Assembly (NCBI RefSeq): GCF_000344685.1
Contig: NW_006920420.1
Location: 164,702-228,701 of the forward strand
Reading direction: 5' to 3'
Origin: Gloeophyllum trabeum ATCC 11539
Taxonomy: Eukaryota; Basidiomycota; Agaricomycetes; Gloeophyllales; Gloeophyllaceae
DNA: 64,000 nt
Part shown: positions 1-64,000 of the stretch, piece after piece
How positions within the stretch are numbered: position 1 is the stretch's first letter
Layout: each line of letters begins with the position of its first letter
Program-made: the position numbers and the translations under genes
Notes under the pieces: generated by a model
What the model was told of the DNA's origin: nothing
The model's database searches: none
What the model saw: only the letters and a program-made list of their open reading frames with translations

Positions 1-225
1 GAGTCATGTACTGTACATCTGTAGCGCCAGCGGGTCGTAGTTAGCTTAGAATGCGACATACACTGGTTGGGGTTCGAAGCGGCATACCTCTACCTGCGAG
101 GTGCCAAGGGTATCAGCCTCTCTAGAGTGGGCGGAGATACTTCGTGACTGCTCTTACTTGTCAAAATCAGCATTGCAACTCAAGCTCACACCCATTCATA
201 CCTATCCCAATGCCGGTCGTCTCAG

Positions 226-1973
226 TCAAACATCGTCTTCCATTTCGAGACCAGCATCTAAGTTGGCACCCTCCTTGGTAATATCACTGCCATTCGAGAA
301 GCGCCATGCCATTTTGCCTTCATCGTCCCACATCTCTACGCTGGCCGTCTCCAGGACAGCGACGGGAAATCCACGAAGGCCCAACACCCGCCTCAAATTT
401 AAGGATGCTGAGAGCAGGGAATCAAAGGGGGACCGTACTAAACCTTTTCTCTTCAGGCTGACATCGAGTTTCTTCAACTGCGGGACAAGAAACCTGTCAG
501 ACTGTCCCTCCATCTCGATGAGAAGGCCGAAGAAGAGGCGCGTCTCTCTTCTAACATCGCCCGTATAGTGCCCCTTGATGGAGAGTTCCTCTAGCGAGGG
601 TACCGATTTCAGGAGGTCTTGTAACCTGTCCACATCGTTGAAAATGTCCCGACAATTGAGCTCCAGGCTCTTGAGCTGACAGCCGGAATTCTTCAGCATT
701 GTAACCAAGGGAGGAATAACCGAAGGGGCATTGAAGAAGTCCCAGGGGGAAACCGCAAGATGCAGCTCCCGTAATACTGGAGCCATTACGCCTGGCAAGA
801 TGGCGACATATTCTTCGTCTGCGAAGGAGACCTGAAGGTCCTCCAGACTGTGTAAGAGTATTGGCTGGAGTTGTTGTACCGGAGAGTGCCATATATTGAT
901 GTGTAGTGACCTGAGGGATCGGCAGAGGTGTAGTGCTCGGAATGAGGGGTGGTGAAGGACGACACGTTCAAGGGATATACGAGTAATCTGGGACCAGGAG
1001 AATCCAACGTCCCTGACGTAGTCAAGGGGGGTCATCACAGAAGATATCGATTGGAGCTTCGGCATCGAGAGATTCCCCAATGAAATGGGGGCGACTTTCT
1101 CCTCGCGATGCTGCCTCAGCAGCAGATTCTCCAGGAGCGGCAGCTCGGTCAGCTTATCAAGGAGCTGGTGTAGCATCGCCGCGTGCATCTTGAGTGAAAG
1201 AGATCTGCAATGCGGTAACCATGATCTCCACGTATTTACACATCCTTCTAAGTCCTCTGAGGGGTCAGCGGCCATCAGGAAAAAGGGGAAGGTCTGAAGG
1301 TCTAAATATCTAAATATATTTTTGATCCAGGTATAGCAATTGGGCAGGGGTGAACTGTTGGGTCCACTGGTTGTAATCTACTTCTGTATTCAATAATGTA
1401 TCATATCCCATACACAAAATGCACAAAATGTCTTGCTAGGGTTGTATCAATACAGGGTCTGAACGACCCAAATCAAGGTTCTAAAGGTCTGACGCGCTGA
1501 AAGAATTTCGCGCCCTGTGATTGGTCAAGCAGAGTCTGACGCGTCTAAAAAGGCTGATGCTCAGCCTTTTCAGACCCTTCCCTTTTTACTGATGCGTCGA
1601 CGGTCAGAATGAGCTTCAATGGTCGGTTCCCAGATCGAGACACGCCGAAATGTATCAGGTCAGTGCGAGCTTTGATTGCCTTCGCCACTTCGACCGACTG
1701 GCCAGGTAGCATGGAGGTGGTTTCCGCTAATGTCATTTCGACCTCGGACCACAGCTCGGAGGTCGATGATGCACATTGCCTCCATCGGTTGCAGACATGA
1801 GTCAGAGCCACGAGGGGGAGTAGTGCATTCCCACCAGCGGGGATACTTTCTTGAATATCACGATATAGCATAAATATTTTGGAGAGCAGCTCGAACGGAA
1901 GTCGATGAACTGGCGGCACAAAGTCCCTCTGGTCTTCTGCTTCTGCCACATGCGAAGTCCCCGTTGGAAGCAT
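226..1973 (-). CDS. F-box/leucine-rich-type protein, interrupted by a small inverted-repeat element
   Basis: The N-terminal part (1973 down to 1590) has an F-box-like motif (VPPVHRLPFELLSKIF) near residue 20 and a Cys/Trp-rich helix (HVCNRWRQCASS). The C-terminal part (1275 to 226) is the leucine-rich, repeat-like half. It closely resembles the neighbour at 2878-4269, whose single open frame covers both halves without a break. The ATG at about 1973 matches that neighbour's start; a GTG further upstream is in frame but unlikely. Between the halves lies a roughly 300-bp element with inverted ends. Removing 1294-1589 as a GT-AG intron rejoins the halves in frame, so the gene may still be functional. 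F-box proteins usually select substrates for SCF ubiquitin ligases; the substrate is unknown. Alternative: a pseudogene ending at the stop at 1545. Confidence 0.6.
1272..1595. mobile_element. MITE-like element with imperfect terminal inverted repeats, inside an F-box gene
   Basis: The left end, starting at 1272 (CCATCAGGAAAAAGGGGAAG), matches the reverse complement of the right end (GCATCAGTAAAAAGGGAAGG) over about 28 bp with few mismatches. The interior holds repeated GTCTGA and TCTAAA motifs and a small hairpin near 1552-1569. The neighbouring paralogue lacks this segment at the same place in its protein, so it is an insertion. I could not see a convincing target-site duplication, so the superfamily is unassigned. 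There is no coding capacity. Confidence 0.6.
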
Positions 1974-2049
1974 CGTACCTGTCACCGTCGGTGGCCAGAA
2001 TTTGAGCAGGTGCATGACACATCGAGAGCTGTTCTCGTGCACTTACTAT

Positions 2050-2877
2050 ACTACAATGATCCACTTGCGCGAATGTGAATCTGCTGAAAGATACCTCAGC
2101 AAAGTTAGGCGAAAACAATCAACTGTTAGCAGCAGGCAGAACAGGGAAGCATAAGATGGTGGCCATAAGCACACCAGGCCCAAACACATACACAAACCAA
2201 AGGCAAGGTCAATTGCACGGACTGAGGAACAAAGGAAATACAGTGGCTCAGTACATAGTCAAGCTATTTGTACCTATTTGTCCCAGTGGCTCTGCAACCA
2301 ATACAACCAAAACCTAACATCAACTTCGGATCTGACGGTATGTGTTGGATGATGCCCCTCATGAAATTCTAGTAGACAGCAGAGGCTGTCTCTTATGCGC
2401 AAACTCACTCGGATTGAGGAGGACGAGCGGGATGTAGGCATCATGCTGACGCAGGCACAATCATATATATATGCCCGTCTCCGACACCTCGGGAGTTGCA
2501 GTCTTTAGGGCCGGGCAAAAGATCGTACAAAAGGGAATTGCAGCCAATCAGTGCCCTCGCAATTTCCCTTCTTTTGCCGGCCCAAGTGTGAACGCTCACG
2601 CTCGACAGCTGCTCCGAATACACTGCGGAACACTAGGAGTCAGTAGAATGACTACAAAATTGTGAATGCATCCATTCGTGTACTGATCCTACCACTCCTT
2701 GAACGGAGACTCACGGATGGCAAGACATTGGGCAAACCCTGTCTTTCAGTAATAAAGCACCGAGTGGGTCTGCACAGACAGCCTTTTGAGTCACGCGCGA
2801 AATGAGTTGGCATACTTTGATACAGGATAATAGCAGGTAAGTCTTGAAGGCCTACGGCTGTCAACCACCCCAAACTA
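2050..2877. other. Intergenic region between two F-box genes
   Basis: No gene is recognised. Open frames here are short and show no family resemblance. The only structure seen is the foldback repeat at 2508-2583, listed separately. Confidence 0.5.
2508..2583. repeat. 76-bp foldback (inverted repeat)
   Basis: The segment opens with GGGCCGGGCAAAAGA and closes with TCTTTTGCCGGCCC. Further in, AAAAGGGAATTGC pairs with GCAATTTCCCTT, leaving a loop of about 15 bases. It is compact enough to be a degenerate MITE or a regulatory hairpin. No flanking duplication was identified. Confidence 0.6.
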
Positions 2878-4269
2878 TTACTCAGGATGATCATCGAAGT
2901 CTGAGCCTTCCTTAGTAACTTGTCCGCCGTCTGACATATGCCAGGATTTTTCTCCATTTTCTCCCCAAATTCTGATAGATGCATTCTCGAGTACGGAGAT
3001 AGAAAATTCGTAGCGACCCAGCAGGCGTCTGAGGTTCAGCATATTCGAAATGGCGGAATCACTAGGGGATTGAACTATTCCTATCTTCTCGAGGCTGACG
3101 TCGAGCTTCTTCAACCTGGGGACAAGGTAGTCATCGGGCGGTATCTGAAGGAAGAGACGGAAGAAGAGCAAAGTCTCTCTTCTGATATCGGACGAGTAAT
3201 ATCCCTTCATGACGAGCTCCTCCAGTGATGGCACAGTATTGAAGAGTCGACGTAGCTCGTCTGCGTCGTCGAAGATATCGCGGCAGTTGAGGTCCATGCT
3301 TGTCAGCTGACAACCCGAACTTGTCAACATTGAAATCAATGGCGGAATGATGGACGGTCCACCATCCCAGTGCCATGCTTCCAGATGAAGTACCCGTAAG
3401 GCCGGGGCAAGAATGGCTGGAAGGAGGACGGTATACTCCTCGTCTTCGAAGCACAGAGTCAGATCCTCCAGGCCGGGTAGGGATATCGGGCCAAGTCCTT
3501 CCACCGAACAATATGTGATGTTGATATACAACGAGCGCAGTGATTGACATCGGGAAAGCACGGAAAATGACGAGTTGTCAAGGATCACACATTCCATGGA
3601 TATACGTGAAATCTGATCCCAAGGAAATGCGGAGTCGATGAGATGAGGGGGAATGAGATCTGAGGTAAGCTCTCTGAGTTTGGGCATCCGGACCCTCCCT
3701 AACTGAAGCGGGTCTCCGTGATACCCCGGCTCCGACTTGACATGCAAAGACTCGAGCAATGGCATCTCCGCGAGCTGGTCCAGCAGCTCGCGTATCATCG
3801 GCGTTCCCGTTGCAAGAGTCAGAGACTTGCAGCGGGGTAACCAAGATCTCCAGGCATCCATAGACTGCTGTAAATTTCTGGATGGACCACATGTGATCCA
3901 CAGAGCAACGATCAACGATAGATTTCCGGATCGAGCAACGCAAAATTGCGCCAGCTCCGTGCGTGACTTGATTCTCCTCTCTACCACACGGGCTTCAAAT
4001 GATCCCGTCGCGCGTGTAAAGGGGGAAACCGATATTACTATTCTGTGCCATATCTGAGGGGTGGATGATGCGCACTGCCGCCATCGATCGCAAACGTGGG
4101 TTAAAACCACGAGTGGGAAGAGATCTTGTACATAGATAGGCCGGACCAAGATATCCCAATACACTAGAAAGATCTCCGAGAGCAGCTCAGCGGGCAGTCG
4201 GTGTACCGGCGGTACAGATTCGGACGCGCTCAACGCGCCTTCTACAAGCGCAGGGCTGGTCTGAAGCAT
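2878..4269 (-). CDS. F-box/leucine-rich-type protein (intact paralogue)
   Basis: A single uninterrupted 463-codon frame with ATG at 4267-4269 and TAA at 2878-2880. The F-box-like motif SVPPVHRLPAELLSEIF lies near residue 18, followed by HVCDRWRQCASS and then a leucine-rich C-terminal half (LLESLHV, LRELTSDLIPP, LEDLTLCFEDEEY, LKKLDVSL). It is about 60% similar by eye to the interrupted copy at 226-1973 and lies in the same orientation, so the pair looks like a tandem duplication. The likely role is substrate recognition in an SCF-type ubiquitin ligase; this is inferred from the F-box alone. No intron is needed. Confidence 0.8.
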   Translation of the reverse strand: MLQTSPALVEGALSASESVPPVHRLPAELLSEIFLVYWDILVRPIYVQDLFPLVVLTHVCDRWRQCASSTPQIWHRIVISVSPFTRATGSFEARVVERRIKSRTELAQFCVARSGNLSLIVALWITCGPSRNLQQSMDAWRSWLPRCKSLTLATGTPMIRELLDQLAEMPLLESLHVKSEPGYHGDPLQLGRVRMPKLRELTSDLIPPHLIDSAFPWDQISRISMECVILDNSSFSVLSRCQSLRSLYINITYCSVEGLGPISLPGLEDLTLCFEDEEYTVLLPAILAPALRVLHLEAWHWDGGPSIIPPLISMLTSSGCQLTSMDLNCRDIFDDADELRRLFNTVPSLEELVMKGYYSSDIRRETLLFFRLFLQIPPDDYLVPRLKKLDVSLEKIGIVQSPSDSAISNMLNLRRLLGRYEFSISVLENASIRIWGENGEKSWHMSDGGQVTKEGSDFDDHPE

Positions 4270-5810
4270 CGCAACCTATCGCGAGTGCTCAACATCACCG
4301 TACGATTAATGGAGCTACGTGTGCACTGACAGACGAAGATGCAGCTGGCCACTAGATCCTCAGCGAAACCCAGCAAGTACCCTGCGCATTGAGAGGGTTA
4401 GAGGACAGTCACTCTGAGAGTCTGCAGGTGCCAGTGTTGACGTTGCAGAGCCAGCGGATACGGGAAAGGCCGGTCTGTACTCACGCCTGTGGACTACCGG
4501 AAGCGCCCGACGAGAGGACCCCGGCATACTGGTATATATGTTTGATCCTAGTGCGGACATAAACGGCCAATTTTGAGGCCCTATGTCGGATATTTAGGCG
4601 GACATAAAGCCCAAAATTTCGGTCCATGTCCAATATATCACGGCGGACACAAGGGCCTTGCCGGTCTTGGTGTTCGATCACCTGGCGGACATACCGAGTC
4701 GTCGAAGTGTCACACCCAGTAGTCCTTGTACTAGGTTGAGTGGTGTCTCTTATGCTTCTCAGTCAACTGTCAGCTCGTCTTGTGTATATCCAGGTATATC
4801 CTCAGCAACGGTGAATGAAATGCAAGCTTTGGAAACAGTGGTGGATCTTAGGAAGACTGAAATACAATATCCCGGAGTAATCATGTCACGATCTACTCGT
4901 TGCAGCGTTGGGCGTGTGCCGGTTTCGAGGTTGGATCCGTTTGGCGGACACACCGGGGGGCGCCCGAGCATAGGTCACTTATGCGGACATAAGCAGCCCA
5001 ATTTGGGCTGACCGGATCCTAGAGGCGGACATATCCGGTCCAAATGTGTGAGGCCATAAGGGCCGAAAATCGGGCACTTAGGATCAAACATCAGTACCCA
5101 TATGCCGGGGTCCTCCGACGAGAGCAGGCGGATAACAGTTACGAATGGAGGCATTTTCTCGAAATATTCACCGCTCTTTGCTCAACCGCCTTGTCGAATC
5201 ATTGCTAGTCACCTACCTCACCGCGTTCGTGAAAACCTCGAACTTCAAATTCAGGATGTCCACTAAGTACAGCACCACTGGCAGAGTAATCAGGAAACGC
5301 TGGTGTTGAAACTTGAAAGTTTGACGAACAGATCAGCAGAGCACGCCTTATAAGCACCCGACGTCTCCCGCCCTATTTGACCACACTCTGCCAGAACGTG
5401 TATTATTTCACTGGACCAAACACGAATCCGAGAGAATAGCGGTCTGTACGCGAGACAATCTATTAGGTATAATAAGTACGGTAGTCCGTAGACGGTCAGA
5501 GTCATTCTAAGTCTTTTTACATTGTTTCCGACCTGTTAAATCTACAGGAGGTGAATAGACTGATAAAGAAGTCATAAGGACTGGTTAGTGCAGCGCCCTA
5601 AGAAAATACTCGACAAACAAGGATTATCGTAATACCGTCTCCGTAGGTCAACGTATCCGCACTTTACACGAAACTGCCTGTTCCAGGCCGACTCTTCTTA
5701 AAATCCGAGGAAGATCATATCTAGAGGAATATCACGGATTTGCCAGCCATGCTGAGCGCACTATATATTGACGAGGTGCTGTAAAACACTGGTTCTTCTC
5801 TGTGGAGGTG
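4270..5810. other. Intergenic region, mostly the hAT-like element
   Basis: Apart from the 600-bp element at 4515-5114 I see no gene. Open frames at 4658-5011 and 4759-4971 lie inside the element and have no recognisable domain. The rest (5123-5810) is A+T-richer sequence with no evident feature. Confidence 0.5.
4515..5114. mobile_element. hAT-like non-autonomous DNA transposon with 8-bp target duplication
   Basis: The element is exactly 600 bp. It begins with AGGACCCCGGCATA and ends with the reverse complement of the same sequence. The inverted repeats run about 38 bp, with a shared inner block TGTTTGATCCTA. It is flanked on both sides by the identical 8-mer CCGACGAG (4507-4514 and 5115-5122). 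An 8-bp duplication is the hallmark of the hAT superfamily. A GCGGACATA/GCGGACACA motif recurs at 4553, 4598, 4643, 4685, 4944, 4983 and 5025, all on the plus strand. This resembles the subterminal transposase-binding repeats of hAT elements. No transposase frame is present, so movement would need an enzyme supplied from elsewhere. Confidence 0.88.
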
Positions 5811-6705
5811 TCATGATGCATAGGGAGGGGCTGGTGAGCGGAGAGTCCGAGGATGGGTATCATGCCCATGTGATGCAAAAGTCGGATCAGTTGCGACAAG
5901 GGGGGATTGATCCATTATTGACATCGAACAGTGCTCGGTATACGTCGAAGCCGACAATGGATGGGCGCCAATGGTAGGCATCGTATGACCTCCCGAGGCT
6001 CTGGACCATGCTTGCTCCTCTGGTGACCAATGAATAAGTTGTTCGAAGTAGCCGTCAAACGTTGTATACCTACCGAGCAGAAGATGATGCTGCCTTGACA
6101 ATTTGCGGAACCTAATGACAAAAAACGAGACTACGCAGACACAAATTATCACGGGCACAGTAGCAGCAACGACAATTCCTATTTTGTAAGTCGCGTTCGA
6201 GTCCGAAGGCCGTGAAGTAAGAGCAGACACTGTGACTGTCACCAGGGATGTCATGGTCGTTGAGCTCTCTGCTCGCGCCGTCGTGTTATATAAGATGTAA
6301 TCCAGGAAGCTAGCAGTACCGTTCCCCAAGTTCGTCATCTTAATAGTGTGTTCTCCAAGAGAAAGCGGGTCCGATTCGAAATAGGCCTGATGGTATTCGG
6401 TGGTCGGGGGAGATATGTACAAATACGGTGTGGCCGCGCCGTCATCCAAGATGAAGGAAGCATTGGCACCCTGGGGACCCACAGTACCGTACACGCCAAT
6501 CCAAGTGCCTTTAATCTGAATTACAACATTTGCAGAGGAACGGGCCGGGACCGGAACACACACCATTGAAGGTGAACATCATGCTCAGATTTGATGTCGT
6601 TGCACCGGATGTAGTCCCCCAGTACTCCTGCTGCACACCACCATATGTCCAGCTCCCGAAATAGATGATACGAGGGTCTCTATCGTCAACCGTGATTTGT
6701 TCCAT
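5811..6705 (-). CDS. Single-pass membrane protein with an extracellular carbohydrate-binding-like domain (basidiomycete type)
   Basis: Exons 6705-6562 and 6515-5811 with a 46-bp GT-AG intron; splicing joins MFTFNG to IKGTWIGVYG in frame. The N-terminal region (ITVDDRDPRIIYFGSW through LDYILYNTT) is the beta-rich ectodomain seen in many basidiomycete membrane proteins. A Ser/Thr-rich stalk follows. A transmembrane segment (IGIVVAATVPVIICVCVVSF) has basic residues after it (RFRKLSRQ), and the cytoplasmic tail has a TTFDGYFEQLIHW motif and a proline-rich end. No classical signal peptide precedes the ectodomain. About 281 residues. Function unknown; such proteins are assumed to act at the cell surface. 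Confidence 0.8.
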
Positions 6706-8284
6706 TTACCGACGCTCTTCAGTTCTGCGTCGAGTCTCCTCCTGTGGTGAGGACGCACTAGCAGAAGAGCTGCGCTGGGAGAAGGGGCGGCAAGACAGAG
6801 GAGTGTCACTGCAAACGGTCTTCGGAGCTCTACCCAAGCAAACTGTATTTATGTACCAGATGTGTGAATGATAGATGAAGATCATACCGAGCGAACTGCC
6901 AAGATGACCTTCTGATGAGGTTCACGCGCACATCCTCGATCCCTCTAGGTTGGTCTTGTACCATATATAGGCTATACGGTTGCTGCCTCTGGGGCCAATA
7001 AAGCCCTATCATGGCAACAAACGGTATGAACGCGTTCTCAAAGCACAGTACATCGCTGGCCTACCTGCCTTCGAATAGAGTTGCATCAGAATGATAGATA
7101 GCAAGAAAATAGTTCAGTCGAAACAATGCCGCACGGACGCTCGGGAACCACCACTGGCACTTGCGTAGACACCCACGAATCGTCGAAACAATCCCTACTA
7201 GAACAATCAATTTCGCGCAAAAGGTCAAAGTGACGATATCATAGGGATTCCACAAGACTAAGGAAAACGCACAAAGGTTCAGGCGCACATATGCAGGCGA
7301 AAACGATCGCCACATCTATCGGACTGGCTACTCAAGCTTCAAGATTTGATAGCTCTTGCCACTGGCACCTCCCCTAGCAGGCATAGAGAGGCGCTCTGCA
7401 CGGATCCTTCCGGGGAACAGGTCTCAAAGGGTGCAGCCTGTACAGCCCCGCATCAGCTTCGACGCAGTCATAGCGAACGGCCTTGCGTACTTTCTCACAG
7501 GGACCCTGTCAATCTGTCTTGCCCGTGAATATTTGAATGCGCACTTGATGTCATACAGTTATAGGAGAACCAGTTGGGGCCTCGACAAATCTGTTGGCGT
7601 GCCGTTTGCTGGCTCCTATCTGCCGCAAAGTCAGTATCAGACCTTGAATAAGCTTAAATCCTGGTGAATGTGACAGACGCACCTATGCAACGATGCCGAA
7701 TGAGGAGATCGTGTAACCCTTCGAGAGAATATCTAGAAACTCGATCATCAGACTCGTATTCATCAAAAGTCGCGATCCACAGCAATGCACCAAGTAAAAT
7801 ATGGAGTCTATCTTCCAGATGGTCGTCCTACACAGACGTGATATCAACGTGCCTTGCGAGGGTCGTGGACCGCAATGGAGTGACGACGCCACCGAACCAC
7901 CAAGCAGCGCGTTATACCCTGCCACCGCCACAGCAAGGATGGAGAGACACAGCAGTTCGACTGATGGGATATGATAGATTGATGGGTGTCTGCCCCGGCG
8001 TCAGGTAATCCGAACTGGAATAGCATAGCATAGCATCCACCCTCCTGTACAGCCATGTCGCGGTTTCATTGCACAATACCCTAGCAGCAATACACGGGGA
8101 TGATCGACTCAACAGGCATAACATAACTCAGGCTACGGCGGCGCTAGGAACCTGAGCCAGACATCCAGCACACAGATAGACACGACATATAGCAAACACC
8201 AGCTACAACATGAAGCACAGACACAAGCGGGAGGACCAAGACGCAAGCAGCAGGCAGGCAGGCAACTCGAACGCCGATATTTCT
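6706..8284. other. Long intergenic region without a recognised gene
   Basis: Several short open frames exist. One on the minus strand (7061-7315) is hydrophobic (LIVLVGIVSTI) and could be a membrane-protein exon, but I could not connect it to neighbours by plausible splicing. Nothing else stands out. Confidence 0.4.
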
Positions 8285-9380
8285 TCATTTCTTGGCCTTC
8301 CCATTAGCGCCCAGAGAAGTGCATAGACTGTTGCGTTCCAATACAGCGTGCTCGTCGGCGTCGTACTCGATCCCGAGGTCTTCAGCCAGATTGGTGGCGT
8401 CCTGCCGAGGTAGAGCGTCTGTGGCGAGATCCCAGAAGCTATAGCGGATTAATGATATGCACCGACAGAAGAAATGAGGTACAACGCGGAGGAGCCCCAT
8501 TCTATTCCGGAAGAGGGACCTACTCTTTGAATATCTTCCTGCGTCGGACCCATTCCATTCGCCATTTGACCCAGTCGGCGTCCAACTGAGCGATTTCGGC
8601 CGCTGATACGAGAGGCGTGCCAGAACGCAGTGGTTCAAGGTGCTTTCGTGCGTTCGCAACCTAGCGCATATAGCCGAGACACGTTGAAGGGGATACGCTG
8701 GTATACTCTGAGCAAACACGCGATAAGACTGGATACGTACGGCTGCAGCGACTTCGTCTATCAGAGTGGCCAGCTCCGCATCGGTCGGCGTGCTCTTCAA
8801 CTTGGCTAGCTCTGAAAAGCCATATAAATCACGACAAAGACTGTACCATTCCGCAACGTGGCGCACCTGCTGACGCGACTTTCACCTCAGCGGCCAACGC
8901 AGTATTTTCTTCCTCGATGGCTTTGTACTCGGTCTCCAATGCAGAGAGTTTCTCCGCGGGCAATTCTCCGAGGTTGGCCTGATTCGCTACGAAGAAAGTC
9001 GTTTTACCTAATGCGGCCCCCACGATTCAATGGTCCACTTCGGATCCAGAACTCATGTGCGAGGCAGTATACCGTATGACTTCTGCACCACCTCTTTCTT
9101 CTCAGCAAGGGCTACTAAAATCTTCTGAGTGGCAGTTTTCGGCACGGCGCCCTTGAGATTCGCCGAGACATCCACAGCTCCGAAGGGGCGGTTCATCTGC
9201 AGCTTATGTCAATGAATGGTGTTGAAGGGACAGAAAACCATGAACCTTCTTGATATATGCTAATACCCTGTCTTCCGCTGCGCTTGCCGAACACGTTCAG
9301 ATGAGTCGATGTGCAGGACTCGTCTGCGCACCTTCCTGGCCTTTCAAAACTTTGACATCGCTCTTGGTCTTGGTTGTCAT
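8285..9380 (-). CDS. HOP2: Homologous-pairing protein 2 (Hop2/TBPIP family)
   Basis: Seven exons: 9380-9332, 9277-9246, 9196-9073, 9007-8867, 8811-8741, 8660-8524 and 8438-8285. All six introns are GT-AG, 49-85 bp, and the product is 235 residues, the usual size for the family. The N-terminal winged helix (AEDRVLAYIKK, NRPFGAVDVSANLKGAVPKT, SYGKTTFFVANQ) is followed by a coiled coil (ALETEYKAIEEENTALAAEVK). The conserved C-terminal helices (WVKWRMEWVRRRKIFKDFWD) come last. Hop2 acts with Mnd1 in the meiotic nucleus, stabilising Dmc1/Rad51 filaments and promoting strand invasion between homologues. It is transcribed divergently from the kinase-like gene to its right. Confidence is high because every junction restores family sequence. 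Confidence 0.95.
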
Positions 9381-10180
9381 CGTCGCAAATCAAGCAGAGG
9401 CGAGGCGAGCGGAAAAGCGAGTCCGTCGGCGCCAGGCGTTGACGTGTCGTAGCCTGTAGGTGTGCAAGACGCGAACTGTCACGCGTACTCGCAAACTCAT
9501 CGACATCAGGTGACCTGGTCAGTCACATTCTCGTGTCACGCGGCTCCCATTAACGAGTCGCCGCAGCGCCACATAGAATGCGAGCCTGGTCACGAAGCGC
9601 AACCTTGTCTCTTATTCGCATCCATCATGCCTGCGTATTATGCACTCTGCATAAGCAAAAGTCCTTCTATAGAATATGATATCGAAATTCATACTCTACA
9701 AAAGGACGGCGACATTGGCGAGTACAAGGTTGGCACCATGCACCGAAGTCTCACACAGGCCGAGTTCTATGTGGTTCGTTACCTTGGCTCTTGCCACACG
9801 GGCCAGAAAGAGAGAAGCACCACTGATTGATTCTCAAGCTCGACGAGCCCGCACGGAAACAGAGCGTCGAGGAGCTGCGGAAGTGGAGTGAAGAATGTAT
9901 CGCCAACGAGGACGACCTCTCCGCGAGGGCAACGGTTTACCGGAAATGGCACGTAGTGAAACCGGAAGTGGAAGATTTGAAGGGATGTTCTCTCAAGCTT
10001 GCAGTCGTTGGTGCGTCAACTTGTCGTCACCTTGACTCACAGCGCGACTGATCATTATAAAGTATCCCCGCCGCCACTGCCCTCCCCCCCTACTACGCCG
10101 TCAATCGGTCTTGCGTCAATCTGCCAAGAATGCAGTGTGTGCTCATGTATGATGCATGTCTATGAACTAATGACCGTCAG

Positions 10181-11760
10181 ATCCTGCAAAAGTCCTAGAA
10201 AAGATTGCCCGGAGCTATGGCAAACCTTCGTCCGAAGCCGAGCCTAAGAACATGTGTGATAGGCAGCACCCCTCAAACATCCTTGGGGCTTACAACGGAC
10301 GGCCATTGTACCTAACCCCCCCTCCAATCGCCATATTTCACCCCGTCTTCGCCCAGATGACTAGAGAATCGCGCCAGCCTGCCCGCCTCCATGACTTCAC
10401 AGCGGACGAAATCGATGCAGCATACAAATTTCTACTCGCTTGCACCGAAAATTATCTCGACGAATCCGAGTTTCAAGAAGCTATGCAGCACTTCCCTTTC
10501 ATTGGCAGGACCAGATTCTGGCACGAATTAAACATCAACTTATCGAGCGGCCAGACCAGGTCAATGCGACTTGACGGTGGTTCCTCCGTCGACGTGGCTC
10601 TGCCTGGTGCTAAATTGGCGGCAGCATACACCGCTTTAGGAGAACTGAAGAAGTTGGGCGAGCAGGAGGCGGATGCCTCGATGCAGGCGATGGCTGCACA
10701 CATGCAGCTAGTTTTGCACAATAATCAGGTATGTCATCGCGAGCTGGAGCTCGTGCGATGTTTTGCTCATCAACATCAATAGTATGAGCTGATCCGGCAA
10801 CACTCCTGCTGTCCTGTGCTGCTCGTGGCCCTCTCCGGCGACATCTTAATCATCTGGGGTGGTGTCTATGGCGAGCGGTTCTTGTACGAGCCTCTGATGA
10901 CTATTCGTGCTGGACTGCAGCCTAGCATGTATTCCGACGACCCTGGCTTTGGCGGCAATCACGTTGGCGCCGGTGTTCTCGAGGTCGCCAAGGTCCTCAG
11001 GGTTCTGCGAAGAGGTGTCGACGCTCTTGAGACCTATTACGAGGGGCTCTTATCGTCATTGCCAAAGATCAAGGAGAAAAAACCGTCTCGACCAGGCTCC
11101 CGGGTGAAGTCCAACGCCGGTGGAGCGTGGACGCAGCCTGTTGATCTGCCTCCTGCTTCCCCACACTGGTCGACTTTCATTATCGGGGGAGTATCCTACA
11201 AACTCCAGTATGCGGAAACGCTCGTCCCCGAAAGCATTCAGAAAACCGTCTATCGTGCCACAGTAAGTCCGCGATTGAATGATCGCACTGACAAAGTCGT
11301 CGTCAAATTCACGCACTGCTACGGCGAAGAGGGTCACCGCTTGCTCGCGGGCAATGGTCTGGCGCCCGAGCTGTACTACTGCGCATACGAGCCCACTGTA
11401 GACATGATTGTCGTCGTCATGGCCTTCATGCCTGGGAAGGTGTCTGGGTCGGGTGTATCGCTTTCTCACAAACAGCAGGGCGACCTGAAGCGCGCAGTGG
11501 CTCTCCTTCACGGCGCCGACCTCGTCTTTGGGGATCTCCGCCGGCCGAACATCATCGCGCATGATGACACGGTTGCTTTGGTGGATTTTGAGTGGTGCGG
11601 GGCCGCGATGGATAACGCGGAGCAAGGAAAACGCCGAGCGAGGTATCCCGTCGATATCAACCTCAGCGATATCGAGTGGGCACCTGGGGTGCGGCGCTAT
11701 GGGTATATCGAGAAGGCGCATGACTTGTTCATGCTAAAGTCCCTATGTACAGATGTTTAG
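10181..11760 (+). CDS. Kinase-fold protein, fungal type (5' exons unresolved)
   Basis: Two clear exons, 10181-10728 and 10783-11760, joined by a 54-bp intron. The first begins with two bases of a split codon, so there is more coding sequence upstream. Frames at 9628-9729 and 9836-10005 are candidates, but I could not fix the start. The C-terminal 200 residues carry a catalytic-loop-like LVFGDLRRPNII (Asp and Asn of HxDxxxxN, with Gly for His) and LVDFEWCG in the DFG position. The lysine in DKVVVKFTHCYG could be the ATP-anchoring one. The order matches Bud32/RIO or Crinkler-associated kinases rather than typical Ser/Thr kinases. The N-terminal half is unrecognised. Substrate unknown. Confidence 0.65.
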
Positions 11761-12434
11761 GCTTGGTGTGCATGATTATGTATAGCCTTGATGTTGGTGA
11801 ACGGGTTTCAATCTTCCTTATGTGAGTTCCACCTGCCAGCTCAGAACACGCTCTTTCCTGCTGGCGCTCGCGTTTTGAGTGCAGCCCAGCCTGGTCCCTG
11901 TCCCCCGTCTCACTCTACACCCCGGCTCGAACCACCGAACGCATGCTTATCATGCCAAAGCCCATTCATCGTATTCGTGTTCTCAGCCTCGACCACCCGA
12001 GTAGTAGTACTGTTCAGGATTGCCACCGAGTACGCTTTGTAAAGATTGTATGGTAGGGATATTTTTTCTGCAGTAGTGTTATATTTTGTACATGTGTGGG
12101 TCTAGAGACGCCCTCGCGCTGCACTGGCACGGAGTCCAGACTAGACTCAATCGATGCTTGGGATTTTTTTTGGCTCTGTGAGACTAATGTGAGATGGAGG
12201 AGTCTGTCAGTTGCGCCCTTGATGCATTAGCGTACGTTGTTCCCGATATCTATGTTCACAGCAGACATAGTGACCTAGGAAAACAACTCGATTTCGTTCG
12301 CTCTTGTACAACTCAACACACCTACGTAGACTCCGATCCTGTCGGAGGCGGACATCACCGAGATGTCGCAAACTTAACCTCAGAAGACTAACACCGGATA
12401 CCAGTGTCTCAGCCAATTGCTTAAAGATCGCCCT
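11761..12434. other. Convergent intergenic region
   Basis: This lies between the 3' ends of the kinase-like gene and the first AA9 gene. No gene, repeat or hairpin was recognised. Confidence 0.5.
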
Positions 12435-13809
12435 CTAGAAAGAGCGGCGTCCCAGAGTACCAGAACGAGCAAGTCGCTGGTACGTCACGCCAGCCAGGCA
12501 TGCATCTTTAGTCGCGGTACAACCGCTCCAGTCAGGGTCAGGCTGGCCGGCGTCGATGCACTTGTTGTAATCTGGAAAGGCCGCCAAAATCAGTAAAGTG
12601 CCTTATAACGCGTAGAAGACACTACGCACTATTCATGCAGGTGTTCGCGTCGACGATGGCGGTCCCGCTAGCGGCAGCGGAGCTAGCCGTGCTCGTACCT
12701 ATAGCAGAGCTAGAGGGTGCGGCGGAGGAGGACTGGGTGGCGGCCGCAGAGGATGAGGAGTCAGCGGTCGAAGAGGCGACTGCCGTGCTGCTGGCTGCAG
12801 CAGATGAGGAAGACCCGCCGGAGAAAGCCTCATTGCTCGTCCAGACAGGCGGACCGGGGATGGGGTATGAAGTAATACTACCTATGAATTTATTTGTGTT
12901 AGGATTTGTCTAATGACGTCACCTCTGTGCTTACCGCTATAGACGTTGAAGGTGATGCCGGGAGTGGTGGGAGTATAGCCGCCTGGGAAGGACACGAGAG
13001 CCTGAGATGTGGGTGTCTCCGTACCAGGGCCGGTGACTTGGACTTGGAAGCAGTCAGGGTAAAACTGAGCACCGGGATAGGTCTCAGCTTGGTGCAGGGC
13101 GATTCTTAAGATGGAGCTGAGTGGTCCGGTCGATACAGCAAAACCTTCGATCTCTCACATTTCATGACGGACAATGTACTGTCCCGGAGCGAGCGCCTTC
13201 GGTATGGTCACAGTCCAAGTGCTATTCTGTGCCGACATGATATCCGTAGCGGCCCACTTGCCGTTCTCGTAACCTGCTTCGTCAATCTTGAACCAAATGA
13301 CGTCGGAGCCAGTGGGGGAATAGCTGGTGATATCGGTGTTGCTAGGCACTTTCCCCATGTAAGTAATGACTGGGCCCTGTTGGCGGTAAATTATGGGGAG
13401 CTATATGAGTTGCGTAGCGTTTGTGACTTACGACATGCGAACTGGGCCATGTAGTCCAGTGGAAGGCAATCTCATCCCCAGCGGCTGCTGAAGCTATGAG
13501 AGCGGCGGGCTTCGTACCGGAGCCCCCTGAGCCATTACATTGGATGCTTTCACGGCGAGTGACAGTCAGTACGTCTCTTCAGGTACCCATTGAACAACTC
13601 ACTCACTCAAGGAGTGTGAGATCTTCGACGGGCCCATTTCCTGGAATAGCTCTCTCAATACGCTGGGGGACGGGGCTTTCGTATGGGTCCTGGTAGGGCT
13701 GATATCCGGTGTAAACTTGTCCGCCTATCGTGACTTGATCAACATATCCATGGGCAGCGACCCGCAGAACCAAAGCAAGGACGGGTAGGAAGGATTGGGC
13801 ACGGAACAT
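12435..13809 (-). CDS. AA9 lytic polysaccharide monooxygenase with C-terminal extension
   Basis: Six exons: 13809-13607, 13546-13432, 13376-13159, 13104-12935, 12881-12630 and 12571-12435, giving 364 residues. A signal peptide (FLPVLALVLRVAA) ends just before HGYV, so the mature protein starts with the copper-binding His. The second copper His is in TTWPSSHVGP, and the axial Tyr is in QFYPDCFQ. The catalytic domain ends around PIPGPPVW. A Ser/Ala-rich linker follows, then a tail with four Cys (CMNNYNKC, WSGC, DACLAG). The tail is not a CBM1, since the aromatic binding triad is absent. AA9 enzymes are secreted and oxidatively cleave cellulose or related glucans. Introns are 53-60 bp. Confidence 0.95.
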
Positions 13810-15401
13810 CTTGTACAGTGGGTCGACTGGGGCAGACTCGCCTAGGGTCAGTCTTTATAGAGACGCCAGCTGAGTATGAACCTACGGACGAAGCGCGGGC
13901 TTCAGCCAAAAGCGATGTCAGGCGACTTCAGGAAATGAAAGTGTGGACGCAGAAGCTCTGGCGGGGTAGTCAAGGATCGGAGAAGGAAGGATGCAGGCAG
14001 TCTGTTAAGCTCGAAGGGCACGATGCGTGATTTTCATATGTTGTGGGAGGAATGATGCGAACGACCGGATTGGTGACTCTGAAGCAGGCTGCTCACGGCC
14101 GCCGAGGGCCAGCAATTACAGCAGTAGCTGTAGTTTCTCTACCTCGGCGTCCAAGTAAGCAGGAACATCGTGCTGGTACCGTCGGCACTGTCTTTGGATA
14201 CGGGCGGAATCCCTCAGTTGATCAGTGCCGCATTCGGCCAATGTCGGCTTAACCACCGCAGGCCTCTGAGTCCTCTACCGAACGCTTGCTTCAGGCACCA
14301 TTACCACGTCCATTTGTCTTCATCCGCCAGTCGCTATGGCTTCGGGTACACATATGAAGGGTCTGGCCACGGTCCTGGAATTGCTGGCATCCAGGTCATG
14401 ATAACGCCAGTCTTCAGGCTCACCACGCCAAATGGGAACTTCAGAGCTGTATAGAGTTCATCTACGGCCTAATTAATGCCCCACCTGTTCAAGAATCGCA
14501 AGTAGCTGCAAGCATAAGTCACATATGTCGATGATAATCCAATAGGGCAGAGGCACAATACCTCAACGCAGTTATGCGTCATGGATACACGAATCGACTC
14601 GCGGACCACTCAATTTTCCCCGAGTCGATAGTAAGAGCTCGTCATGCCGATTCGATTTGCGCTGTAGAGTTACTAATAGGATGGCCTGACAACAGCCGTA
14701 TTGTGACCACCTTGTGAACATCCGTGACATCGACCAAAAGAGTTTCTCAGCACGGAGAACATCCATCAGGATGCTGCATCGTACCATTCTCCTCGCACTC
14801 TAGGCCTTTCCGCCCAGTTCTGTGGTGCGTTCCAGCCCGCTTTCCAGCCGCTTCATGCGGTTCAGGAAGTTGGGTACTTCCTTCCTGTGGATGCCAGTGA
14901 ATGGAGCGTGGGCGTGTGAATGATGTCATGCTGCTCTTTCATTATCGTCGGATCAAATATGGGCCGTTGTGTAGTTAACGTTGAAGCAGTGCCTGTGGCA
15001 CGAGCCACCCACTCGGAGTCTTGGCCTCGCTCGCCAAGGGGTCGCACTGACATGAGCGGTCGCAAACCAGCGTTCAACGTTCAACGCTCAGTGGCGAAAA
15101 TTAAGGCACAATTTGGTCGTGACGATCCCTGCTTCAGGGAAAGCCACATAACTAGCTTGAAGGCACAGCAAATACACATTCTCCATAATTAACATATGTA
15201 CAGCAGTTTAACTATCCGGAAAGCCCACACATCTGAAGAAGACATCAAGAAGACAGAAATTCATATCGAGATTCGAACTAGTCAATTAATCCAATCCAAT
15301 GCTTGAACATGCTGAGCACGATGCCCGCTCAAGTCACGAGTCCTGAGTACACGGGTGAGCGACACTCGACCGTGCGACTTGAGGACTCGCTATCTGATCA
15401 C
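13810..15401. other. Intergenic region between the two AA9 genes
   Basis: No intact gene. The stretch 14640-14770 resembles 17320-17475, upstream of the second AA9 gene. In minus-strand translation both contain ETLLVDV, so they may be remnants of one duplicated gene (see findings). Confidence 0.45.
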
Positions 15402-16395
15402 TTAATTGCCGGTCCAGACGGCGGGGCCAGGGATCGGGTACGAGGTGAAGTTGGCTACAGTTCAATGTACACGTTAACCGACTTCCAAAACTGCAGACGT
15501 GAGGATCAAAGACACGTACTGTAGACGTTGAAAGCGATTCCGGGGGTCGTAGCAGTGTAAGCACCGGGGAAGGAGACGAGGTAGCTTCCGCTGGGGGTCT
15601 TGTTTCCGGACCCGGTCACCCGGATCTGGAAGCAGTCGGGGTAGCTCTGGGCGCCCGGATACGTCTGCGCCTGATGCAAGGCGATGCTGCGCATCAGGTA
15701 TCAGTCAACTCAATGTCTAAATGAAAAGAGGATAACTCCCACATCTCGTGGCGGACGATGTACTGCCCCGGAGCAAGCGAGCTCGGGATAGTGACCGTCC
15801 AGGTGCTGTTTTGCGCGGAGAGGACGTCGGTGGCGGCCCACTTGCCGTTAGAGTATCCACCTTCGTCGATCTTGAACCAGATGACGTCCGAGCCGGTGGG
15901 CGAGTACTTGGTAACGTCGGTGCTGCTCGGCACCTTGCCAAGGTAGGTGATTACGGGACCCTGCAGTATTGTCTTGATTGGAGGCTGATCGACTAGAATA
16001 TGTATGAGATGCTTACGACGTGCGAAGACGGCCAGGTGGTCCAATGGAAGGCGATCTTGCCACCCGCCGCAATAGTGGCCACGAGGGGCGCCGGAGAGCT
16101 GCCTCCGCCATTCTCCCCGTTGCATTGAACGCTGTGTGACAGTAACAAGGTGAAACTCAGTCCATGCGGTGGTGATTATGCGGGCTTACTCGATTGTAGT
16201 TAGGGCTGTGACGGGGCCGTTCCCTGGGATGGGACGCTCGATGCGCTGGGGGGCCGGGGTCGTGTACGGGTCGTTGTAAGGCAGGTACCCAGTGTACTGG
16301 GTGCCACCAACGTTGAGGGTATCAACGTACCCGTGGGCTTGGACGCCGAGCGCACAGGCAACGATGGCGAAGAATGTCTTGGTGAAGGAGACCAT
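15402..16395 (-). CDS. AA9 lytic polysaccharide monooxygenase, catalytic domain only
   Basis: Five exons: 16395-16190, 16131-16017, 15960-15743, 15686-15520 and 15454-15402, giving 252 residues. Start chosen at the ATG of MVSFTKTFFAIVACALGVQA, a clean signal peptide ending before HGYVDTL; an in-frame upstream codon would spoil it. Mature His1, the second copper His and the Tyr of SYPDCFQ are all present. The protein ends at PAVWTGN with no linker or extra domain. Intron positions and phases match those of the gene at 12435-13809 through the shared domain, so the two are tandem duplicates. It is expected to be secreted and to cleave cellulose oxidatively with a reductant and H2O2 or O2. Confidence 0.95.
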
Positions 16396-18267
16396 TGCTA
16401 CTACCGAGTGGGCGGTACTGGACCTGGCTAGCTTGGACAAGACCGAGCTGGAGAGCAGAGGCAACGTTGAGCTGGTATTTATAGGAAAGTAGACGTAATC
16501 TGGACTGTTTGATTCAGGGACTACAGAAACCGAAGGAAGGTTCCGAGAGTGGGCAGGTAATCTGTGGAAGTACGGTGCGCGTGTTCGTCGGTCATGATCT
16601 ATGAGGAAGTGCAGCTATTTTGGCGAGGTTCATCCAACGTATGTGCGGAGATGAGGCAGCGACACGAAGACACTATTGACTTCTTTTGCTCTGTTAAATG
16701 GTGAGACATCGAGGTGAACCAAAGGTACGGTGTAGCGAAGGGATGCATACCTATTTTCTACCTTCGTAGCCATAGTGTAGCCAGCATAAGTAAGAATGCG
16801 AGTCGGAGCGGGCGACGACCTCGATTACTCCGGAGTTGAGCAGCATAGGCCGCTTGCGACATGGCCAAGACAAATGTTCGATGCCGCGTGATCCAGAGGT
16901 AGCCCATTCAGATGAACCTCGGGCAGTTCGCACTCGCCCAGTTCCTCTAAGAGGAATACCATCAGACCGTGAATGATGCGGTGTTCGGATGAAAGACCTC
17001 TGTGTCAAACGCATCCTGTATCGCGTCTACCCACATGACGATTATGGGGAGTCCGTTCTATAGCTTCTGGCCACTGCCATGCCTCGGCTTGAGGTTAGCA
17101 ATGGGTGGTTCGGAAGAGGCAATTTCGCCCGGAACATGGGAGTCACCACGTGGTTGACTGGCTTCCTCCTCGGACTCTGTTCTAGGTCAGGTTCTGGTCG
17201 CCGCTAACGTGGAGCCATTTGCCAGTGTGCGCATACGAGTCGTCGACGGCTGCCGGGACGTCAAGACTTCCTTGAGTCAGTACCAATTTTCTGTTGGAGG
17301 CTTCCTGATAATGACGAGTCGCAATGGATGTCAACTCGATTAAAGTCTTTGATGAAGACCGCTGAAGGGATGTGCAGTCTCAACAAGCCGTTATTGTTCC
17401 CTCGGCCATCGCTCAAGGTACCGGTGATCATTTTGACATCAACAAGAAGAGTCTCCCGTGCTGAACACCTCCGAACTTTAACCGTAGAGTTGCCTAGGTT
17501 ATGCTGTGTCGCTACTGCGAGAGGCAACGCTGGATAAATTTTGGATCAATACACCCTCGACATCAGAGTTAAATCCTAAAGAGACTCTAGCCAAGGCCCG
17601 CCCGGATTGGCCGGAGACGACTTGCCGGAACCGCACTCCACTTGTGTTTCGTGGGTAAACTCCGTTGGTATTGGCAATGCACGATTCTTAAGTTTCCTGC
17701 TCGTTTCGTCGTTGCATTCAAGGCCTCATGACATGCGTACTTGCAAATCTCATGGGCTCTTTCTTACTCCTTCATCTTTACCTCGGCGGGCCGGGCCTGG
17801 CTAGACCCGCTAATGTACCCTGCTTGCCCTGTGCCCCAGCAAGTTGCCTTACAGATTTTTACTCTCCTCGGATTCTCCCTCGACGATCCATTCGCCATAC
17901 GCACGCAAGCACTCGAGGCCGACTCGGGGCGACTATCTACCGAACCCTACGCTCAGCCTATTTGTTCCTAGGTCTTCGACTCTCGGTAGGTAGCATTCCG
18001 GATTCGCCGGAATTGGGTGTCAACCTGACCCTGGTATTCTCCGACCGCTCAATCGGCGTCTCCTATCCTGAGGAAGTCAGGAAACCCGCTTTTTTCTACG
18101 CGTTCCCATCGGGTGGGGCCGTCATGTTTGCGACCTCTGCTGACGTCTCAGAGTCTACGGGCCGTTGCGGCCATGCGTGTCCAAGGTGCTCGTTGTGTCG
18201 ATGGGCGCCCCTAAGGTGGCCCCATATATACTAATGGTCTCCAGAGACATCCCGCAGCGAACCATCG
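16396..18267. other. Intergenic region without a recognised gene
   Basis: An open frame at 17728-18234 has a hydrophobic start, but I recognise no domain. The part at 17320-17475 resembles the region upstream of the first AA9 gene. Otherwise nothing is seen. Confidence 0.4.
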
Positions 18268-19172
18268 ATTTGAGCCTATGGACACCCTCTGCGCACGCAG
18301 CGTCCCTCCTGAACTCGAACGTTCTTTCAGCCTCCTCCTCGTTCTCGTCCTCTGGATCCGGACTGCAATGAATCATCACCCATCTCTTCTCTGACTATCT
18401 GACCAGGCGCTTAGGGCCAATGTCCCGCAAACTGGACACGCAGGTTGTGAGTTGAGCTCTCGTAGCGATGGTCGTGAGATATAGCAAACACGTTGTGGGC
18501 TTTCTGCAACGATTCAATTCATTGGTTGCTACATACGTCATGCGTTCATTCACAGGAGGCCAGGTAATAATGCCGACAGACGTATATGAAGTCAGAGAAT
18601 GTGCTGCAAACCTCATTGAAATCGTATACCGTTGTAAACCCCATACACATGTCGAAATCCGTCATGATGACGATTCAACTGGAGGCGTATCCCGAGAGAG
18701 CGGCCATAAATTTAGCGTCTACCCTTCGGTTCGACGACGCACGATCGCCTTTCTTTGGGGAAACGGGTCTTGCTGCAAGTGATGATCCGGGGTTAATGTG
18801 GCCATGAATGCATATGCTGGAGATTGGTTGCTCAACGGCGAAGCACTCAGAAGGCATCTTCATTATCATCCTTTGCGAACCTTCTGCCTCCAGGACATTC
18901 CCCATGTTTCTTCGAACTTATCAGTACCCTCGGCATACTTATAATTAATTTCCTGGGCGCGAAGATACAAACGTGTTTCCATTCGTGAGCCTGTCAGTTT
19001 GAGCGGGCTGTTACACTGCTGAACTAACCTACGCTGACTTTGAGTACGTACACGATATATAGGGAGCCAGGATATTTCGTCTACACTTAGTGACGGCGCC
19101 GCATGACGGATTGAAAACAAGGCCCAAGTCTTATTTCGTCTCCCATTAGTGGTGTTTATTATTTGCACTTGC
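18268..19172 (+). repeat. 905-bp direct duplication, left copy
   Basis: This segment is identical base for base, as far as I can read, to 19626-20530, and it stops exactly where the N run begins. A minus-strand frame (visible in full in the right copy, 20562-20224) has no family I recognise. The perfect identity and the coincidence with the gap edge point to an unmerged contig overlap rather than a biological repeat. Confidence 0.95.
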
Positions 19173-19625
19173 NNNNNNNNNNNNNNNNNNNNNNNNNNNN
19201 NNNNNNNNNNNNNNNNNNNNNNNNNNNNNNNNNNNNNNNNNNNNNNNNNNNNNNNNNNNNNNNNNNNNNNNNNNNNNNNNNNNNNNNNNNNNNNNNNNNN
19301 NNNNNNNNNNNNNNNNNNNNNNNNNNNNNNNNNNNNNNNNNNNNNNNNNNNNNNNNNNNNNNNNNNNNNNNNNNNNNNNNNNNNNNNNNNNNNNNNNNNN
19401 NNNNNNNNNNNNNNNNNNNNNNNNNNNNNNNNNNNNNNNNNNNNNNNNNNNNNNNNNNNNNNNNNNNNNNNNNNNNNNNNNNNNNNNNNNNNNNNNNNNN
19501 NNNNNNNNNNNNNNNNNNNNNNNNNNNNNNNNNNNNNNNNNNNNNNNNNNNNNNNNNNNNNNNNNNNNNNNNNNNNNNNNNNNNNNNNNNNNNNNNNNNN
19601 NNNNNNNNNNNNNNNNNNNNNNNNN
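19173..19625. other. Assembly gap (453 N)
   Basis: An unbroken run of N. Because the same 905 bp flanks it on both sides, the gap is probably artificial, with a true size at or below zero. Confidence 0.98.
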
Positions 19626-20530
19626 ATTTGAGCCTATGGACACCCTCTGCGCACGCAGCGTCCCTCCTGAACTCGAACGTTCTTTCAGCCTCCTCCTCGT
19701 TCTCGTCCTCTGGATCCGGACTGCAATGAATCATCACCCATCTCTTCTCTGACTATCTGACCAGGCGCTTAGGGCCAATGTCCCGCAAACTGGACACGCA
19801 GGTTGTGAGTTGAGCTCTCGTAGCGATGGTCGTGAGATATAGCAAACACGTTGTGGGCTTTCTGCAACGATTCAATTCATTGGTTGCTACATACGTCATG
19901 CGTTCATTCACAGGAGGCCAGGTAATAATGCCGACAGACGTATATGAAGTCAGAGAATGTGCTGCAAACCTCATTGAAATCGTATACCGTTGTAAACCCC
20001 ATACACATGTCGAAATCCGTCATGATGACGATTCAACTGGAGGCGTATCCCGAGAGAGCGGCCATAAATTTAGCGTCTACCCTTCGGTTCGACGACGCAC
20101 GATCGCCTTTCTTTGGGGAAACGGGTCTTGCTGCAAGTGATGATCCGGGGTTAATGTGGCCATGAATGCATATGCTGGAGATTGGTTGCTCAACGGCGAA
20201 GCACTCAGAAGGCATCTTCATTATCATCCTTTGCGAACCTTCTGCCTCCAGGACATTCCCCATGTTTCTTCGAACTTATCAGTACCCTCGGCATACTTAT
20301 AATTAATTTCCTGGGCGCGAAGATACAAACGTGTTTCCATTCGTGAGCCTGTCAGTTTGAGCGGGCTGTTACACTGCTGAACTAACCTACGCTGACTTTG
20401 AGTACGTACACGATATATAGGGAGCCAGGATATTTCGTCTACACTTAGTGACGGCGCCGCATGACGGATTGAAAACAAGGCCCAAGTCTTATTTCGTCTC
20501 CCATTAGTGGTGTTTATTATTTGCACTTGC
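19626..20530 (+). repeat. 905-bp direct duplication, right copy
   Basis: It starts at the first base after the gap and matches 18268-19172. After 20530 the sequence is unique and runs on through the short minus-strand frames at 20224-20562 and 20570-20761. I cannot assign a function to either frame. Confidence 0.95.
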
Positions 20531-20869
20531 AGGTCCTTAGGTACCGGTCTATATGGCGACAAGACGAGTCTACTGATGATATAATAATAAGAGACTGAGT
20601 AGAGGATTTGGGGGCACGTTCTGGACGCTCAGACTCGGATGCGACAGCCACACGGCAACCGTGAGAATCGCCATTTTGTGGTCACGATCAGGTGCTCTGT
20701 GACTAATCGCGACTTCTCGGCAGGGCTTCAGTTGCTCATCGCATCGGAAGTCCTCGCTCATTGATGCCTTACTTTAAGTCGAAAGAATGGTAAGAAATAC
20801 AGATCTTCCGTTCCTGCTGAAAGGCTCATAATTCCAATACTGCTGAAGCTATGGGAGTCTCAGGAAGCA

Positions 20870-22007
20870 ATGCCAGAAGGTCCAGACGTCCCGAAGACTC
20901 GCCCCTATTTCCCTCTTCTTCGTCTCCCCCCGGAGATCGTCTATCTGGTATTTTTGCAGGTCCCACGCATCGGCGATTTATGTGCCCTCCGAGACACCAG
21001 CGCTACACTTCGTACATTTGGTAGACCGGCACTATTCAAATCTATTCATGTGCAGGGTACAGCACGGGAAGGCATGGCTCTTCGTACGATCCTTCGGACG
21101 CCGGCCCTTGTATCAGCTGTGCAGATAGTATCCTTCGATTACAACGAAGGATCGCATCTTGAAGAAAAGGAAGTCTGTGATAATGAGTGGCGGTACTTCA
21201 AAGGTGACACAGGTTGGTGAAATCGAGACAGCTTCGCTCCTTGCAATTCGGTCTCACACTTTAATGAAGATCACGATACGTTTACGAGCATCTTCTGCTC
21301 CGCCCTTTCGCAACTCCACCAAGCAGTGAATATGCACAGTCTCACGTTGAGCTTCCATGAAGGGGATCTCTGTACCTCAGAAGAGGCTGCTGCGACAGTT
21401 GAAGACGCTCTCTATCACTGCACTCTGCGAGAACGATGAAATCATTCGAAGAGGCGATGAATTGGAGGACTTCTGGTATCCTTCATTGCCGGACCTATTC
21501 CTAGCTCCGACACAGAATAATCTCCGGAATCTGTCTCTCCGCAGCCCAGACCTCAGAGTGGGATATGGTAGGCCCCAGATCGGCCTCGAGGACATCGCAT
21601 TTCCTCACCTCACAAGCTTGGAGCTCGAGGGTTTAGCATTTGGTGATGAAACGCCGGTAGAGCCGTTCATTCTTCGGCACGGAGCGACGCTGCGCCGTCT
21701 GACGATCACGGATTGCTTGTTAGCATGCCCCGAAGAGCAGATCGAAAAGCAGGAGGACGGTGATGAAGATGAAGCAGGCACGAAGACCGTCCAGAGATGG
21801 GGACATGTCTTTGACAGGTTCAGAAGAGAACTGGTTTGCCTGCAGGAGATCGATGTGACGGAGTTTGGCTACGGCGAGTTCCGCCTCGATACATGTTACC
21901 TTCGGGACCTCCTGAAGATTGATCGGGAGCAACAACGGGCGGATACAACTGCTTTGGAGAAGTTGGAGTCTACTGTCCGTCAGCGACGTGACGTGGAATC
22001 GAGTTGA
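20870..22007 (+). pseudogene. F-box/LRR-type gene with in-frame stop, internal deletion and frameshift
   Basis: The first part (20870-21220) has the F-box (LLRLPPEIVYLVFLQ) and the family block ALFKSIHVQGTAREGMALRT. It ends in a TGA at 21218-21220 where the copy at 32498-33795 reads through. In-frame sequence resumes (TFTSIFCSALSQL). Around 21355 about 45 codons are missing relative to that copy and the frame shifts. The last part (to 22007) keeps the C-terminal LRR half (FPHLTSLELEGLAFGDETPVE, ELVCLQEIDVTEFGYG). Two separate lesions favour a pseudogene. A derived intron over the stop is possible but would not repair the deletion. Confidence 0.65.
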
Positions 22008-22858
22008 TATGTAGAAGCAGACGTCGACCAAATGTACACATCTATTGGTAGTATTTTGGTGGCCCATAATTGTGAATGAAACTTGCCTTTTGACGGTTTG
22101 AGGTAAGTATTGGGGCACGATGATTTGCTGCCTTGGAGCACCAATGTGATGAGGGGTTTATTCACGTTCGGTCTGCGCCGTATGGGGAAGCCATCGGGAC
22201 AGAGCGATCATTCCTAGCAAAATCACTACTGTCTAAGCTTACACTCACCAGCCTAGTTAGAGGCTGGGAACGGAGAATAAACTTCAACACTTCTGCCGCC
22301 TTCGATATGGGAAGTGTCGCTGAAATCACTCGACTCTCGAGTGGATTCGCAGATGAAGGACGCCTCTTCCAGCCCTCGGAGTCTCCGCTGTTCTTCTGAC
22401 TTCGTCATGCATCTTATTTCACCCCGTACTGAGGCACTCTTCAGTCCTTGGTGCTTCACTCAAACAATGATATAGTCGGGCATGACCTACCTTCCTTCGC
22501 TATGGCGTTACCACCCTTTACACGCCCTGGCAAGTTGAAGTTCGGCGGAGACACGTTCGGTGGTGAAACTCTGTTTCATCAACTCATTCTCAGAAGGACA
22601 GCGTGGAAGCTTGCCGCCGGGCAGCGTAGAAGAGATATATGTCGATAAGAATTGCCTATCCGGTCAAGGCTTTCCTATCCATTTCATAGCTCTGTGAGGC
22701 TCGCAGACAACCCTACATCATGAGAATGTATGAGGAATCCATTCGCCACAGCTTCTCCAGAGTAGCGCGAACGATGCATCGAATCGCATTCCCATATGCA
22801 TCCGGAAAGCCACTCAGGTTGGTTGGAGCCAATCTCCATAGTCATTCATCTATGTCCA
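22008..22858. other. Intergenic region with a possible F-box remnant
   Basis: Plus-strand frame 22505-22625 reads KLKFGGDTFGGETLFHQLIL. This resembles the family block LELEGLAFGDETPVEPFILR in the F-box copies nearby. It is short and isolated, so it is only a possible relic. Nothing else was recognised. Confidence 0.35.
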
Positions 22859-23870
22859 TCACAGCACCGTATATCCACCTAGCAAGTATAGTCACATCAG
22901 AATGCAAATACACTTCCGTAGTCGGCAACACTCACCGTCAACCTTAATATCGCTCCCGGTGATAAAACTTCCCGCGTCGCTCGCCAGCAGCACCGCCGCG
23001 CCACACACCTCCTCAGGCTTACCCATCCGCCCCATCGGCGTCCGTTCATTCCATATTCTCCGTGGCTCCTCGAGGTGCTCGCCCTCGTTCAGCACGGTGT
23101 CCATGTACCCCGGGCTGATGGAGTTGACACGTATGCCGTGCCGCGCCCATTCCGCGGCTAGACCGTGCACGAGGTGCAGTACACCCGCTTTGGAGACGTT
23201 GTACGCGGCCTGCGGCTGCGGGAAGTTCGTCGTGTGCGCAGAGATGGACGCGGTGAGGATGATGGACCCGTGGGTCGACGTGGCTATCATGCGCCTGCGG
23301 TGTGTCAGTCAATTCGGTTCCTTAGCTCGCGGATACGAGACGCACTTCGCCACCGTGCGCGCGCAGATGAAGCTCCCCGTCAGATTAACCTCCAGGATGC
23401 GATTCCACTGCTCGATCGGCATCTCGAGCGCGTCCACGACCCCCACAATGCCCGCGCAGCACAGCAGCACGTCCACCGTGCCCGCTGCCTCCACCGCCTC
23501 CTCCACCATCATCTCGTCGGCGACGTTCACGCCCTTGAATAATATCGTTGCGTTGGGGAAGGAGGACTGCAGGGAAGAGACGGCGACGGTTCCAGTGGAG
23601 AGGTCACGGTCGAAGATGATGAGGCCGGACAGCCCGTGCTCGAGCAGCGCAGTGGAGATGGTGAGCCCCAGGCCGCCTGCGCCGCCGGTTACTGATGCAA
23701 GTGAGCATGAGACGGATGGCACGGTACATGAGCACAAACGTACCGATTGCACGTTTGCCGGCAAGGGAGAACCGCGCGCGAGCGCGGTCCTCCGGTGTCG
23801 TCTGCGGCAGGGGCGGGGGCAGGACAGGGTCCGACGGCCTGCGGAAGTGGATTTTGGCCAGCGCAGACAT
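22859..23870 (-). CDS. Short-chain dehydrogenase/reductase (SDR)
   Basis: Four exons: 23870-23744, 23691-23346, 23294-22936 and 22878-22859, with GT-AG introns of 51-57 bp and a product of 283 residues. After a proline-rich N-terminal leader (about 40 residues) comes the Rossmann glycine motif TGGAGGLG. LLCCAGI occupies the NNAG position, with the catalytic Ser in ILTASIS and YNVSK as the catalytic Tyr/Lys. It ends with GSDIKVDGGYTVL, typical of classical SDRs. Closest in style to fungal sorbose/arabinitol-type NADP-dependent reductases, but the substrate cannot be read from sequence. A decayed relative of its third exon lies at 31118-31203. Confidence 0.92.
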
Positions 23871-24647
23871 GATTGATTGCTTGCTCAAAGAGGAACAAGG
23901 CGAGGAGGTTAGGGGAGATACCTGATCGATCGGTATCGCGATTTCAGTCCACATGTGATCTTATCAGCGACTTCGCGAATCCGAACACTCTAAATACAAG
24001 GACACTATCAAAGATGAATCTATGTGTAATCATGAAGTCGTGATATAACGAGACTCGTACAGTGTATGTCACTAAGAGTCGGCACCTCTGTGGTACCTTA
24101 ATTATGCCGCCGCAGGCGGCGAGAAAAAAATTTGAAACATAAACCTGGCCAAAAGGCGCGTAATCCTGCATTTTCATTTTTTTGGGTGCTTACGTAAGCA
24201 TTCAAATATAGGGTTGCCGAACCTAACCTCATGTATTTGGGAGCCAACTGCGTCCTGATCACTCAATAAGGTTGTATAATAGCAAAATGGGAGTCTCCCA
24301 TGGAATTCCTGTGATAGGGAGTGTCCCATGCATCCAAAGCAAGTATTGTCTTCACCCTAACCCTAGCTTAGCACATGGCTTGGCCGACCTTGCCGTGATT
24401 ACAAAGCTTCCCTTTATGGTAACTCCGCTACATCTCCGACCCAAATTCAAATATGTGAAGGGTTAAATTCTTAAAAGCGGGAATTTCGAGAAAATAATCA
24501 GATGGTTCGAAAGCTCTCGTGAAAAGGAATCGATTGGTCTGGTTTTTGGGACCTGAAAGTATTTTCTCACGACCGTGATAGGATCCGCGGCTCGCCTATT
24601 GCCGAGTGGTCGATTTTGAGCGCCTCACACTGTACATAGGTAAGTAT
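23871..24647. other. Intergenic region
   Basis: No gene. It contains small palindromes (CCGCCGCAGGCGG near 24109; TGCTTACGTAAGCA near 24187) and a repeated GGGAGT-TCCCATG motif near 24290 and 24318. There is no clear element boundary. Confidence 0.4.
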
Positions 24648-25656
24648 TCAAGCTGAGCCTGCCGCGTCCTCAACCACCTCTTCTGGGTGCCGTTTCCGCC
24701 ACTCTGCGAGCCCGGCTTCGAGAGTGCGCTCGTTCGTGCCGTTGCGCACTAGGCAGAAGGTAACACCTGTTAGGAAATCGGGGTGAGTCCGGGTACACAG
24801 AAGCGAAGGGAAAGCAGACGGACCGAGCGACTCGACCTCTTTGTTCCGGTGCTCGTCGTCGAAGAATAACTGCAGTGGAAGAGTAAGCGATGGATCGGTG
24901 GAAGAGTGGATCGGGGGAAATAGGAGAATGGGAGAAATGGAGGAACGCACCATTTCAGAGTACGGGAGGCCGGTTTTCTGGTGCAGCTTCTTGAAGTGCG
25001 TTATCTTCGAGCCTAATGCATGAGTTAGTCAATCATTGGAGGACGTACGAGGACGAGCTATGACGCGCCTGGATATATCTCCATCTGATCAAAGAACTCT
25101 ATCGCTGGCGTAGGTTTCCCGTGCTTGTCCCCCGCTCGTGGGGGTACAAGGAGGAGCTGCAGGGCACGTCGGGCACTGCATTGCATACCATACAAGAGTC
25201 AGTTCTGTTTCCGAGCGTAAAGAAGGTGGTAGGGATGTGAACGCACAGGCCGGGTGCGGACGTGCGGGAACATGCTGCGATGATAACGCCTGCTGAGCGC
25301 AGGCGATGGAGGATCTGGGGCACTTCGTGGTAGAACTCGATCTTCTCGTTGTATCTGCGTATCACAAAGCATATATGATATATACCTACATTTCATAAAA
25401 CTTCGGAAGCAGAATAAACGCACCTATCGAGCACCTGGTTCAACGTGTTCCCTTCTCTCCGCAGCGGGGCTGACACAGACGTCTACTCCCGATTCCTTTA
25501 ACTTCTCTGGAAAAGCTAGTGCGTACGGGTGACATGGGTATCAATCCACAGGTCCCAGAGCGTATAGCTGGGGTGTCGTCAGCTTTAGGGCCGACTCAAG
25601 GGCAGAGCTACCGACTCTAGGTCGAACGCGATCAGTTTCGGAAGTCGACTCGTCAT
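24648..25656 (-). CDS. Magnesium-dependent phosphatase-1 (MDP-1, HAD superfamily)
   Basis: Eight small exons: 25656-25616, 25567-25527, 25469-25424, 25354-25247, 25175-25069, 25012-24951, 24869-24824 and 24766-24648, giving 189 residues, the family's usual length. HAD motif I is FDLDYTLW, with its second Asp restored across the first splice junction. Motif II is AACSRTSAPGL. The conserved EFFDQMEIYPGSKITHF block, and LFFDDEHRNKEVESLG as motif IV, are present. MDP-1 enzymes are Mg-dependent phosphatases proposed to act on phosphotyrosine or glycated-protein phosphates. Intron five appears to use a GC donor (GC-AG), the only splice that keeps YPGSKITH intact. Confidence 0.93.
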
Positions 25657-26028
25657 TTCTTTTGCTCGGAAAGGTGTAGAATAGCGATTTTACAGAAAAC
25701 GGAGGTGGCAGACGACGAGGGGCGGGTGAAGGACGGCGTGGAGCAGTTACGGAGGAGAATGGTTCAATGGAAAGAAATTGTAGAGGACTACAGATGTTTT
25801 GTAGACGTGGGAAGGGGTTTTGTAATACTTCAAGGGGGAGGGGGGAGAATATAGACTCGTTCGCTGACCGCCACCATGTGCTTATCCTGAGGACAGCGGT
25901 TTTTTCTGTGCTGGCTGCAGGACTTCATGTATTAGAAGAACATACACGGCTCGAGGTCTCGGTTGCTTTGCAATTCTGGAATTCTAAAGCCTTGACGGTA
26001 GGCCCTCTTCAAGTTCTAGCACTTCGCC

Positions 26029-29000
26029 ATGTCTCGCTCTCGGGATACTATACGCTCTGGATCCCTCCGTGACAGAGAAAGCAATATCATGCAACTTGGA
26101 GAGCCGTGGAATTACCTTGAGGACTCGATACCCACTTCAAGACCGGATGGACGCGCATATACCCAAGTCTCAAGTACCCCTGACCGCAGCCAGGATCTGG
26201 AATACCCGAACGACGGCTCAGAATACCCCATGACGCTTGCCATGAACACCGGTTCTTGGTCTACGCACGACGCAGGCTCTTCAAGCCCTTGGAGGACCGG
26301 TGGCACTGACCCTCTACCCAGGAGTAGTCCCGGATACGACGAGATCCCCGTCTCGAGTAGCCCCGGGTACAACGAGGAAGTACCCATATCGAGCAGCCCC
26401 GCATACCACTATGACGAAGTCACCCTCTCGAGCAGCTCTGCATACGAATACCACCAATGCCCCCTCTCAAGCAGCCCGGGATACGGCACGGTGCCCATGT
26501 CGAGTACGCCAGACCTGTCATTCTCTGCGTCTAGCCCGTTCCTGAGCTCCGATCCTGACTACGCTGGCTTTGATGTCTCTCGAGGTGGTCTTCGTTCGTC
26601 GTACCCTGCTGGGTTGGGTCCGAGGTCTGCGTCTACTGTGTATGACTCTTCATCTCCTATCGCGCATGGTATTGGCCTGGGCAGTAGGCGCAGCTCGAAG
26701 TCCTTGGAGAACGAGGCTCATGAATACGCGTACATCCACGCCGGACGCGAGTTGGGGGTATATGGTGGTACTCAGCTCTCTGAACGTGAGGAGTCAAGAC
26801 GGCGCTCACCGGGTTGTGCTCAGGATGGCGTATACAGCCTGCAGGAACGCGGCTCTGACGGCTACTCTAGCACTCAGGAGTCAAGACGCCGCTCACAGGA
26901 CTACGCTGCTAGGTCTCGGGGTTCTGTTCAGGATCACGCATATATGCTGGGTGGAAGATGCTCTGTGCACTCTGTCGATCAGGTGTCTGGACTCGAGGGG
27001 TCAGGAAGGCACTCACAGAATTACACTGCTAGGTCTGGAAGTACTGCTCAGGGTCGCGCATATATCAGGGGCCAAAGCCGCTCTGAGGTCTATGTTACCG
27101 GTCAGCTCCGCAGACAGGTGGATGACCTCTGGAACTCACGGGACTATGCTACTCAGTTTCGGAGTACTGCTCAGGACCACACTGATACTATGGACAACAA
27201 CGACTCTGGGGTCGGTGGTCAGCTCCGTGGACGCACGGTATCAAGGCGGGACTCACAGGACGGTGCTCTTCTGTTGCAGGATGCTGCTCTGGATCGTGCA
27301 AATACACTAGGTAGAAGCGAGTCGAACGTCTTTGGTAGCTCTCAGCTCTCTGGAAGCGAGGAGTCAAGACTGTACCCACAGATTCCAAGTTACGCTCCCC
27401 TTTCAAACAGGTCTTCTAGGAATCATCAAGCGCGGAAGAGCAAACGCGCCCGCTCGCCCTCGCCCCTCCCTACTCGGAAGAAGTTCCGCACAACCGAGGA
27501 TCTGGAGCAGCGCTTCTCCTTCTCGCAGTCGCAAGAGAGCTCCTCGTTCTCCTTCACCAATAGTAGTGCCTCCTCTCTGTCACGAGTATCCAACGAACGC
27601 ACCTCGCAGCCATCCGAGTCGATCTCCCCGCTCAAACTGGAGTTGAGCGTCGACGAGAAGAATTTCCTGGCCCGCATTGACGCGCTCGTGCGTGCTGCTG
27701 TGGACGTGCAGCCCAGGAAGTACTACGAGCCCGATTCTGTGCGGAGCCTCAGCGACGCCAGTCGAGAAGAGGGATCGCACACACCCGTGTTGCATCACCA
27801 CCACCACCATCAAGCTAGGCGATCTTCTCAAAACAGTGCGGTCGACTTGTCTTTCCTGCGCGAGCTCGATAGTAGGCTGGCCAGGATCGCGGGAACCGGG
27901 TCTGGTAACGGTCACACGAGGAGGACGGGCGCTAGTGCTGGCTCGGAGGACTCCGGCGACATTCAAAACTCGTCGCCAGCGCGAATGGCCCCTATTTCCG
28001 ATCCTCCTGCTGAGTCCGACTATATGTCTCAGTCTTATCCTCAGTCTCATTATTACTACAGATCGCGCTCCTATCCAATGCGATCTGACTCTGAAGAGCT
28101 GTCAGAAGCTGGAGTTCCTTATGCTACTTGCTCTCTGCAGTCTTTGCGCCCTTATTACAGTGGCGAATCTCCTCGATTTACCATCCCTCCCCCTTTCCCG
28201 CCTGATGCTCTCCAATATGTTGCTCCCAAGAATGCGCATCTTGCGCTCTCGAGGAAGAGAAAACGGAGCATCTCTCCGTCAGGTCTGCGCCAAAGTACCC
28301 TACACGGCGCCGCTGAGTATGGTGCCTCTGTGGCTCGCCGAGCGCGTCACGATGAACATGTTCACGCGTCGTCCAGCCTGAGCCAAGTCATCTTGTGTCG
28401 CGAGGAGGACGAAAGTCCTCTATTTGCATATGGTCGCTCATCGACGCGTCCTGCCGGTATCGAGCCTGCTTCACCCAGTGGCTCGGAGGGAAGCGCGGGT
28501 GATGCCTACAGTCGCGAAGTGGACGAGAGTCCACTGTTCGCTTACGGTCACGCGCCTGGTCATCAAGACGAAAACCAGCCAGCATCGTCGAGTGGCCGGG
28601 AGGGAAGCGGTGATGACGAATCAGGCTCTCCTGAGGAGAAGCCTTCGCCGCATAGCCAGCAATGGATGCCGCTGAGCACTGACACGCTCGGGACTGTGCA
28701 GATTCCAGGCAGTTATACGGTATGTTGCGTGCATATGATTTCGTTGGGTGCGTGCACTGACGCAGAAATTTGCCGTAGATCTTGGTACCCGTCCTTCTTA
28801 ACTGGGCCACCACCTCAACCGGTATTTCGCGACAAACTTCTTTTGCGTCCACAACATACTCTTACGAGTCTGAAGAAGACACTGACCCTCCTAATGCCCG
28901 GTCTACCCCGCGCGAGAATGAGCTCCCTTTCCATGTTCCCGCGATAGCCCCTCCGGCCACTCGGGATTTCATCCCTCTTCCTCCTGTTGACGAAGAGGAG

Positions 29001-30277
29001 GAAGCCGAACGTAGACTTGCTCGTCTGCTAGCGCGTGAGACCCGACAACGGGCCTCCGAGGGGCTACCCGTGACTTGCAGTGTTAACATCGACGTGCAGG
29101 CTTCTGCTAGTCGGGGTAGTGAAGCGGGAAGCCCTGCCTCTTCCACCGCTGTCGTCGGTACGAGATCGAGCGTCGACAGTTCTGGCCTACAATGGGATGG
29201 GTTCCTCGATATCGACGAGGAGACGATGGCGCGTGCGATAAAGTGGATTCTTGAAGTGGAGGTCTGTCCATTTTATTCCATTTTCCCGATTTTTTGTACT
29301 ATCTGCTAAATCGTATCGCGCATCCGTAGGTTCAACGCTGTCGCTCAGATCATAATGGCCAATTTGACACCTGGCGTGAGTTGCGCGACCAGCTTGCTTC
29401 ATCGCCTGAGACACGCTTCTGCGCCGGCTATATGTTCCTTCGCTACTTCAATGCTATATCGCACGGGAGCGATAGCCAGGACAGCCAGCGGTCGACTATG
29501 TCGTGGAGGCAGGGCCGTGCGCTTGCAGCCCTCGACGTGGCAGTAGCTTGCCTGGCCATAAGCGCGCAAGTGAGTTTGACACGGAGCTGCTTCTTGCAGA
29601 TCGCTCATATCTCGCAGTTTAACAGAGACCATTTGCTTCCGCTGTATCCTCTGAGTGCGAGGACATTCACTCGGTTGGCTACCCATGAGATGGACCGTCA
29701 TGATCTGGATGTGCGCCAGTTTCCTGCTCACCTCTCCTATTCATCTGACCATTGCGCGCCTAACTATAGGCGGCCAAATGGGATGTGTTTTCGGCGCTGT
29801 CTTTCAGTATCAGCAATGATTCACCATCGGCTTACATGGAGGAAATCTATGACTTTTCGACTTCCTTTCGAGTCCTGCTGGGCTCTCGTCAGATATGGGC
29901 CCAAGTCCAGAGGGAAACGTGGCAGCGCTTATATTTAGCGCTCTTCGACTCCGAAATATTGCGGTTCCCGGTTTCATTGCTCACACTAGCTGCTTTGGTT
30001 GAGTCGACGATCGACACTCTTGTTGAGCAATATGATGCGGCCTCCGTACCCACCGCCACTGGCGACGATCTCGAGGCAGAGATCAGGTTACTCGCGAAAT
30101 ACCGCGAAAGAGCCACCGAGGAAGTTTTCGAGGCGATTCATCACCTGAAAGATATGTGGGCTATATCGGAAGTAAGTTTCTCATGTCCATTGGATTGCTG
30201 AGCGATGCTGATTTAACCGTGTACAGGGGGAACTGGAAGAGAGTCGGCAGTGGCTCACGTCCGTTGCTGACTGTTAG
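26029..30277 (+). CDS. Large Ser-rich protein with cyclin-box-like C-terminus
   Basis: Six exons: 26029-28719, 28779-29261, 29330-29569, 29618-29710, 29770-30171 and 30227-30277. All junctions are in phase and the product is 1,319 residues. The first 900 residues are low complexity: SSSPGY/SSSPAY repeats, four 40-residue tandem repeats, basic stretches (RKSKRARSPSPLPTRKK) that could be nuclear localisation signals, and a His run (HHHHHHQ). The last 300 residues are globular and resemble a cyclin box. RALAALDVAVACLAISAQ sits in the helix-2/3 position, with FTRLATHEMDRHDLDAAKWDVFSALSF in the helix-4/5 position. If so, it would bind a CDK in the nucleus. The cyclin call is by pattern only; the gene structure itself is solid. 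Confidence 0.75.
26881..27360 (+). repeat. Four coding tandem repeats of 120 bp (40 residues)
   Basis: Successive 40-residue units share S-(R)-x-x-SQ-x-(Y), STAQ/SVQ with H/R and AY, then a Gly/Ser-rich end with QL. A partial unit precedes them (from about 26794) and another follows. The units differ at more than half their residues, so the expansion is old. Confidence 0.75.
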
Positions 30278-30395
30278 ACGGGACTAGTCTACTTATCGAG
30301 TTATTTATCGTTTCCTCTCCGTTTTATCTGCATGACCGGACTCAACTGCATTGTAATGTGTATTCTCCACGACACCCCATAACACAGCAGCTGTG

Positions 30396-30871
30396 CTACC
30401 ACCATAGCGCTGATAAATCTTCATAAAGTAAAGCATAGTCAGAAAATGAAAAGCCAGCAAGCTGATCGAACCAATATATATCATCTTTGAAGTACCGCCA
30501 GCTACGGACATGGTCGTCTTTCTCTTCCACTGGCAGGCTTGATCCTTCGTCGTAGTCAAAGGACATCATGTGCGCAACTGAAGCAAGACTTGGCATCCAA
30601 AGGATCGTACGAAGCGCCATGCCTTCTCTCGCTGTACCCTGCACATGAATAGACTTAAATAGTTCAGGTCTGATAAATCCATGAAGTGTCGCGCCGGTGT
30701 CTCGAGGGCACATAAGTCGCCATTTCGCTGGAGCTGCAAGAATACCAGACAAACGATTTCCGAAGGAAGACTCAATACTAGTGGGAAATAGGCGCGTCTG
30801 AATACCAGAACATCCTGGCTGGCTCTGGGAATACCGTGAGCGTCTGAGCTTCTTCTGCCGCAAACAATCAA
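30396..30871 (-). pseudogene. Truncated, frameshifted F-box gene (5' half only)
   Basis: The F-box (LSLPSEIVCLVFLQ) lies in one frame up to GDLCAL near 30704. The next family block (DTGATLHGF, ELFKSIHVQGTAREGMALRT) follows in another frame, as expected from a one-base deletion. Similarity stops near 30396, before the leucine-rich half. It is the same subfamily as the copies at 20870-22007 and 32498-33795. No plausible intron repairs it. Confidence 0.8.
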
Positions 30872-31117
30872 ATCAGATACGAATAAATCTAGTCATTACC
30901 TTCGGCTGTGTGGCTCAACATCAGTTCTTGTGCTGAACATGGAAGCCATGTCTTACCATGCTACAGCTGAATCGAGGCGCCCTTCAGGATGATCTATTGG
31001 GACGACGTGGTATAAGATGAACACGAGGCCTGGTCACCTCAACAAAAGACTGACGCCACAGAAGCGACAAGTCGCGCTCGGTTGCAGAGCATCTGACCGT
31101 GACGGTTGACCACCGAA

Positions 31118-31203
31118 GGTGGAGGTGTAGCGTGGTGGTGTTGCTGGCGAGCGAGGCCTGGAGTCTCATCAGCGGGAGCAACATCAAGATTGATAGTGAG
31201 AGT
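31118..31203 (+). pseudogene. Fragment of a short-chain dehydrogenase gene
   Basis: The plus strand encodes VVVLLASEAWSLISGSNIKID, matching AAVLLASDAGSFITGSDIKVD from the intact SDR at 22859-23870. The following bases (GATAGTGAGAG) even resemble that gene's splice donor (GACGGTGAGTG). Nothing else of the gene is seen, so this is a relic of exon 3. Confidence 0.7.
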
Positions 31204-32317
31204 TTGTGGAAGGACAAGCGCTCATGTTTGCTGATAGGAGGTCGGCCTCCACTAGACTCAAAAGCTCGCTCTTCAGCGACCCAAAGACAGGGGACCATTT
31301 CGGCCCGGGAACGTCCTCCCTCCAGACAATTGAGAATGACTTAAGCATCAGGCGTTCCAGTGTGTCTTTCTGGTTCAGAATGAAATCATGAGACGGCGCC
31401 ATTGCACCAAACACCATTCCCCCGACTTCCAACTTCCTCAGGTAGGGGAAGCGGAGGCCTGTGAGTGGGAGATGCGGTATGCCAGATCAGATTGCAAGAT
31501 TATTGAAGTGGATCACCAGAGGTTGGAGGGTGACCGGTGACCTGCGATGGTGTAAGATAAGTCCGTGGCAAAACGTGCAAATTGCATGAAATGCCGGGAT
31601 GCTTTCTACGAGACTTTGGGAGTTTACTCGAATGCCGAGTGATTCCAAGGGTTGTGTCCAGGACTGTCCAAGCCGAACTGGGGGCGGAAACACGAGGTCG
31701 GTCCTGGCCGTGACATTGGTGAGCGTAAAGCTGGATAATCCAGGTGGACAGTGGTCAATAATCGCGCAGAGCACCTTTTGCTTTATGTCTGTCGTCAAGC
31801 AGGCCGGTTCCTCGTCGTTGAAGGGGTAGTGGAAATCGAGTTTGAGAGACACCAGCTTTGTAGCGAGATTCAGCCTCGAAAATGCGCTGGTATAGATGCG
31901 GCCAATGTCATATTCTAAGACGAAGGGGAGCGGACGTGGTCAGTTTCAGGATCACTAAGCACATGAATATCGAAAGGCAGCGATTGCATACACGTACCAG
32001 CGTCTGAATAAAATTCGCGACCTCTCTCCCTGTCGAGGACATACTTGAAACCCTCGTCGTACGCAAAGGATATGGATTCTCTGGATTAGGCGAAATACTA
32101 GCACTCTGCGGAACGATTTCGCATCGCGGATTGAGCCCTGCGTGTGTATGCTTTTGAATAGCTCGGGTATTATCGTACTTCGCACCGTTGTATTAGAGTC
32201 ATAGAGCGCGTAGATGTCACCGAGTGGGGGCAGACACGACCATGCTATAAATATTAACTCCATCGGCAATTCGAGAACAAGAGAGCCGTCGTGAGCCGTA
32301 TCGCTGAAATGTGGCAT
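31184..32317 (-). pseudogene. Decayed F-box/LRR-type gene
   Basis: From the ATG at 32317: F-box-like ELPMELIFIAWSCL, then ELFKSIHTQGSIRDAKSFRR. Near 32080 the frame must shift by one base to continue as SISFAYDEGFKYVLDRERG. A possible 87-bp intron (32010-31924) then leads to EYDIGRIYTSAFSRL and a leucine-rich section to 31487. A further shift near 31490 is needed to reach FPYLRKLEVGGMVFG and the end at 31184. A gene with unusual introns cannot be excluded, but two apparent shifts favour decay. Confidence 0.55.
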
Positions 32318-32497
32318 GAATGAATCAGTCGGCGCTCCGGCGGGCGGCACCACTGCGCCGCTGACATAGCTGTCGTGCCACCATCGAATACGTCGTATGA
32401 CCTCTACGACCACGGTTGATAATGCAGTACTGGTAGCTAATCACAGCAGCAAGAGACGGGCATACGTGTTGATATTCGTGCCCCCTGGGCCACGGTC

Positions 32498-33795
32498 TTA
32501 CAACTCCTCGTCTCTTCGTCGCTTAACGACGGACTCCAGTTCCTGCAGAGCAGCCGCATCAGCATCTTCCTGCTCCCTGTAGACCTTGACATCGAGTAGC
32601 AGGTATTTCTTGTAGCGGCCATAACCATACTCCCAAACTTCGATCTCCTGCAAGCACCCCAGCTCTTTCCTGAATCCGTCAAAGGTATCCTCCCATGTAC
32701 GTGGCATCTCCCACCTGTTGTCTTCCTTTCGTCCCACGACCTCCAGTTCGTTACATACCATTAGGCAATCTATGACCTCTAACCGGCGTAGCGTCGCCTT
32801 ATGCCGGAGAATGAAACGCTCTGTGGACGTATCCCGACCAAATGCTAGATTTACCAGCTCCAAGCCAGTCAGGTGAGGAAAGGTGAGGATGTCGAGGCCG
32901 ATTACAGGTGCATATCCCACAGTTAATCCTGGGCTACGGAGACACAGGCTTTGCAGATTACTGTGAACCGGAGCAGGGAATAGCCTCATCAGCGAGCAAC
33001 ACCAGAAATGCTCGGCGTCTTCGCGGCGACGATGAGAGTGATGATCAGTGATTGTCGAAAAGCTGAGCGTCCTGAGCTGCCGTAGCAAGGTCGAAAGGCC
33101 TCGGTACCTATAGCAATCCAGGGAAGACGCTGGCAAACTTGAGATGAAGAGGGATATAAGCGACCGGGGGGCGTGGTCAGAAATCGTTTTGAGGACAGCT
33201 TCCGTGAAATAGACCTGGGGCGAGACATAAAACTTTAAGTCGATGTTGATTTTCCTGTGAAGTTGCAGAATGAGGCTGTGCAAGTTGGTAGCTCGTTCGA
33301 GTCTCGAGAAGGCTGAGCAGAATATGTTGGTAAACGTGACGTGGTCTGCATGGTAGTAGAGTATGTGGTCAGAAGGCCAATAAGAAGCAATGGAGACCTT
33401 ATAGTCTAACCAACCTATATTATCCTTGATCAGCCGGTTGTTTGGATATCCTCCCTTTCCTTGGAGACGTGATCCTTCATCATAGTCGAAGGAAATTGTC
33501 TGAACAGCGGGACCGAGGACCGATGTTTGTAAGATTTTTCCAAGTGCGAGGCCATCGCGCACGGTGCCCTGCACATGGACTGACTTGAACGAATCCGGCG
33601 TAATCAATCACGAAGTGCGGCACTGGTGTCCCGAAGCACACAGAGGTCGCCTATGCATGGTACATGTAAGAATATCAAACCATAAATTTCCAAAGGAAGA
33701 CTAGAGAAAGGGCAGTTTGAGCGGGTCTGAACGGGAAATAATTCTTCTTCAGCTTCGAGTTCCCCCAGCTCCTGAGTATCGAGGCCGGTGGGCAC
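32498..33795 (-). pseudogene. F-box/LRR-type gene with a single one-base frameshift
   Basis: The N-terminal frame (33795-33604) carries the F-box SLPLEIYGLIFLHVPCIGDLCVLRDTSAALRD and then hits TGA. Deleting that stop by a one-base shift continues directly as ITPDSFKSVHVQGTVRDG, and this frame stays open for 369 codons to 32498. The related copy at 20870 has one more base at the corresponding place. Everything else looks intact: LRR half, conserved ELGCLQEIEVWEYGYG, acidic/basic tail. It may be a very young pseudogene, or a functional gene with a sequencing error. No ATG is found in frame before the F-box; the frame opens at GTG 33795. Confidence 0.65.
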
Positions 33796-34291
33796 CCTAT
33801 CCTCCGAGTCCTATTGAGTAGTATTAGCACGACATAGGTCCTCGAGTTGGTCAAAAGGGGTCTTAACTGTTGCCATACTGCGGTTAACCTGGGCCAACGG
33901 CTTTTGTGAAGTTAGTATAATAACTGGATCGATCAACCTTTGCCAGCTCACGGGACCATGGACGCGTCGGGTGTGAATGATGTCATTGTAAATCACGGAT
34001 GTGACGGCCACACGTGACCAACGCGCCACCCAAGAAAATTTAAACCACGTCCTCAAGTTGACAGATGAGTCACTTGCCACTTCCTGGTACCGTCCGGCGT
34101 CCGATGCTGGTACCCTACAACAGTGCGCATGCCTCCAGACAAATTATCGTTTTCGGGGTCAATGACGTTTGCATCAGATACTCATAGCAGCTACCTTTGT
34201 CTTGAATCACACGACCTGCTCCATTGTTCGTTCACTATAAGGCGCAAGCCTCCCATTATACAACACTACACTAGTCCTTACTTTACCTGTC
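33796..34291. other. Divergent intergenic region between two F-box genes
   Basis: No gene recognised. It probably contains the promoter of the plus-strand F-box gene starting at 34292; a CTATAAG sequence lies about 57 bp before that start. Confidence 0.45.
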
Positions 34292-35880
34292 ATGATGGCC
34301 TTATACTCTTCAGAGGGTCATATTGAGAACCTTCCCGGTGCATCCGACCTTCCCACCGAGCTCTGCGCAATGATCTGCAAGGAACTAAGAGACCATCTGG
34401 ATCGTAAAGCTCTCTTTGCTCTGGTTCAAACTTGCAAGAAGTGGTCAGAACCAGCACTGGATGCACTGTGGAGGTGTATGGATGATGTAAAACCCCTTCT
34501 TAATCTCGTGCCACACCATGCACTGGCGAACCGAAATAATGTGAGTACGAGAACATGCCTCATAGCGTACGTAACTTGATGCTGGAGTGCCATTCGTAGG
34601 GTCGTACCCCCGCAGACCGAGTGGCACGCGAAGCTTGGACGCGCTTCGATGAATATAGCAAGCGTGTAACGACGCTGTATACGACGTTCAGTGAGCAAAG
34701 ATGCGAGGATTACTCCACAATTCTTCAGCTTGTAGCACTTCGAGGGAGTCCAGTTCTGCCGCGCTTGAAGACGTTCGACTCCACACACTTGTTCCGTTGT
34801 CTACCGCTGGATGCTCGGCTTGTCCCGGCGCTGTCCGCTTTTCTAGCGCCGTCTCTGGAGACGCTGTACATAAGTATAGAGGGGGACCCATTGTTACTGC
34901 TCCAGGATGGATCAGAACTCCGTGGAGGACACTTCCACATCTTCTTGCAAAATCTGCCAGCTAAGGTCCCTCGGTTGAAGACCTTTCAGATCACGCAATG
35001 GGACCTCCCCCATGTCCCGCTCGACTTCATCGGACGCTTCAGGTCACTCGAAAACCTGGAGCTCGACCACATTCCTAACGATATCCTCAGCGATGACGTT
35101 ATGCGGTCTGACCTCTTCAATGCATTCTCGTGCCTCCCATGCCTGAAGGATCTGACCATCAGAGGTGTGCTTAAGCATGCCGGAAATATCCCAGTCGGCT
35201 GGTGCGCTCCTCCGGTACTCGAACGCCTCTGCACCGAGGACATAATGCCTTCAGCGCTCGCAGAGATCCTACGCAGAATGCACTCAGATACTCTGCAGAG
35301 CATCGAGATGAATCTACCCCGAGCTATCGCCCTTGTCAATGGCATGCACTCTCTGTGCCAAGCGATCTCAACGTTTCATCCCATGTTACGATCAATACGG
35401 ATTTTCGTGCAGCACGTAGAAGACACAGATCCTCCAGGCATCCCTATATTCGCGGTATTTGGTCCTTTGCTGGAGTTGCGACATCTGGAAGATATGACAA
35501 TATGCCCTTATCACGTTGATCAAGACGAGGGGACGCCTTGTTACGTGATCAGGGACAATGATATAAAGGAGATGATCTCTGCTTGGCCTAAGCTCCAAAA
35601 CCTACATTTACAATGGTACGGCGATGAGCCCCTGATAACCTTCAATAGCCTCGTCATCATTGCTACCAGCAGCCGACTTCGGCGCTTGGAGCTGGAGCAC
35701 ATATACATCGGAGACGAGGTCGTTGAAGGGGAGATCCCTACCACGAGTCATCAGCTCTATGATCTTTGGCTTAATACCGTGGAGTATGAGAGCGACAAGT
35801 GTAATGCGGAAGTGTTGAAGGGTGCTGTACGTCGTCTGTTTCCCAGTCTGGGTCAGTTTATACTGGGGGCTGAAATGTGA
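34292..35880 (+). CDS. F-box/leucine-rich-type protein of a different subfamily
   Basis: Two exons, 34292-34540 and 34600-35880, with a 59-bp GT-AG intron, giving 509 residues. The start MMALYSSEG is chosen because it opens the frame just before the F-box-like LPTELCAMICKELRDHLDRKALFALVQTCKKWSEPAL. The rest is repeat-like leucine-rich sequence (LETLYISIEG, LKTFQITQWDL, LENLELDHIP, LKDLTIRGV, LRRLELEHIYIG). It shares architecture but little sequence with the other F-box copies here. It is complete and undamaged. Inferred role: substrate receptor of an SCF ubiquitin ligase; target unknown. Confidence 0.8.
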
Positions 35881-37240
35881 ATGGACCGACTGGAATGGCC
35901 GTGATGTACTCGTAATAATTGTTGATTGCAGGGTGCTTTCAGATTGCAAGGTCGTGTCTATCGTATGTTCCAAGAGGAGCAAAAGAGAATATTGTGACCT
36001 CAAGAATAGACCTTGTAGATGCAGGTGCCGGCTATTCCAGGATCTCTGGATGCGGTACCTCTTCATCCACTCGGTGTTAATGAGTCAAAGATCTCCGCTC
36101 CTCCATTACCCTGGGCAGACTTACCGGCCACTCGATATTGGCATCGCTGTTGGTTCGGCGACTGCGCGGATGGAAAGGGAGGGCAAATTTTGGGAGCGTC
36201 AATGTAGGACGGGGTCGCGCAGTGAGGAGACAGTAACGCTAGTTACTAGACTCGCCGGCGGAGAATTGACCCTGCTCAGAATTACAAGTGGCCTCGTATG
36301 CGAAAGATGCCTGAGAGGAGTCATTGCTGACAATGTTCTGGAACTCAAGTTCCAGAGAGGTCAGTTCCTGGTTTCCTTCAACCTAGAGAACGCATGAAGC
36401 AGTATATGTTGAAGTTCGTCCTCTGGAGAGCAAAGTAGAGCAGTGAGCATCTCTGTAGCTTCTCGGGCATGTGGGGGCGGGGGGTGAATACAACTCTTTT
36501 GACCCCGCCCCGTCAAGGCATACTTGTCGCCCTCTTCGTAAGAAAAATATACAGCTTCAACAGAAGCAGCGAGATGCGATGAGCCCAACACCCTGCGGAA
36601 AGCAATAGCGTCTGATAGTGATCCTCGAGCACGGATTGACTTGAATATTGCCTGAGGTATGCGGCGACGGAGCGCGACACTCGAGTCGTGCAGAGCCATC
36701 ACATCTCCAAGATAGTCTAACTGGAGGAATACGAGATGCAGTATTTCCAATGGGAGAGATGAGTACGAACGCCATCCTCGGTTGTCATCCGTGCATGACA
36801 CTGGCTCCCGCGTCATTTCTAGTCGTGCGTTGCACTAGTTCACTCGATGGAATGATAGATATGTTCCTGCGTTACTTTCATGCCTTCGTTTGATGTGTGG
36901 CGTCACAGTCGGCGTTCGAGCAACGTTGGATTCTGAGAGGATCAATGCGTCTACACTTGGAGTGAACACGCACTGGAGCCCCGAAAAAACCCGCTGTGTA
37001 TGTTGGAGTAGACCCTGGAGAAAAAGGATGGTATACTGTGTCTTTGACGGAGAAGCTGCGATTGGATCATCCACTCAGACTGACGCCGCGGCCTGCGCCG
37101 GCGGCATAAACGATCTCCCGGACCTATCACGTGCCGTTAGCTTTCCAATCGGACCTTGGTTGTGTCACCGTCAGGAGGACGAGGACTGGGGCCCCGCATT
37201 CTGTCTCTTAGCTCTTGGATGTGTCGACCGCTGAACTCGA
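35881..37240. other. Intergenic stretches around an F-box fragment
   Basis: 35881-36360 and 36817-37240 hold no gene I recognise. The F-box fragment at 36361-36816 lies between them and is listed separately. Confidence 0.45.
36361..36816 (-). pseudogene. F-box fragment lacking the leucine-rich half
   Basis: The frame has the F-box (SYSSLPLEILHLVFLQLDYLGDVMALHDSS) and the family block AIFKSIRARGSLSDAIAFRRVLGS, then ends after 151 residues near LLHAFSRL. In relatives this is where the leucine-rich region begins. A short intact F-box-only protein is possible. Because the end coincides with a family-internal point, I read it as a 3'-truncated copy. Confidence 0.6.
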
Positions 37241-38436
37241 ATGCCTTCAAATGTCTCTGCTAGCCGGGACAAGCAATCTTGGGATTATGCGCTGCGGTCG
37301 GGTCTCGCGGGAGGGGTCGCAGGATGTGTCGTGCGTTGCATTTGCTCTCCAGGAGGTGTGCAGAAAGCACTGACGCTCGGGTGCGCAGGCGAAGACGGCC
37401 ATTGCGCCGCTTGACCGCGTCAAGATCCTTTTCCAAACGTCGAATCCTGATTTCCAGAAGTACACAGGTTCGCAGTGCTCGTCGGACACACGGAGATGTG
37501 GATTCCGCTGAAGGTTTGGTGTTCAGGATCGTGGTCGGGAGCATTCAAAGCCGCGAGTCGAATATACACAGAGGCAGGTGTGCGTGGACTCTTGCAGGGG
37601 CACTCGGCAACCCTTCTCCGCGTGTTTCCGTACGCGTCCATCAAGTTCATGGCATACGACAAGGTCCACTATGTACGTTCGAGGCTCGAATTCGTTATGG
37701 CTGCCAATAAACTTTGCGACACACAGATGTTAATGCCCACTAGAGAACAAGAGACAAATCTCCGTCGCTTCGCCGCAGGGTCCCTCTCTGGTACGCATCC
37801 TCCGAAACACACCCCTTCCTCCTCTCACCTTCCCCAGGCATGATATCCGTCCTCTTCACCTACCCGCTCGAAGTTATCCGCGTCCGCATGGCCTTCCAAA
37901 CCCGCTCCTCCTCCCCCTCCCCGCTGCGCCCCTCCTTCATCCGCGCCATCCAGCAAATCTCCTCCGAAGGCGCCAGCCGCCCCTCCGCCTCGCGCACCAC
38001 CAAGACGCTCTTCGACACCTTCCCCGTCCTCAAGTTCTACCGCGGCTTCACCGTGACCATCATCGGCATGGTGCCCTACGCCGGCACGTCCTTCCTCACC
38101 TGGGGCTTCCTCCGCGCGCGGTACATCCCGCGGCCCAAGCCGGGCGAGAAGAAGCCCGCGACGCCGCTTGCGGACCTCACGATCGGCGGTATCTCGGGCA
38201 TGATTGCGCAGACGGTGTCGTACCCGTTCGAGATCATACGGCGGAGGATGCAGGTCGGCGGGCTGACGAGGCCGGATCGGTGGATGCGTTGGGGCGAGAC
38301 GGTCAAGGCGATCTACAACACGGGCGGGTGGAGGGGGTTCTACGTCGGACTGAGCATTGGCTATCTCAAGGTTGTGCCAATGACGGCTATCAGCTACGCG
38401 GTTTGGCAGGCAGGAAAGAGAGTACTCAAAGTATAG
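37241..38436 (+). CDS. LEU5: Mitochondrial carrier (SLC25), Leu5/CoA-transporter type
   Basis: Five exons: 37241-37330, 37389-37467, 37527-37672, 37727-37790 and 37838-38436, giving 325 residues. It has three repeats, each with the carrier signature: PLDRVK ([12 protein letters not shown]), [10 protein letters not shown] and [10 protein letters not shown]. The [21 protein letters not shown] block is characteristic of the Leu5/SLC25A16/SLC25A42 branch, which imports coenzyme A or a precursor into the matrix. Introns are 47-59 bp. Inner-membrane location is inferred from the family. The long opposite-strand frame at 37825-38472 is only a GC-rich shadow. Confidence 0.9.
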
Positions 38437-38797
38437 GTTCTGGATGTCCTGGCATAAATGTATTCTATCCACCAGTTAAGTATCGTTCCCAGCAATTACA
38501 GGAGCATCTGCATCAAGCTTTGCAGGGGTATAATCCGAGATGCATTGCAAGAGCAACGACAGCAGTTTGAACGACGCAACGTACTTTTACTTGATGATGA
38601 TGATGCCAACAATTCCATGTACACCAGAACGGAAAACAAAAAATGCAGGGTGGACTAATACTATACGATGTTACCAATGATCTAAATGTAACTTTTTAGA
38701 ATCCCATTCCTCGGGAGGCTACGCTATATTTTGCACCACGAAAGCAAGCAACTCACTTCACAGCACGACGGCAACACCCTCTCGTACACGTAGACGA
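38437..38797. other. Convergent intergenic region
   Basis: The 3' ends of the carrier and xylulokinase genes face each other here. No feature seen. Confidence 0.5.
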
Positions 38798-41553
38798 CTA
38801 GACGAGACCCTTCACGAGCATCCCCTCCAGCCGGCAATACTCGGGCACGAGCGACGCATACGCCATAAACGCATCAACATCCGCCTCCGCCACCCGTGCC
38901 AAACCCAGCTGCAGCTCCGCGTCGGTCGTCGACGGCAACGCCGTGACCGGAACCAGCGCCGTTGCGCCCGCACCAGGCGTCGGCGTCCCCCCGTTCGTCC
39001 CTCCACCCACGACTCCGCTCGCACTCCCGCTCAGGTCGGGCGTAGTGAACGCGGTGCTTGGCGCCCCCACGCCCGACCCCGAGCTGACGGCCGAAAAGTT
39101 CGTCGAGCTCGTGAGCGTGCGCATCCGCTCCTCATGTCCTACTAGCAACACCTCGTCCTCGTCCTCCTCCACGACGACGCTCGAGCCGAGCCCGCTGCGA
39201 CCCAGCGGGCCCAGCCCATACGGTGTGCTCGCGCCGCTGCCTGGCGCACTCCCAGCCCCGGGCACGCCCACGCCAATCGTGGTCGGCAGCCCCGCCGCGT
39301 TCGTGCGCGCAGGCAGCCCGCCGCTCGTCGTCCAGCGCTTACCCAGGAGCCTCCGTATCTCCTCCTCATAGCCCAACGTCCCCCGAGCGCGCTCTCGCCC
39401 CCACGCCCATCGCGCAACGTATGAACCACCCAGAGCAGCGCGGCTCGGGAAACCGGGCGCGGGGGCGTTGCGGTGCGGGCTCGCCTGCGCACTGTCGACC
39501 TGCGTCGTCGGCATGAGCACGGGCGCATTGAACACGTCCCCGACGACGTTGGCGATCGACGGGAAGTTCGCCGCCGCGCCTGTGGCGATGATGCGTGCGG
39601 GCAGGGGGGCATGGTCATAAGGGTCAAATGACACGCCCAGGCTGGCTGAGATGGGCATGGCGGACGTCGAAGCGGTCGACGAGCGCCCGTTGGTCTGGCT
39701 GGGCTGTGGTGACTTACCGCGCCCAGGCGATGGACCCAGCGCACCGGTAGCGAGGAGACGCGACCAACGGACACGGAAGGAGAGAACCTGGCTCTCGATG
39801 AGGCACCGCGGGTTTGCGCGGAGATCGCGGAACTCGTTGACCTTGACGCCCGTCTCGAAGCGGAAGATGCCCTTGACGTGCGAGAAGGGGTAGCTATCTG
39901 CCTGAAGGAGCCAGAAGCTGAAGAGTTTGTCGTCAAGTCTGCCGCAGAGCGACCGTTAGCATGGTAAACGAGGACAGCTTCCTTACGGTCACTCACCCTA
40001 TGGATCCGCCTGGGGGGACAATCGCTACTAGCCGGTCAAATGCACTCCAGCTCTTGGTGTACATGTCTCGGACAAGTGCTCGAGGTACGTCAGCATTTCT
40101 ACACAGCGTCAAGCATTAGTTCAGGTCACACGAAGAACGGAGGGACGTACCTGCTAGTCAGGGTAAGAACATACTTCCTCTTGTCACTAGGGTCCTGAGC
40201 GGGGTGGGGATACATATTATACAGACGAGTGGGAACATAGTGTTGTGCGGTGGTCATCAACTGGTCCATGGGTCCGAATGCGAGAACAGCGTCCGACGGT
40301 GAAGGGACAACAGATAGGTAGAGAGATAAGTAATCCGGTATGAACGCGGTCACACCCGTATCTTCGCGCCGTTCAGCCAGTTACCCTAAGAGAAGCAAAG
40401 GCAGGCAACGCACCAGGATCGAACCCGTACCGGTCCACCAAATATCTCGATACCGTCCCGATCCTCCTTCCACACCCAACGGTATCCACCTCACCCAGCC
40501 AGCTCCTAATCTTCCTCCCATCCTCCCGACTGCCGCCAACGATATCCAATACCCCGTCGTCCCAGTATCCTCCCTGCCCCGTGCCTCCATGCACCCACAT
40601 TCCCGTTGCACACGCCTCCGCCTCACTCATGGGCGCCCACGCCCCACATACCAGACTCGCCATAAAGGCGCTCGCCACCTGCACGCGCCCCGTCCTCCCC
40701 CAGATATCAGGCAGGGCCTCGCGCACCTTGAGTAGCTGCGCGGCGACCAGGGCGGGGCTTGCGCAGATGCCTACGCGTGCAGCCATGTGGTCCGGACCGC
40801 CGAGCGCTGCTTCTAGAGCGAGCGCGTGTGTGTGGGCAGAGGTATCTTGGGCGATGGGAGCATTGGGAATTGAGAAGGAGTTGGCGCTGATCTGGGAGTA
40901 GAGCGGGAGGCGGGCGTCAAGGGCAGGAAAGGACGGTATGGGCGAGGACTTCCACCAGATGAGGCAGTGCTACAGAACAGAGTAAGGACGCTGCAGCTAA
41001 CCCACTCGCAAACCACGTACCTGCGCAGAGCCACCGATACAGCGAATCCGCCCGAGGTCGTAGTTCTTGTGCAGCTTTTCGAGGAGGTAGTCTGCCGTTC
41101 CGGAAAAGGAAGGAGGACCGCGATCGAAGATCGACACGAAACCAAAAATAGTCAATTTCCCATGTACGCGACAAGAGCGAAAATTTGATTCCGCGTCGAC
41201 ACGCACCCAAGGCTTTCACAAACATATCCACTGGCGTTGTGTACGCTTCCCCTGGCGTCGTGAAGATCCCGCCCTGCGTCCTACGCCACGTCAGCCGCTG
41301 AAGTAAACATTGGGTCCATGCATAGCGGGGATAGTCCGGTATAAATTTTGCGAGTGGCGTTCGAACAAAGCCCAGGGGAAGGTAAATATAACGCGCAGGA
41401 GACTCACTGGAATTCCGAAAGCTCCGAGTCATAGTCCACGCACTCGACGCCTACGAGCTCCAGGTTCTCGTCCACTATCGACGCCCTCAGCTGGTCAGTC
41501 GCCAGCTCCAACCCGAGGAATAGGGACGCCCCGCTCTTGGGCGCCGGCGGCAT
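38798..41553 (-). CDS. XKS1: D-xylulose kinase (FGGY family) with a long low-complexity insert
   Basis: Eight exons: 41553-41408, 41280-41207, 41091-41021, 40969-40414, 40361-40151, 40098-39997, 39938-39718 and 39645-38798, giving 742 residues. Family features: LFLGLELATDQLRASIVDENLELVG at the N-terminus, then GGIFTTPGEAYTTPVDMFVKAL, GGSAQHCLIWW, GMWVHGGTGQGGYWDD and GFDPGDTGVTAF. Near the C-terminus come RIIATGAAANFPSIANVVGDVF and ASLVPEYCRLEGMLVKGLV. The enzyme phosphorylates D-xylulose to xylulose-5-phosphate, feeding pentoses into the pentose phosphate pathway. The product is about 130-150 residues longer than usual because of a Gly/Ser/Thr/Pro-rich insert near the C-terminus (roughly 39330-38930). 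Two early introns (115 and 127 bp) are longer than the local norm. Confidence 0.92.
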
Positions 41554-42301
41554 TTTCTACTCGTATACCCGTTCGTGTCAGAGTGTGAGGGCCAGCAAGC
41601 CAGCTAGAAAGTGATCGTATGCGAGTGTCGTGACGGGGGACGTAGAATCGTGCGTTTGTCGTGTGTACTTGTGTCGTTCCGCTAGCCAGCCAGCCAGAAA
41701 CTCGCCCGCAGAGCGCAAAGCAGATGTGATGGCACAAAGCAGGAAGAAAAGGGGCGCAGGCGCAGGCCAATTCGATTCTCAGGCTGTGGTGGTCTCCAGG
41801 TGCGGTCCATCATCCATCCATGCCCCATTTACGTACCATCTGCGAAGACTTCCCGCCTCGTGTGATATTCTCCCACGCTTTACTTCGCGTACCGTCACTT
41901 TCCGAAAGAGGTATGTTTTGGCCCAGAAAGGAAGATCAACAAGTGCTTCAACGCGTGGATGCAAGACAAGACAACAGCGTCCTTGGTATTTGTGAGGGAG
42001 TGGGGTGAGCGGGGAGCAGGAAGAGGGGGGGAATTGAGGAATAACTTGCTCGAGTGTCGGTCGTCGCCTTATAAGTCGGGAGATATCACAGAAGCAGGTA
42101 AAGTAAAGGAAAGAAATATGTCAAAACCAAGATAGAAGTGTGCCGGAGTGAAATGACGAAAGACAGTCGCCAGAAAAGAGTAGGAACAACCCCCGATTTG
42201 GCCGTGCTGTGGCGCGAACTACTTGTCTTTCAGGCATCTTGTTACACATTCTACTTTTCGTTTATATTCGTACATACACAAAATCCAGACCTTTATATCG
42301 C
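41554..42301. other. Intergenic region upstream of xylulokinase
   Basis: It probably contains the xylulokinase promoter and the 3' end of the small Hva1-type gene. No other feature recognised. Confidence 0.45.
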
Positions 42302-42719
42302 CTATTGTCGGTCCATATTCTTGACCTCGTTGAGTTCGTGGGCCAGCTTGACGACGTCGTTCTACGAGTTCGTCAGACTGCACCCACTCAAGGAGCCTCT
42401 CCAGCTCTGCACTAACCCCTTTTCGCGTGATCTTCACTGCCGGATCGCCTTCTTTTGCATTCCTTTTCACTGTATTGCCCTTGTACCGTTTCATACTTGT
42501 TAATACCGCGTATACTGGAGGAAAGAGGAGGAAGTGAACCTTATTTGAAGTAACCTCGGCGTGGCCTTCGGTAACAATTTCTGCTATTCTGCCCGAAGGG
42601 TTTCCCGACCCCCATTTCCACCTACCACATAACGATGTCAGCACTGAAGACCCAAGAGGACCGTAGGAAAACACTCACGAGACCTCCTGACCTTCGTGTA
42701 ACTGCAGCTGCTCAGCCAT
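42302..42719 (-). CDS. Small Hva1/Tudor-domain protein (DUF2945 type)
   Basis: Four exons: 42719-42679, 42621-42540, 42479-42417 and 42346-42302, giving 76 residues. The sequence MAEQLQLHEGQEVSWKWG..NPSGRIAEI, then GNTVKRNAKEGDPAVKITRKG and LAHELNEVKN, matches the short 'hypervirulence-associated protein TUDOR domain' family of fungi and bacteria. Despite the name, family members are mostly uncharacterised. The longer unspliced frame to 42219 runs through the last intron and lacks the ending typical of the family. Introns are 57-70 bp. Confidence 0.85.
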
Positions 42720-43548
42720 GTCGGTATGTCTTCGGTTGGGAAGTCTCGTGTCTCAAAACAATGCCCTAGACCGAACCTCTGCGTCGACCTTTATATCCTG
42801 GGTATAAGCAAGGGGCTGACATCTGGCTGGCGCTGGATGCACCGGAAAGCGTCATAATCCGTCCAGCTCGCCCACGTTAGCCACCCAGACACTCTCGGCG
42901 CCAACCGAGACCGATCCCGACTCGGATCCCCGACTCGATTGTCCATGTCAGTGTCGCTGTCCGATCGCGTAGTTACACTAGTATGTACTGGCATCAACTC
43001 AGACTCACCGTCAGCTCTGGTCGTCGTGGCCATAGGTGTTGTGCTCGTTTGGTGCTCCGAGGCTGCACAACTTCCGACGAGAAATGCGCGCTGCGCTCGG
43101 ACGTTTCTCGCCTAGGAAATCGTTGACCTCCTTTCGGGATTCTCGAAGTTCGGCGCTGTTCATGAGTTCTACATTGGAGTGACAGAAAAAGCACGGGAGC
43201 ACTCATTGTCAAACCCCGGAGATATATCTATATCGTGAGTCATTTCAACTACCTGACAGCAATCGGCGAAACGATACAGTGCTTTGCATAAGAAACTGAA
43301 CATCGCATTTCCGCGCGCGTTGTTTGTTCGCGCCAAATAGACCCTTTTCGGGTAGGTCCGGAAGGCCTCTCGCGGGACCGTTTGTTGGGCAGGGACTCGC
43401 AGACGACCCGAGACGGCTCGAAAGGCTTCAGAGAATGCATGAAATGTATATTCTACAACTACACTAAGGGCTGTAAATCATTATACTCTGCCCCCACCTG
43501 TATGCCTAGCTACCCTCCCTCTCGATGGTTCTTTGCCGCACATTTGCC
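42720..43548. other. Region upstream of the Hva1-type gene up to the gap
   Basis: A minus-strand frame near 43165-43011 (NSAELRESRKEVNDFLGEK) looks helical and could be an exon of a small protein. I could not build a consistent gene. Otherwise nothing. Confidence 0.35.
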
Positions 43549-44268
43549 NNNNNNNNNNNNNNNNNNNNNNNNNNNNNNNNNNNNNNNNNNNNNNNNNNNN
43601 NNNNNNNNNNNNNNNNNNNNNNNNNNNNNNNNNNNNNNNNNNNNNNNNNNNNNNNNNNNNNNNNNNNNNNNNNNNNNNNNNNNNNNNNNNNNNNNNNNNN
43701 NNNNNNNNNNNNNNNNNNNNNNNNNNNNNNNNNNNNNNNNNNNNNNNNNNNNNNNNNNNNNNNNNNNNNNNNNNNNNNNNNNNNNNNNNNNNNNNNNNNN
43801 NNNNNNNNNNNNNNNNNNNNNNNNNNNNNNNNNNNNNNNNNNNNNNNNNNNNNNNNNNNNNNNNNNNNNNNNNNNNNNNNNNNNNNNNNNNNNNNNNNNN
43901 NNNNNNNNNNNNNNNNNNNNNNNNNNNNNNNNNNNNNNNNNNNNNNNNNNNNNNNNNNNNNNNNNNNNNNNNNNNNNNNNNNNNNNNNNNNNNNNNNNNN
44001 NNNNNNNNNNNNNNNNNNNNNNNNNNNNNNNNNNNNNNNNNNNNNNNNNNNNNNNNNNNNNNNNNNNNNNNNNNNNNNNNNNNNNNNNNNNNNNNNNNNN
44101 NNNNNNNNNNNNNNNNNNNNNNNNNNNNNNNNNNNNNNNNNNNNNNNNNNNNNNNNNNNNNNNNNNNNNNNNNNNNNNNNNNNNNNNNNNNNNNNNNNNN
44201 NNNNNNNNNNNNNNNNNNNNNNNNNNNNNNNNNNNNNNNNNNNNNNNNNNNNNNNNNNNNNNNNNNNN
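43549..44268. other. Assembly gap (720 N)
   Basis: An unbroken run of N. Unlike the first gap, I see no shared sequence on its two sides, so real sequence is probably missing here. Confidence 0.98.
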
Positions 44269-45125
44269 TTAATGGCAGCGCGCGCCACCAGACGCGCTCG
44301 CCCTGCGTCCAAGTGGTGTCCGAGTCGCAGAGTCGCATCTACTCCGCGTCATACCCCGTGCAGAGATAACAATAGAATGGCTGTGGCAGATAGCCTCCAT
44401 GATATGCTGGCAGTTTGCACTGGGCTCAAGAAATTCGTCAGGAGTCCATATGACAAGGTGTCGACTTGACTTTTGGTATCGTACGTCCTGGCAGATGGTA
44501 TGGGCATTATTAGTGTATTTTAGAGTACAATGTATATGCAGATATCCCCGAGTTCGTCCTACGAGGACAAGTCAGTGCCTTCACCACACGTATGTGGGAA
44601 TATTACGGGATATTCCGTGGCTGATCTGCCCACTTCAATGAAGACATTGAAGCGCCTTCAACTTCACTTCACTCGGGTTGAAGTGTCAAAAACTCCACTG
44701 TGCAACACTGCAACTTCACTGCAGGAGCAACACTAACTGTAGAGAACTTTCAGAATTTTTCACGCAGGCAGCCGAGCCCGGAAAGGTAATTATAACCCAC
44801 TCGGGTCCACAGTGCACCATGACTCACCACTCTTGTTTTGATCAGGACACAGCATTAGCGGAGCAAGATTGGTGATACCCTACTCCAATAAGTAAGCCGT
44901 GGAGCGGCTGCTGAGTGCGGAAAATCTCAAACTTCTCTATCGTTTCGCCGATTGCTGGAAATAGACACTGCTCTAAGTTTTGGGAAGACATACTTAGGGC
45001 GCACGGAGGTCTCATTCGACTTCGCAAGGCATAGTACAACGGACTATCATAGTTGCACTTATGTGACTCGGCGCGGATGAGCAAGAACGTTTCCAAGCTC
45101 AGCCACGTTCATACTTTGCCCTTAT
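44269..45125. other. Intergenic region after the gap
   Basis: No gene recognised. Near 44648-44700 there is a cluster of CTTCAAC/TTCACTTCA and GGTTGAAGTG motifs that form small imperfect inverted repeats. Confidence 0.4.
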
Positions 45126-46306
45126 ATGCCTGCCAGTGGAGGTGTTCCATCTCGTATGGCTAGAACTGTTCTGCAAAGTGCGCGTTCGAGGTTCAATGCG
45201 AGACGCCCTGGCTTTGGGCAGAGTATTACGCGTGCCGTCCTTCGCTTCCTACATTACAGACGTCTCTTTGGCGTACTACAGAGAAGTCAAGGAACCAGGT
45301 TGTATATTACGCGGACGCTCTTCCCTTCTCGAGATATCACTTATCGCCTCTTGTTACAGAATACGAGGTCGAGGAGGCCTTAGTAGACGCGTTCTCGAAG
45401 CTGAGGCTCGCACCACAACTGATTTCCTTCCGACCTTCCCGGAACCGGTGGACAAAGACGACTTCGAGTCCTCGTCGTTCGAGCAAGACCTACTCCAAAC
45501 TATCATAGAGAACCCCCTCCGCAGCTCACCGAACTAGCTCTTAGTAATCTGAAAGCCCGTTCCAGAGACAACGATGGCGAGAGCCTGGAGCTCCCCAAAT
45601 GGAAGAAACCGCTTACTTTGCTCGCGCTGCACGCGCAGTCCGACATGTACGGGGATTATCCTTCTTACCCCAAGTTGATCTGGGGCTCGAATGCTTTTGG
45701 CTTAACGTGGTGTACTGCTACCTTGACCCGTTGCAAAACAGCCTTGTAACATTGTCCGTCGACTCTTGTAACGCGGTAGCGGGAACCTGGAGACCAGGTT
45801 TTCCTGTCGAAGACCTCCACTTTCCTCACCTCAGGAACCTGGAGTTAGGCGGAATGGTGTTTGGCTCCAACACCCCTTTAGAAGCCTTCATCTGTCGCCA
45901 TAAAAATACCCTGCAGAGTCTCAAGTTGAAGAGGTGCTCTATGGTCTAGCTCGAGGTATCAAGTCTGAATGGAGACCAGCCTTCGTCGGATGAGGATACA
46001 GACGCGGAGGATGACCAAGGGAAGATGAAGTTCCAAAATGCGGGAGATGCGTATGGCGGTTCACGGAAGACCCTGTGGCATCCCGTCTTCAAAACTTTCA
46101 TGACAGAATTGCGCCTCAAAAGGCTTGAGGTATACGAGTACGGCTACCGGCGGTGGTCCGACTTTTCCATAGAGGACTTAAAGTACTATTGGGAGGGGAG
46201 GGGCTCGGAGAAGGGAGAAGAGGAGCGCATAGAAGCTGCGGACGAGGCAGCATTAGAGCAGTGGAAGATCTCTGTGGCCCCGCACAAAGTGAATGGTGCC
46301 ATGTAG
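45126..46306 (+). pseudogene. F-box/LRR-type pseudogene with deletion, frameshifts and a stop
   Basis: It begins with a cut-down F-box (LPVEVFHLVWL) joined directly to the later block LELFCKVRVRGSMRDALALGRVL. About 35 residues present in other copies are missing. Around 45500-45620 the family sequence changes frame at least twice. The LRR part DLHFPHLRNLELGGMVFGSNTPLEAFICRHKNTLQSL is then open until a TAG at 45947-45949. The same frame continues beyond it to 46306 with TELRLKRLEVYEYGYRRW, matching the C-terminus of intact relatives. Several independent lesions make this a clear pseudogene. Confidence 0.85.
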
Positions 46307-46920
46307 GAGATGTTGAAGGGACGCCTATCATCTAGAGGGTCTTTGGCGACCTCTGTCAGAGCTGCGTAGACTTTTATGGCCTTGTTCTGCTCAGTCTTGC
46401 ATAAATCGGAGATGAATATTAGGATTCATCTTCCCATATCGGCGGACGGAGGATCCCATACCTGGTGCTACTAAGTCACGAGCTACCGTGTTAATGCAAC
46501 CTACAGTACGTTGGCGGCCTCTAGGGGACGATACCGAGATTCAGGCGATGTGGCTGTCAATCGGGTATGAAAGACATGTACCCGTTGCGGTAGTAGGATT
46601 ACCGTTTCCGGTTATACTGCGTCTCACGATTCTCCAGGAAAGCAAAATGAATGAGAGAAACACTCAAGACATAACTATACTGGTACTCGACATGACATAA
46701 TCCTATGCTGATCTTATCTTCAGTCCTCTCGCCGAGCTTGAGAGCACTTACTGAGAAACAGTGGTCGCCCTGCGCTGGCAACGCGATGCCACTTTGCCAG
46801 CCTAGTTCAGTCATGTTCATGCTAAGCTATGAATTCATAACCGAGGGATTATAATATCACAATAAAACCAAAAGGGTCCTGGATCCGTCCTCCCGTAGTA
46901 ATACATGTATTTCTCCAGTT
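46307..46920. other. Convergent intergenic region at the edge of the metabolite cluster
   Basis: It lies between the F-box pseudogene and the 3' end of the megasynthase. No gene recognised. Confidence 0.45.
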
Positions 46921-49900
46921 CTACGCGGCCATTTCCGCCAGGAAAGCCGCAACCCTGCCGGCTCTTTCGCCGCTGCATACCCCAGCATGACCACCATCCA
47001 CTTCCTCTACTCTCATACCTTCCAACACACCTCCCCAGCTATCCACATGCTCGCTGCTGCGCGAGCCGGCACGGACATATAGAGAAGGGGCTCGTGTCTC
47101 AAGACCAGGTATCGGACCTTGCTGCGAGTACTCGCCCAACGCGAGAACGTTCTCGGCGTATATAGTCAGCAGCTTCTTCCAGTCCCGCCTCTCCACCGCG
47201 GCCCTCTGACTGCCATCGACGAGTGCTAGCGCAGCAGTAATTTCGGCCGTGAGGGTTTCGACAGCCGCTGCATGCGCACTCAAGGACATCTCGAGCGCTG
47301 ATCCCGGCCCGATTTGGGCATCCGCTTCAGCACTTGTCACGTCGAAGAGGTTGCGCAAGAAGGCGCGCCACGTCAGAGCTTCCACCGCGACATCCATACT
47401 CGGCCACGGTGAATCCAGGAGCGCAACACCCTTCACAGTCATTGCTTCCTTTTGCAGTAGAAGTCTGGCCAGCTCGACGCACACGACACCCCCGAACGAC
47501 GAGCCTACTAGCACTACTTCCTTCACGCCAATGCGCGCCAGGTCGTCCGCGTATCTATCGGCGAGCTCACTGACGGAGTATGGCGTTGCCGGTGTAGGCC
47601 CGCTGGCGTTGAGATTCAGATTGGGATGCTCAACGCCGATCACGGCACCTCCAGGCGGGAGTTGTCGGCATAAGTCGATGTACGAGCCGCAGCTCCCCCC
47701 AGCAGGGGCGAGCAGAGCGTACACTTCGCTCATCTCGCCACATCGGAGTAGCGTGAAATAAGGAGGTAATTTGCCATTGCCTCCGACAGAAGGCGGAGAA
47801 GGGTTCGTGGCGGCATTGAAGCATCTGCTGGCCAGGACCTCTGGAGTCAGGGAGTCGCCCAGGAATGCACTCATGCTGATCCGCAAGTTAGAAAGAACAA
47901 CAGGCCGAGTGGAGAGTACGTACCTCAGTGGGGCAGAAGGCAGTGCATCCGCGAGAAGGCGCATGAGACGAACTTGACCGGTGCTGTCTAAACCTGCAGC
48001 TCGGAGGTCTGCGTCCTTTCCCACTTCACTACCCAAAACTTGAGAAGCGCAGACGGCTATGATTTGGCCGATATCGATATCAGAGGTAGGCGAAAGCGAG
48101 ACTCGTGGAGGGGCAGTGAGGAGTTTGCCCCTCGGTTGAGTGCTTGTCGAACGGGAAGGTTGCGGCGACCGCCGGACTGTAGTGGGTGGGGATCGCAGCA
48201 CACAGTGAGCGTTGACTCCACCCAGCCCAGTACTTGAGACGCAGACGACGGCATCGTCAGACAACGGAAGATCCGTTTGAGCTATGTCGAACGGAAGCGA
48301 CGGATTGATGAGAGGATTGACACGTTCCAGAGACTGAACAGGAGGTATGACACCGTACTGCATCGACTTGCACATCTTGATGACAGATACCAGTCCTGAA
48401 GCAGCCTTTGCGATGAAGGGCTCAATGGGGGGCAATTATTATGACGGGTCAGAGAACGTACTTCACAGTTCCCGAGATTCCCTTTATTCGACCCAACCGT
48501 GCAGCGGTTGTTCGCAGCGCCAAGTCTTGAACGGGCCATTTGAAAACCTTCGAGCTCTAGAGCATCGCCGATAGGAGTGCCACTGCCATGCAACCTGACG
48601 ACGTACGCGCTCAGCTACGTAGAAAGGGATAAAAAGGGTCGAACAACACACTCAGCATAGACCGCTTTCGACATTGGAATCCCTGCGTCTTTCCAAGCAC
48701 GTTCAATGGTGTCAGCTTGGCCTCGCGGGCTGGGAGCCGTGACCCCAGCTTTATCTAGCCGTCCGTCCGACCCTGTCGCGATACCGGATATGACGGAGTA
48801 GATCTTGTCCCCGTCTCGAACCGCATCGTCGAGGGGGCGAAGGACTAGTGCACAAACACCGTCTGCAGGAAGAGTGCCATCTGCTCTGTGGTCGAATGGT
48901 CTGCAATGACCGGAGGGCGAGAATATTTGAGATTCGGCGGTGACGTATCCCTCCCTGTGTACAGTACTATGTCAACAACTAGAAGCGGTTAGATATCCAA
49001 TAACTTACTGAGGGAAGGCAATCGCGACAGCACCAGCAACGGCCATATCACATCTGCCCGCTCTTAACTGGTCCACAGCCACGGAAAGAGCAACCATCCC
49101 ACTCGAGCAAGCAGTGTTAAGAGTCACGTTGGGACCTTGTAAATTGAGATGGTACGCGGTACGCGCAGATATGGAGGGCGTCAAGTCTGCGCGGTGCGTG
49201 CGATAGAACTCGTCTCCGTACACCGTTTCCGTGGCTGAGCAACGCTGAGTGATGAAGAATAACGTGTACTGTTCTAAGTTTGAACATACCATCTTGCCAA
49301 GTGTCGCGAGCCGCGCCAACAAAAAGACCTATGTTGTTGGTACCTTGGATGGATGGTACACGGTTCGCGTCTTGCAACGCTCGTAGTGTCGACTCCATGA
49401 AAAGGCGTTGCTGTGGGTCCATATTTCTAGACGAACTCTCATGAGTATCTAGGTCAATAGAAGACCGTTGTAGACGAACCTAGCTTCATCTTCTTTCAGA
49501 CCCCAAGCGGCAGGGTCAAAGTACTCCACGTCCTTGATCGCGCCCCGCCTCGGTACATAGATCGCGCCGGGGAAGGGTAATACTCCAGATGACCCTTCGA
49601 GTTCGCTTATACCTTCCTTTCTGTCCCTGAAGAGCCGATAGAGCTCGTCGGGGTTCGACGCACCCGGGAAGCGGCCTGAAATGCCGACAATTGCAATCTC
49701 CGATTTGCGACCACCGGAAGGGATCGTGGAGGGAGAACTGCGGCCCTGCGAATCTACGATTTTTGCAGGGCTCTTCGTCCGACCACGACCCAGCCTCGGT
49801 ACAGATACTGGGTCTGGAACTTCGGGGAGCTGAGATGCTGGCTGATACTTCGCAACTAGAGCTGCCATGCTTGAAATGGTAGAGTGCTGGAAAAGATCCA

Positions 49901-52900
49901 CTATCCCGACCTTCACTGACGGCCACTCCTTCTGAAGACCTTGTAGCACTTGAGAGACGGATACACTGGAGTAGAGGGGTGAACTATGAGAATAGCCATA
50001 CTTATCTCAACTGCTATACGCGACATTACCTGTGACCTCCAGCGTCAAAGAAGTTGGTCTCATAGGTAAACGCATTCCGGGATCCCAGAACGGACTTCCA
50101 AATCTCTGCTATCTTCATTTGGATGTCTTCCATATCATCTGCCTGAGGCGATGGAACGGGCTGCGGGATGACAGGCTTGTACGAATCCAACTTGCTCTGT
50201 ACATAAGAGTCCAGTTCGCTTCCACAGAGTAAGTCGACTTGGCCTTGTATGGTCGGCGACGAAAAGATATCCAGAACGGTGATGTTACTGGAGGAGAACT
50301 CCGAGCGAAGTTGAGTAGCTAATTTATTGGCGCTAAGGCTGTAAAGGGAGGTCTGAGCATTGTGACGGGTGGAAAGACTACCACACGGTACATACCTATT
50401 ACCCCCCAGGTCAAAGAAATTATCACTGGTGGTGATGAGTCCCTTCGTACCCAAGATATCTTGCCATATCCGAGTAACAGCAGACGTGATAGCAGGCGAA
50501 GCGGACCTGGAATCGGAACACGACGATGTAGAAGGCGACCGACAAGTTGTAGAGCCCGATGAGACAAGTGATGGCGTCGCCGAAGATGAACTACCAGATG
50601 TCGTAGCTTCAACGATCAACGATTCCATATTGGCAGCGATGGATTTGTGGTCGACTTTGCCGTTCATATTGAGGGGAAGCTGGGGTAGAGCGTAGACGGT
50701 GGAGGGTACCATGTACGCTGGTAATCGCTCCGTCAGACGGTTCCTCAGGACATCTCCGTCAATGTCGTCCGGCGAAACGAACGCCCAAAGCGAAGTGCTC
50801 GACGAGTCGGGCTGTACTGACACTGCCGTTACCTCCGGCATAACGTCGGTAATAGTTCGCTCTACGTCGTCTAGCTCGATACTGTAAGGATGTCAGCTAA
50901 ATGTCTTGGCTACGTCGCCCATGGATACTCACCGATACCCTGGATGAAACACTGATTTCAGCGAGACTATATATTTAAACTAGATGCGTTTACTCACCTC
51001 GTACTTTGACCTCCCGATCTATCCGTCCGACAAGGAACACTGAGCCGTCACCCAGCAACTTGCCTCTGTCCCCTGTGCGGTACAACCTAGCCCCAAGCTC
51101 AGGATGTACTGCGAAACGGTTCTCCGTCAAATCCGGCCGACTCTTATACCTTACAATACATAGAATGTGAGTGTGCAAAGCACATTGGCATTGAAGCAAA
51201 CACAGACCCTCTTCCAACCTGCGGACCTCCGATGCATACCTCTCCTACCTCTCCAGCTGGCAATAGGCGAGTAAAGGCATCGTTGCTGACGTAGAACTTC
51301 ATGTGTTGGTGTGCTGCGCCAATGATGTTTGCGGCTGGTTGTGGGGCGTCCGATGCGATCGGCTGTGGTTGATGAGCCATCACGACAGTGCTAGGACAGT
51401 ACAGTTATGCGTACAACGTCATATTGCTAGTAGAGCTAGTAACGTACCACTCGGTTGGTCCATAGGCATTGACTACCTGGACCCGCGATCGCCACTTCTT
51501 GATAAGATTATCCGGCACCATTTCACCTCCAACGGAGATCTGGCGCAACGAAGGGAGCGGTCTTGAGGTTGGAAGGGTAGCGAGAACGCTCGGTGTGAGG
51601 TGCATGAACGATACCTCGTTCAGGTCGATGACATCTGCGAGATAATCTCCTACTAGCGCCTTCGGCACATCGGCGAAACAAAGCGTGCCGCCGAGGGAGA
51701 GGCACTGGGACCATTCGAGCACTGCAGCGTCAAATGCGAAGGTCGCGAGCTGGAGAACTCGGGTACCAGGACCGATGGTGGTGTAGTTCGAGGTAAACGC
51801 ATTCGCGACGAAGTGGGACAGATTTCGATGTTCAATCTCGACTCCCTTCGGTTGACCTATCATATGATCAGGGAGCCAGCGCAATAAAGAACGTGAGGAG
51901 CCTTCCTCACCTGTACTGCCAGAAGTGAAGACGATGTACGCTAGATCGGTGTTCTGCGTGACTTCCTCTAAAGACTCTGAGGAGAATTTTTCGATCTGGA
52001 CGGTCCTTATATCAAGCGTCTTAACCGGAGACTCCTGTATAATCTCGCGGATAGCTTCGCCCTTCTGGTCGTGAATAACCAGTACAGGCTCAGCAACTGA
52101 GACGATAGAGCGGATGCGCTCCGGGGGGTTACTCTGATCTGCGACAGCGTATGCTGCGCCGGCCTTCAAAACGGCGATTATCCATTCCATAACGGCAGGG
52201 CCATGCTCAAGGTACAGAAGCACCAAGCTTCCGCGACTAATGCCTATCTCACGAAGATCTGATAGGGAGAGATAAGCTCTCGGACGTCAATGAGATAAAG
52301 CATTAAACTCACAATGCCCCAGGCGATTGGATCTCTCATTGAGTTCCTTATACGTCACGGAGAGATTACGCTCCGCAGAGTGCAGTGCGACGAGGTTAGG
52401 GTGAGCGAGAGCTTGCTGCTCAAACCACGCGTGGAAGCGCGCAGCGCTGATCTCATCCACGTTGGACAAGTCGAGTTCCGGAAGTAAACGCGGGAGATGA
52501 CTTTGGACGCCAGAAATTCCGGATACGCCGAAACTTGGGTCAGTCATGGACCGCTCACGTAGTGACGAAAACTCGTCCTTGAGCCGTGCCACATCAGCGG
52601 TCGAGAAGATTATCGGGTCATAAATAACCTAATGCGGCAAAGTGAGTACTGCATCTGTCCAGAGACGATCTTCGTGTAGTACATACCCCGAGTGTAACGT
52701 TGTCGTCCCCTTCGAGGAAACAGAAGAACAGGTCATAAGGACCTTCAACTGGGTACAAGGTACATTCCTTGTGGGAGAGCTTGGGAGAGAGTGTTACGGC
52801 AACTTGAGCCCGGGGAGTCTCCAGCCCACGCGAAGCTCTCGCACGAGAGAGATCAAGAATCGAATAACGTTCGTGCTTCTTCGCAGTGGATATCTGCTTC

Positions 52901-54111
52901 GACACAAGCTTCACCAGGTTATCAAAGGATACCTGTGCAGCGCCGGACGTCTTCCGGGAAGCTTCCGTAAAAGGAATGCGGATCGGCATGGCATTCGCAA
53001 AGTGGCCGATGGACTTCTCCAGACCGGCCGGCCGGCCGCCGAAAGCGACAGTAACTGTTTGATCCGCTCCATAATCTGGTTCTGTGTGGGCGCGAGTAAG
53101 AAGCCCGACCATAGCGACTGCTACGCGGAACCAGGATGTACGGTACTTGCTACCCCAAGCTGCAAGATCCTTTCCCTGATGTCAGGAAACAGTTGACTTT
53201 GCGAAAGAAACGGAGTTTGGCTTACATCCTTCGAGAAATCAAACCAAGTTTGGATCTCCCGGTAGCTCTTGCTTGGGGCCGGACGACTGGAAGGGTTGGT
53301 TATCCATTTGTATGGTCGTACGTGCATGACCTGGTCTAGCCAGAACCTTTCCGCCGCCTGATATTCCGGGGAAGCGGAGAACGCTGCCTTGAAGGGTGTT
53401 AGTATTCGCCGGCTGGAAAATCGCCGTACAATGTAAGTAATCACCTCATACATATGCGCCTGACAGAACGGCTGCTCTGCAGGCGTTGCCGGGGAGCCTG
53501 AAAGCAACTTGAATAGCTCCGCAGAGATGGAGCTCATGCTCGTTCCATCAAGCGCGATGTGGTGCGCGACCAAGTACAGTTCGATCTCACGGTCCGAGAC
53601 GACTGCTAGCCAGCGGCTGGCAAATTCCTGCGACAGGTTCACAGCGGTCCGGAGCAAACCAAGGACCTTGGCTTCACCACGAGCATCGCGCGGTTTAGGT
53701 ACAATCCGGAATGACGCTGTCGCAGTGTCCGGATTGTGTTCAGCTACGAAGGGACGGGCCTGCGACTGGTTTGCACCGTGGAACGTGGACCTTAAGATGG
53801 CATGACGACGCGTCAAGTCGCGGATCGCTATAGAACCTGTTTGTAAGTCCAATATTGCGCTTGATCTGAGAGCAGGACTGACCTTTAGATATGTTCTCCA
53901 GGGTGAAGCCGTGACCGTCAGATGCAGCCTCAGTCTGGTTGAATACAAACTTAAGACTGAGGTTGTATAGCGTATGGTTAGGCGCCATTGAGTAGGCGAG
54001 CCAAAGGCTCTCTTGCGCCTTCGTCATCGGATAGACGGCGATGACTTCTGGAGACAGCGCTCCCGTCGAAGCAGCCGCACCATTGAGCTTTGGACCGGTG
54101 ATGAACTGCAT
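46921..54111 (-). CDS. Hybrid NRPS-PKS megasynthase, C-A-T-T-KS-ACP-TE
   Basis: The frame runs from ATG 54109-54111 to TAG 46921-46923 with many short introns; the product is about 2,000 residues. Domains in order: condensation (about 54060-52630; VYPMTKAQESLW, active site AHHIALDG); adenylation (about 52480-50640; YIVFTSGSTG, FAFDAAVLEW, NAYGPTE, RTGDRG, NMNGKVDHK). Next come two carrier domains, DNFFDLGGNS and NFFDAGGHS, each with its phosphopantetheine Ser split by an intron; ketosynthase (about 49730-48200; NTACSSG, LHGSGT, then SNKGNLGNCE); a third carrier (AAGLDSTGQ); and thioesterase (GSSFGG, Asp in LDSP, GGHAGV). There is no acyltransferase, reductase or methyltransferase. The KS has Asn where the second catalytic His is usual, as I recall for the tenuazonic-acid synthetase TAS1 (C-A-T-KS). 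The product is therefore likely amino-acid-derived and possibly cyclised by the KS or TE. Neighbours: aminotransferase, P450, MFS. Confidence 0.88.
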
Positions 54112-55002
54112 ACTTGTGCGCTAGGTGGACAAGGATGCAGAAGGCGTAAAGTGTGTTTAAGCGTTCTGACTTCCTCGGAGTAGGTAACAGACCAAAGCAA
54201 GTACACGTCCAGTGTATAACAGTCGGCAAGGCGGACTCAAGCTGCCTCCGAGGAAGACATACGTGTACTTGTTTCTTTACCGGATATTGCGTCAATTCGT
54301 AATATTTGCTCCTTTCTCCTGGAGACGGAGCCACTCCTCGATGGGCTTCCCTGAAGCCTGTCCTGAAACCGGTTTGTCAAACTTATTTTCTGCACAATGC
54401 ACTATATCGTCACATTTCCACTGATGCGATGGGTTCGCAAGACCGTGACAATCAATGTGTTGCTCCTTCGCTTCTGGCGAGCCCAGAAGATTGGAATGGG
54501 ATTTGATCATCACCTCGCTCGCTTTCGTTCGTGTTGTACAATGCGCATAAAAGGAATGTTCGCCAATAGGGCTGGCTATGGGGAAAGATCCTCCCTGATA
54601 ACCGTGAATCCTTATCTCCATGTGATGGCGCCGAGCGCCCTTGCGTGCCATAGCCTCGCAAACAGCCGAATGCTGTACACGCGACTGGAGTAGATCGACC
54701 AGATTCATGTCATGGAGATAGATCCCGGCAGTCCTATTTACGTCCAAATCGTCATGATGCCAGTTAACCTCCGTCCTCCATTATTCTGATGTGGTTTCGT
54801 TGACAGACCGTCCATGCAGTGTCTGGCCAGATTGATGGCACCGTGCTTAGCGGTGTTTTGTTTCCGCCGCAAACAATTGGGGTAATGGTGGGTCGCCCGG
54901 GCTGCCGGCAGGCGTCAGTACGTTCTCAGGTATACCTTGCATAAGTATTTTTCGACCCAAGTCCCATCGTCACTACACAGTTACTCCAAGACTGCATTCG
55001 CC
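54112..55002. promoter_or_regulatory. Shared upstream region of megasynthase and aminotransferase
   Basis: The two genes are transcribed away from each other across these 891 bp, so both promoters must lie here. I see no gene. Short frames at 54292-54747 have no family resemblance. A divergent layout allows joint regulation of the first two cluster genes; no regulator motif could be named. Confidence 0.55.
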
Positions 55003-56837
55003 ATGGCCCCTGCTCTCAGCGTTGCCTCCCCGGTTCCTACGACCAAGTCCGCCTCAGAGGGCAAGCCTGCGGGGGCCAAGTCTGCAGTTGCCTCCTGCGT
55101 ACTCCACAAGACGCCTATTACACCCCCTCTTGCTGTCGGGGCGCAAGGCATCTACTTCGACCTAGCTGACGGTCGCCGCATCATCGATGCCGTCGGTGGT
55201 GCAGCAGTAGCCTGCATTGGCAGTGGCCATCCCGTAGTTGTCGAAGCGATCCGCGAGCAGGCTGGGAAGCTATCCTGTAGGTGTTACTACTCTCCGTACG
55301 TCATGTGACCATGTCCTGACATTGTGATAGACACTTTCCATCAGCAGCTCACTAACGAGCCAGTCGAATTGCTCGCGAAGACAATCATTGATGACAGCGA
55401 AGGGGCCTTCGCCCTCGTAGGCTTCGTCGCCGGAGGTACGTTCGGAGATAGACAGTTGTGCCGGTGTACTCACACGCATCATTGCAGGCACTGAGGCGAT
55501 GGAAGGTGCTCTAAAGACGGCGAGACAGGTAAGATCAGGCGAAATTCGTACTTGACATAGTAGTTTGACCTCTTCTGCAGTACTTCTACGAGACGGGCCA
55601 GACCCAACGTACAAAGTTCATCGGAAGAAAGGTGTCCTACCACGGTGCATCTCTTGGTACTCTCGGGGCTGCTTTCAACGCCGCTCGTCGTGCTCCATAT
55701 GAACCCATTCTGGACCACGAGACGTTCCACCATGTTTCCCCCGCGTACTATAAGCGCTTCCATCAGCCGGGTGAGACCGAGGAACAGTACGTTGAGCGCC
55801 TAAAGAACGAGCTTGAAGCCAAATTTCTGGAGCTCGGTCCCGACAAGGTCATTGCATGTAAGTAGGCATCCCCTTCGAGATTAGGCTTTGGGTCCGATGA
55901 TCCGCTTTAGTCGTCGCCGAGACCGTCGTGGGCGCCAGCTCGGGAGTGGTGATTCCCCCGAAAGGCTACTTCAAAGCTGTCAAGTCCGTTTGCGACAAGT
56001 ACGGTGCTTTGCTTGTTCTCGATGAAGTAATGAGCGGGATGGGGCGTGAGTGTCGTCATCTGCTATCCTCATCCATCTGCTAATTTGGATTTCGGTTGCA
56101 GGCGTCGGATCGATGCACGCATGGCAGACGTTTGGCGATGGAGTGTCACCAGACATCCAGGCCGTAGCGAAGGGCCTCGGCGCAGGGTCAGTAACGATAC
56201 ATGATTTACCTTACGTCTGCTGATGTTCTGCCTCCAGCTATACCCCCATGGGGGCTGTCCTGATTTCACGAAAGGTTGCCGACGGCCTCCACAGTAAGAC
56301 CGGCATATGGCAGCACGGCTACACTTACCAGGTAAGAGGCAAGGTTTGTCGGGAAGGATGCCGCGTCTTACTCAGTTCTTCGATTTCTAGGCGCATCCTC
56401 TGTGCTGTGCCGCCTCCCTTGCCGTTCAGAAGGTATTGAAAGACGAGAACCTGATAGCAAATATCCGCAAGCAGGGAGCACTGCTCGGAAACCTGCTGAA
56501 GTCCGGTTTGACTGGCTCCGGTAGCGTTGTTGCCCCGTATGTTTTCGACATTCGTGGGTCCGGCGGATTCTGGGCGGTGGAGTTTGAAGTGGCTCCCGCA
56601 GGAGCTCCCAAGTTGGACTTCGGCGGTAAGAAATTCGGGCCGCTCGTCGAGGCGCGCTGTTTCGAGAAGGGTGTCATGATCATGGGCATGTCGGGTGGCG
56701 GAAGCCTCGATGGCACCGTTGGCGACCATTGCATGTTTGCCCCTGCTTACAACGTCAAGGCTGACGAGGTGCAGCGTATCGTTGAAGTATTCATCCAGAG
56801 TGTAGAGGAGCTAGTGCAGGAGGCCCTCAAGGCGTAG
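55003..56837 (+). CDS. Class III PLP-dependent aminotransferase
   Basis: Eight exons: 55003-55276, 55331-55435, 55488-55528, 55581-55857, 55911-56045, 56102-56186, 56238-56331 and 56391-56837, giving 485 residues. Start taken at the ATG of [10 protein letters not shown]; upstream in-frame codons are not ATG. Family motifs: [46 protein letters not shown] and [16 protein letters not shown]. The PLP lysine is in [11 protein letters not shown], and AHPLCCAA is conserved too. Class III enzymes transfer amino groups between omega-amino or amino-acid donors and keto acceptors. Its place next to the megasynthase suggests it makes or modifies the amino precursor or product. Probably cytosolic; no targeting signal seen. 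Confidence 0.93.
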
Positions 56838-58049
56838 AAATCATGTATTCGACTTGTAGTATATTTCGCTTCAATGGATTTACATCTCTAGTTTCATTGC
56901 AACTTGGTTCGTGCCTTTCCGCGACAAGCCCACGAGCATCGTCCAGTGTCTTTGATTCTGATTCTGCTTTGAAATAATTTCGTTCCCCGACCTCGAGAGA
57001 AACGACTCGAACCTTGGCAGTGAACGACGCCACCCGAGCTTTGTCCGCGGGCACGGTAATGACGGTAATGCTCACAATGTTCTCACTACAAATTGCGCCT
57101 CATGATTCAGAAGATTCAAACCGGCCCGATTCAGCTGTCGAGGCCGAGAGACAGTATGATAAATGACCGGCACCGAGATCCCGCGGTCTTCGGGGTCCCT
57201 GCCAGGCAACGCCGGCGGTACTGTAAATTATAATGAAATGCCTCCGTTCCACTACCGCCCATGCGCTTCGTGGGGGGGATCTACACTTACTTGTCACACC
57301 ACCCCGAAGTCCAAGGATCAGGCAGTGTTCCAAGTGGATGGAGATAATACGCTCTTCTGTCACAAGATGGAAAAGACAATTCGTTATGGATACTGGATAT
57401 TCCGAACCTGCGATCATCGCGTCCGCGCGCAGTGCTGGCCTGAAACGATACGGTACTGAATGTTTTTGGCTCGATCTGACTCGGTGGCTATGGAAGTGAA
57501 GACTACCCCATGTCCGAATAGATGCTGAATGCAGCACCCTATGCTCAGAATATCGAGTCTACTCAACGTTGCCTTGAACAGGGTTAACGCATCTAGCATT
57601 TCCCGAGAAAGCTCGTTATTGAACCGCGCAGCACGCCATAAACCGACACTCCTGATGGCCTAGGTCGGCTAAGTTTGATTCAGATCTCTTGAGGCGACGA
57701 ACTGCATCAGATTTGGTCTGCATTCCGTCGTTTCCACCCTGATACGCTTGCCGTCAAAAGTCTTCCGTATTTCACTCCAGATTACATCTATCAGCTCCAT
57801 TGAGGCGTACCCAAGGCGTAACGAAACAAGGGTCTTGTGCCTTGATTGATGGCGCAAATTTACAAGTGAAATGATTGTAAGGACGGCTCTCGACCTTCCC
57901 CGCCATCCCTCGAACAAGCGCTATTTCTCCCGGGACAGCGCTGCCGCCCCTCAGCGGCCCGACTCGAGTGCTCCTTGAACCCCACAGTAACTGACGCAAC
58001 ATCTTAAGGTGGTGCTGGCCTCATTCAATTCAGCTTGCGGTGGTCCATC
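56838..58049. other. Intergenic region between aminotransferase and P450
   Basis: At 1.2 kb this is long for the cluster. Minus-strand frames at 57669-57917 and 57772-58002 overlap and have no recognised domain. The P450 promoter should lie at its right end. Confidence 0.45.
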
Positions 58050-60252
58050 ATGTTCTTGTCCGCCTTCACCCTCGCCGCCCTCGTAGCGCTCGCCAGGGTT
58101 GCATGGTTTCTGTACCGACGCTCTGTAGTCAAGTCGCCATTACGGACTCTGCCTGGTCCGCCGAGCAAGTCATGGCGTACTGGACATCTCGGGCTACTTT
58201 ACAACCCGTACGGAATGAAATGGCATCATGAGCTGAACCAGAAATATGGAGGCGTCGCAAAAATCAATGGTATTTGGGGTGTAGGTGTCTTTTGATCCTT
58301 GGTCTGTTGTCTACAGGCTAACGTGAACGTATGGACGTAGGATGAGCAACTTTACATTGCGGATCCCAAGGCCTTGCATCACGTCTGTGTCAAGGAAGTC
58401 GACAACTTCGAAGAAACCGATATCTTTGTCCTGTAAGCTGACCTTCGCCGCTCCTTCTTCATCTTTCAGAAATAACGAGGCATTTCCAGTGGAAACCAAC
58501 AAATCTTTGGCGATGGACTCCTCTCCACGTGGGGTGCTAAGCACAAACAGCAACGTCGCATCCTCAATCCCATCTTCTCGACCAGCCACATGCGCGATGT
58601 CACTCCCGTCTTGTATCACGTGATTCACCTCGTAAGTCACGTTAGGTGAATCGCGTATGATTGGCACTCATGTGGTGTGTATAGCTCAAAGACAGAATCG
58701 CCGAGTCCACGGCATCAGGTCCCGCGAAAGTAGACATGCTCGATTACATGATGCGTACTGCTCTCGAGGGCATCGGCCAAGCCGGTCTCGGTCACTCTTA
58801 TGAGGCTTTATCGAAAGGTGACGGTAACTCACCCTTCCGCCTCGCTTTGAGAGGCTTGATGTACGTTTTCGTCGCGTCTCTGTGATGTGTATTTCTTCCT
58901 TAGCTGAGTGTATGCAGTCCGGCGATCTTCTCTCTACAAATCGAGCGTCAAATGCTGCTGCCGGCCATCCTGTCTATCACAAGTCCGTCGATCCGCAGAC
59001 AGCTGGTGGATATGACGCCTAGTCGGCGCCTGCACAAATTGCGGGACATTGTTGACTGCATGTACAAGACGAATAAGCAAGTCCTTGAAGAGAAGAAACA
59101 GGCGCTCAGGGAAGGCGAGGAGAAGGTCTCCAAACAGGTCGGCCAAGGAAGGGACATTGTCAGCGTATTGTGTACGTCGTTGTCTTTTTCACAGTGACAT
59201 TTAACTTATTTCTTTCTCAGTACGTGCTCTGGAGAACAGCTCAGAGGAGGACGGCATGTCCGATTCCGAAGTCCTTGCTCATATGACGTGCGTCTGTCTT
59301 TTGATCACACCTGCGCGCAAAGTCTCATGAGAAATATAATTAGCACGCTGGTCTTTACCTCCCACGATACGACATCTTCAACATTGGCTCACATATTGCA
59401 TTTCCTGGCCATACATCCTGACGTCCAGGAGAAGCTGAGACAAGAAATCAAAACTGCCAAGGACCAATGGGAGAAGGAGCACAGTACCAGGGACATTGCA
59501 TATGACGAGCTCAACGAGCTTCCATTCCTCGAGAACGTCATCCGTGAAACTCTGAGATTGTAAGCGATTGACTCTCACGACAAGACACACAGTGGCTCAT
59601 CTATTCGCTTCAGAGAGGCTCCGGTAACCTTCATGTCCCGAACGTGCGTGCTATTACGTTATCCCGACTTCCAGCATTCATCTGATCAAACAACCTTCAG
59701 TGCTCGTGCAGACTCTGTCATGCCCTTGTCCCGACCCATCAGGGGTACTGACGGGCAACTGATCACTGAGGTCCCTGTCGCGAAGAATCAGAACGTCATC
59801 ATCGGCATCGCAGCTGCAGACCGTGATCCCGAAATTTGGGGAGACGACGCTGCGGAATGGAAGCCTGAGCGATGGACAGACGGCGTCCCCAAGCGCGCAG
59901 CGGAGGCACATTTGCCCGGTATCTACGCTGGAACGTGAGTGTCACACCGTTATTCCGCGGTGGGGGCACTGACTGAGCGTTGCTCTAGCATGGCTTTCTT
60001 GGGTGGAGGCCGAGCTTGTATCGGCTATAAGTTCGCCCAGCTGGAGATCAGTATGTGCCGCTATTCCTTGTTTATGTATCTCCATACTAATGAATGATTG
60101 TAGAACTTATCATCTCGGTGCTGATTGATCATTTCCGTTTCTCGCTTTCCGACGAGGAGATCACCTGGCACCTTGCCAACATCCAGATGCCCTATGTCGA
60201 GAGCAGAGTCTCGGATGGTCCCACTTTGCCCTTGACGGTCGCCCGGCTTTGA
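58050..60252 (+). CDS. Cytochrome P450 monooxygenase
   Basis: Eleven exons: 58050-58280, 58341-58432, 58490-58631, 58685-58860, 58918-59171, 59221-59287, 59344-59559, 59614-59643, 59701-59934, 59989-60050 and 60104-60252, giving 550 residues. The N-terminal membrane anchor (LSAFTLAALVALARVAWFLY) is followed by the proline hinge LPGPPSKSW. The I-helix motif is LVFTSHDTTSS. ENVIRETLRL is the ExxR helix and PERW the meander. The heme loop FLGGGRACIGYKFA keeps the cysteine ligand. It is expected to be an ER-anchored, reductase-dependent hydroxylase or oxidase. Its position between the aminotransferase and exporter genes suggests a tailoring step on the megasynthase product. No CYP family is assigned. 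Confidence 0.94.
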
Positions 60253-60637
60253 GCGTGTTACTTAGTACTCCTTATATCGACTTAATTGAGAACCCCGTAG
60301 GGGTAGTGTGCAGTAAAATAAAGAACGTGCTTTTACGTGCTCTTCGCTCTGGTAGCTCCCGCTCAGAATTTGACCAACTGTGGTGTACCTTCAGCAATTC
60401 TGAGTTTACTGTCTAGCGCAAGTCTATGAACTTGAATAGTAAACAGGTCAGACAGTATAAGATTTGTGGTGTACATATCACGCAACAGGCGAAGGTACCC
60501 TTAAGGCTTCCTCGCGCAATTGCAAACTTACAGACGAGTTATGCGCTGTGCGCTTCGCCAAGTGGTTTTCAACCTCTGTATTCCAGCTGCTGCATCGAAA
60601 TGACAGTCCAATTGCTTGTGTGCGATCAATGCTCATG
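60253..60637. other. Convergent intergenic region
   Basis: The 3' ends of the P450 and MFS genes face each other. No feature seen. Confidence 0.5.
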
Positions 60638-62893
60638 TTACGCCTTATCCTCTCCGCCCTCCTGGACCCCCTCCAACCCCCTCTTCTCTTTCCCCCCAAA
60701 CACCGAGCTCGCCTTCCTCACCACCCACGACATCCGCGCATGGCCCCCGTCGCCGCCCACCTCGGCCGTCCCGTGCTGAGGACTCGTGCTCGGCATCTCC
60801 GCCATCTCGATGGCCTTCTCCTGTCGCTCCTCCGCCGCCGTCTTGGTGAGCGACCACCCGCCCGCCCAGCCGAGCCACGCGCGCGCGGGGACGTGCGGGC
60901 CGCGCAGGAGGTGCACGGCGAGGTTGAGCGCGCCGAGGGCGACGCAGAACCCGCCCGTTGCGCGGTAGCCGCCCTCGACGAACACGCGCGTGCCGACTGC
61001 GGTGCCCATTACTTGGCCCTATGCAAAGGTAGCTTGGTTAACTTTGGAGGGTATCTGGAAGATCAAAGAGAGATAGACTCACGAGGAAGATCTGAGATTA
61101 ATATTCACATGGGAAAGGAAGAAGGGAAGGTGAGATTTAGGTTGGTTGTTGGGAGGGAGGATGTGCGAGAGAAGATCCTGCTTACCGATAGGATGAGCAC
61201 TGCATTGAGGCGCGCGCGCGCTTCTGGGTTGATCCTGGCACAACAAACACAAGAATCCCTCAGCATCCGCTTCGCGTGATGGCTACTTGCAAACATACCC
61301 AAACACCACGTTCGTGACAGACACCTGCAGGCCCTCAGCCCCAACATCGAGAACTACCCACCACGATCCAAGTCATCGAATCTCTTCGTTAGCAAAAACA
61401 TTCTGGGGGATTTAGGCGTATGTTCCGTACCGAATATCGCCACAATGACCGCGCCGATGTTGATGCCCCCCGCGGCGGTCTGGATGGCCATGGACACAAT
61501 GATGAGGATGATCGAGAAGAGGGTCGCCGTCCAGGGGAGCAGGCGGTCGATCGCGCGCCCCACGAGCGGGGCCATCGCGATACCGAACATGCCCACCAGC
61601 CCGAACAGCCCGATCTCCAGCCTGCGCGTATACAATATTATATTTCTCGCATTAGCTTTTTCACTCGAAAACAAGCAACAGAGACGTTGACAGGGAGGAC
61701 ACTGACGTGTTGTAGTGGTACGGGGCGTCCGAGAGGAGGAACGTCAGCGTAACCCAGAACGCGCTGTATATCGCGCTGTCCGCGAAGAACAGGATTGCGC
61801 CCTGCACGAGCAGCGGCTCCGTCACCGCGAACTTGGCCATCGTGTACAGAATTTGCAGATACGTCAGCTGCGGGTTCTTCGGCGGCGTGTCCGGGCACAC
61901 GAAGTACAGCACTAGCAGCAGGAGGTACTGGCCTGCGCGGGGGCAAGGGGGAGGATGGGTACGATGTGAGCGGGTGTAAACGAGGAAGGGGGAGGGGGGA
62001 CTGACCGCCGACGCCCATCCAGTAGATGTTCTTGTAGCTGGAGAACTCGGCGATGATGCCGGAGAGCACGCGCGCGAGCATGACACCCATGAGGAGCCCG
62101 CTGAGGACAATCGCGATGGACGACGCGCGCCGCTGGGGCGGCGCGAGCTCTGCTGTTAAGGGAATGAGGATCTGGGTCATATGTCAGGTCGGGCCAGTTG
62201 GACTGGATGTGACATTAGTATGTTAATATGTCTTACCTGCGGCGTGACGGAGAAGACGGCGACGAAGAACGATATGGTCTCGAACGCGACGAGAGAGCGG
62301 GTTATGGCGAGCCCGATGCTCAGTGATGCGGATGCGATCATTAGGAGGAAGAGGAACTGGCGGCGGCGAATCAGGTCTCCCAGAGGAGAGAGTAGGGTCA
62401 ATCCGACTGCATACCTGTTGGTGGTGAAGAGGTTGTGAGGTCCTTATATCAGACATGAAAGTACTGGACTTACCCTGCTTGCAGTAAGCTGGGGATTCGT
62501 GAAACCTCGACGTAGTCGACGTTGAACTCGTCCGCGAGTTGCACTGGAGAGACATTATTTCTCCCATACTAGGCCTTTACTTGTGCTACGCACCAAGTAT
62601 TGGTTGGCAGTAGTATAGATTCATACCTATTGAAAGAGATTAGATCCTTGATAAACTGATCGAACTAACAAGCATCCTGACAAGCTAGAATCATTCATGT
62701 CAGAATACAAAGATTGTTGTAGTACAAAGGACTCTGTCTGACTGAAGGTACTCGCGAATCCGAATATGACAGTGTGCGGGATGCTGAGTTCAAAGGGTGC
62801 ATCTGGATTATGCCGCAAGTAAGGCGGGATCGGGAGGAATCCAAAGTCCAGCTTGCGCAGGGGCTTTCTTTCTTGTGGGAGGTTGTCTGACAT
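60638..62893 (-). CDS. Major facilitator superfamily transporter
   Basis: The start ATG is at 62891-62893 and the end at 60638. The gene is split by roughly nine introns; exons resolved are 62893-62743, 62626-62594, 62543-62474, 62414-62237, 62171-62006, 61932-61707 and 61621-61431, with a few more to the 3' end. After a cytoplasmic leader (PLRKLDFGFLPIPPYLRHN) come the first helix, NLYYCQPILVQLADEF, and the MFS loop YAVGLTLLSPLGDLIRRR. Later helices include FETISFFVAVFSVTPQ, SGLLMGVMLARVLSGI and LFGLVGMFGIAMAPLVGRAIDR. The tail after the last helix is hydrophilic. This is the DHA1-like type often found as exporter in metabolite clusters. Export of the cluster product is inferred from position. 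Confidence 0.88.
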
Positions 62894-64000
62894 GTCTCGC
62901 CTGGCCCGTGTGTGCAGTATCTACGCTGGACTTCAATTCCAAAGGCAAAGGCAGTTGTCCACCTGGTGGCTTGGCGTAGTGGCGTATGCAGCAGTCGGAC
63001 AGTATCGCGTCCACACTATCGACGAGCTTGTTACTCGAGCACCTAGACTGCCCGAGGCCCGAGATCAGTTGACTCGCACGCTGCTCGCATCGTTCTCCGA
63101 GCGCGAGCCTCAATCACAGAAGCGCCGCTCCATCTTTCATTTCGGAGACCCAATCACGGCTTCGCAGAAACGCCAGACAAGAACGGAACAAAAGTCAAAT
63201 TTAAATGGGCGCCATCAGTGGCAGGCGCGTCAACTGATTGCCGACGCCCCGGTGTCAGCGGGACTTGGCAAACCCCCACCCCGGGCGCGTCGGGAAGGCC
63301 CGAATTTCGATCGACCTCAGTCGGCTCGCGAGTCGCGACTCACCTCCGCAGAGACGCGTGAGTCCGAGCATCGCCAGTGTGCTCGAGGGGTATTACTTGG
63401 AAACAAAAAACATAGGTTTCCCCATTTGTATGATCATCAGGCTGGGATTGATTGTGCATACGGGGAATCTTGCATCCGACCGGGAGTCCCTGCCCTGCGC
63501 AGTCTGACTAGCCCAACTCAATATCGTTTCTCGTTTTCATTTTCTCGGGCGCACTGGCACCCCTCCTGCCGACGCGGCGACACGGAGAAACCCGAAGTTA
63601 TTGAGCGTGCATTTTCTGGCGGATTTCTCGTCGCATGCTAGACACCACAGCTGTCAGATAGCTCGTGCTCATCCCACGTGCTGTATTCTATGGCGGACTG
63701 GGATGGTATGTGGCAGTATCAGCAGGGTCACTATACTGGCCCTGCCCTAGCTCAGTAGTTGCAAGGGTGCCAGAACACAACTTGGTGCGCGTCCAACAGC
63801 GCGTCACAACAAGCCAAAACATATCGTATTAGGCAAGACATAAGCAACCGAGAGCCTGGTACATCAGTACAGCGCATGGCAATTGAAAGTCCGCCCCAGA
63901 GAAACGAGAGAAACAGCTCGAGGAGCTGTTTCTCGTTTTCTCGTTCGCGCTGAGATCCCAAGTCCGATCGCCGTTCGGCAGGGACCCCGAAAGGCTTCAG
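62894..64000. other. Terminal intergenic region
   Basis: A long plus-strand frame (62853-63641) has no domain I recognise and overlaps the start of the transporter. I treat it as chance. The hairpin at 63901-63942 is the only structure seen. Confidence 0.4.
63901..63942. repeat. Near-perfect hairpin
   Basis: GAGAAACAGCTC and GAGCTGTTTCTC form a perfect 12-bp stem around a three-base loop (GAG). The arms extend outward with one mismatch into CGAG/CTCG-rich sequence. It could act as a terminator-like or regulatory hairpin, or be the core of a foldback element. Confidence 0.65.

What the first reader, a model, noticed from the sequence alone, without database searches (positions are those of the whole stretch)
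46921..62893. Candidate undescribed biosynthetic cluster around an AT-less NRPS-PKS
Four adjacent genes make a compact pathway: a C-A-T-T-KS-ACP-TE megasynthase, a class III aminotransferase, a P450 and an MFS exporter. I know of no characterised basidiomycete cluster with this domain order. The sequence shows the domains directly; the joint role of the four genes is inference from clustering.
Basis: partly seen in the sequence, partly recalled or inferred. Interest (0 to 1): 0.9.

Follow-up and report, generated by a model that had tools for sequence, protein, structure and literature searches.

The report
TAS1-like hybrid synthase with thioesterase tail
A wood-rotting fungus (Gloeophyllum trabeum) carries a four-gene locus around a hybrid enzyme that belongs to the family of the tenuazonic acid maker TAS1 but has an extra carrier-thioesterase tail and a partner aminotransferase whose close relatives occur in five other fungi with the same kind of enzyme; it is predicted to make an unknown ring-shaped small molecule, likely modified and exported by the neighbouring genes.

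Summary
The synthase splice model equals an intron-free 6389-nt database contig except one residue, so the gene is transcribed. New here: (1) the ACP-TE tail, catalytic residues intact in 10 of 10 aligned rows (of 14 TE-bearing models), in both phyla; the TAS1 paper describes fungal homologues as C-A-PCP-KS; (2) the aminotransferase belongs to a paralogue clade seen in six of seven Agaricomycete species with the tail, and in four its contig has exactly the length of the synthase's. Best reading: a variant of the TAS1 kind, predicted to make a 3-acyl tetramic acid that the aminotransferase likely aminates. Product, role of the tail, and membership of P450 and MFS are untested. Probably the NRPS-PKS hybrid already reported as upregulated against another brown-rot fungus.

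The parts
46921..54111 (-). Synthase gene, 19 exons, 2062 aa, C-A-T-T-KS-ACP-TE
   Evidence: Splice model equals transcript-derived P0001 except one residue; Pfam
52518..54036 (-). Condensation domain (residues 26-456), HHIALDG motif
   Evidence: Pfam PF00668; HHIALDG exact in 9 of 15 members, HHxxxDG in 15 of 15
50656..52424 (-). Adenylation domain (488-966), code by motif DALHIVAVV
   Evidence: Pfam PF00501; code read with GrsA positions that are recalled
50227..50481 (-). Carrier T1 (1025-1090), DLGGNS
   Evidence: Pfam PF00550
49848..50136 (-). Carrier T2 (about 1121-1195), DAGGHS
   Evidence: one of three PF00550 stretches; ends set by motif
48196..49703 (-). Ketosynthase (1244-1654), Cys-His-Asn triad
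   Evidence: 292 bits to TAS1 KS 6kog; tree and triad
47815..48090 (-). ACP (about 1690-1765), AGLDS, interrupted by intron 47923-47876
   Evidence: third PF00550 stretch; Ser in 10 of 10 aligned rows
46924..47742 (-). Thioesterase (about 1790-2062), GSSFGG, Asp, His
   Evidence: Pfam PF00975; Ser, Asp, His in 10 of 10 aligned rows
54112..55002 (.). 891-bp divergent intergenic region between synthase and aminotransferase, possible shared promoter
   Evidence: coordinates of the two models; promoter role inferred
55003..56837 (+). Class III aminotransferase, 485 aa, 8 exons
   Evidence: PF00202; clade shared with 5 other species that have the tailed synthase
58050..60252 (+). Cytochrome P450, 550 aa, 11 exons
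   Evidence: PF00067; cluster membership inferred
60638..62893 (-). MFS transporter, 504 aa, 12 exons
   Evidence: PF07690; cluster membership inferred

Best explanation
This locus encodes a TAS1-family C-A-T-T-KS synthase with an added ACP-thioesterase tail beside an aminotransferase, a P450 and an MFS transporter, and it is predicted to make a 3-acyl tetramic acid that the aminotransferase and P450 likely modify and the transporter would export. Proposed steps: the A domain loads one amino acid (substrate unknown) on a T domain; the first-position C domain acylates it with a beta-ketoacyl-CoA; [quoted passage not shown] the ACP-TE tail would clear or offload stalled chains or take a further carrier-bound step; the co-occurring class III aminotransferase would convert the side-chain ketone to an amine. 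Shown: gene structure, transcription of the synthase, domain order, KS clade and triad, intact tail residues, and co-occurrence of synthase and aminotransferase. Inferred: every chemical step, the product, and the roles of P450 and MFS.
For: The TAS1 KS 6kog scores 293.5 bits, above every other of the 60 chains listed except 7zma, whose 412 bits are two KS of 203 and 207. Identity to TAS1 KS 43.8%, to 17 bacterial KS 31.5-38.4%. In a tree of 47 KS (TAS1, 29 of 38 fungal family models, 17 bacterial rows picked from the hits), the 30 fungal rows form a clade with support 100; 30 of 30 have Cys-His-Asn, 17 of 17 bacterial rows have His at the third place. PMC4640141 (passages and section 8): the TAS1 KS alone made tenuazonic acid from N-acetoacetyl-L-Ile-SNAC, and its fungal homologues share Cys-His-Asn. 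No AT domain. Some models of the window's own KS subclade end right after the KS, which suggests that the KS can release product by itself. A-domain code DALHIVAVV is the same in 8 of 12 basidiomycete rows, window included. Aminotransferase: the five most identical of the 120 hits listed are Athelia psychrophila 76%, Mycena capillaripes 70%, Favolaschia claudopus 68%, Mycena citricolor 67% and Mycena belliarum 65% (ninth by score), all species with a TE-bearing synthase; contig lengths equal the synthase's in four of five (4552061, 2255522, 60155, 1095130). These five and the window form a clade of support 100 apart from 33 other copies (29 named, 4 unnamed). Other copies in Favolaschia, M. 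capillaripes and M. belliarum have other contig lengths, and G. trabeum's own second copy is on contig C5.
Against: The KS is not terminal as in TAS1, and ACP Ser plus TE Ser-Asp-His are kept in 10 of 10 aligned rows, which argues for a step on a carrier after the KS that a pure TAS1-type release does not need. Cys-His-Asn is also the triad of type III PKS (PMC4640141) and, from recall, of FabH, which do decarboxylative condensation, so it does not exclude elongation. The window's KS lies in the sister subclade of TAS1, not with it. Athelia's synthase and aminotransferase have different contig lengths (188706, 269405). Crepidotus has a TE-bearing model (P0039) but no hit of the cluster-type aminotransferase among the 120 listed; Cudoniella and Drechmeria likewise. 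No product is known.
Confidence: 0.5

Rival explanations
1. The KS-ACP-TE is a true AT-less extension module: malonyl is loaded on the ACP in trans, the KS extends the aminoacyl chain once, the trans aminotransferase aminates the beta-ketone on the ACP, and the TE releases the product.
For: ACP directly after the KS with intact Ser, and intact TE triad, in 10 of 10 aligned rows; the aminotransferase clade goes with the tailed synthase in six of seven Agaricomycete species; class III aminotransferase domains (PF00202) occur inside NRPS-PKS proteins in the list (for example P0144, P0164, P0173).
Against: KS clade and triad are those of the cyclase TAS1, with Asn where 17 of 17 bacterial KS rows have His; tail absent in 19 of 38 family models; no trans-AT gene among the four.
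Confidence: 0.27
2. Synthase and aminotransferase work together, but the P450 and MFS are unrelated neighbours with other jobs.
For: Only the aminotransferase was shown to co-occur (P450 and MFS relatives were not searched for lack of searches). The P450 fused to a Mycena citricolor family member is 28% identical to the window P450 and matches other G. trabeum P450 exons better.
Against: Contiguity: both lie within 9 kb of the synthase start; PMC7399148 states that most upregulated SM genes lie near P450s, other oxidoreductases or transporters, without naming this one in the text seen.
Confidence: 0.3
3. The tail is a relic or a proofreading unit only, and the gene works as an ordinary TAS1.
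For: TE identity is 29-39% against KS 51-75% in five pairs, and the TE is the least conserved domain in three of the five; 19 of 38 family models have no tail.
Against: ACP Ser and TE Ser, Asp, His kept in 10 of 10 aligned rows from two phyla.
Confidence: 0.2

Closest known systems
TAS1, tenuazonic acid synthetase of Pyricularia oryzae (C-A-PCP-KS)
   Same: C-A-carrier-KS order, no AT, Cys-His-Asn KS, KS in one clade (PMC4640141 passages)
   Different: Here two T domains, and ACP plus TE after the KS; sister KS subclade; partner aminotransferase; substrate and product unknown
Basidiomycete TAS1 homologues (sub-clades B and C of PMC4640141)
   Same: Phylum and KS type; this protein is probably of that group (inference)
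   Different: That paper's section 8 describes fungal homologues with the architecture C-A-PCP-KS; its supplementary table was not seen. PMC10161427 (passages) retrieved 12 Basidiomycota sequences but discarded truncated ones and ones with unrelated domains
Upregulated NRPS-PKS hybrid of G. trabeum (PMC7399148)
   Same: Very probably the same gene: only contig C11 has Condensation and KS matches together
   Different: Gene identifier and Figure 5 not seen; KS type, tail and aminotransferase are not in the passages seen ('aminotransferase' 0 times in the main text)
Laccarin of Laccaria vinaceoavellanea
   Same: An acylpyrrolidinone from a mushroom (PMC6997535, passage); Laccaria amethystina has a family synthase (P0011)
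   Different: No biosynthetic gene seen for it; a lead only

Membership tests
TAS1-type NRPS-PKS | KS grouping with TAS1 KS | tested here: met
   Support 100 for TAS1 plus 29 fungal rows against 17 bacterial KS; KS of ordinary fungal PKS were not in the tree
TAS1-type NRPS-PKS | Cys-His-Asn triad | tested here: met
   Window and the 29 other fungal rows
TAS1-type NRPS-PKS | C-A-PCP before a KS, no AT | tested here: met
TAS1-type NRPS-PKS | KS is the last domain | tested here: not met
   ACP and TE follow; so filed as a variant, not as a TAS1
TAS1-type NRPS-PKS | Acetoacetyl-CoA plus isoleucine as substrates, Dieckmann release | not testable with these tools
   needs an enzyme assay
trans-AT PKS module | KS with Cys-His-His | tested here: not met
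   Asn at the third place
trans-AT PKS module | Separate AT gene in the cluster | tested here: inconclusive
   None among the four genes, but 7295 N directly to the right leave room
Class III aminotransferase | PF00202 over cut-off | tested here: met
   242.3 bits against 30.5

The most novel reading that the evidence does not exclude
A second class of TAS1-family enzymes, spread over Basidiomycota and Ascomycota, in which a Cys-His-Asn KS hands its product to a built-in ACP-TE, joined in Agaricomycetes by a dedicated trans aminotransferase, giving aminated tetramate or beta-amino products unknown from TAS1.
Probability: 0.3. Interest if true: 0.72.

Novelty: new variant of a known kind. Interest (0 to 1): 0.52.

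Why it matters
TAS1 is the known case of a fungal KS used as a cyclase instead of an extender. A sister lineage that keeps an active-looking ACP-TE behind the same KS, and in one group goes with its own transaminase, makes it testable how that KS changed job, and points to an uncharacterised family of nitrogen-containing metabolites, perhaps used in combat between wood-rot fungi.

Tried and rejected
P450 fusion as a link: P0130 of Mycena citricolor is a family synthase fused to a P450, but that P450 is 28% identical to the window's and has better matches elsewhere in G. trabeum; dropped. TE fold: AlphaFold without alignment gave mean pLDDT 45.6; no fold search was run. TE by sequence against the PDB: best Vlm2, 38 bits, and Pks13 30.7 bits, under its cut-off, in NCBIfam; too weak to tell an editing from a cyclising TE. 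A-domain substrate: code read, no substrate assigned. Gene order in relatives: not readable here; only exact contig lengths could be compared, and identity of contigs is inferred from equal length in the same species. Chance that the four relatives share the synthase's contig, taking every genome as 35.5 Mb (G. trabeum's size; that the others are not smaller is recalled): 4e-7. Literature on mushroom tetramates gave only laccarin.

Counts and dropped rows; 38 fungal family models that I picked, near-duplicates included (six M. citricolor copies among the TE-bearing): 14 with a TE, 5 with an ACP only, 19 with neither; the tail HMMs were seeded with six of these rows, and many models are partial, as P0002 shows, so absence of a tail is weak evidence. 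One search used 29 of the 38; the nine left out are near-duplicates or partial (P0002, P0064, P0072, P0074, P0075, P0121, P0124, P0125, P0131); of these P0125 and P0131 showed no readable Asn stretch. One search aligned 10 of the 14 TE-bearing rows; the four left out are M. citricolor near-duplicates. One search used 38 of the 120 listed aminotransferase hits plus the window's. All hit lists are capped at 120.

Full report
What is there. I rebuilt four genes by hand from the sequence. The synthase model was then corrected at two acceptor sites and one further intron by P0001, an intron-free 2062-aa frame on a 6389-nt contig; the corrected splice gives the same protein with one residue different. 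Because the genomic span is 7191 bp, that contig must come from RNA (inference; its sample is not named).

Domains. Pfam on P0001 gives Condensation, AMP-binding, three PP-binding stretches, both ketoacyl-synthase halves and Thioesterase, and no acyltransferase. The neighbours are a class III aminotransferase (head to head with the synthase over 891 bp), a P450 and an MFS transporter.

What the KS is. Among the 60 chains listed against solved structures the TAS1 KS (6kog) scores 293.5 bits over its full length; only 7zma scores higher, by summing two KS of 203 and 207 bits. The third catalytic residue is Asn. In a tree of TAS1, 29 fungal family members and 17 bacterial KS, the 30 fungal rows form a clade (support 100); TAS1 sits with Cordyceps militaris and Botryobasidium (98), the window in the sister clade of 27 (100), beside Athelia (93). 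Cys-His-Asn is present in 30 of 30 fungal rows and 0 of 17 bacterial ones (15 Cys-His-His, 2 Gln-His-His). PMC4640141 (passages, section 8) reports that the TAS1 KS performs the final cyclisation, that fungal homologues share Cys-His-Asn, that sub-clades B and C are Basidiomycota, and describes fungal homologues with TAS1's architecture C-A-PCP-KS.

What is new. The tail: 14 of 38 family models carry a TE, 5 more an ACP only, 19 neither. TE-bearing members occur on both sides of the split of the sister clade into a mainly Agaricomycete branch (17 rows, support 99) and a mainly ascomycete one (10 rows, support 99; Cudoniella, Drechmeria), so the tail is probably old there and lost several times, or cut off by gene prediction; P0002 shows that the latter happens. 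In the 10 tail-bearing rows aligned, ACP Ser and TE Ser, Asp and His are kept in all, although the TE is the least conserved domain in three of five pairs, while the KS is the most conserved in five of five.

The partner. The aminotransferase's most identical listed relatives are in Athelia psychrophila, Mycena capillaripes, Favolaschia claudopus, Mycena citricolor and Mycena belliarum (65-76%), each of which has a TE-bearing synthase. In four of these five the contig length equals that of the synthase's contig (60155 nt in Mycena citricolor); in Athelia it does not. The six, window included, form a clade with support 100 apart from 33 other copies. The other copies in Favolaschia, M. capillaripes and M. 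belliarum have other contig lengths, and G. trabeum has its own second copy on C5. Of seven Agaricomycete species with a TE-bearing model, only Crepidotus lacks a cluster-type hit among the 120 listed. So the pair is conserved, and the aminotransferase looks like a recruited paralogue. No such evidence exists for P450 and MFS, whose relatives I could not search.

Edges and expression. Left of the synthase lie frames that look F-box/LRR-like by eye; right of the MFS the assembly has 7295 N starting at the window's end, then a frame that reads as bleomycin hydrolase by eye. PMC7399148 (abstract and passages) reports one NRPS-PKS hybrid of G. trabeum among nine SM genes upregulated in the interaction zone with Rhodonia placenta, in antiSMASH clusters drawn in a figure that I could not see. 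Condensation matches exist on C10 and C11 only, and KS matches on C11 but not on C10 (exon-by-exon searches, so weak pieces may be missed), so that hybrid is very probably this gene.

Verdict. A real, transcribed biosynthetic locus with a conserved pair of genes; a new variant of the TAS1 kind, not a categorically new AT-less assembly line. The best mechanism is TAS1-like ring closure by the KS followed by tailoring; the role of the conserved ACP-TE is the open question, and an on-carrier step with trans amination is the strongest rival.

Noticed in passing
window 18268-19172 and 19626-20530: Two 100% identical 905-bp direct copies on either side of an N run (19173-19625): likely a gap-edge assembly duplication.
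   Followed up: partly
L009 1-7295 (G000:C11, just right of the window): 7295 N directly after the window end, so the right edge of the cluster is not visible.
   Followed up: partly
window 226-1377 -, 2878-4275 -, 34600-35880 +, 45067-46306 +; L010: Many frames that look F-box/LRR-like by eye; one tested and confirmed by Pfam F-box-like (2881-4275).
   Followed up: no
P0130 (Mycena citricolor): A family synthase model fused in frame to a cytochrome P450 instead of ACP-TE; a real fusion or a gene-prediction join.
   Followed up: partly
KS tree: Mycena capillaripes P0080 and Rhodocollybia P0098 group with the ascomycete members (support 99), suggesting old paralogy or transfer between phyla.
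   Followed up: no
window 55003-56837: G. trabeum's own cluster aminotransferase is not among the 120 listed database proteins (best 76%, Athelia), so it may be missing or mis-modelled in public annotation.
   Followed up: no
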